Assembly (NCBI RefSeq): GCF_016862555.1 | Contig: NZ_BONE01000084.1 | Location: 1 to 34,769, forward strand | DNA: 34,769 nt | Origin: Asanoa siamensis | Lineage (GTDB): Bacteria; Actinomycetota; Actinomycetes; Mycobacteriales; Micromonosporaceae | Direction: 5' to 3' | Shown here: positions 1 to 34,769 of the stretch, one piece after another | Layout of the letters: every line of letters begins with the position of its first letter | How positions within the stretch are numbered: position 1 is the first letter of the stretch | Position numbers and translations under genes: made by a program | The notes under the pieces: generated by a model | Databases searched by the model: none | Told to the model about the DNA's origin: nothing | What the model saw: the letters and a program-made list of their open reading frames with translations, nothing else

Positions 1-237
1 AAGCTCGCGACGTGGCGCGGCGCTGGTCGGCTGGGTGGGCGCCGGACGGGCCTGCCGCGGTCGCGAGGCGCAACCTCGCGTGGCGCGGCGACGCCACTCG
101 GCGTGGTCGCGCGTGAGCCCGCCCGCGACCACGGTCCGACCGCGAGCGGACGCGCCCGGTCGGCGGGCGGGACAACCCTCCCCGAGACGAGCCAAGCCTC
201 TTCGGGAGCAACCCCGGCACGTCCGCCCGTCCGCGGC

Positions 238-1302
238 CTACCGGCGTACCGCTCCCGATGTCCTGCTGGTGATCAGGGCGCTCGTGTCGACCACCTCGAA
301 GTCGGCGCCCGTCAGTGATTTCAGGGCGCGGAGTGCGTCGTTGTCCCAGTGGGAGTCCGGGGCACCCGAGATGAACCAGGGCGAGCCGTGGTCCGCGACG
401 ATCACGCCGTAGCGCTTCATCGCCTCCGCCACGATGCGTGCCTGCTTCGGCATCGACGACGTCGACACCGACGACTTCAGGCGCAGCCGCTGGCCCAACT
501 GCGGCAGGTTCGCGTCCGTGGCCGACGACGCCGAGTGGGTGGCGGGCCACGTGAAGCCCGTGCGGGTCTTCGGCACCGTGATCCGGATCGCGTGGTCGAT
601 CCGGCCCGCCGCGACCTCCTCGTAGCGGACCAGCCCCGCGAAGATCGACAGCCCGGACGCGTCCGCCGAGGTCCAGCCCGAGGGCCTCAGCTTGTTCGCG
701 CGCAGGTCGAACACCGCACCGGAGCCGGCCCGCCACCCGCCGCCCTGCGGGTAGGCCGAGAACAGCTCGTAGACCTTGCACGCCGTCTTGTCGAACGCGA
801 TCACGTGCCGGTCGCCGTCGGCCTGCGGGCCGCCCTCGACCTTGGCGTCGGCCGGGATCGGGTAGGGGCCGCGGTCGCTCTCCGACGCGTACTCGAACGA
901 GACGTCGACCTTCTTCTGCCCGCCCGGCACCACGGTGACCGGGATCCCGATCGGGGCGCCCTCCCAGGTGCCCGAGCCGAAGTCCGGGTGCATCGCCGCG
1001 CCCGCGCCGATGCTCGCCACCATCGCCGCCGACCTGGGGTGCACCGGCAGCCTCGTCACGTCGGCCCGCCAGACGTTGTCGGCCGGCAGCGCACCCGTGC
1101 AACCCGCGGCCGGGCGCGTCGCGGTCGGCGTCGGTCGCGCCGGCCCGCGCCCGAGTGCGTCAGTCCCCGCGGTGACAGAGGGGGACGCCGACGGCGGAGA
1201 GGCGAGCGGAGGCGGCGCCGGATCAGCGCCACCGCAGGCGCCCAGCACGGCGACGAAGCCGATCAGGGCGAGAACACGGAGAGGAGCACGCACCCGGCGC
1301 AT
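238..1302 (-). CDS. secreted lipoprotein of unknown function
   Basis: Seen: a 354-aa product with a basic N-terminus (MRRVRAPLR), a hydrophobic stretch and a lipobox LGAC with the acceptor Cys at residue 23, followed by a Pro/Ser/Ala/Thr-rich linker to about residue 65. It should therefore be exported, lipidated and tethered to the outer face of the membrane. The rest is a single soluble domain with well-conserved-looking stretches (HVIAFDKTACKVYELFSAYP near the middle, GVIVADHGSPWFISGAPDSH near the C-terminus) that I recognise as recurring in actinobacterial secreted proteins without an assigned function. It is the last gene of a minus-strand set, 16 bases after the SanA-like gene. No catalytic motif could be identified, so function is left open; a surface carbohydrate- or wall-related role would be a guess. 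Confidence 0.8.
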   Translation of the reverse strand: MRRVRAPLRVLALIGFVAVLGACGGADPAPPPLASPPSASPSVTAGTDALGRGPARPTPTATRPAAGCTGALPADNVWRADVTRLPVHPRSAAMVASIGAGAAMHPDFGSGTWEGAPIGIPVTVVPGGQKKVDVSFEYASESDRGPYPIPADAKVEGGPQADGDRHVIAFDKTACKVYELFSAYPQGGGWRAGSGAVFDLRANKLRPSGWTSADASGLSIFAGLVRYEEVAAGRIDHAIRITVPKTRTGFTWPATHSASSATDANLPQLGQRLRLKSSVSTSSMPKQARIVAEAMKRYGVIVADHGSPWFISGAPDSHWDNDALRALKSLTGADFEVVDTSALITSRTSGAVRR

Positions 1303-1318
1303 CCTGCCAGTGCCGCGG

Positions 1319-2029
1319 TCAATTGGCGAGGGCGTCGTCGACCCCGGTCTCGCGCGGGCCGAGGAACACGGGATCCCGCCCGGTCACGACGTCCCACGCC
1401 GCCTTCACGCCCGCCAACTGCTCGCGGAACGCCCCGTAGTCCCAGGCCCGCCCGAACCGCTTCACCGTCTCGTCGCCGACCCCGACCGCGTCGATGCCCG
1501 CGTCGCGGCACAGCGCCACCGCCCGGTCGATGTGGAACTGCTGCGTCACCACGATCATCCGGTCGACACCGAAGATCTTCTTCGCGCGTACGCAGGAGTC
1601 GTAGGTGTCGAAACCCGCGTGGTCCTGCACGACCTTGCGCTCCGGCACCCCGCGCTCGACCAGCCAGCGGCTCATCGCCCCCGGCTCGTCGTAGTGCCAC
1701 TCGCGGTGGTCGCCGGAGACCAGCACGGCCCGCACGGTGCCGGCGTCGTAGAGCTGCCGGGCGAGATCGAGCCGCGCGGCCAGGAACGGCGACGGCGTCC
1801 CGTCGGGATAGACCTGGGCGCCCAGCACCAGCGCGACCGGCGCGGCGGGCACGGTCGCCAGTGGATGGACGTGCCCGCGCGCGGCGCCGCGCAGCCAGAT
1901 CCCGGTGCCGACGACCGCCGCCGGCACCGCGACCACGAACGCCACCGCGACGATCAGCAGCGTCCACAACCAACGGCGGCGGCGCGTACGCGGCGGTGAC
2001 CCGGGAGGCATGGCCCCATTGTCGATCAC
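1319..2029 (-). CDS. SanA/YdcF-like DUF218 membrane protein
   Basis: Seen: a 236-aa protein with an Arg-rich cytoplasmic start, one membrane segment (WLWTLLIVAVAFVVAVPAAV, roughly residues 20-39) and then a DUF218-type domain with the family's ALVLGAQV, a SGD loop, an ERGVP motif, the DSC segment and VVTQQFHIDRA. Established: DUF218 proteins of the SanA branch are bitopic envelope proteins; E. coli SanA affects vancomycin exclusion and barrier function, but the biochemical activity is not settled. The GTG at 2029 gives the longest product; the ATG at 2011, residue 7, is equally plausible because neither start has a strong ribosome site. It lies 19 bases after the aldo/keto reductase and 16 before the lipoprotein, so all three are likely co-transcribed. 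Confidence 0.85.
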   Translation of the reverse strand: MIDNGAMPPGSPPRTRRRRWLWTLLIVAVAFVVAVPAAVVGTGIWLRGAARGHVHPLATVPAAPVALVLGAQVYPDGTPSPFLAARLDLARQLYDAGTVRAVLVSGDHREWHYDEPGAMSRWLVERGVPERKVVQDHAGFDTYDSCVRAKKIFGVDRMIVVTQQFHIDRAVALCRDAGIDAVGVGDETVKRFGRAWDYGAFREQLAGVKAAWDVVTGRDPVFLGPRETGVDDALAN

Positions 2030-2048
2030 CGCCGCAACCGGGAACTGA

Positions 2049-3047
2049 TCAGGCCGGGTTCGTCAGCGCGCCGTCGATCGCGTCCAGCTCCTCGGCCGAG
2101 AGCTTCAGGTTGTCCAGCGCGCCGATGTTGTCCTCGAGCTGGGCGACGCTGCTCGCGCCGATGATCAGGCTGGTCATCCGCTCGTCGCGCAGCGCCCAGA
2201 CCAGGGCGAGCTGGGCGAGGGTCTGGCCGCGGCCGCGGGCGATCTCGTCGAGCTCGCGGACGACCCGCATGGTCTGCTCGTCGAGCGCGCTCTCCTTGAG
2301 GAACCCGCCGGTCGCCACCCGGGAGTCGGCCGGGATGCCGTCGAGGTAGCGGTTGGTCAGCAGCCCCTGCTGCAGCGGGCTGAACGCGATGCACCCCGCC
2401 CCGGCCTCGGCCAGCGTGTCGAGCAGGTTGTCGCGCTCGATCCACCGGTTCAGCATCGAGTACGAGGGCTGGTGCAGCAGCAACGGCGTACCCAGGTCGC
2501 GCAGGATCCTCGCCGCCTCGGCCGTCTGCGCCGACGAGTAGTTCGAGATCGCCACGTAGAGCGCGCGCCCCGAGCGGACCGCGTGGTCCAGCGCCATCAT
2601 GGACTCTTCCAGCGGCGTGTCCGGGTCGGGCCGGTGGTGGTAGAACACGTCGACGTAGTCGAGACCCATCCGCTTCAGCGACTGGTCCAGCGACGAGATC
2701 AGGTACTTGCGGGAACCCCATTCGCCGTACGGCCCGGGCCACATCAGGTAGCCGGCCTTGGTCGAGATGATCATCTCATCGCGGTACGGCCTGAGGTCGC
2801 GGGCCATGATCCGGCCGAAGTTCTCCTCGGCGGAGCCGGGCGGCGGGCCGTAGTTGTTGGCCAGGTCGAAGTGGGTGACACCGAGGTCGAACGCGCGGCG
2901 CAGGATGTCGGCCTGGGTGTCCAGGCGGCGCCCGTGGCCGAAGTTGTGCCAGAGGCCCAGGGAGATGGCGGGGAGCCGGACACCACTGCGGCCGGCGCGT
3001 CGGTAGGTGATCGAGTCGTAGCGGTCGTCAGCGGCGAGATACGTCAC
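2049..3047 (-). CDS. aldo/keto reductase, YghZ (L-glyceraldehyde 3-phosphate reductase) type
   Basis: Seen: a 332-aa product that closely follows the YghZ/AKR14 pattern, with LPAISLGLWHNFG near residue 26, HFDLANNYGPPPGSAEENFG near 59 and VDVFYHHRPD near 132. The catalytic tetrad is readable as D61, Y66, K97 and H138, numbered from the GTG at 3047. The family reduces small aldehydes with NADPH; E. coli YghZ acts on L-glyceraldehyde 3-phosphate and methylglyoxal. I chose GTG 3047 because the family consensus starts a few residues before the RYDSITYRRAGRSG segment; a TTG at 3068 would add seven residues. It is first in a three-gene minus-strand run and diverges from the gcvP riboswitch leader. 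The role is probably detoxification of reactive aldehydes, by family. Confidence 0.9.
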   Translation of the reverse strand: MTYLAADDRYDSITYRRAGRSGVRLPAISLGLWHNFGHGRRLDTQADILRRAFDLGVTHFDLANNYGPPPGSAEENFGRIMARDLRPYRDEMIISTKAGYLMWPGPYGEWGSRKYLISSLDQSLKRMGLDYVDVFYHHRPDPDTPLEESMMALDHAVRSGRALYVAISNYSSAQTAEAARILRDLGTPLLLHQPSYSMLNRWIERDNLLDTLAEAGAGCIAFSPLQQGLLTNRYLDGIPADSRVATGGFLKESALDEQTMRVVRELDEIARGRGQTLAQLALVWALRDERMTSLIIGASSVAQLEDNIGALDNLKLSAEELDAIDGALTNPA

Positions 3048-3146
3048 GCGCGTCAGCGTAAGTGACAACCTGAGGAGACCTCACCCACGCTGTTACGCGT
3101 ACGGAACATCAACACTGGTAGCGTAAACACGAGCCGAACACATCCG

Positions 3147-3324
3147 CGTGGGAGAGCTCGCCGGGCCTTCGGGCACGGCGGCGCCGAAGGGGCAAATCCT
3201 CCCCGGAACCTCTCAGGCAAAAGGACCGCGCGGACATGGCGACTCTGGAGCGCCCGTTTCGGGTACGACAGAGGGGGAGGTTGCTGGTCGACCTCGCACC
3301 CTCGCCCCTCCAGGAGTTTCGCCG
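3147..3324 (+). promoter_or_regulatory. glycine riboswitch and expression platform before gcvP
   Basis: Seen: the conserved glycine-aptamer signature, GGGAGAG at 3150, GCCGAAGGGGCAA near 3182, CCUCUCAGGCAAAAGGAC near 3212-3230, and the P1 3' strand ACUCUGGAG at 3242-3250. Only one aptamer is apparent. The P1 3' strand (3243-3250) can also pair with CTCCAGGAG at 3308-3316, which contains the gcvP ribosome site. Glycine binding would lock P1 and free the site, so an ON switch acting at translation is the natural reading (inference). A G-rich/C-rich helix (3271-3280 with 3304-3311) may be part of the switch. A TAGCGT at 3119 is a possible -10 element. Confidence 0.92.
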
Positions 3325-6186
<2,862 letters not shown>

Positions 6187-6204
6187 GGGCGCTCTGTGCT
6201 CTCG

Positions 6205-6233
6205 AAAGGGGGAGCCTGCTGGGCTCCCCCTTT
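6205..6233 (+). terminator. rho-independent terminator of gcvP
   Basis: A 12-bp perfect inverted repeat (AAAGGGGGAGCC at 6205-6216, GGCTCCCCCTTT at 6222-6233) with a 5-base loop and a short T run lies 18 bases after the gcvP stop codon. Confidence 0.92.
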
Positions 6234-6283
6234 TCCGGCGGCCTAGGCTCGCCGCCGTGGACCCGGGTCCCGGGCCTGGTCGG

Positions 6284-6484
6284 TCAGGCCGCGAGGGCGT
6301 GGCGGGCGGGCCCGCGGTGCGGCGCGATGGTGCGGCCGTCGGGGAGGAGCTCGCCGGTGTCCTCGAAGAGGATGACGCCGTTGCAGAGCAGGCTCCAGCC
6401 TTGCTCCGGGAAGGCGGCGAGGGCCCGCGCGGCGTCGCGGTCCACGGCTTCAGCGGAGGGACAGGTCGGTTGGTGCTGGCACAT
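6284..6484 (-). CDS. DUF5999 family small protein
   Basis: Seen: a 66-aa product, MCQHQPTCPSAEAVDRDAA at the start, then FPEQGWSLLCNGVILFEDTG and LLPDGRTIAPHR. This is the characteristic DUF5999 sequence, common as a short stand-alone protein in Streptomyces and relatives, with Cys and His residues near the N-terminus (CQH...C). Function unknown; the conserved Cys/His could bind metal, but this is a guess. ATG 6484 is chosen over the ATG at 6517 because GGAG lies eight bases before it and family members start MCQHQ. It diverges from the pabB-like gene, and its 3' end lies about 50 bases from the gcvP terminator. Confidence 0.85.
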   Translation of the reverse strand: MCQHQPTCPSAEAVDRDAARALAAFPEQGWSLLCNGVILFEDTGELLPDGRTIAPHRGPARHALAA

Positions 6485-6606
6485 CGAGATCTCCGGACAA
6501 TGGGGGTGCTGTGTCATGGTTCACACGACAGTGACGGAGGCTACTCCCTCAACGGGGGCGCCTACGAGCAAGAAGCGGCCCGAACACGAAAGAATCCACC
6601 CTTCGT

Positions 6607-7947
6607 ATGAGTAACTATGGGCCGGTCGGCGTGGGAACGCTTCCAGGTGCTGAGGCCATTTTCGCTGGTACGAGCAAGTCGTGCACTCTCCGTATAAGAG
6701 AGCGCTCCCGACTGGAGTGGCGCTCTACGGACGGTGGCGATCCGGCTCAGCATCTCGAAGATTTCCTTGCGGCCGACGGACTGAACGTGCGGTCTTTCCT
6801 CACCTCCACACTGTCACGCTCCGTAGCCAAAAGCGAGGCCGGATCGGTCTGCGGTGCCGCCGTTCTGATCTCCGCGGCGGCCGGTGCGGCGATGCTTCGG
6901 CGGGCACCTGTGGGCAAGCCCACGCCGTCGCCCGCCGTGCCTGATTTGGTTGCCGTGGTATATGAGCACGTTGATACCACTGAGGCGCCATTTCGCCCGT
7001 TCGCGAGGGCGGGTCAACCCCTCCCGCGCGGTGACGCCGACCACATGGGCGGGGGGCGTCCCGGCTCCTCATCCCGGGTGGGCGGCCCACCAAATCAGTT
7101 ACGTTCCGGTCCACGTCGTGAGATGACCGCGGCGTGGCACCTGGGGGAGTGGACGCCGAGCTGGACCCCCGCCGCGCACGCGGAGGCGGTGTCAGCGGTC
7201 CGCGCGGCGATCGGCCGCGGGGACGTCTACCAGGTCAACGTGGTGGGGCACGCGTCGGCGCCGTACGTGGGTGACCCGCTGCCGGCGCTGGCCCGCCTGG
7301 GGGACCTGCCGGGCGCCCGCTACGGCGGGCTGCTGACGGGTGAGGGCTGGGCGGTGGGTTGCGCGTCGCCGGAGACCCTGGTCCAGGTCACCGGCGGCCG
7401 GGTGATCACCCGCCCGATCAAGGGCACCCGCCCTGCGACCGCGGCGGGCCGGCTCGAACTCCTGGACTCGGCGAAAGAGCGCGCCGAGCACGTGATGATC
7501 GTCGACCTGGAACGCAACGACCTGGCCCGGGTGGCCCGGACCGGCACCGTCCGGGTGGACGAGCTGTTCGCGATCCGCCGCTGGGTCGACCTGTGGCAGG
7601 CGGAGTCGGTGGTCTCGGCGGAGCTCGCGCCCGGGATCGGCCTGGCCGACCTGCTCCGCGCGACCTGCCCCGGCGGCTCGGTGACGGGCGCGCCGAAGCT
7701 GGCAGCCCTGAACCACATCGCCGCGCTCGAGCCGGTCGGCCGAGGCCCGAGCATGGGCGCCCTGGGCTGGATCGACGCGAGCGGCGACCTGGACCTGGGC
7801 CTGACGATCCGCACGGCAGCCGCGGACCGGGACCACCTCCACCTCTGGGCGGGCGGCGGCATCACCTGGGACAGCGACCCCGAGGCGGAGGTCGCGGAAG
7901 CGACGGCCAAAGCCGCCCCCATCCGACGCCTGCTCGCCTCGCCCTGA
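6607..7947 (+). CDS. pabB: aminodeoxychorismate synthase component I-like chorismate-binding enzyme
   Basis: Seen: the C-terminal part (from about 7123) is an intact chorismate-binding domain, with DVYQVNVVGHA, GCASPETLV, RPIKGTRP carrying the family lysine, HVMIVDLERNDLARV, CPGGSVTGAPK and LTIRTA. Established: such enzymes turn chorismate plus ammonia into 4-amino-4-deoxychorismate for folate. The N-terminal part also looks like PabB (RSRLEWRSTDGGDPAQHLEDFLAADG, broken here by no stop), so the frame is probably coding from near ATG 6607, giving 446 aa. However, 6607-7120 uses far more A/T-ending codons than its neighbours, includes a TTA leucine codon at 7099, and around 6990-7120 encodes a low-complexity stretch unlike PabB. 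Either the gene has a degenerate or recombined 5' third, or the functional product starts at ATG 7123. The upstream ribosome site is weak. No amidotransferase (PabA) gene is adjacent. Confidence 0.75.
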   Translation: MSNYGPVGVGTLPGAEAIFAGTSKSCTLRIRERSRLEWRSTDGGDPAQHLEDFLAADGLNVRSFLTSTLSRSVAKSEAGSVCGAAVLISAAAGAAMLRRAPVGKPTPSPAVPDLVAVVYEHVDTTEAPFRPFARAGQPLPRGDADHMGGGRPGSSSRVGGPPNQLRSGPRREMTAAWHLGEWTPSWTPAAHAEAVSAVRAAIGRGDVYQVNVVGHASAPYVGDPLPALARLGDLPGARYGGLLTGEGWAVGCASPETLVQVTGGRVITRPIKGTRPATAAGRLELLDSAKERAEHVMIVDLERNDLARVARTGTVRVDELFAIRRWVDLWQAESVVSAELAPGIGLADLLRATCPGGSVTGAPKLAALNHIAALEPVGRGPSMGALGWIDASGDLDLGLTIRTAAADRDHLHLWAGGGITWDSDPEAEVAEATAKAAPIRRLLASP

Positions 7948-8051
7948 CGTGCCGGCCGCAGGAGCAAGCACTCGAACAGCTCGCTGGCAGGGCCAACTCC
8001 GAATGGTCACTTTGCCCACATGGGTTTCTGGCGAGTGGAACCACGACGCGC

Positions 8052-10094
8052 TCATGCCGCGGGCTGGTCGAGACCTGACCGCAGCGCGTCAAGGCGTCTC
8101 CCGAGATCCGGGGCCGTAGCGCGGAGCAGCGTCAGGTCGGTGCGGGTGTCAAGCAACTGAGCCCAGCCGACCGCGCGGCCCTCCTCCAGCGCGACAACGG
8201 CGCCTCGCGGGTCGCCCGCGGCGATCGTGCAGGCACCGGCGTCGCGGGCCACACCGTCCGCGCGTACCAACTCGTCCTCGACGCTGTGGCGACTCAGTCC
8301 CCGCCACGCGGACAGCGGCAGCAGCCGTACCGCGGTGGCGAGCGCCTCGGCGGCCTCCGGCCAGCGTTCGAGCGACGCCGCGAAGTCACCCCACGTGTCG
8401 GCGCAGCGCAGGCGGATCGCAGCCGGCGCCGTTGGCGTCGCCGCACCTTCCCGCCAGGCCCGCGATGCCCGGTCAGCGTCGGCGGCCGTACCGGATTCGA
8501 GGAAGCGGGCCCGCACGGCGATCCCGAGGTTGGACAGGACGGTCGACCGGTCGGGATGGTTGGTGGGAAATTCCGCCACGACGGTTTCGGCCGTGGCGAT
8601 GACCGCGTCCAGGTCGTCCGGGTCGCCGGATTTCTCCGCCCGGCGAAGCAGCACACCCGCGAGGTTCGACAGGAAGCGCGCCCGGTGCGGATGGCCGACC
8701 GGTGCGGTGGACGCCGCCTCGCGTGCCGCCGCCAGCGCGCCGTCGAGATCATCCGGATCGCCGAAGGCGGCGCATCTCGCGTTCAGCGCGGTCGCGAGAT
8801 GCGTCAGGAACGTCGGCCGGCCCGGGTCACTAGCGTGCGCCGCGTCGAGGGCGGCCCGGCCGGTCTCGACCGCCGCGTCGACGTCGGCCCGGTCGCCCAG
8901 CCGATCGAACCGTCCCGCCAGCGCCGCCCCGAGGTAGGACAGCACCTGGCCCCGGTTGACGTGGCCGCGCGGCACCAGCTTCTCGGCGCCGCGGGCCGCC
9001 TCGACTGCGGCGTCGAGGTCAGCCCGGTCACCACGACCGCCGTAGCGGGTCTGCAGCATCACGGTGAGGTTCGACAGGTGTCCACCCAGGTCGGGATGGT
9101 CACCCGGGATGAGCCGCAACGTCTCGCGGACCGCGGCGACCGCCGCGTCCAGGTCGGCCGGATCGCCCCGTCGCCCGAACCTGACCTGCAGCGAGCCGCT
9201 GAGGTTTCCGAGGCACCGGACCCGACTCGGGTCTCCGGGCGGGCAGCGCTCCAGAGCCGCCCGGCCGACGACGACCGCCTCGTCGATGTCCGCGGGATCA
9301 CCGAAACGTTCGAACCGCATCCGGAGCGCGAGTCCTAGATTCGAGACGTGCTTCGCCCGCGCCGGATCGGCTGCGCGCATGCCGTCCACCGCGATCCGGG
9401 TCGTGTCCACGGCCTCGTTCAGGTCGGCGGGGTCACCGTCGCGGAGGTAGCGGGCCTGCAGCCGTGCGCCGAGGTTCGCCGCGTACATCGTCCGCTCCGG
9501 TCCGTCGGGTGTGCTGTCGACGGCGATCTGTCCGGCGAGGACAGCGTCATCCAGATCCTGCGGGTCGCCGCGGCGCTCGAAGCGCAGCCGCAGCGCCATG
9601 CCGAGGTTGTTGAGCACGTCACCACGGGGCGACCGGGCGATGTCGATCATCTGGAGCACCTGCCGGAACAGGCTGATCGCCCGGTCCAGCGCGGCCGGTT
9701 CGTCGCGAACCTCGCACCGCTCGAGGAGGTCGGTGGCCTCCTCGCACCAGTCGTCCAGGTCGGTGTCGGCGATCAGGATCTCGGGCACGAGCTCCGGCCA
9801 GTCCGCGCCGATCACCCGGAACAGCGGCACCGCGGTCTCGCGCTCCGCGTCGCCGACACCATCCGGCAGACTCCAGTAGCGGCACCAGTAGAACCAGGCC
9901 AGCGCCGCCATCGGAGCCACGTTCATGGTTCGCTTGCCGGCCTCGCCGACGTTGGCGGCGGCGTTCCACAGCGCGATGCCCTCGTCGGTGGCCTCCCGGC
10001 CGAGGAGATGGACCGGACTGCCGGTGATCGTGTAGAGGGTCACTCTGCGCCGGATCGATGCCAACAGGTCGTCCATCCCCGAGCCAGCGCTCAC
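8052..10094 (-). CDS. TPR protein B with orphan pre-CHAT segment
   Basis: Seen: 680 aa from GTG 10094, which overlaps the caspase stop codon by 4 bases (GTGA), so translation is coupled. After a helical N-terminal region of about 165 residues come about nine near-identical TPR-like units of 45-50 aa, each of the form LSNLGxALRxRFExxGDPADLDxAV. The final 45 or so residues (ALEEGRAVGWAQLLDTRTDL, then LRATAPDLGRRLDAL) are the segment that directly precedes the CHAT protease in fused TPR-CHAT proteins, yet the protein ends at DQPAA with no protease. No signal peptide, membrane segment or nucleotide-binding motif. Likely a cytoplasmic scaffold or sensor; by inference a partner or substrate of the CHAT or caspase encoded in the same operon. 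Last gene of that operon. Confidence 0.85.
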   Translation of the reverse strand: MSAGSGMDDLLASIRRRVTLYTITGSPVHLLGREATDEGIALWNAAANVGEAGKRTMNVAPMAALAWFYWCRYWSLPDGVGDAERETAVPLFRVIGADWPELVPEILIADTDLDDWCEEATDLLERCEVRDEPAALDRAISLFRQVLQMIDIARSPRGDVLNNLGMALRLRFERRGDPQDLDDAVLAGQIAVDSTPDGPERTMYAANLGARLQARYLRDGDPADLNEAVDTTRIAVDGMRAADPARAKHVSNLGLALRMRFERFGDPADIDEAVVVGRAALERCPPGDPSRVRCLGNLSGSLQVRFGRRGDPADLDAAVAAVRETLRLIPGDHPDLGGHLSNLTVMLQTRYGGRGDRADLDAAVEAARGAEKLVPRGHVNRGQVLSYLGAALAGRFDRLGDRADVDAAVETGRAALDAAHASDPGRPTFLTHLATALNARCAAFGDPDDLDGALAAAREAASTAPVGHPHRARFLSNLAGVLLRRAEKSGDPDDLDAVIATAETVVAEFPTNHPDRSTVLSNLGIAVRARFLESGTAADADRASRAWREGAATPTAPAAIRLRCADTWGDFAASLERWPEAAEALATAVRLLPLSAWRGLSRHSVEDELVRADGVARDAGACTIAAGDPRGAVVALEEGRAVGWAQLLDTRTDLTLLRATAPDLGRRLDALRSGLDQPAA

Positions 10095-12025
10095 GGGGCC
10101 GCCGCCGGTATCACTGTCCTGACCTCGGCGACGGTGACCGACCAGTCCAGTGCGGCCTGCGGTGCGACATCGAAGTCCCGGTGCACCGCGCGCAGGCCGA
10201 GCCGGCCGAGGATGCCGGTGATGCCACCGCCTCGGACCGCTCCACGCGGCACCTCGCCGAGCCGCGGCAACGCGAACGCGTCGGCGCTGAACTCCTTCTC
10301 CGCCACCAGGAGGACCAGCCAGTCGGTGCCGGCGGCGCCCGGTTGCCGGACCCGGTCCGGCGGCAGCGAGAGCACGATGGGCTCGGCGCCGCCGGCCTGG
10401 ACGGTGTGGCGCGCCGCGACGAACGCACCCTGGAAGAGGTCGGCATGCATGCGGTACCGGTCGGTCAGGTCGAGCAGCACGCAGAACAGCTTGCGGTCGG
10501 AGGTGTTGTGGAGGCGGACGAAGACCAGCGGTGGTTCCCATGCGGTGCCATTCCATGTGTACGCGAACTCGACCGGCCCGGCTGACGGAGACGGATCCGC
10601 TCCCGGTGCCGCCGACACGACCTCGATGCGTACCGCGTCCGCGAGGACCGGGGACGGATTGGCCAGGTTGCGCACCTGCAGCCAGCGCGCGATGTGCTCG
10701 AGGTCGCGCACCGTCCGCGTGATCGCCTGGTCGTCGACGCCGACCTTCGGGACCAAGGGTTCATGGTCGCTGCTCGTGATCTCCATCGTGCGGCCGTCCT
10801 CGGCCTGGGTGACCCGCAGCACGAGCCCGCCGGCCCGCTCGTCGCCGGGCGGGACGACGCGGAGGTGCGGCGACCGACGGCGAGCGGGACCGGCGGCATT
10901 CACCGCCGCGACGAGACGACGGGTGACGTCGTCGCGCGCGTGGATCACCACCGCGACCGGTGGCATAGGCATGTCGGTGAGCACCATCTCGTACTGCCGC
11001 TCGGTCTCCGGTGTCCAGCCGATCGGCTCGACGATGCCGCGCTCGGGGTGCACCTCGGCGACCCGAACCTCCCGTAGCGGATCAGTGCCGTGCACGGCGA
11101 GCCGCGACTCGGCGACGACGCCATGGATCGCTCCCAGGTCGACCTCCCACGCGCCGCGTAGGTGGCGCATGGTCACCTGGCCGGCCCGGGGGTGCATCGT
11201 CCCGCCGAGGAACTCCCGGTCGGCGTCGTCGCCGGCGGCCTCGATCGTCGGGACCTGGCGCCCGAAACGGCCCTCGACCCGGCAGCGGGCGTCGTGGAAC
11301 AACTGGCGGTAGGTCGCGTGGCGGCCGAGGCGCCCCAGAGCGTGGACGAGCGCCTCGCTGAACACTCCGTGCACGCCGTCGGTGAACAGGTCCTCGTTGG
11401 CCAGCTCCCACTCGTTGCAGGCCGACAGCGCCACATGCCGCGGTGCGTGGACACCGATCGCCGTGTTGCTTCCGCCGGCGACGTCACGGACCAGCTCGGG
11501 GAGCAGATCCGCTGGCGTCGGCTGCTCTTCGGCGGCGGGCGCGAGCCGGGGTGCGCGACCGGTGGGCGGGTCGCCGCGCAAACCGCTGCGCGAATGGCAC
11601 GAGTCCTGGATGGACACCAGGAGGGCGCCGTTCGCGACCACCTCCCGGACCAGCACCGCCAGTTCCTTGTCGTACAGGTCGGGTGCCCCGGCGCGGCTGT
11701 CGTGGCAGACGGTCGTCTGGCACATGCCGGAGTTCTCGGTGAATCGGAACTCGAACGGCAGCCGCCCGGTAGAGCCGTGCCCGCTGAACCAGAAGAGGGC
11801 GACGTCGTCCGGGCCGGCCGCACCGAGATGGCCGCGGAAGCCTTGGATGATCGCGGCCCGGGTGGCCTGCTCGTCACACAGTTTCATCACGAAGAGCTGG
11901 TCGGAGTCGATGCGGCCACGCAGCAGCCACTCGGCCAGCGTGACGTCGTTGACGCAGCCCTGCAGGTTCAGCGACGACGCACGGTACCGGTCGATGCCGA
12001 CCAGCAGGGCGTACACCTTGGGCAT
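10091..12025 (-). CDS. caspase-family (peptidase C14) protease with beta-rich C-terminal region
   Basis: Seen: 644 aa; ATG 12025 is preceded by GGAGGA at ideal spacing. Residues about 1-280 form a caspase/metacaspase fold: KVYALLVGIDRY at the first strand, the catalytic His in FWFSGHGS (H83) and the catalytic Cys in SIQDSCHS (C143), 60 residues apart, then HVALSACNEWELANE. Both catalytic residues are intact. The rest (about 290-644) has no helix repeats and looks beta-rich, with FVRLHNTSDRKLFCVLLDLT and DWLVLLVAEKEF, reminiscent of the DUF4384-like modules attached to bacterial caspases (tentative). Established: prokaryotic caspase-fold proteases are frequent effectors in conflict and cell-death systems. 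No membrane segment. The gene lies 19 bases after TPR A and overlaps TPR B, placing it inside the operon. Confidence 0.9.
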   Translation of the reverse strand: MPKVYALLVGIDRYRASSLNLQGCVNDVTLAEWLLRGRIDSDQLFVMKLCDEQATRAAIIQGFRGHLGAAGPDDVALFWFSGHGSTGRLPFEFRFTENSGMCQTTVCHDSRAGAPDLYDKELAVLVREVVANGALLVSIQDSCHSRSGLRGDPPTGRAPRLAPAAEEQPTPADLLPELVRDVAGGSNTAIGVHAPRHVALSACNEWELANEDLFTDGVHGVFSEALVHALGRLGRHATYRQLFHDARCRVEGRFGRQVPTIEAAGDDADREFLGGTMHPRAGQVTMRHLRGAWEVDLGAIHGVVAESRLAVHGTDPLREVRVAEVHPERGIVEPIGWTPETERQYEMVLTDMPMPPVAVVIHARDDVTRRLVAAVNAAGPARRRSPHLRVVPPGDERAGGLVLRVTQAEDGRTMEITSSDHEPLVPKVGVDDQAITRTVRDLEHIARWLQVRNLANPSPVLADAVRIEVVSAAPGADPSPSAGPVEFAYTWNGTAWEPPLVFVRLHNTSDRKLFCVLLDLTDRYRMHADLFQGAFVAARHTVQAGGAEPIVLSLPPDRVRQPGAAGTDWLVLLVAEKEFSADAFALPRLGEVPRGAVRGGGITGILGRLGLRAVHRDFDVAPQAALDWSVTVAEVRTVIPAAAP

Positions 12026-12044
12026 TCGTTCCTCCAGCGGCGGG

Positions 12045-14177
12045 TCACGTGGTGAGCGGACGGTCGAGGGCGGTGCCGATCGCGCGGAGCCGACCGGCGA
12101 GGGCCGCGTCGTGTTCGGCGAGCGCGTCGAAACGACGGTGCCCCAGTTGCTCGCGCCAGCCGACGCCGCGACCGGTTTCGAGAGCGCCGAGGGCGGCCGC
12201 CGGGTCGTGGCGCGCGAGCGCGGCCGCCGCGTCCAGCGCCAGGCTCGAGAACCGGGCCAGGGTGTACGGGCGATCCGCGGCGGTGGCGCCGAGCCAGGCG
12301 ATCCGCTCGGCCAGCTCGAGCGCGGTCCGCATGGCGGGTGCGCCGACGTCCGCCGCGCCACCGGCGGCCTGGACCTGCAGGTCGGCCAGCCGCCAGGCGG
12401 ACAGCAGCCGGTCCTGGCCGTTGGCGGCGGGGTCGTCGGCCACCTCCCGGGTCACGTCGATAGCCTCCGGCAGCGCCGCGTCGTCACCGGTGGCGATCAG
12501 CGCGTGGGCCAGATTGCCCAGCACGACGGCACGGTCCGGGTGCCCGGCGGGTAGGAGCCGCAGCGCGTCCCGGTGCGATGCCACTCCGGCGGTCGGGTCG
12601 CCGGCACTCGTCAGGGCGTTGCCGAGGTTGGAGAGGTACTTCGGCCGGGCGGGCGAATCGGGCCGTGTGTAGGCGACCGCCGCCTGTAGCACCGGCACCG
12701 CGTCGGCCGGGTCGCCGTTCCCGAGTTCGGCCAGGGACTGCAACGCGGCACCCAGGTTCGACAGATGCTGGGCCTGATCGGTCCGGGCCAGCTCGGCGGC
12801 CCGCCGCAGGACCCGCACGGCATCGTCGAGGTCACGCTGCGACCGTCGGCGCGTGCCCCGCAGCCGCAGCACGTTGCCGAGGTTGCTGAGCCGGCCCGGC
12901 AGCTCGGGGTCGCCGTCGACGGTTCCGTCGGCGCCGCCGCGGGCCGTTTCCACGGCCCTGTCGAGGTCGGCGCCGCGTCCGGTGCGCAGATAGCGGGTCA
13001 TCAGGATGCCGCTCAGGTTGCTCAGGGCGCCGGCATGGGCCGTCGTCCCGGGTGCGGCGGAATCCAGTGCCGTCGTCGCCGCCGCGGCGGCCTCGTCGAG
13101 CGTCACGATGCTGCTGGTGCGGGCAGCACGCAGGTGCAGCGCGGTCGCGAGGTTCGTGGCGTCCACGTCACGGGCGATCGCCACGGCCCGATCGAGGCGG
13201 GCGTCGTCGCCGGTCAGCTCCGCGAGACGGATCGTCACGGCGGAGAGGTTGACCAGGACCGCGCGTTCCGGCCGCAGCCGGGCCGCGGTGAGCAGCAGGG
13301 CCTCGGCCCGTTCGAGATCGGCCGGGTCGTCGTCGAGCTCCGCCCGGTACGACAGGGCGGAGGCGAGACCCGCCAAGCGGCGGGCCCGCATCGCGTGCTT
13401 TGGTGGTGTCGCGCGCACCGCGTGGCCGAGCGCCTGCAGGGCTTCAGCGGGTTCGTCGCCGGTCGCCTGGGCCTGGCTCAGCAGCACTCCACCCAGAACG
13501 GCCAGAATCGTGGGGGAGGGGTTCTGCTCGGCGGCTGCCCGTCCGAGTTCGGCGGCGCGGTCGATATCGGCCCGCTCGTAGGTGTGGCTGAACCGGGTGC
13601 GCAGCGCGTCGGCCAGGTTGGCCCGGTAGGTGGGCAGGCGGGGATCATCCGCCGACGCGGTGTCGAGGCCGGCGTCGATGGCGGCGATACCGCGGTCGAG
13701 ATCGTCCTCGCTGCTCCGGGCCCGGGCCCGGGCTCTGGCGACGAGAGCGGCGCCCAGGTTCGACAGGTACGCGGACCGCGGCGGCTCCTCGGCGCCCGTC
13801 AGTTCCACGGCCTCGGTGAAAGCCGCGACCACTTCGTCGAGATCGGCCTCGTCGCCCCCGACCAGCAGGGTGTTGCCGAGGTTGGCCAGGCACAGCGCCC
13901 GGTCCGGCGAGTCGACCGAGAGGGCGGCATGCAGCAGCGCGACGGCCGTGGTGCGGCCGTCCGGGCGGCGGCCCTGTTCCCATTGCCGTCGGACGACCGA
14001 GCCGAGCGTCGCCAGCGTACGCGGCCTGATCGGGTCGGCCGGCCCGAGAGCGTCGAGCAGGGCGCGCAGCGCCGCTTCGGCGGCGTCGAGGTCGGTGGCC
14101 GAGCCGGTGCGGTCCGCGGCGGCGGTCCGCCGGGCCACGGCGGCGATCAGCTCGGCGCGTGACGGCCGCTCCGTCAT
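12045..14177 (-). CDS. TPR protein A with orphan pre-CHAT segment
   Basis: Seen: 710 aa; ATG 14177 overlaps the CHAT gene's stop codon (ATGA), implying coupled synthesis of the two. Roughly a dozen TPR-like units run through the protein (LANLGNTLL, YLSNLGAALVARARAR, LSNLGNVLRLRG, LSNLGAALQSLAELG and so on), more diverged from one another than in TPR B. The C-terminus (GALETGRGVGWREQLGHRRF, then LAGRLRAIGTALDRP) is again the segment that normally leads into CHAT, and the protein stops five residues after its start of LDRP. The gene immediately upstream encodes a CHAT protease beginning at the point where the fused protein would continue. I infer that TPR A and CHAT are two halves of a split TPR-CHAT protein in reversed gene order, acting as a complex. 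Confidence 0.87.
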   Translation of the reverse strand: MTERPSRAELIAAVARRTAAADRTGSATDLDAAEAALRALLDALGPADPIRPRTLATLGSVVRRQWEQGRRPDGRTTAVALLHAALSVDSPDRALCLANLGNTLLVGGDEADLDEVVAAFTEAVELTGAEEPPRSAYLSNLGAALVARARARARSSEDDLDRGIAAIDAGLDTASADDPRLPTYRANLADALRTRFSHTYERADIDRAAELGRAAAEQNPSPTILAVLGGVLLSQAQATGDEPAEALQALGHAVRATPPKHAMRARRLAGLASALSYRAELDDDPADLERAEALLLTAARLRPERAVLVNLSAVTIRLAELTGDDARLDRAVAIARDVDATNLATALHLRAARTSSIVTLDEAAAAATTALDSAAPGTTAHAGALSNLSGILMTRYLRTGRGADLDRAVETARGGADGTVDGDPELPGRLSNLGNVLRLRGTRRRSQRDLDDAVRVLRRAAELARTDQAQHLSNLGAALQSLAELGNGDPADAVPVLQAAVAYTRPDSPARPKYLSNLGNALTSAGDPTAGVASHRDALRLLPAGHPDRAVVLGNLAHALIATGDDAALPEAIDVTREVADDPAANGQDRLLSAWRLADLQVQAAGGAADVGAPAMRTALELAERIAWLGATAADRPYTLARFSSLALDAAAALARHDPAAALGALETGRGVGWREQLGHRRFDALAEHDAALAGRLRAIGTALDRPLTT

Positions 14178-15397
14178 GGGCCCGTGTGGGTGAAGGGCGT
14201 CCAGACACTGGGCGCGTTGCGGTGGCGGTCGCGCAATGCTCGCGTCGCGTGGTGCAGCGCCGCCGCGGCCTCGTCCGCGTGCAGCACACCGTCGCGCACG
14301 ATCGCGCCGTACACGTTGTCGGCGACCTCCGCCGCCTCGTCATCCCAGACCGACCACAGTGTCGCGATGACGTGCCGATAGCCGGTGTAGTGCAACGCCG
14401 CCGCCAGGGTGATCGCCTCATCAGGGAGATTCGCCCCGCCGACGGCGGTCTTGCAGCCGGACAGGAAGGCGAACTCTCCCTGGTACTGCTGGGAGCTCAG
14501 ATCGGCCACGGTGAGCTGACCGTCGTGGACGAGCACGCCGCCGCGCGACGGGTCGGCGAGATCCTGCTCGCCGTGGCAGGCGAAGTGCGCCCACCTGTGG
14601 TTCACCAGACCCGCCAGTACGGCGTCGCGGGTGGCCCGTTCGCCGATCAGTTCCGTACAGGCGCCGTCGAACCTCTCGTGCAGCAGGTCCCGCTCGGTGT
14701 CGACGTTCGGCAGCGGTGCCTGGCCGGGCGTGTCGGGCATGCCGACGAAGAGCATCCGGCCCGGTGCCCCGCCTTGCTCCCGCGGTTCGGCGCGGGCCGC
14801 CACCAGCGCACGCAGGGTAGGCGTGTAGGAGGACACGGCCCGGTCGAGGACGGACCGGCCGGGGCTGCGGTGGTAACCGGCCGCGTGTATCGGCAGCAGC
14901 GTCAACGGCCCGGTCGGACACCACCAGATCCGCCGCCCGCCGCCTTTGTTGTGTTCGAGCCTGTCGAGGATCCGCTCGGCGAACGCGTCCCACATCCATT
15001 GCAGACAGCGGTCCAGGGCCGCCTCGACGGTATCGGACGACACGGTCGCGTCCATGTCCCGCCGGGTGCCTCGCAGTGTCGCCACCTGCCGGGTCGTGAC
15101 CGCGTCCAGGTAGGCCTGGACCTGGTCCACGACGGTGTCCTGCCGCAGCTCGGGAAGCTCGACGACGTCGACGCCGCCGGGTGTGACGATCAGAGCGTCG
15201 CACCGCCATCGGCTGACGTTGACGATGATGACGGGTCCGCCCTTGGCCGCGGGCAGGAGCGTCTCCAGCCGTGGCGGCTGCAGGAAGTCCTCGAACCCTT
15301 CGATCGCGCGGACCTGCTCCACGAGCTCGTCCCACTCGCGGGCCAGGGCCATGCGGCGATCGACGTCGTGGCCGAACTGATCGGATCCGCCGGGCAT
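14174..15397 (-). CDS. stand-alone CHAT-domain protease
   Basis: Seen: 407 aa from ATG 15397 (GAGG five bases upstream; GTG 15400 would add one residue). The N-terminus ALAREWDELVEQVRAIEGFE is the helical entry to CHAT in fused proteins. The domain continues VIIVNVSRWRCDALIV, ending with the catalytic pair: His in AHFACHGEQ (H275) and Cys in FLSGCKTAV (C315), 40 residues apart, both intact. HVIATLWSVWDDEAAEVA is the usual C-terminal core. There are no TPRs, which is unusual because CHAT is normally fused to them. Established: CHAT is a caspase-like cysteine protease clan member; TPR-CHAT (Csx29) is the protease of type III-E CRISPR Craspase. First gene of the minus operon, divergent from TPR C. 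Confidence 0.93.
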   Translation of the reverse strand: MPGGSDQFGHDVDRRMALAREWDELVEQVRAIEGFEDFLQPPRLETLLPAAKGGPVIIVNVSRWRCDALIVTPGGVDVVELPELRQDTVVDQVQAYLDAVTTRQVATLRGTRRDMDATVSSDTVEAALDRCLQWMWDAFAERILDRLEHNKGGGRRIWWCPTGPLTLLPIHAAGYHRSPGRSVLDRAVSSYTPTLRALVAARAEPREQGGAPGRMLFVGMPDTPGQAPLPNVDTERDLLHERFDGACTELIGERATRDAVLAGLVNHRWAHFACHGEQDLADPSRGGVLVHDGQLTVADLSSQQYQGEFAFLSGCKTAVGGANLPDEAITLAAALHYTGYRHVIATLWSVWDDEAAEVADNVYGAIVRDGVLHADEAAAALHHATRALRDRHRNAPSVWTPFTHTGP

Positions 15398-15400
15398 CAC

Positions 15401-15604
15401 GACCTCATCACATCAGGCCCAGATCCAGGTCGGAACCCGCGCGATCGCCGCACGCCGAGCATCGTGGTCAGGGGATCGGACATGACGCCCTGGCCCCGAG
15501 CTCCTACCCATGCCGATAACTGACGGACAGCGCCGTCGAACGGCAAGCTGGCGGTCGACCGGTGCGGACCAGGGGCGACGTTATCCTGCGTTTGCCCATG
15601 CCGC
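15401..15604 (+). promoter_or_regulatory. divergent control region of the protease locus
   Basis: About 200 bases separate the CHAT and TPR C start codons, which are read in opposite directions, so both operon promoters must lie here or inside the first codons. On the plus strand TATCCT at 15582-15587 fits a -10 element with a very short leader to the TPR C start; no convincing -35 was seen. On the minus strand I found no clear promoter. No extended dyad was recognised. Confidence 0.4.
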
Positions 15605-18565
15605 ATGGAGGAGATGGTGTTGCCGCTGGATCCGCTCGACGCCTCGGTCCGTGGGCTGCCGATGACCAAGGAGCCGGCGACCTTCGACGAGGGTCTACGA
15701 CTTTTGCGCGTTGCCGTCCGGCACACCCCCGCGGATGACGCGGCGTATCCCACCCGGCTGCTGAACCTCGGTGCGGCGGTCATGGACCGTTGGGAACGTG
15801 ATCATGCTCAGGCGGACATCGACGAGGCCGTCGCGTTGTTCCAGGAGGGCGCCGCGGCGGACGCCGACGTGACGGCGTCATGCCTTGTGAACCTGTGCCA
15901 CGCACTACGGATGCGGTATCGGCTGACCGGCTCGCCATCGGATCTGGACGCGGCGGTCGCCGCCGGTGCCGGCTGTCTCGACCTCACCGCGCACGACTAC
16001 GACGGCCGGCCGGACCGGATCGAACAGGCCGCGCACGCCCTGCGGGAACGCTACGAGCGTGCCCACGACGTCGCCGACCTCACAGCCGCGGTGAATCTGT
16101 ACCGGGCGGCGGCCGAACAGAGCGCTCCACCCGACCTGACCGCGTTTAGCGGTCGGCCGCTCGTCCACCTGCGCAACTACGCCCTGTCGACCCGGGAGCT
16201 CTTCACCGTCACTGGCGACACCGGGTCGAGAGCGGCCGCGATGATGACAGCGTTCCGGATCGCCGGTGACCCGGCCGCGGCCGGAGCCGTGCAGTGGGCG
16301 GCACGTCTGACGGAAGACAGCACGGACCCGGAGGAGCTGGACGCGGCTGCGGCGGCGTTGCGGGTCGCTGCCGCGGTGTCCGCAGCAGCGGACGCGGACA
16401 GCCTCCGGCTGGATCTCGTCGCGGCACTGCGGAGGCGCGCGAGACTCACCGGTCGGACCGACGATGCGGAAGCGGCGATCCTCGCGGCGCACGACGCTGT
16501 CGACCTCGCCCAGACCGACGGGCGCGGACTCGCTCTCGGCGCGTTGGGCAATACGCAGCTCACCTGCTGGACCCGCATCGGCCAGCCCGCGTATTTGGAC
16601 GATGCCGTCGGGAACTTGCGCCGGGCCGACGCCGCGGCGGGTGGCACCGACCCCGTGCCGCTCACGAACCTGTCGGTTGCCCTGCTGGAGCGCCACGAGC
16701 TCTTCGAAGATCCCGCCGACCTCAGCGAGGCGGTCAGGGCGGCCCAGCGAGGGGTCGCCGCCGCCGATCCCTCCGACGACGACCTCATCGGATACTCCGC
16801 GAACCTCGCGCACACCCTGCAGGTGCGCTACGACTGGTTCGGTCGCCCCGACGACATCGACGAGGCGATCGTCGTTCTCCGCGACGCGGTGGACGGCGCC
16901 GATCGACAGACCCTGTCCGTGGCCAAAGCCGAGGCCAACCTGGGCATCCTGCACCGGGCGCGGTTCCGACGCAGCCGCCGGCCAGACGACCTGGCCGAGG
17001 CCGTGCGCTACGCGCGGTTGGCCCTGGCGTCGTTCCTTGAGCTACCAGGCACCGAGGACCACGCGGGCGCCGAGATGCTCAATCTGGCGATGGCGCTTCG
17101 TGAGCGCGCCCGGTTCGAGGGCCGGCCCGACGATCTCGACGAGGCGGCAGACCTCGCCGTGCGAGGGGTGCCTCTGCTCGCCAGCGCCGAGTACCCCCGC
17201 CGAGGGCTGGCCGCCTCGATCCTCGTCGACCGGTTTCGGCGCGACGGGCGGGACGAGGACGCAGGAACCGCGATCGGGTACCTGGACGGCCTGGCCGGCA
17301 ACCCGATCGTGTCGACAGCCGCCCGGGTCGACGCGGCGAGCCTGTCGGGCCGGCTGGCTGAGGACATCGGTGACAAGGCCGCAGCCACCACCGCGTTCGG
17401 TGTGGCGGTGGACGTGCTAGCCCGGCTCCCGTTCCGCGGCACGACCCGTCGCACGCGCGAACGCTCACTGGCAGTGGCCGCTGGGCTGGCCGGCGACGCC
17501 GCCGCGGCTGCGATCGACGTCGGCGACGCGGATGTCGCCGTGGACCGGTTGGAGCGTGGGCGCGGCGTGCTGTGGGCACAGCACCTGGAGCTGCGCGGGG
17601 ACCTGAGCCGGCTGGCCGCGCGGGAGCCGGTTCTCGCGGCGCGGATCGAGACGGTAGCCCGGCAGTTGTCCGACCGCGCCATGGACTACCTCGACCCCGT
17701 CGACACGTCCGCCCGGGGGCCGGTGCTCGAACTGATCAGCGAGGCCCTGAGGCGGGCCAGCGACGACATCGAGCGGGCCGTGGATCAGTCGCGGGCCGCG
17801 CTCGAGGCCGCACCGCCCGACCTGCGGGCGCACGCCTCCAGCATGCTGGGCTTCGTGCTGGGGGAGCGCTACCGCAAGCGACATGACCGGGCCGACATTG
17901 ACGGGGCGGTCGCGGCCGCCTTCGACGCCGTCCGGGACGCACCCGTCGGCGGAGCCGGCCGGTACTGGTCGCAATACGGCGAGACGCTGCTCGACCGCTT
18001 CTACGCCGCCCAGCGCGACGGCGATCCGGGCGCCGCAGACCTCGACTCGGCGATCCGGGCGCTGCGGCATGCCGTGACCGCCGGGCGCAGCCCGCGGGAC
18101 CGGGCGGACGATCTTGCCGTGCTCGCCACAGCCTGGGACCGCAAAGCTGACGGCCCGGCCGATCCGGCAGCGCTGTCGGCCGCCGTCGAGGCATGGCGCG
18201 CCGCCGTGCGGGCCGGCGCGCGCGATGACGCCGAACGGGCGGAGCGGACGGCATCGCTAGCCCTGGCGCTGCTGCGGCGCTGCGACCACACCGGCGACCC
18301 CGCCGACCTGGACGAGGCGGTCGGACTCTGGGACCACGCCCTAGCCGTTGGTGGTGACGACGACGATCGGGCCGAGTGGCATATGTGGCGGTCCATCGCG
18401 CTTCGCGCCCGCTGGCGGGCCGACGGCGAACCGGCCGACCTCGACGCGGCCGAAGCGGCCGGCCGCCTCGCGATCGAGCACGCCGCCGCCCTCGACGAGG
18501 AGACCCGGACGATGGTGCGAACAGCCCTGGACGAATCGGCCCGGTTCGGGCGCGCCGCACGCTGA
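15605..18565 (+). CDS. TPR protein C with internal pre-CHAT segment
   Basis: Seen: 986 aa of TPR-like units resembling those of A and B (LVNLCHALRMRYRLTGSPSD, LTNLSVALLERHELFEDPAD, SANLAHTLQVRYDWFGRPDD). Around residues 640-690 sits a pre-CHAT segment (ERGRGVLWAQHLELRGDLSR, then AARIETVARQLSDRAMD), but what follows is a second block of TPR-like units to the end, not a protease. No membrane segment or NTPase motif. The start is ambiguous: GGAGGAG lies at 15608-15614, inside the first codons of the ATG at 15605, so the true start may be GTG 15617, TTG 15620 or ATG 15662. Downstream TPR-CHAT follows after 24 bases. I infer a regulator or scaffold of the locus that kept the CHAT-docking segment; it could equally be a proteolysis substrate. 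Confidence 0.85.
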   Translation: MEEMVLPLDPLDASVRGLPMTKEPATFDEGLRLLRVAVRHTPADDAAYPTRLLNLGAAVMDRWERDHAQADIDEAVALFQEGAAADADVTASCLVNLCHALRMRYRLTGSPSDLDAAVAAGAGCLDLTAHDYDGRPDRIEQAAHALRERYERAHDVADLTAAVNLYRAAAEQSAPPDLTAFSGRPLVHLRNYALSTRELFTVTGDTGSRAAAMMTAFRIAGDPAAAGAVQWAARLTEDSTDPEELDAAAAALRVAAAVSAAADADSLRLDLVAALRRRARLTGRTDDAEAAILAAHDAVDLAQTDGRGLALGALGNTQLTCWTRIGQPAYLDDAVGNLRRADAAAGGTDPVPLTNLSVALLERHELFEDPADLSEAVRAAQRGVAAADPSDDDLIGYSANLAHTLQVRYDWFGRPDDIDEAIVVLRDAVDGADRQTLSVAKAEANLGILHRARFRRSRRPDDLAEAVRYARLALASFLELPGTEDHAGAEMLNLAMALRERARFEGRPDDLDEAADLAVRGVPLLASAEYPRRGLAASILVDRFRRDGRDEDAGTAIGYLDGLAGNPIVSTAARVDAASLSGRLAEDIGDKAAATTAFGVAVDVLARLPFRGTTRRTRERSLAVAAGLAGDAAAAAIDVGDADVAVDRLERGRGVLWAQHLELRGDLSRLAAREPVLAARIETVARQLSDRAMDYLDPVDTSARGPVLELISEALRRASDDIERAVDQSRAALEAAPPDLRAHASSMLGFVLGERYRKRHDRADIDGAVAAAFDAVRDAPVGGAGRYWSQYGETLLDRFYAAQRDGDPGAADLDSAIRALRHAVTAGRSPRDRADDLAVLATAWDRKADGPADPAALSAAVEAWRAAVRAGARDDAERAERTASLALALLRRCDHTGDPADLDEAVGLWDHALAVGGDDDDRAEWHMWRSIALRARWRADGEPADLDAAEAAGRLAIEHAAALDEETRTMVRTALDESARFGRAAR

Positions 18566-18589
18566 ATTTTCCTGAGTAGTGTCCGTCAG

Positions 18590-21500
18590 GTGAACGGTGT
18601 GAGTTCAGGTGCCGCGGCGTTGTGGGATCGCCTGAGGCGCGAATCGGAAGTGTTGATCGCGGCCTCGGATCAGGCTGCCGCAGGACGGGCACTGGCCTGG
18701 TTCCACCGGGAGTTGCCGGCCCTACTCGCGGCGCTGCGCTCGGCAGATGATGAGCAGCCGTCAGTGGTGCTGAGCGCCGCCTACGACATGTTGCCGTTCC
18801 TCACAGCCACATCAGACTGGCAAACGGTCGCCGAGGTAAGTCGGATCGGCCTCGCGGCGGCCAATCAGCTCGAAACCGCCCGGCCGGCGCTGGAACTGAT
18901 GCATATCCTCGGCGTCGCCTACCAGTACCTGAATGACGACGAGCGCGCTCAGGAGATCTTCACCTCTGTCGTCGGGCTGGCGGATGAGCTCGGCGACGAT
19001 GTGCTGCGGGCGAAGGGGCTGGCGCACCTCGCGCAGCTTCAGCGCCACGCCGGGGACGCCGGTGCCGCCGTGACGATGTTGCACGAGGCGGTGGTGGCGT
19101 ATGCCCGGGCCGGAGACCGGCTCGGTGAAGCCCGCGCCCTCGGTGACCTCGCGACGACGTCGATCGACCTCGGTGACCGCGACGGCGCGCTCGGCTACGC
19201 GGAACGCGCCCGCGCCATCTTCCAGGATCTCGGCGACGCTGAGGGGCAGGGGCGGATCCTGCGGTTCCTGGCAATCGAAGCGCACAAGGTCGGCAACGTC
19301 GACGCGGCGCTCGACCTGGCGGAGCAGGCGGTGCGGCAGTTCGAGTTGGCATCCGCGACCGCCCTGGCCGCGGAAACCGAAATGTTCGCGGCCCGTACGC
19401 ACCGGGCGAACGGTGACGTGGCCCAGGCTGTTGAGCTGGCCCGGCGTGCGGCGCGGCGCGCTCCGGCGGAGCGGCAGCCTGACGACGACCTCTTCCTGCA
19501 ACTGGTGGAGGCCGAGTGGGCGATGCGCGAGCTGCTCCAGGCCGACAGCGACGCCGCCCGCGAAGCGGTGCTGGCGAGGCACCCCGCGCTCCTCGGAGAA
19601 GTCACCGCCCGGATCGCCGCTCATGTCGAGCTGCTCTCCGCGGCGCCGGACGAGAAGGCCCGGGCCAACGCCGCGGCTGGCATCGCCTGGTTGCTGGCAC
19701 ACCCTGACGGCGCGGCCGCCGGCTGGTACGCCGAGGAGTGGGACACCATCCTTCGCTACGCCGGAGCTGGCGACCTTCCGGCAGGACTCGAGGAACAGGT
19801 CCGCCGGTTGGTCGTCAGCCAGGGCGCAGACCATCGCGCGGCCCTGGACAACATCATCGCGATGCTGACAGGCGAGGAACGTGCCGCGGTACGCGGTTGG
19901 TACCTGCTCCAACTGGCCCGACTCGACATGGACGAGTCCGACCGCCCACGGGCCCAGAAGAACGCCGGCGCGGCGGCCGAACTGCTGGCCCGCGCGGGAG
20001 CGAACGACGAAGCAGCCGAGGCCTATGTCCTCGAAGGTGCGGCGTGGCGCCAGGATCGGTCCGGCGACCTGCGCGGCAACAGCGACCGCGCACTTCGTGC
20101 GCTGCGGCAGGCGCTACGTCTGTACCGCCGCTCCACCCACCCGGATGAGTGGGCCAAGACCATCAGCAATCTCGGCAACGTGTACTGGCAGTATCCGGAC
20201 GACCGGCGGCGTAACCTCGCTCGCGCCGTCGCCCGGCACACCGCCGCGTTGACGGTGCTCACCCCCGACCGGCACCGCACGGACTGGGCGACGGCGCACG
20301 CCAACCTGGGGCTGGTGCTGTCCGAATCAGTCCTGGCCGATGACCCGGACAACCTCGAGCGAGGCCGCGTCCATCTCAGCCGGGCACTTGACGGGCTCGA
20401 TGCGGCCCGATCCCGGGCGGTGGTGCTGCTCAACCTCAGCCGCTGTTACCGGCTGCGTAAATCCGGTGACCACGAGGCGAACGCCCACCTGGCGCTGCGA
20501 CACGCGCGGGAGGCGTACGACATGTTCGAAGGCTTCGGTACGCCGGTCGACCTCGCCGACGCCGCCAGAGCGGTGGCCGACTCGCTGAGCATGCTCAGGA
20601 CACACAGCGACGCGGTGACTGAGGCGATCGAGTGGTACCACCGCGCCCTCGCGATGGTGCCGCCGGACCATTTTCCGCGCGACCACGCCGCCCTCGCGGG
20701 CAACCTGGCGAACACGCTTGTCTCCCTGGCGGAGCCGACCGACGATCAGCTCGGTGAGGCCATCGCCTTGCAGCGCACCGCCGTCGACCTCTACGGACGC
20801 AGCAACGATCCGTGGGAGCAGGCCCGCGCCCGCTACAACCTGGCGACGACGCTGCTGGAATCGCAGCAGCAACCAGATCTCGACGAGGTGCTCGACCTGC
20901 ACGAGCGCAGCCTCGCGGTGTTCCAGGTCGAGCGCGGGTCGCGCGAGTGGACCGAGTCCGCCACCGCGTTCGCCTCGACCTTGCTGCTGCGGGGCCATGA
21001 TCAGGACCAGGCGCAGGCAGTACGCCTCCTGCGAGAGGTGACGGCATCCACCGCCCTGGCGGGAGCACCGCACCAGGCGGCGCACGTCTGGAGCCTGCTC
21101 GGCGAGGTGCACGCGCGGGATGGGGACTGGACCGCGGCCGCGCAGGCGTTGCGGCACGCCGTCGACGCGGCCGAGTCGAGGTACGCGGCTGCCGTCCTCG
21201 CCATGTCCCGCGTCGCCGAACTGGAGCGCCTGGGCGGCCTGCCGCGGTTCGCCGCCTACGCGCTGGCGCGCGCCGGTGACCCGAAGGGGGCTGTCGCGCT
21301 GCTCGAATCCGCCCGTGCGCGTGAGCTCGGCCGGCTCTTCGACCGCGATCACCTGGACCTTTCTGTCGTCGACCGGCTGGCCCCCGACGCCGCGGCCGCG
21401 TACCGGGAGGCGAGTCAGCGTATTGCCGCACTGGAGGCCCGCCAGCGGGCCGCACCGCAGCCCAGCCGGGAGGACTCGCAGCAGATCCACGCCGCCCTCA

Positions 21501-22681
21501 CCGACGCCTACGCGCAACTGCGCTCAGCGACCGAGACGGTCCGGCGTGTGCCGGGCGCCAGCGTCGGTCTCGGCCGAGCGGCGGCCGAGACCGTGGAGCA
21601 GGCGGTAGCGGCTGGCTGCCCGCTGGCGTATCTGGTGACCACCGGCCATGGCAGCGTCATTCTGCTCGCCGGCGCCGACCCGTCCGGCACGGTCGAGGCG
21701 TTGTACTGCTCGTTGACCGAGCAGGAACTGGTCGACACCGTGCTGCACGCGGGCGCGCAGCACTCGCCCGCGGTCCTCGACCTGATCGGTGACGGGTTCA
21801 TGGGCGACCTCGCGCATCGGCTCACGGAGCTTGGCCACTCGCGGGTCGTACTGATTCCGACCGGGGTGCTGGGCATCGTGCCGCTGCACGCCGCCCGGTA
21901 TCGCCGCGACGGGCAACTGGTTCACCTGGTGGACGAGGTCGCTCCGTCCTATGCCCCGTCCGCGCGGGTCCTGCTGGCCGCCCACGGGGTCCCGGTGGCC
22001 GCGCAGGACGAGTTGCGACTGGTCGCCGTGGCCGATCCCGTGCCGGACGCCGCCCCGCTGCCGTGGGCGCGGGAGGAGGTCGCGACGCTCGAGCGGATCT
22101 TCCCCGGGCCGACCAGATCCATGACGGGGAGCGCCGCGACAAAACCGGCACTCCTGGCCGCGCTGCCCGGGAGGACGCACGTTCACCTCGCCTGCCACGG
22201 CGCGTACGACGCGGACGAGCCCATGCGCTCCTCTCTGCAACTTGCCCGCGACGAGCGGCTGACGTTGCGAGAGCTCTTCGACGGCAAGCGGCTTGCCGGC
22301 GTGCAGCTCGTCGTGGCATCGGCGTGCCAGAGCGCCGTCACCGACGTGCTGCGGGCGCAGGACGAGGCGACGGGGTTGCCCGCGGGGCTGGCGTACGCGG
22401 GCGCGCGCACCATCATCGGCACGTTGTGGGCGGTCGAGGACAGGTCGGCGGAGCTGCTGGTCAGCCGGTTCTACGTGAACCACCTGCTCGGCGATCCGGA
22501 CGACGACGGTGGGGGACCGATGCCCCCGGCCAGCGCCCTGGCCAGAGCACAGCAGTGGCTGCGCGACGCCGCACCCGCGGACGTTCAACAGTTCACCCGC
22601 GACCTCGCTGTTACGCCGGCGGCCGGCGGGTTCACGGACCCAGCGCACTGGGCGGCGTTCGTCGTCCATGGAGCCGCGTGA
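18590..22681 (+). CDS. large TPR-CHAT fusion protease
   Basis: Seen: 1363 aa. Residues about 60-300 are canonical 34-residue TPRs (ALELMHILGVAYQYLNDDER, KGLAHLAQLQRHAGDAGAAV). A middle section with longer units (HANLGLVLSESVLADDPDNL) reaches about 880, then a pre-CHAT helical linker (ALLESARARELGRLFDRDHL). CHAT starts near residue 1000 (CPLAYLVTTGHGSVILLAG), with the catalytic His in HLACHGAYD (H1203) and Cys in VVASACQSA (C1246), 43 apart and intact. TIIGTLWAVEDRSAELLVSRFYVNHL closes the core in two adjoining pieces. It has no STAND or other NTPase module between the TPRs and the protease. A GTG at 18599 has the better ribosome site (AGGTGA) and may be the real start. Second gene of the plus operon. 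By inference TPRs sense a partner and release the protease. Confidence 0.93.
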   Translation: MNGVSSGAAALWDRLRRESEVLIAASDQAAAGRALAWFHRELPALLAALRSADDEQPSVVLSAAYDMLPFLTATSDWQTVAEVSRIGLAAANQLETARPALELMHILGVAYQYLNDDERAQEIFTSVVGLADELGDDVLRAKGLAHLAQLQRHAGDAGAAVTMLHEAVVAYARAGDRLGEARALGDLATTSIDLGDRDGALGYAERARAIFQDLGDAEGQGRILRFLAIEAHKVGNVDAALDLAEQAVRQFELASATALAAETEMFAARTHRANGDVAQAVELARRAARRAPAERQPDDDLFLQLVEAEWAMRELLQADSDAAREAVLARHPALLGEVTARIAAHVELLSAAPDEKARANAAAGIAWLLAHPDGAAAGWYAEEWDTILRYAGAGDLPAGLEEQVRRLVVSQGADHRAALDNIIAMLTGEERAAVRGWYLLQLARLDMDESDRPRAQKNAGAAAELLARAGANDEAAEAYVLEGAAWRQDRSGDLRGNSDRALRALRQALRLYRRSTHPDEWAKTISNLGNVYWQYPDDRRRNLARAVARHTAALTVLTPDRHRTDWATAHANLGLVLSESVLADDPDNLERGRVHLSRALDGLDAARSRAVVLLNLSRCYRLRKSGDHEANAHLALRHAREAYDMFEGFGTPVDLADAARAVADSLSMLRTHSDAVTEAIEWYHRALAMVPPDHFPRDHAALAGNLANTLVSLAEPTDDQLGEAIALQRTAVDLYGRSNDPWEQARARYNLATTLLESQQQPDLDEVLDLHERSLAVFQVERGSREWTESATAFASTLLLRGHDQDQAQAVRLLREVTASTALAGAPHQAAHVWSLLGEVHARDGDWTAAAQALRHAVDAAESRYAAAVLAMSRVAELERLGGLPRFAAYALARAGDPKGAVALLESARARELGRLFDRDHLDLSVVDRLAPDAAAAYREASQRIAALEARQRAAPQPSREDSQQIHAALTDAYAQLRSATETVRRVPGASVGLGRAAAETVEQAVAAGCPLAYLVTTGHGSVILLAGADPSGTVEALYCSLTEQELVDTVLHAGAQHSPAVLDLIGDGFMGDLAHRLTELGHSRVVLIPTGVLGIVPLHAARYRRDGQLVHLVDEVAPSYAPSARVLLAAHGVPVAAQDELRLVAVADPVPDAAPLPWAREEVATLERIFPGPTRSMTGSAATKPALLAALPGRTHVHLACHGAYDADEPMRSSLQLARDERLTLRELFDGKRLAGVQLVVASACQSAVTDVLRAQDEATGLPAGLAYAGARTIIGTLWAVEDRSAELLVSRFYVNHLLGDPDDDGGGPMPPASALARAQQWLRDAAPADVQQFTRDLAVTPAAGGFTDPAHWAAFVVHGAA

Positions 22682-22787
22682 CGGGCCAGCCAGGTCCGTC
22701 CGCAGGGCCAGCAGCACTGGCGTCCGTCCTTTCGACGATGCCGCGGCCCGCGGGTGCGACGACGCAGCAGAAGCCCTCGGCACGATT

Positions 22788-22815
22788 CATCCTAGGATGC
22801 CTACCGGGTGTGCCC
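22788..22815. repeat. CTAG-centred palindromic motif, copy 1
   Basis: CATCCTAGGATG is a perfect 12-bp palindrome at 22788-22799, followed by CCTACCGGGTGTGCCC. The right-hand block GGGTGTGCC is shared with copy 4 and, more loosely, copy 3. Confidence 0.55.
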
Positions 22816-23175
22816 GGCTACCGCACCCACTACGAACACCGGCAGCAAAGACTCACGCGCTGGCCCGGGCGCGGCGGGCCGGTACGAGTGCGAGCGGCCG
22901 GACGACGGCGCGCCGCCCGACCCCGAATCCGGTCGGGGGTTCGCTCAGCCGAACGGACGGGGCCAGGTCGCCGGCCACCGCTATCGCGGCTGGGCTCGCG
23001 GTGGTGGCCGCACAGAGGTCAAGACCCAGCCTCCGAGGCGGGTCCACGACGGCTCGGACCGAGAGGCCGCGGACACTGTGGCGAGGGGCGCCAAGCTGGG
23101 ATGCGGGCGGCGGCGTCCCCGGCCGGCGAGGCCGAGATGGCGGGGGGAGGGGTTTTCTTCTTGCTCAAGCCGTCT

Positions 23176-23203
23176 CGTCCTAGGACGCCGCAGAGGGCGC
23201 CCC
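23176..23203. repeat. CTAG-centred palindromic motif, copy 2
   Basis: CGTCCTAGGACG, a perfect 12-bp palindrome at 23176-23187, followed by a diverged right-hand block GCAGAGGGCGCCCCC. Confidence 0.55.
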
Positions 23204-23350
23204 CAGGGGTGGAATTCGGACTCATGCTGCCGCGCGTACCCGGCTCGTCGACGGTTTCGAACGATCCCAGGCGGTCGGGTCCGGCGGCGTGGCGGCTCGC
23301 CGGCCGCTGGCTTGCCGCACGTCTCTGGTTCTGCGGCTGCCTGCCGGCCC

Positions 23351-23407
23351 GGGCGTCTGGCTGACGATGCGGGCGTCCGGCTGACGGCGTAGTTACCGGA
23401 CGCCCGC
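23351..23407. repeat. 20-bp tandem repeat running into a 12-bp hairpin
   Basis: Two 20-base units beginning GGGCGTC(T/C)GGCTGACG at 23351 and 23371 agree at 16 of 20 positions. The second unit also forms the left arm of a perfect stem: GCGGGCGTCCGG at 23369-23380 pairs with CCGGACGCCCGC at 23396-23407 across a 15-base loop. GGCTGACG at 23379-23386 can alternatively pair with CGTCAGCC at 23410-23417, so two mutually exclusive folds exist. Possibly a terminator for TPR-CHAT read-through, but there is no T tract. Confidence 0.5.
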
Positions 23408-23467
23408 GACGTCAGCCGCCCCAGCGACCGCAAGCGCCACCGGCCGGCGGCCGCCTGACAGCGCGTC

Positions 23468-23485
23468 TTTGGTGCGGCCACCAAA
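23468..23485. other. short perfect hairpin
   Basis: TTTGGTG and CACCAAA form a 7-bp stem around the tetraloop CGGC, 27 bases before copy 3 of the CTAG-centred motif. The role is unknown. Confidence 0.4.
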
Positions 23486-23511
23486 CGGCCCCACCCGCGG
23501 CCTACCCGCAT

Positions 23512-23540
23512 CGTCGTAGGACGCCTTAGCGCGTGTGCCC
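23512..23540. repeat. CTAG-centred palindromic motif, copy 3 (one mismatch)
   Basis: CGTCGTAGGACG at 23512-23523 differs from the palindrome of copies 2 and 4 at one base (G for C). It is followed by CCTTAGCGCGTGTGCCC, matching the right-hand block of copies 1 and 4. Confidence 0.5.
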
Positions 23541-23625
23541 TACGGCGCGACAAGGGCCAGCCAGCTTCGGCGGCATCAAGGTCCTGCCCCTATCGCGATC
23601 AGGTCCCGGCCAGGCCGCGGAGGCC

Positions 23626-24807
23626 TCAGGCGAGCGATCGCGGCGGCCAGCTCGACGGGTCCACCAGGTCACCGGCCTTGGCTATCCCGGCCAGGACCTG
23701 GGCTCGCATGCTGCCGTCGCCAGGCGCGGAGCCGACCGACGCCCAGAGATCCGGTCCCAGGATCCGCGTCGCGGACTCCACGATCGATGCGGCGCCGGGA
23801 TCGGCGGTGGCGGTGGCCGTGGGTGAGGGCTCTCGCGAGTCCGTCGGGGCGCTGGCCGTCGGTCCGGATTCCGACAGGTCGGGCGAGGGCGCCAGGGCGG
23901 GCGCCTTGTCGTCGACCAACCTGCCGTACTCCACGAGCAACGCCCGCTGCCCGACCGCCAGTCGCAGTGCGCCAGCGCGGATCGGCTCGCCCCGCTCCGT
24001 GCTCGAGATGGTTCCGTAGCAGTCCTCCAGCCGGGCGCCCGGCGGTACGAACGTGAGCCGCAGCGGTGCCGAACAGGCCGTCGTCGAGTCGAGCCGGACC
24101 GCGTTCGCGAAAGCCTCCAGGTCGTCCACACTCACCGCCGAGGCCAGCGACGGCGGTTCCGTCCCCTCGGCCACCAGGCCGCCGGTCGCGACCAGACTCA
24201 CCTGCGCGGTGAGCCCGTCCGCCGGGTGCCAGGTCAGCCACTGGTTCGGACCGGCGGTGAACTGCTCCCGCGACAGCACCGCGGGATGTCCGTCGACGAC
24301 GGTCGGGGTGTCGGTGTTGGGTACGGCCGTGTTGTCGAACTCGCCGAGGTTCTGACCCCGCCACAGCAGCACCTGCCCGGAGACGTCGATGTTCTCCACC
24401 GACATCGAAACGTCGATCTTCTCGACCCCCGCGTCGGACTGCCACGTCACGCCGCGCACCGGGAACGGGGTCCAGGGCACGGCGAAGCGCAACACCTGCG
24501 GGTCCGTGCCGACGAGGTCGGGTCGGGTGGCGGCGCCGGGCTCGCCGGCGGCGGGCACCAGGGCGGGCATGGTGTCCCAGCCGGCCGGCGGGTCGTCCGT
24601 GACCACGGCCGTGCCGCCGCCGTAGGGCAGGAGCGCGGCGACGGTGGCCAGGCCGGCCAGCACCGCGGCCGCGGCCGCCCAGGTGCCGTGCCGCCGGCGC
24701 CGGCGGGCGCGCCCCGCCAGGAGCGTGGCGGACAGCAGCGCCTCGGCGTCGACGGGTCGGTCGGCGCGTTCGTGCAGTACCTCGGCGAGTTGGTCCTCGA
24801 CCGTCAT
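23626..24807 (-). CDS. anti-sigma-like single-pass membrane protein
   Basis: Seen: 393 aa from ATG 24807, with GAGGAG six bases upstream and a 4-base overlap (ATGA) with the sigma-factor stop codon. The first 40 residues are a cytoplasmic helical segment ending in a basic run (RARRRRRHG), followed by one membrane segment (AAAAAVLAGLATVAALLPY, about residues 44-62). The rest lies outside the membrane and includes a Pro/Ser/Thr-rich stretch near residue 310-345 (PSPDLSESGPTASAPTDSRE). Established: SigE-family ECF factors are often followed by a membrane protein of this build that holds the sigma factor. I see no zinc-binding HxxxCxxC anti-sigma motif, so the anti-sigma role is inferred from gene order and topology, not from a domain. 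Confidence 0.8.
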   Translation of the reverse strand: MTVEDQLAEVLHERADRPVDAEALLSATLLAGRARRRRRHGTWAAAAAVLAGLATVAALLPYGGGTAVVTDDPPAGWDTMPALVPAAGEPGAATRPDLVGTDPQVLRFAVPWTPFPVRGVTWQSDAGVEKIDVSMSVENIDVSGQVLLWRGQNLGEFDNTAVPNTDTPTVVDGHPAVLSREQFTAGPNQWLTWHPADGLTAQVSLVATGGLVAEGTEPPSLASAVSVDDLEAFANAVRLDSTTACSAPLRLTFVPPGARLEDCYGTISSTERGEPIRAGALRLAVGQRALLVEYGRLVDDKAPALAPSPDLSESGPTASAPTDSREPSPTATATADPGAASIVESATRILGPDLWASVGSAPGDGSMRAQVLAGIAKAGDLVDPSSWPPRSLA

Positions 24808-25313
24808 GGGTTGCTCCTCGTGGTCGCGCGGGAGGGGAAACCGGCAGCGCCGACGTTGCCGCGCAGCGTCGCGAGGCCGCGCATCACGTGCGTGCGGACG
24901 GTGACGGGCGAGCAGCCGAGGATCTCGGCGATGGCCGCGTCGTCGAGGTCCTCGTAGTAGCGCAGCGCCAGGGCCGCCCGTTGACGGGCCGGCAGTGCCG
25001 AGACGAGCCTCCACAGCGCGTCCCGGTCAGCGCTGTCGAGGGCGGGAACGTCGACCGGCACGGGCGGCAGCGCGGCCAGCGGGACCTCGGGCCGGCGCGC
25101 GGCCCGTCGCCACCATGAGTGGCGCGCGTTGACGAGCATGCGGCGCACGTACCGGTCGGGGTCGTCGGCGCGCAGGATCCGGGCCCACCGTGGATAGGCC
25201 TTGGCCAGCACGTCCTGCACCAGGTCCTCGGCGCGGTGGTCGTCACCGGCCAGCAACCGGGCGAGCCGGACGAGAGCGGGTCCCCGCGCCAGCACGTACT
25301 CCTCGAACGTCAC
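24804..25313 (-). CDS. SigE-family ECF RNA polymerase sigma factor
   Basis: Seen: 169 aa. Region 2 spans roughly residues 10-70 (LVRLARLLAGDDHRAEDLVQ, YVRRMLVNARHSWWRR) and region 4 roughly 105-155 (ALPARQRAALALRYYEDLDD, AIAEILGCSPVTVRTHVMRG). The MTFEEYVLARGPALVRLA start matches the actinobacterial SigE family (TIGR02983 type). GTG 25313 is the start, with only a weak G-rich ribosome site, so expression may be low or leaderless. It directs polymerase to a small regulon, probably controlled by the membrane protein it overlaps. The divergent upstream region contains copy 4 of the CTAG-centred palindrome, a candidate autoregulatory element. Confidence 0.93.
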   Translation of the reverse strand: MTFEEYVLARGPALVRLARLLAGDDHRAEDLVQDVLAKAYPRWARILRADDPDRYVRRMLVNARHSWWRRAARRPEVPLAALPPVPVDVPALDSADRDALWRLVSALPARQRAALALRYYEDLDDAAIAEILGCSPVTVRTHVMRGLATLRGNVGAAGFPSRATTRSNP

Positions 25314-25344
25314 ACCCCCACAGACGCCGTCGGGCGGCTCCGCG

Positions 25345-25386
25345 TTGACACGGATTCCGTCCTAGGACGCTCTACAGGGTGTGCGC
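25345..25386. promoter_or_regulatory. sigma/SRPBCC divergent region with palindromic motif copy 4
   Basis: TTGACA at 25345-25350 resembles a -35 box on the plus strand, but no good -10 lies at 16-19 bases. CGTCCTAGGACG at 25358-25369 is a perfect 12-bp palindrome, followed by CTCTACAGGGTGTGCGCC. The same palindrome plus right-hand block recurs at 22788 and, more loosely, at 23176 and 23512. Its position between divergent starts suggests an operator or ECF promoter element. Confidence 0.5.
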
Positions 25387-25427
25387 CGACTGACAAACTC
25401 GAGGCAACGACGGGGGAGAGGCCCACC

Positions 25428-25932
25428 ATGCGCGTTTCGATGCCCAGCGACACCGATGCCTGGTTGCGGATCGACATCGACGTGCCGGGCGCGGCACCGG
25501 GCGAGGTCGTCGGGGCCTTCCTCGATCCCGCCGCCGTCCGAGCCTGGTGGGGCGGCGGCCAGCTCACCGTCGACCCGGAACCAGGCGGCCGGTACGTCGT
25601 CTACTTCGACCGCCTCGACCAGACGATGCGCGGCACCGTCACCGAACTCGCGCTCGACGCCGGTCGGTTCGGGTTCAGCTGGTCCTGGGACCACGAGCCC
25701 GACCTGCCCGGCCGCCGGGTCGACATCAGCGTCGACCAGGGCGCGACGCTGCACCTCGTCCAGGGCGAGTACGAACCGGGCAGGCCACGACGACGCGCGC
25801 AGCCACCGCGACGGTTGGGAGTTCTTCTTGCCCAGGCTGGTCACGGTCGTCGAGGAACAGCGCTGGGCGGGTTTGGCGCAAAGCCGTACCGGGAACTCAT
25901 TGCTTGTCCGACGGAAACAGATCGGAGTGGCC
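25428..25932 (+). pseudogene. SRPBCC/AHSA1-like protein gene, frameshifted
   Basis: Seen: from ATG 25428 (GGGGGAGAGG upstream) the product reads as an AHSA1-type START-fold protein: ADAWLRIDIDVPG-like strand, AFLDPAAVRAWWGGGQLTVD, GGRYVVYFDRLDQTMRGTV, FSWSWDHEPDLPGR and TLHLVQGEYEPG. At about 25782 the family sequence jumps to the next frame, where GHDDARSHRDGWEFFLPRL continues it correctly; one extra base (A25782) or two missing bases explains this. In the original frame the protein ends in an unrelated Arg-rich tail at 26015. In the second frame there is no stop before CsbD, which would be fused in-frame. A disabled gene or a sequencing error are both possible. Such proteins bind hydrophobic ligands or resemble toxin/antitoxin-free stress proteins; the role is unknown. 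Confidence 0.7.
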
Positions 25933-26127
25933 ATGAGTTTCACCGACAAGGTGCGGAACAAGGTCGAGGAACTGAAGGGCGGCGCCAAGGAGAAGGCCGG
26001 CGACGCCACGGATGACGAGCAGCTTCAGGCCGAGGGCCGGGCAGACCAGACCGGCGCGCACGCCAAGCAGGCCGGCGAGCACGTGAAGGACGCCGGTCGG
26101 GACATCAAGAACGCGTTCGACAAGTAA
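25933..26127 (+). CDS. CsbD family stress-response protein
   Basis: Seen: 64 aa, MSFTDKVRNKVEELKGGAKE at the start, GDATDDEQLQAEGRADQTGA in the middle and HVKDAGRDIKNAFDK at the end. This highly charged, Gly/Ala/Lys-rich helical sequence is typical of CsbD/YjbJ proteins, which are small, abundant and controlled by general-stress sigma factors (sigma B in Bacillus); biochemical function unknown. ATG 25933 has GGAG eight bases upstream. It follows the frameshifted SRPBCC gene and lies divergent from the ECF sigma gene, suggesting that it belongs to the same stress unit. A perfect 14-bp hairpin follows the stop. Confidence 0.92.
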   Translation: MSFTDKVRNKVEELKGGAKEKAGDATDDEQLQAEGRADQTGAHAKQAGEHVKDAGRDIKNAFDK

Positions 26128-26137
26128 CGCGGGGAAC

Positions 26138-26167
26138 AGAAGGGGGGCGCCGCGGCGCCCCCCTTCT
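26138..26167. terminator. bidirectional terminator between csbD-like gene and kamA
   Basis: AGAAGGGGGGCGCC at 26138-26151 and its exact complement at 26154-26167 form a 14-bp inverted repeat. The right arm abuts the kamA stop codon (complement of 26168-26170), so it can end transcripts from both convergent genes. Confidence 0.85.
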
Positions 26168-27529
26168 TCATGCCTGTGTCGCCCACCAGTCCTGCCCGGA
26201 CTTGGGCAGGGTGTCGATCGGGTCGTAGTACGGGAAGCGCTTGGTCAGCGCCTCGCCGTCGGCCGCCTCGATGGAGGTGCGGTAGTTCTTGGTCCAGTAC
26301 GAGATGCCGCGCTCGCGGTCGTACTCGGTGAGCATGTGGACCCACCGCTTCCCCACGAACGGCACGTCGCAGACGATCCGCGGGGTCGCGTACCCGGGGA
26401 GGTAGCCCATCAGGTCGTGCTGGAGCTGGTGGGCCTGCCAGACGGGCACGCGCCAGTGCTCGGCGTTGGGGATCATGTCGCACATGTAGAAGTAGTACGG
26501 CAGGATGCCGGCCTCCCCCTGCAGCGCGAAGCAGAGGTCGAGCAGGTCGGCGGTGGTGTCGTTGACGCCGCGCATGAGGACGCCCTGGTTGCGCACGTCG
26601 CGGACGCCGACCTCGAGGGCGGTCTGGGCGGCGCGGGCGACCAGCGGGGTGATCGACTGCGCGTGGTTGACGTGGGTGTGGATGGCGAGGTTGACGCCGC
26701 GGCGGGCGGCGGTGCGGGCGACCCGTTCGAGGCCCTCGACGACGTCGGCCTGGAGCCAGTGCTGCGGCAGGCCCATCAGCGCCTTGGTGGCGAGGCGGAT
26801 GTCGCGGACGGTCTCGATGGACAAGAGACTCATGAGGTACGACTCGAGGTTGCGCCACGGCACGTTGGCGACGTCGCCGCCGGAGACCACGACGTCGCGT
26901 ACGCCGGGATGGGCCTTGAGGTAGTCGATGTGTGCCGCGTAGCGGTCGACCGGCTTGAGGGTGAGCTTCAGCTTGTCCACGGCAGGGGTGGAGTTGCCGA
27001 CGAGGTCCATCCGGGTGCAGTGCCCGCAGTACTGGGGGCAGGTGGAGAGCAGCTCGGCGAGCACCTTGGTCGGGTAGCGGTGGGTGAGGCCTTCGGCGAC
27101 CCACATGTCGTGCTCGTGCAGTGAGTCCCGGGAGGCGTAGGGGTGGGACGGCCAGTCGGTGCGCCGGTCGGACGCGACGGGGATCATGTAGCGCCGCACG
27201 GGGTCGAGGTAGAACGCCTCGGTGCTCATCGGGCCGGTGGGCATCATCGTGTTGAGCATCTGCGGCGGGACGAGCATCGACATGGTGGCGAGGGCCTTCT
27301 GGTCCTCGAGGAGGTCCTTGTAGAAGGTCTCTCCGACGATGTCGCCGAGGACGGCCTGGAGCTGCTTGACGTTCTTGACGCAGTTGACGCGTTGCCACTG
27401 CGCGGATTCCCACTGGTCGCGGGTGACGTGGCGCCAGCCGGGGAAGCGGGTCCAGTCGGGCTCGACGAGCGGGCGCCGGCGGTACTCGTACGGCTGGCCG
27501 GTCGGTATCGCTTCGAGGTCGACGGTCAC
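26168..27529 (-). CDS. kamA: L-lysine 2,3-aminomutase, radical SAM
   Basis: Converts L-lysine to L-beta-lysine using a [4Fe-4S] cluster, S-adenosylmethionine and PLP; first step of the lysine degradation route encoded by the next genes. Seen: 453 aa, with the radical-SAM cysteines in STCPQYCGHCTRMD (C164, C168, C171), VVSGGDVANVPWRNLESYL, HTHVNHAQSITP, YYFYMCDMIPNAEHWRVP and a lysine in DVPFVGKRWVHM. Length and motifs fit KamA rather than EF-P lysyl-lysine mutase EpmB, which is shorter. GTG 27529 has AGGAGG upstream. It is transcribed away from kdd across a 128-base control region holding a dyad. A related possibility is a paralogue acting on glutamate or arginine, but the presence of kdd, kamD, kamE and kal makes lysine the clear choice. 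Confidence 0.95.
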   Translation of the reverse strand: MTVDLEAIPTGQPYEYRRRPLVEPDWTRFPGWRHVTRDQWESAQWQRVNCVKNVKQLQAVLGDIVGETFYKDLLEDQKALATMSMLVPPQMLNTMMPTGPMSTEAFYLDPVRRYMIPVASDRRTDWPSHPYASRDSLHEHDMWVAEGLTHRYPTKVLAELLSTCPQYCGHCTRMDLVGNSTPAVDKLKLTLKPVDRYAAHIDYLKAHPGVRDVVVSGGDVANVPWRNLESYLMSLLSIETVRDIRLATKALMGLPQHWLQADVVEGLERVARTAARRGVNLAIHTHVNHAQSITPLVARAAQTALEVGVRDVRNQGVLMRGVNDTTADLLDLCFALQGEAGILPYYFYMCDMIPNAEHWRVPVWQAHQLQHDLMGYLPGYATPRIVCDVPFVGKRWVHMLTEYDRERGISYWTKNYRTSIEAADGEALTKRFPYYDPIDTLPKSGQDWWATQA

Positions 27530-27657
27530 GTGGCTTCCTCCTCTTTCCGCCGGTGGGGGGTTACCCGCAGCGAGCGAAGGCTACTGGAAAATCTTTCGTC
27601 CACAAACTATTCTGCCGTAAGTTTTCCTGCCACGCCCGTTTGGATCAAGGAGCCTCC
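27530..27657. promoter_or_regulatory. divergent kamA/kdd control region with dyad
   Basis: An AT-rich island within very GC-rich DNA. GGAAAATCTT at 27586-27595 and AAGTTTTCC at 27619-27627 form an imperfect dyad (arms complementary apart from one inserted T) with centre-to-centre spacing of about 32 bases, suitable for a dimeric regulator bridging both promoters. AAGGAG at 27646 is the kdd ribosome site. No regulator gene is adjacent. Confidence 0.55.
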
Positions 27658-28683
27658 GTGACCTCACCTGTCGGCCTGCACCGTGTCGTCGAGCCGGCCG
27701 GCGTGCTGCCCCAGGCAGCGTGGCGTGTGGACAATCGTCCCGAAATCGGGCCGAACGAGGTGCGGATTCGGGTGGAAAGGCTCAATCTCGACGCGGCCAG
27801 CTACCGACAGTTGCGGGAGAAGCACGCGGGCGACGGGGACGCGGTCCGCGCCGAGGTGCTGGCCATCGTCGACGAACGCGGCAAGATGCACAATCCGGTC
27901 ACGGGTTCGGGTGGCATGCTGATCGGCGTCGTCGAGGCGGTCGGCCCGCGGTCTCCGCTCGGGCTTACGCCGGGTGACCGGGTCGCCACGCTGGTGTCCC
28001 TGACGCTGACCCCGTTGCGGATCACCGACGGCCTCAAGAGCTGGGACGGCGGCGGCGAGCAGGTGCCGGCCGAGGGTCACGCGATCCTGTTCGCCCGTTC
28101 GATCGTGGCGAAGCTCCCCGACGACCTTCCCGCCGAGCTCGCGCTCGCGGTGCTCGACGTATGCGGCGCGCCGGCGCTCACACGAAGGGTGGTCCAAGCC
28201 GGCGACACGGTGGCGGTGCTCGGTGGTGCGGGCAAGAGCGGTTCGCTCGCGCTCGCGGCCGCCCGGCGCGCCGGCGCGCGTCGCACGGTCGGGATCGTGC
28301 CGACCGAGGCGGAGGCGACCAGGCTGCGGGACGCGGGCATCGCCGACGCGGTGGAGATCGCGGACGCCCGCGACCCGGTGCGGCTGGCCGAGGCGGTCAC
28401 CCGGGCGCTGGGCAAGCCGGCCGACGTGACGGTGGTCTGTGTCGACGTGCCGGGCTGCGAGCACGGCGCGATCCTGGCGACCGACGACGGCGGCACGGTG
28501 ATCTTCTTCTCGATGGCGACGAGCTTCGCGGCGGCGGCGCTGGGTGCCGAGGGCCTGGCCGCCGACGTGACGATGCTGGTCGGCAACGGGTACGTGCCCG
28601 GCCACGCGGAGTTCGCGCTGGAGCTGCTGCGCTCGGAGCCGGCCGTTCGGCATCTCTTCGAGCAGCGCGTGCGGGCAGACTGA
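27658..28683 (+). CDS. kdd: L-erythro-3,5-diaminohexanoate dehydrogenase
   Basis: Oxidatively deaminates L-erythro-3,5-diaminohexanoate to (S)-5-amino-3-oxohexanoate with NAD(P). Seen: 341 aa from GTG 27658, with AAGGAG six bases upstream. SPVGLHRVVEPAGVLPQAAW at the start, MHNPVTGSGGMLIGVVEAVG, the Rossmann dinucleotide motif in AVLGGAGKSGSLALAAARRA, and GGTVIFFSMATSFAAAALGA near the end match the Kdd family. The family resembles medium-chain dehydrogenases but lacks the zinc-dehydrogenase signature, as here. The GGAGKS string is a nucleotide-binding glycine loop, not a P-loop ATPase. Five bases separate it from the amidohydrolase gene, which makes an operon with kamDE, kal and the MutL-like gene. 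Confidence 0.95.
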   Translation: MTSPVGLHRVVEPAGVLPQAAWRVDNRPEIGPNEVRIRVERLNLDAASYRQLREKHAGDGDAVRAEVLAIVDERGKMHNPVTGSGGMLIGVVEAVGPRSPLGLTPGDRVATLVSLTLTPLRITDGLKSWDGGGEQVPAEGHAILFARSIVAKLPDDLPAELALAVLDVCGAPALTRRVVQAGDTVAVLGGAGKSGSLALAAARRAGARRTVGIVPTEAEATRLRDAGIADAVEIADARDPVRLAEAVTRALGKPADVTVVCVDVPGCEHGAILATDDGGTVIFFSMATSFAAAALGAEGLAADVTMLVGNGYVPGHAEFALELLRSEPAVRHLFEQRVRAD

Positions 28684-28688
28684 ACCCC

Positions 28689-30245
28689 ATGGAATCGACG
28701 CTCTACACGGGCGGCGCGCTGTACGCGCCGGCCGAACCCCAGGCGACCGCGCTGCTGGTCCAGGACGGGCGGATCGCCTGGTTGGGCCCGGACGCGGACG
28801 CGCCGGCCGCGGACCGCACGATCGACCTCGGTGGCGCGCTGGTGACGCCGGCGTTCGTCGACGCGCACGTGCACGCCACCGACACCGGGCTGGTGCTGGG
28901 CGGGCTGGACCTGTCCGCGGCCGCGTCGGCCGGTGAGCTGCTCGACGCGGTGGCCCTCTACGCGACGACGCAGCCGGCGGACGCGATCGTGATGGGTCAC
29001 GGCTGGGACGAGTCGAAATGGGCCGAGCAGGTGCCGCCGAGCGCCCAGGATCTCGACCGGGTCGCGGGCGGCCGCCGGGTCTATCTGACCCAGGCGTCGG
29101 TGCACTCGGCGCTCGCCTCCAGCGCCCTGCTCGCCGCGGCACCCCGCGCGCGGCAGGAGCCCGGCTTCTCCGAGACCGGCTGGGTGCGCGAGGAGGCCCA
29201 TCACGCGGTACGGGAGATCGCGCTCGGCTCCCTGGGCACGGCCCAGCGGGAGGCGGCGCAGCGACACGCGCTGAAGCGGGCCGCCCAGCTCGGCATCGGC
29301 GCCCTGCACGAGTGCGGCGGCCCCGGCACGTCGAACGAGGCCGACTTCACGGGGCTGCTGGCGCTGGCGGGCCCGGAGCACGGGCTGCCCGAGGTGTACG
29401 GCTGGTGGGGCGAGCTGATGGCGGCCGCGAAGGCCAAGGAGCTGGGCGCGGTCGGTGCGGGCGGCGACCTGTACGCGGACGGTGCCCTGGGCTCGCGGAC
29501 CGCGTACCTGCGGGAGCCCTTCGTGGGCGGCGGCGGGTGCGGCTTCTCCTACGTGTCGGCGGAGCAGGCCCGCGACCACATCGTCGACTGCCACGAGCAC
29601 GGCACCCAGGGCGGCTTCCACGCGATCGGTGACGCGGCGCTGCACGACGTGCTGGAGGGGTTCGCGGGCGCGGCGAAGCTGCTCGGCCTCGACGCGGTCC
29701 GGCAGGCCCGGCACCGGGTCGAGCACGCGGAGCTCGTCGACAAGGCGATGATCGCGGCGTTCGTGGAGCTGAACCTGACGGCGAGCATGCAGCCGGCCTT
29801 CGACCGGCTGTGGGGCGGGCCCCGGCAGATGTACGCGCAGCGCCTGGGCGTGTCCCGGTCGATGGAGTCGAACCCGATGGGCGCGATGCACGGCGTCGGG
29901 GTGACGCTGGCGTTCGGGTCGGACTCGCCGGTGACGCCGCTGGACCCGTGGGGTTCGGTGCGGGCGGCGGTGTCGCACTTCAACCCGGCGCACCGGATGG
30001 CGGTCCGGTCGGCGTTCGCGGCGCACACGAAGGGCGCGTGGCGGTCGATCCACCGCGACGGCGAGGGCGTGCTCGCCAAGGGCGCGGCGGCGACGTTCGC
30101 GGTGTGGCAGACCCCGGCGGGGGTGACGGGCGGCATGCCGAACCTGGTGTCGACGGTGGCCGAGGAGCGGGGGCCGGACGACCCGACGCCGCTGCCGCGG
30201 TGCCTGCGCACCGTCGTACGCGGAGTTTCGATCTTCGAGGAGTGA
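28689..30245 (+). CDS. YtcJ-like metal-dependent amidohydrolase
   Basis: Seen: 518 aa from ATG 28689. The amidohydrolase_3 (YtcJ) metal-binding pattern is present: FVDAHVHATD (H60, H62), GGFHAIGDAAL, RHRVEHAEL and FGSDSPVTPLDPW with the catalytic Asp. LWGGPRQMYAQRLG and AWRSIHRDGEGVLAKGAAAT complete the family core. Such enzymes hydrolyse amide or related C-N bonds; the natural substrate of this branch is not known. The gene is embedded between kdd (5-base gap) and kamD (the next frame's GTG at 30242 would overlap its stop), so it is very likely co-regulated with lysine degradation. It might hydrolyse an acylated or cyclised (lactam) lysine intermediate, which is inference. The ribosome site is weak, consistent with translational coupling to kdd. 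Confidence 0.88.
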   Translation: MESTLYTGGALYAPAEPQATALLVQDGRIAWLGPDADAPAADRTIDLGGALVTPAFVDAHVHATDTGLVLGGLDLSAAASAGELLDAVALYATTQPADAIVMGHGWDESKWAEQVPPSAQDLDRVAGGRRVYLTQASVHSALASSALLAAAPRARQEPGFSETGWVREEAHHAVREIALGSLGTAQREAAQRHALKRAAQLGIGALHECGGPGTSNEADFTGLLALAGPEHGLPEVYGWWGELMAAAKAKELGAVGAGGDLYADGALGSRTAYLREPFVGGGGCGFSYVSAEQARDHIVDCHEHGTQGGFHAIGDAALHDVLEGFAGAAKLLGLDAVRQARHRVEHAELVDKAMIAAFVELNLTASMQPAFDRLWGGPRQMYAQRLGVSRSMESNPMGAMHGVGVTLAFGSDSPVTPLDPWGSVRAAVSHFNPAHRMAVRSAFAAHTKGAWRSIHRDGEGVLAKGAAATFAVWQTPAGVTGGMPNLVSTVAEERGPDDPTPLPRCLRTVVRGVSIFEE

Positions 30246-30253
30246 GTGAGCGG

Positions 30254-31816
30254 ATGGCGAAGCTGGATCTCGATCCGGCGCTCGTTGCCCGGGCCCGGGA
30301 GCTGGCGCGCCGGGCCGGGCAGCCGGTCGTCGACCTGGCCCGCAGCCACACGACGGTGTCGGTGGAGCGGGCGGTGCTGCGGCTGGCCGGGGTGACCGGT
30401 GCCGACCCCGACGGGATCCCGTGGGTCAACCGGCTGGTCGACGCGGTCGTCGACGAGGTCGGTCTGGAGCACGGGGTGGCGCTGCCGGTGTTCGACGCGC
30501 TGGCCCGCGAAGGGCTGACGGCGGCCGATCTGACGCTGCTGGCGCAGAAGGCGGCGGCGGGCAGTGTGCGGTTCGCCGTACCCACCGGCAAGGAGGCGAC
30601 GGCGGCGCGGAAGCTGTCGACGCGGGCGACCGGCGCGGGCCTTCGCATGATCGACAAGCGGCGGGCCGAGCGGGACCGGCTGGTCAAGCGGTTCGGTGAC
30701 CCTGCGCAGCGCCCGTGGATCTATCTCATCGTGGCGACCGGCGACATCTACGAGGACATCCCGCAGGCGCAGGCGGCCGCCCGGGCCGGCGCGGACGTGA
30801 TCGCCGTGATCCGGTCGACGGGGCAGTCGCTGCTGGACTACGTGCCGGAGGGGCCGACCCGCGAGGGGTTCGCCGGCACGTACGCGACGCAGGAGAACTT
30901 CCGCCTCATGCGGGCCGCCCTGGACGAGTCGTCGCGGGAGCTGCGGCGATATGTCCGGCTGACGAACTACGCGTCGGGGCTGTGCATGCCGGAGATGGCG
31001 ACCCTGGCCGGGCTCGAACGGCTCGACATGATGCTCAACGACTCGATGTACGGGATCCTGTTCCGCGACATCAACCCGATCCGCACGTTCGTCGACCAGC
31101 GGTTCTCGCGGCAGGTCCACGCCCGGGCGGGCATCATCATCAACACCGGCGAGGACAACTACCTGACGACCGCGGACGCCGTCGACGAGGCGCACACGGT
31201 CACGGTGTCGCAGCTGCTCAACGAGTTCTTCGCCCACGAGGCGGGCCTGGCCGACTGGCAGCTCGGGCTCGGGCACGCGTTCGAGATCAACCCGGACGTG
31301 CCGGAGTCGTTCCGCCTGGAGCTCGCGCACGCGCTGCTGGCCCGGGAGCTGTTCCCGGACGCGCCGCTGAAGTGGATGCCGCCGACGAAGCACATGACGG
31401 GCGACGTGTTCCGCGGCAACCTGCTCGACGGTTTCTTCAACCTGGCCGGCACGATGACGGGGCAGGGCATCCTGCTGGTCGGGATGATGACCGAGGCCGT
31501 CGTCACGCCGTGGCTGTCGGACCGCGACATCGCGCTGCAGAACGTCCGGTACGTGCTGGGCGCGGCCGGCGGGCTGCACGAGGACTTCGTGCCGGCGCCG
31601 GGCGGGTTCATCCAGCAGCGGGCCAACCAGGTGCTGGCGTCGGCCGTCACGCTGCTGGAGAAGATCGAGGGCGACACGCTGCTCAAGGCGATCGCCGACG
31701 GCACGTTCGGGATCATGAAGCGGCCGCCGGACCGGGGCAAGGGCTTGTCCGGGGTGGCGGCGCACGCCGACGACTACTTCAACCCGGCCACGTCCCTGCT
31801 GGAGAGTGCGGCGTGA
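30254..31816 (+). CDS. kamD: lysine 5,6-aminomutase, alpha subunit
   Basis: With KamE, moves the terminal amino group of L-beta-lysine (or D-lysine) from carbon 6 to carbon 5 using adenosylcobalamin and PLP. Seen: 520 aa, with IYLIVATGDIYEDIPQAQAA, VIRSTGQSLLDYVPEGPTRE, SGLCMPEMATLAGLERLDMM, DSMYGILFRDINPIRTFVDQ, AGIIINTGEDNYLTTADAVD and LKWMPPTKHMTGDVFRGNLL, which match the TIM-barrel alpha subunit. ATG 30254 is 11 bases after AGGAG. A GTG at 30242 that overlaps the amidohydrolase stop (GTGA) would add four residues and is plausible. The stop overlaps the kamE start by 4 bases (GTGA), ensuring matched subunit synthesis. Confidence 0.96.
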   Translation: MAKLDLDPALVARARELARRAGQPVVDLARSHTTVSVERAVLRLAGVTGADPDGIPWVNRLVDAVVDEVGLEHGVALPVFDALAREGLTAADLTLLAQKAAAGSVRFAVPTGKEATAARKLSTRATGAGLRMIDKRRAERDRLVKRFGDPAQRPWIYLIVATGDIYEDIPQAQAAARAGADVIAVIRSTGQSLLDYVPEGPTREGFAGTYATQENFRLMRAALDESSRELRRYVRLTNYASGLCMPEMATLAGLERLDMMLNDSMYGILFRDINPIRTFVDQRFSRQVHARAGIIINTGEDNYLTTADAVDEAHTVTVSQLLNEFFAHEAGLADWQLGLGHAFEINPDVPESFRLELAHALLARELFPDAPLKWMPPTKHMTGDVFRGNLLDGFFNLAGTMTGQGILLVGMMTEAVVTPWLSDRDIALQNVRYVLGAAGGLHEDFVPAPGGFIQQRANQVLASAVTLLEKIEGDTLLKAIADGTFGIMKRPPDRGKGLSGVAAHADDYFNPATSLLESAA

Positions 31817-32544
31817 GCGACATCGTGCGGCCCTACGGCGACACCACCGGCGACGGGATGGTGCAGCTGTCGTTCACCCTGCCGCTGGCCCACGACAAGC
31901 GGGCCGAAGGGGCGGCGCTGCAGCTCGCGGCGAAGATGGGCATGGACCCGGCGATGCTCGTACACAGCAAGCAGATGGGTGACGGGTTCACGTTCTTCGT
32001 CGTGTACGGGCGGGTCAACCATCTCGTCGACGTGTCCAAGGTCGAGGTGGTCGAGCGCGACTATCCGCTGCTGTCGGCCAAGGAGGTCAACACGGCGGTC
32101 AAGCGCGGGCTGCGGCGCAAGCTGTCGGTCGTCGGCGCGTGCATCGGCACCGACGCGCACACGGTCGGCATCGACGCCATCCTCAACGTGAAGGGGATCG
32201 CGGGCGAGAAGGGCCTGGAATATTACCGGGAGCTGAAGGTGACCAACCTCGGCGCCCAGGTGACCGTGCCGGAGCTGGTCGCGGCGGCGCAGCGGGAGCG
32301 GGCCGACGCGGTCCTGGTCTCCCAGGTCGTGACGCAGCGGGACGCGCACCTGCACAACACCCGGGAGATGTCGGCGGCGTTCCGGGAGGCGCTGCCGGCC
32401 GACAGGCGGCCCCTGCTCGTCGTGGGCGGGCCGCGATTCGACGAGACGATGGCGGGAGAACTGGGCGTGGACCGGATCTTCGGGCGGGGTACGACGCCGG
32501 GCGAGGTCGCCTCGTACCTGGTGCACGCGTTGGTGGCGGCATGA
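31813..32544 (+). CDS. kamE: lysine 5,6-aminomutase, beta subunit (B12-binding)
   Basis: Seen: 243 aa. The B12-binding motif DxHxxG is D114, H116, G119 in CIGTDAHTVGIDAIL; the lysine expected to form the PLP aldimine lies 11 residues beyond the His, K127 in NVKGIAGEKG, matching the spacing of His133 and Lys144 in the Clostridium sticklandii enzyme. ADAVLVSQVVTQRDAH and LLVVGGPRFDE are the other Rossmann elements. The N-terminal dimerisation domain (MVQLSFTLPLAHDKRAEGAA) is present. The product is slightly shorter than the clostridial subunit (about 262 aa). GTG 31813 overlaps the kamD stop, and its stop overlaps the kal start (ATGA). All cofactor residues are intact, so the enzyme should be active. 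Confidence 0.96.
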   Translation: MSDIVRPYGDTTGDGMVQLSFTLPLAHDKRAEGAALQLAAKMGMDPAMLVHSKQMGDGFTFFVVYGRVNHLVDVSKVEVVERDYPLLSAKEVNTAVKRGLRRKLSVVGACIGTDAHTVGIDAILNVKGIAGEKGLEYYRELKVTNLGAQVTVPELVAAAQRERADAVLVSQVVTQRDAHLHNTREMSAAFREALPADRRPLLVVGGPRFDETMAGELGVDRIFGRGTTPGEVASYLVHALVAA

Positions 32545-32915
32545 CCACCGTGACGCACCGCCGCTACGTGCCCTACTCGCACGCCCACTACGGCGGCAAC
32601 CTCGTCGACGGCGCCTACGTCGTCGGGCTGTTCGGCGACGTGGCCACCGAGGTGTGCATTCGGATGGACGGCGACGAGGGCCTGTTCGCGTCCTACCAGG
32701 ACATCCAGTTCCGGGCACCGGTACGGGCGGGCGACGTGCTCGAGGTGTCGGCGACGGTGGTCCAGGTCGGCAACCGCAGCCGGGTCATCGAGTTCGAGGC
32801 CCGGGTGGTCTGCCGCGCGAAGCCGCACCACTCCGAGTCGGCGGCCGAGGTGCTCGACCCGCCGATCGTGGCGACGACCGCGACCGGCACGGTGGTCGTC
32901 CCGCCGAAGCCGTGA
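32541..32915 (+). CDS. kal: 3-aminobutyryl-CoA ammonia lyase
   Basis: Eliminates ammonia from L-3-aminobutyryl-CoA to give crotonyl-CoA, a late step of lysine fermentation or degradation. Seen: 124 aa, the length of a single hot-dog fold, with RRYVPYSHAHYGGNLVDGAY at the N-terminus, LFGDVATEVCIRMDGDEGLF and FRAPVRAGDVLEVSATVVQV, matching Kal. ATG 32541 overlaps the kamE stop codon. Together with kdd it marks this as the 3,5-diaminohexanoate route, yet Kce, whose product is the substrate of Kal, is not encoded in the window. The next gene starts five bases after its stop. Confidence 0.94.
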   Translation: MTTVTHRRYVPYSHAHYGGNLVDGAYVVGLFGDVATEVCIRMDGDEGLFASYQDIQFRAPVRAGDVLEVSATVVQVGNRSRVIEFEARVVCRAKPHHSESAAEVLDPPIVATTATGTVVVPPKP

Positions 32916-32919
32916 CGGC

Positions 32920-34278
32920 GTGACGCTCGCGCTCTGCGCCGACGTCGGGTCGACGTACACGAAGGTGATCGTCGTTGACCTGCACGACGGCGCGGTCGTC
33001 GCGGCCGCGGACCATCCGACGACCGCGGCCACCGACGTGCTGCACGGCCTGGACGCGGCGGCGGCCGCGACCGGGGTCACGGTGCCGTCTTCCCGGTGGT
33101 ACGTGTGTTCGTCGGCGGGTGGCGGGCTGCGGCTGGCGGTGATCGGCTACGAGGCGCTGGTGACCGCGCAGGCCGGGCACCGGGTCGGGCTGTCCGCGGG
33201 CGCCCGGGTCGTGCACGTGTCGGCGGGCCCGCTGGCGTCCCTGGCCCCTTTGCGGGCGGCGCGCCCGGACGTGGTGCTGCTGGTCGGCGGCACCGACGGC
33301 GGCGACGCGGCGGTCCTCGCGCACAACGCGGAGCGGCTGGCCCGCGGGCGGTGGCGGGTGCCGGTGGTGCTGGCGGGCAACGCCGACGCCCGCCCGGCGC
33401 TGTCGGCGCTGCTGTCCGGGGCCGGGGTGCCGGTGGTCGCGACGGAGAACGTGCTGCCCCGGATCGGGGTCCTGGAGCCCGGGCCGGCCCGGTCCGCGAT
33501 CCGGGACGTGTTCCTGACCCACGTGATCGGTGGCAAGCGCCTTTCCAAGGGCCGGCGGTTCCCGTCGCTGGTCCGGGCGGCGACGCCCGATGCGGTCCTG
33601 ACCGGCGTGGAGACCCTCGCGGACCACGTCGGCGGCGACCTGCTGGTGGTCGACGTGGGCGGCGCGACGACGGACGTGTACTCGGTGCTCACCCCCGACG
33701 GCCGGGCCGACGACGTGGCCGGCACGCTGTGGCGGGCCCGGACCGTCGAGGGTGATCTCGGTATGCGCTGGACCGCTCCCGACGTGCTCGCCGCCGCGTC
33801 GGCCGAACGGTTGCTCGGCGACGGTCCGTCGACGTCCCCCGGGCCGCGCGGCGACAAGCGGGGGGTCGACCGCGACGGGACCGCGGCCCTGCGGGCCGCC
33901 GCCGCGCTGCGGGCGGCGACGCCCGGGTTCGTGCCGACGGACGATGCGGAGCGGGCCGTGGACCGGCGTATCGCGGCCCTGGCGGCCACGGTGGCGGTCC
34001 GGCGGCACGCCCGGGGTCCTGCGGGGAGGGTGGCGCGGGATCTGCGCGATGCGCGGCTTCTGGTGGGCTCGGGCGGGGTGCTGCGCCACGCGGCGCCGGG
34101 GGAGGCGAAGGAGGTCCTCGACGCGGTGCTGACCGACCACGCCGGCGGCTGGCTGGTGCCCCGCGCGGCGAACCCGGTGGTCGACAGGTCCTATGTGCTC
34201 GCGGCCGCGGGCCTGCTCGCCGCCGACCATCCGGCCACGGCCCGCGCCCTCCTGGACCGCCACCTCGTCGGCCCGTGA
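32920..34278 (+). CDS. GlmL/MutL-type ASKHA ATPase, probable reactivase of the 5,6-aminomutase
   Basis: Seen: 452 aa from GTG 32920, five bases after the kal stop. It has the ASKHA motifs: phosphate-1 ADVGSTYTKVIVVDLHDG at the start, LLVGGTDGGDAAVLAHNAE, phosphate-2 VVDVGGATTDVYSVL near residue 250 and GSGGVLRHA near residue 385. Established: the family includes GlmL, encoded beside the adenosylcobalamin-dependent glutamate mutase and thought to restore enzyme whose cofactor has been damaged. No glutamate-mutase genes are present here; the only B12 mutase nearby is KamDE, so I infer that it serves the 5,6-aminomutase, in place of the KamB/KamC proteins seen in clostridia. Last gene of the operon; no obvious terminator follows. 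Confidence 0.92.
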   Translation: MTLALCADVGSTYTKVIVVDLHDGAVVAAADHPTTAATDVLHGLDAAAAATGVTVPSSRWYVCSSAGGGLRLAVIGYEALVTAQAGHRVGLSAGARVVHVSAGPLASLAPLRAARPDVVLLVGGTDGGDAAVLAHNAERLARGRWRVPVVLAGNADARPALSALLSGAGVPVVATENVLPRIGVLEPGPARSAIRDVFLTHVIGGKRLSKGRRFPSLVRAATPDAVLTGVETLADHVGGDLLVVDVGGATTDVYSVLTPDGRADDVAGTLWRARTVEGDLGMRWTAPDVLAAASAERLLGDGPSTSPGPRGDKRGVDRDGTAALRAAAALRAATPGFVPTDDAERAVDRRIAALAATVAVRRHARGPAGRVARDLRDARLLVGSGGVLRHAAPGEAKEVLDAVLTDHAGGWLVPRAANPVVDRSYVLAAAGLLAADHPATARALLDRHLVGP

Positions 34279-34408
34279 CAGGCGCGCTCCTGTGCATGAC
34301 CCGGCGTGTCGCGGGGCATGATCGGGCATCCGTGGGCGCCGATCGACTCGCCTTTCCAACACGCCGGAGGCGACACGCCGGGCGTGGGAATCCGGTGTCG
34401 CGCAACGG

Positions 34409-34439
34409 TTGACACGGCTGGGGGTTTGGCGCGTACCTT
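34409..34439 (+). promoter_or_regulatory. sigma-A-like promoter
   Basis: TTGACA (34409-34414) and TACCTT (34434-34439) match the vegetative -35 and TAnnnT -10 pattern; the 19-base spacer is one or two longer than ideal. The start would fall near 34446, just before a heavily base-paired segment. Confidence 0.5.
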
Positions 34440-34479
34440 CGTTGAGTCCTACAACGGGAAGCGACTTGTCGTCCGCACA

Positions 34480-34593
34480 TCCCTCCCACCCGCTGGCCGA
34501 GCGGGGCCGGTGGTCCGCGACCATCCGGCCGCTGCGGCGGCCAGGTCCAGCGGGTTGAGGGACGGCCGGCGCGGGGCGGCGCACCGAGCCGCC
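34480..34593 (+). other. highly structured 5' leader candidate
   Basis: An outer helix pairs TCCCTC (34480-34485) with GAGGGA (34557-34562) and ACCCGCTGG (34488-34496) with CCAGCGGGT (34547-34555): 15 pairs interrupted by one CC/T internal loop. Inside it GGCCGGTGGTC (34505-34515) pairs with GACCATCCGGCC (34519-34530) except for one bulged T. A third stem is GGCGGC (34575-34580) with GCCGCC (34588-34593). It lies about 35 bases after the likely transcription start. I could not match it to a riboswitch class I know. Confidence 0.45.
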
Positions 34594-34769
34594 ACGGATG
34601 ATCGGTCGCGGATTCCGGTGTACGGGCAAGGGGGTAGGCGCGGCCAGTAGACAACGGCCCGGCGGGGGTAGCCAACCGTCGTCCGGTCGGAACGAAGGTC
34701 ACGCGGACGGCCTTTGCCGCACCGGCCGGGGATGGGCCTGGGAGCATCGGGGCGTGACCTCACGGTCAC

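What the first reader, a model, noticed from the sequence alone, without database searches (positions are those of the whole stretch)
8052..22681. Six-gene divergent locus combining two CHAT proteases, a caspase and three TPR proteins
The leftward operon (CHAT, TPR A, caspase, TPR B) is tightly coupled by two 4-base overlaps and one 19-base gap, and the rightward operon (TPR C, TPR-CHAT) starts 200 bases away. All six products belong to the caspase-clan/TPR vocabulary used in prokaryotic conflict and programmed-death systems (TPR-CHAT of type III-E Craspase, caspases with gasdermins or Avs), but this arrangement has no CRISPR array, gasdermin, STAND NTPase or nuclease. A self-contained proteolytic cascade with TPR sensors is the simplest reading, and I do not know a named system with this composition.
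Basis: partly seen in the sequence, partly recalled or inferred. Interest (0 to 1): 0.85.

Follow-up and report, generated by a model that had tools for sequence, protein, structure and literature searches.

The report
Caspase operon with split sensor protease
A soil bacterium carries an inserted gene island in which a CHAT protease has been separated from its sensor proteins and sits in one operon with a caspase; related bacteria pair the same kind of loose protease with one to many such sensors, which hints at one shared death-type protease served by several receptors.

Summary
The six genes are real, at the stated coordinates, with all three His/Cys dyads. They are not one conserved six-gene system. 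The conserved unit is the leftward operon CHAT1-TPR A-caspase-TPR, found in that order in Dactylosporangium vinaceum and Pseudonocardia oroxyli, where the last TPR slot holds a different protein. The rightward pair was not found as a pair elsewhere. The locus lies in a 17.4-kb insertion; the caspase is absent from all five congeners held.

TPR A, B and C each carry the short linker that precedes the CHAT domain in fused TPR-CHAT proteins; A and B end right after it. CHAT1 is the missing catalytic half, so this is a split TPR-CHAT. CHAT-less linker proteins lie beside 18 of 20 free-CHAT1 loci but in 6 of 89 other loci. One relative has 17 linker matches and one free CHAT1. Another has a lone 71%-identical copy of TPR B, far from any CHAT.

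Best reading: TPR sensors dock one CHAT protease through the linker, and it signals to the caspase. The split rests on homology; docking, cascade and defence role are inferred. A linker search in genomes without a free CHAT1 is the missing control. My paper searches found no description of this arrangement.

The parts
7941..25354 (.). insertion that holds the locus, between a pabB-like gene and a gene conserved in congeners
   Evidence: Flanks match four congeners on one contig each with 0.9, 2.1, 4.4 and 4.4 kb between them
14174..15397 (-). CHAT1, free CHAT protease, dyad H275/C315
   Evidence: Pfam CHAT 140 bits; 79% and 70% identical copies in the two other quartets
12045..14177 (-). TPR A, TPR superhelix ending in the pre-CHAT linker
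   Evidence: Structure model, pLDDT 85.6; conserved in both other quartets
12060..12260 (-). pre-CHAT linker of TPR A, residues 640-706 of 710
   Evidence: Linker profile 31 bits
10091..12025 (-). caspase, dyad H83/C143, with a C-terminal extension of about 370 residues
   Evidence: Pfam C14 55 bits; structure model close to metacaspases
8052..10094 (-). TPR B, occupant of the exchangeable fourth slot
   Evidence: 78% in D. vinaceum, replaced in P. oroxyli; lone 71% copy in G237
8064..8258 (-). pre-CHAT linker of TPR B, residues 613-677 of 680
   Evidence: Linker profile 64 bits
15605..18565 (+). TPR C, with an internal linker
   Evidence: Aligns to TPR A and B; orthologue 54% in G071, apart from its caspase
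17462..17704 (+). linker inside TPR C, residues 620-700 of 986
   Evidence: Linker profile 64 bits
18590..22681 (+). TPR-CHAT, fused, dyad H1203/C1246, of another CHAT lineage; probably a neighbour rather than a core part
   Evidence: Pfam CHAT 161 bits; far branch in the tree
23626..25313 (-). anti-sigma-like gene (23626-24807) and ECF sigma gene (24804-25313) in the same insertion; possible substrate, not shown to belong
   Evidence: Sigma-70 regions in 24804-25361; no Pfam match for 23626-24807, called anti-sigma-like from position and one hydrophobic stretch

Best explanation
The leftward operon encodes a split TPR-CHAT protease joined to a caspase. CHAT1 is the catalytic subunit. TPR A, the TPR in the fourth slot (TPR B here) and perhaps TPR C are sensor or adaptor subunits that hold CHAT1 through the conserved pre-CHAT linker. 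A trigger bound by a TPR solenoid reshapes the CHAT1 active site, as target RNA does in Csx29. CHAT1 then cleaves and activates the caspase next to it, or the two act in parallel, and the caspase stops or kills the cell, probably against phage or other invaders. Shown: composition, gene order in three genera, dyads, shared linker, fused homologues, accessory insertion. Inferred: docking in trans, direction of the cascade, trigger and outcome.
For: Same four-gene order in D. vinaceum and P. oroxyli, 2 of 80 named caspase loci annotated, identities. Fused homologues align with TPR B and then CHAT1. Linker profile in TPR A, B and C and not in the fused TPR-CHAT of the window. CHAT-less linker proteins in 18 of 20 free-CHAT1 loci against 6 of 89 others (Fisher p 1.3e-13). 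In the two exceptions, G211 and G095, the genome search finds a linker in an open frame within 12 kb of CHAT1. Linker conserved but poorly predicted alone. Caspase loci often hold a CHAT gene: at least 37 of 80 named loci. Accessory insertion.
Against: No binding or cleavage data. Linker not searched in genomes without a free CHAT1. Most free-CHAT1 loci lack this caspase: among the 20 loci it lies in the region of four (window, D. vinaceum, G071, P. oroxyli). Many linker genes lie far from any CHAT, so the linker need not mean a nearby partner. TPR A is rare (0 of 393 other class genomes at E<=1e-40). In D. vinaceum the caspase and the next TPR are about 376 bases apart. No direct evidence for defence; the flanks are housekeeping genes.
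Confidence: 0.5

Rival explanations
TPR A, B and C are scaffolds that do not bind CHAT1, and the neighbourhood reflects shared ancestry of the islands.
For: Many linker proteins stand far from any CHAT (42 of 93 matches); TPR C has the linker in its middle.
Against: The linker directly precedes CHAT in fused relatives; it is absent from the TPR-CHAT of the other lineage; strong local association with free CHAT1; in the TPR C search the seven other genomes with CHAT-less matches that I could identify all have a free CHAT1 (best three candidates per genome scored, one row left undetermined).
Confidence: 0.2
2. A signalling or developmental relay rather than defence: CHAT1 or TPR-CHAT cuts the anti-sigma-like protein in the same insertion and frees the ECF sigma factor, as Csx29 does with Csx30.
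For: Sigma and anti-sigma-like genes lie inside the insertion; precedent in CASP and CalpL/T/S (PMC10028731, PMC11417357, passages).
Against: Four congeners carry a 73-75% similar stretch elsewhere, without this locus; the pair was not seen beside the quartets of D. vinaceum or P. oroxyli in the genes shown, though their neighbours were only partly identified.
Confidence: 0.17
3. One reading: all six genes form one proteolytic cascade.
For: Divergent layout with one shared 207-base gap; TPR C carries the linker of the CHAT1 lineage. In two of the four genomes with a TPR-CHAT relative a CHAT1-type or linker protein lies within about 8 kb (G226: fused CHAT1-type protein; G248: a CHAT-less linker protein).
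Against: TPR C and TPR-CHAT orthologues were not found together, nor beside the caspase. The two CHATs lie on far-apart branches. Both other quartets lack the rightward pair in the regions read.
Confidence: 0.13

Closest known systems
Craspase / CASP, type III-E TPR-CHAT protease Csx29
   Same: CHAT1 keeps the His and Cys and the Glu two residues after the His in alignment with Csx29 chains (roles of H615, C658, E617 from PMC10028731, passages); TPR part as regulator
   Different: TPR and CHAT are separate genes, no Cas7-11 or CRISPR array seen in the window, joined to a caspase; Csx29 model 45.7 bits against a cut-off of 300
SAVED-CHAT with caspase-type protease in type III CRISPR (cascade recalled; SAVED-CHAT itself seen in passages of PMC11417357)
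   Same: A CHAT protease next to a caspase-type protease, possible relay
   Different: No SAVED domain or CRISPR genes by Pfam in the six proteins; TPR sensors instead
Fungal TPR-bearing CHAT protease that activates a gasdermin (PMC12881547, passages)
   Same: TPR plus CHAT as receptor protease
   Different: Single chain there; no gasdermin gene recognised here
Caspase conflict systems of Kaur et al. (EACC1, EACC2, VMAP)
   Same: Caspase as common element with varying partners, mostly in multicellular bacteria (PMC7159879, PMC8195603, passages)
   Different: No EACC1, MoxR, vWA or STAND part recognised; EACC1-type caspase model 18.7 bits against 140

Membership tests
Craspase (type III-E) | Csx29 family score above curated cut-off | tested here: not met
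   CHAT1 45.7 bits, TPR-CHAT 33.8 bits, cut-off 300
Craspase (type III-E) | Cas7-11 and CRISPR array at the locus | tested here: not met
   No Cas gene among the window genes scanned with Pfam and no CRISPR-like array among the 20 repeat families shown of at least 60; the rest of the genome was not searched
Caspase clan (metacaspase-like p20) | Caspase fold with His/Cys dyad and Asp before the Cys | tested here: met
   Pfam 55 bits, H83, D141, C143 invariant, metacaspase folds best
CHAT proteases | Pfam CHAT above cut-off with His/Cys dyad | tested here: met
   140 and 161 bits against 24; dyads
EACC1-caspase system | EACC1-type caspase model and EACC1 partner | tested here: not met
   18.7 bits against a cut-off of 140; no EACC1 recognised
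Gasdermin-protease pairs | Gasdermin gene beside the protease | tested here: not met
   No gasdermin match among the window proteins scanned; some right-flank genes were not scanned
Split TPR-CHAT (proposed here) | Free CHAT plus CHAT-less TPR protein with the pre-CHAT linker | tested here: met
Split TPR-CHAT (proposed here) | Physical docking of CHAT1 on the TPR proteins through the linker | not testable with these tools
   Only single-chain structure prediction was available

The most novel reading that the evidence does not exclude
A bacterial receptor repertoire: one shared CHAT protease is served in trans by a set of diverged TPR sensors, each carrying the same docking linker at or near its end and scattered as single genes over the genome. 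Genome G209 has 17 linker matches (16 in frames of 550 aa or more) and one free CHAT1. The window's operon is the version that feeds this shared protease into a caspase.
Probability: 0.45. Interest if true: 0.9.

Novelty: new variant of a known kind. Interest (0 to 1): 0.72.

Why it matters
TPR-CHAT proteins are known to me as single chains. If the protease is one shared subunit served by many separately encoded TPR sensors, bacteria would have a receptor repertoire that signals through a common caspase-clan protease, akin in logic to receptors that share one adaptor in animal immunity. That is directly testable: do several different TPR proteins bind and switch the same CHAT1? The quartet would also be a small CHAT-to-caspase relay without CRISPR, STAND or an evident nucleotide signal.

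Tried and rejected
Six-gene unit: not borne out as a conserved unit, though not excluded. An extra leftward gene at 7192-8055 overlapping TPR B: rejected, since that stretch is antisense to the pabB-like gene and was not chosen by the codon model. Phage or plasmid origin: the caspase matched 1 of 50,697 phage records over 23% of its length and 91 of 72,556 plasmid records, all under 60% identity; CHAT1 matched 64 plasmid records, all under 60%; no tRNA in the window. Promoters and terminators: 0 promoter-like sites (0.4 expected) and 2 terminator-like sites (2.4 expected), uninformative. The caspase C-terminal region gave only weak beta-sandwich matches. Paper search returned nothing.

Limits. 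The linker was searched by whole genome only in 20 genomes chosen for a free CHAT1, with at most 150 candidates scored per genome. In one search a rule sorted the 93 matches as 17 fused, 34 near CHAT1 and 42 elsewhere. Three of the 17 (G114, G205, G211) lie in frames other than the CHAT frame, so the corrected figures are 14, 37 and 42. A few of the 93 lie in short or antisense frames. One search used 84 of the CHAT rows printed (weaker rows left out, and itself was cut). In one search the 6 of 89 other loci include L090 and L088, which are the D. vinaceum locus L039 again, L259, which is TPR C of G071, and L219, whose CHAT1 the gene finder missed; loci are not fully independent. The gene finder was trained on this high-GC window and fails on low-GC loci (several of L143-L168 gave no call). 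Gene starts are uncertain by a few codons. The tree has 8 of 26 inner branches drawn open.
Full report
WHAT IS THERE. The window is contig C84 of an 8.78-Mb genome. Its family holds Actinoplanes, Micromonospora and Dactylosporangium, as contigs of equal length in the named and unnamed collections show (e.g. G114:C1 and NZ_CP061913.1, Dactylosporangium vinaceum). The six genes were confirmed by translation and by a codon-model gene finder. Pfam finds CHAT in 14174-15397 and 18590-22681 and a caspase in 10091-12025; a TPR model passes its cut-off only in the TPR-CHAT protein. A structure model of TPR A (alignment of three sequences) is a TPR superhelix over about residues 1-604, matching O-GlcNAc transferase and other TPR proteins. 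TPR B and C align with TPR A.

ACCESSORY ISLAND. The caspase was found in 59 of 250 family genomes, the own included, but in none of the five other genomes of the genus. The flanks are conserved in those five: the pabB-like gene matches up to about window base 7940 and the right side from about 25355. In four of the five both flanks lie on one contig, with 0.9 kb (G072), 2.1 kb (G101) or about 4.4 kb (G018, G088) between them; in G052 they lie on different contigs. G018 and G088 carry other genes there. In G018 one is a PNP-superfamily protein that also matches PADLOC effector models; the other four proteins tested from the two genomes match nothing in Pfam or PADLOC. So 7941-25354 is an insertion of 17.4 kb at a variable spot. 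It also carries an ECF sigma gene and an anti-sigma-like gene; four congeners hold a 73-75% similar stretch, covering the sigma gene and much of the other, elsewhere in the genome.

THE CONSERVED UNIT IS FOUR GENES. I annotated 40 regions around caspase matches of the family and the 80 loci of a named-genome scan. CHAT1-TPR A-caspase-TPR occurs in this order in D. vinaceum (L090, the same place as L039; 79, 76, 74 and 78% identity, plus another linker TPR upstream and a divergent one) and in Pseudonocardia oroxyli (L094; 70, 58 and 54%): 2 of the 80. In P. oroxyli the fourth slot holds a different TPR protein (33% over 549 residues), and 4-base overlaps are kept at CHAT1/TPR A and caspase/TPR; in D. 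vinaceum the last gap is about 376 bases. G071 has CHAT1 beside the caspase without TPR A. TPR A gave no match at E<=1e-40 in 393 other genomes drawn from the class, so the quartet is rare. The rightward pair was not found as a pair: TPR C has one clear orthologue (54%, G071), which stands apart, and the N-terminal part of TPR-CHAT matches four other genomes, none with a TPR C orthologue beside it. In two of these four, however, a CHAT1-type or linker protein lies within about 8 kb (G226, G248).

CASPASE-CHAT PAIRING IS GENERAL. At least 37 of the 80 named caspase loci also hold a gene that matches a CHAT query (20 of 39, 17 of 41), mostly as fused TPR-CHAT. In the family set a protein of about 420 aa lies in 17 regions, often overlapping the caspase gene by 4 bases; it has no Pfam match and looks by eye like a nucleotide cyclase. 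CRP-type regulators occur in 7 regions. The window's operon lacks both.

SPLIT TPR-CHAT. Fused proteins of relatives align first with TPR B and then with CHAT1: a 989-aa protein with TPR B 7-679 and CHAT1 9-407, a 1073-aa protein with TPR B 120-676 and CHAT1 3-407. A profile of the stretch just before the CHAT part in six fused proteins finds TPR B 613-677 of 680 (64 bits), TPR A 640-706 of 710 (31 bits) and TPR C 620-700 of 986 (64 bits), and not the window's own TPR-CHAT. Over 1554 predicted proteins it finds 49, of which 41 lack a CHAT. Of 20 loci with a free CHAT1, 18 have one to four such CHAT-less proteins; of 89 other loci, 6 (Fisher p 1.3e-13, loci not fully independent). In the two exceptions (G211, G095) the genome search finds a linker in an open frame near CHAT1. 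In TPR A the linker is conserved between the three copies but poorly predicted alone (pLDDT 37-69 over residues 601-710), as expected of a part that needs a partner; a shallow alignment could also explain that. In a tree of 29 CHAT sequences, free and fused need 3 changes (shuffled mean 8.0), with fused members nested among free ones; the window's two CHATs are far apart.

ONE PROTEASE, MANY SENSORS. In 20 genomes with a free CHAT1 the linker profile gave 93 matches. Corrected by frame length, 14 are fused to a CHAT, 37 are CHAT-less within 12 kb of the free CHAT1 and 42 are CHAT-less elsewhere. The spread is uneven: G209, G237 and G071 hold 33 of the 42. G209 has 17 matches, none fused, and one match to CHAT1 at E<=1e-60 (5 of 20 candidates scored). 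I fetched 20 regions with distant ones (15 from G209, three from G237, two from G071). They contain 21 linker genes, each ending 1-23 residues after the linker, and no CHAT was found in these regions. The 15 G209 proteins share a median of 31% identity (105 pairs). One G237 gene is a lone, full-length, 71%-identical copy of TPR B, 45 kb from the nearest CHAT listed. In the window's genome the profile finds three, all in this locus. This is what a shared catalytic subunit with exchangeable sensors would look like. The proper control, a linker search in genomes without a free CHAT1, was not run. A partial one: in the TPR C search of 250 genomes, the seven other genomes with CHAT-less matches that I could identify (G042, G061, G071, G095, G140, G209, G237) all have a free CHAT1, though only the best three candidates per genome were scored and one row (G121:C8) was left undetermined.

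MECHANISM. CHAT1 keeps the Csx29 catalytic pair and the Glu two residues after the His (roles of H615, C658 and E617 from PMC10028731, passages). The caspase keeps H83, D141 and C143 in all aligned relatives; its nearest solved folds are plant metacaspases. Proposal: TPR sensor, then CHAT1, then caspase, then arrest or death. The order CHAT to caspase is by analogy only. Another possible target is the sigma/anti-sigma-like pair in the same insertion. Most free-CHAT1 loci lack this caspase, so the protease must have other outputs there.

IN PRINT. Nine searches of the open library listed no paper that, by title and abstract start, describes free CHAT proteins served by separate TPR proteins, or this operon. 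I read passages only, in PMC7159879, PMC8195603, PMC11417357, PMC10907252, PMC12881547 and PMC10028731. Most subscription papers are not in the library.

VERDICT. Observation confirmed, interpretation partly supported. New variant of a known kind; the bold reading is a bacterial receptor repertoire built on one CHAT protease.

Noticed in passing
G000:C17 about 32600-53500 (L079, L080): The same genome has a second cluster: cyclase-like, CRP-like, ATPase, a caspase-type protein and three CHAT matches within about 21 kb.
   Followed up: partly
L046-L078 (17 regions): A Pfam-less protein of about 420 aa, cyclase-like by eye, is encoded beside the caspase, with CRP-type regulators in 7 regions: a possible nucleotide-signal version of the caspase system.
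   Followed up: partly
L048, L049, L051, L053, L054, L056, L057: A conserved gene set (about 590, 180 and 520 aa; the last an AAA ATPase that matches IetA models in PADLOC) stands next to the caspase-CHAT genes.
   Followed up: partly
L238 (G018), L239 (G088): At the spot of the insertion these congeners carry other genes; in G018 one is a PNP-type effector-like protein.
   Followed up: partly
L275 and L287 (G209): DUF4132 proteins are neighbours of lone linker TPR genes in two regions; G237 (L290) has a same-sized neighbour, not scanned.
   Followed up: no
window 23626-25313: ECF sigma and anti-sigma-like genes overlap by 4 bases and lie inside the insertion, while congeners hold a similar stretch elsewhere.
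   Followed up: partly
window 8052-10094 (TPR B residues 385-420): NCBIfam's three-helix-bundle dimerization model matches at 34.7 bits, above its cut-off of 25; possibly a chance match to a repeat unit.
   Followed up: no
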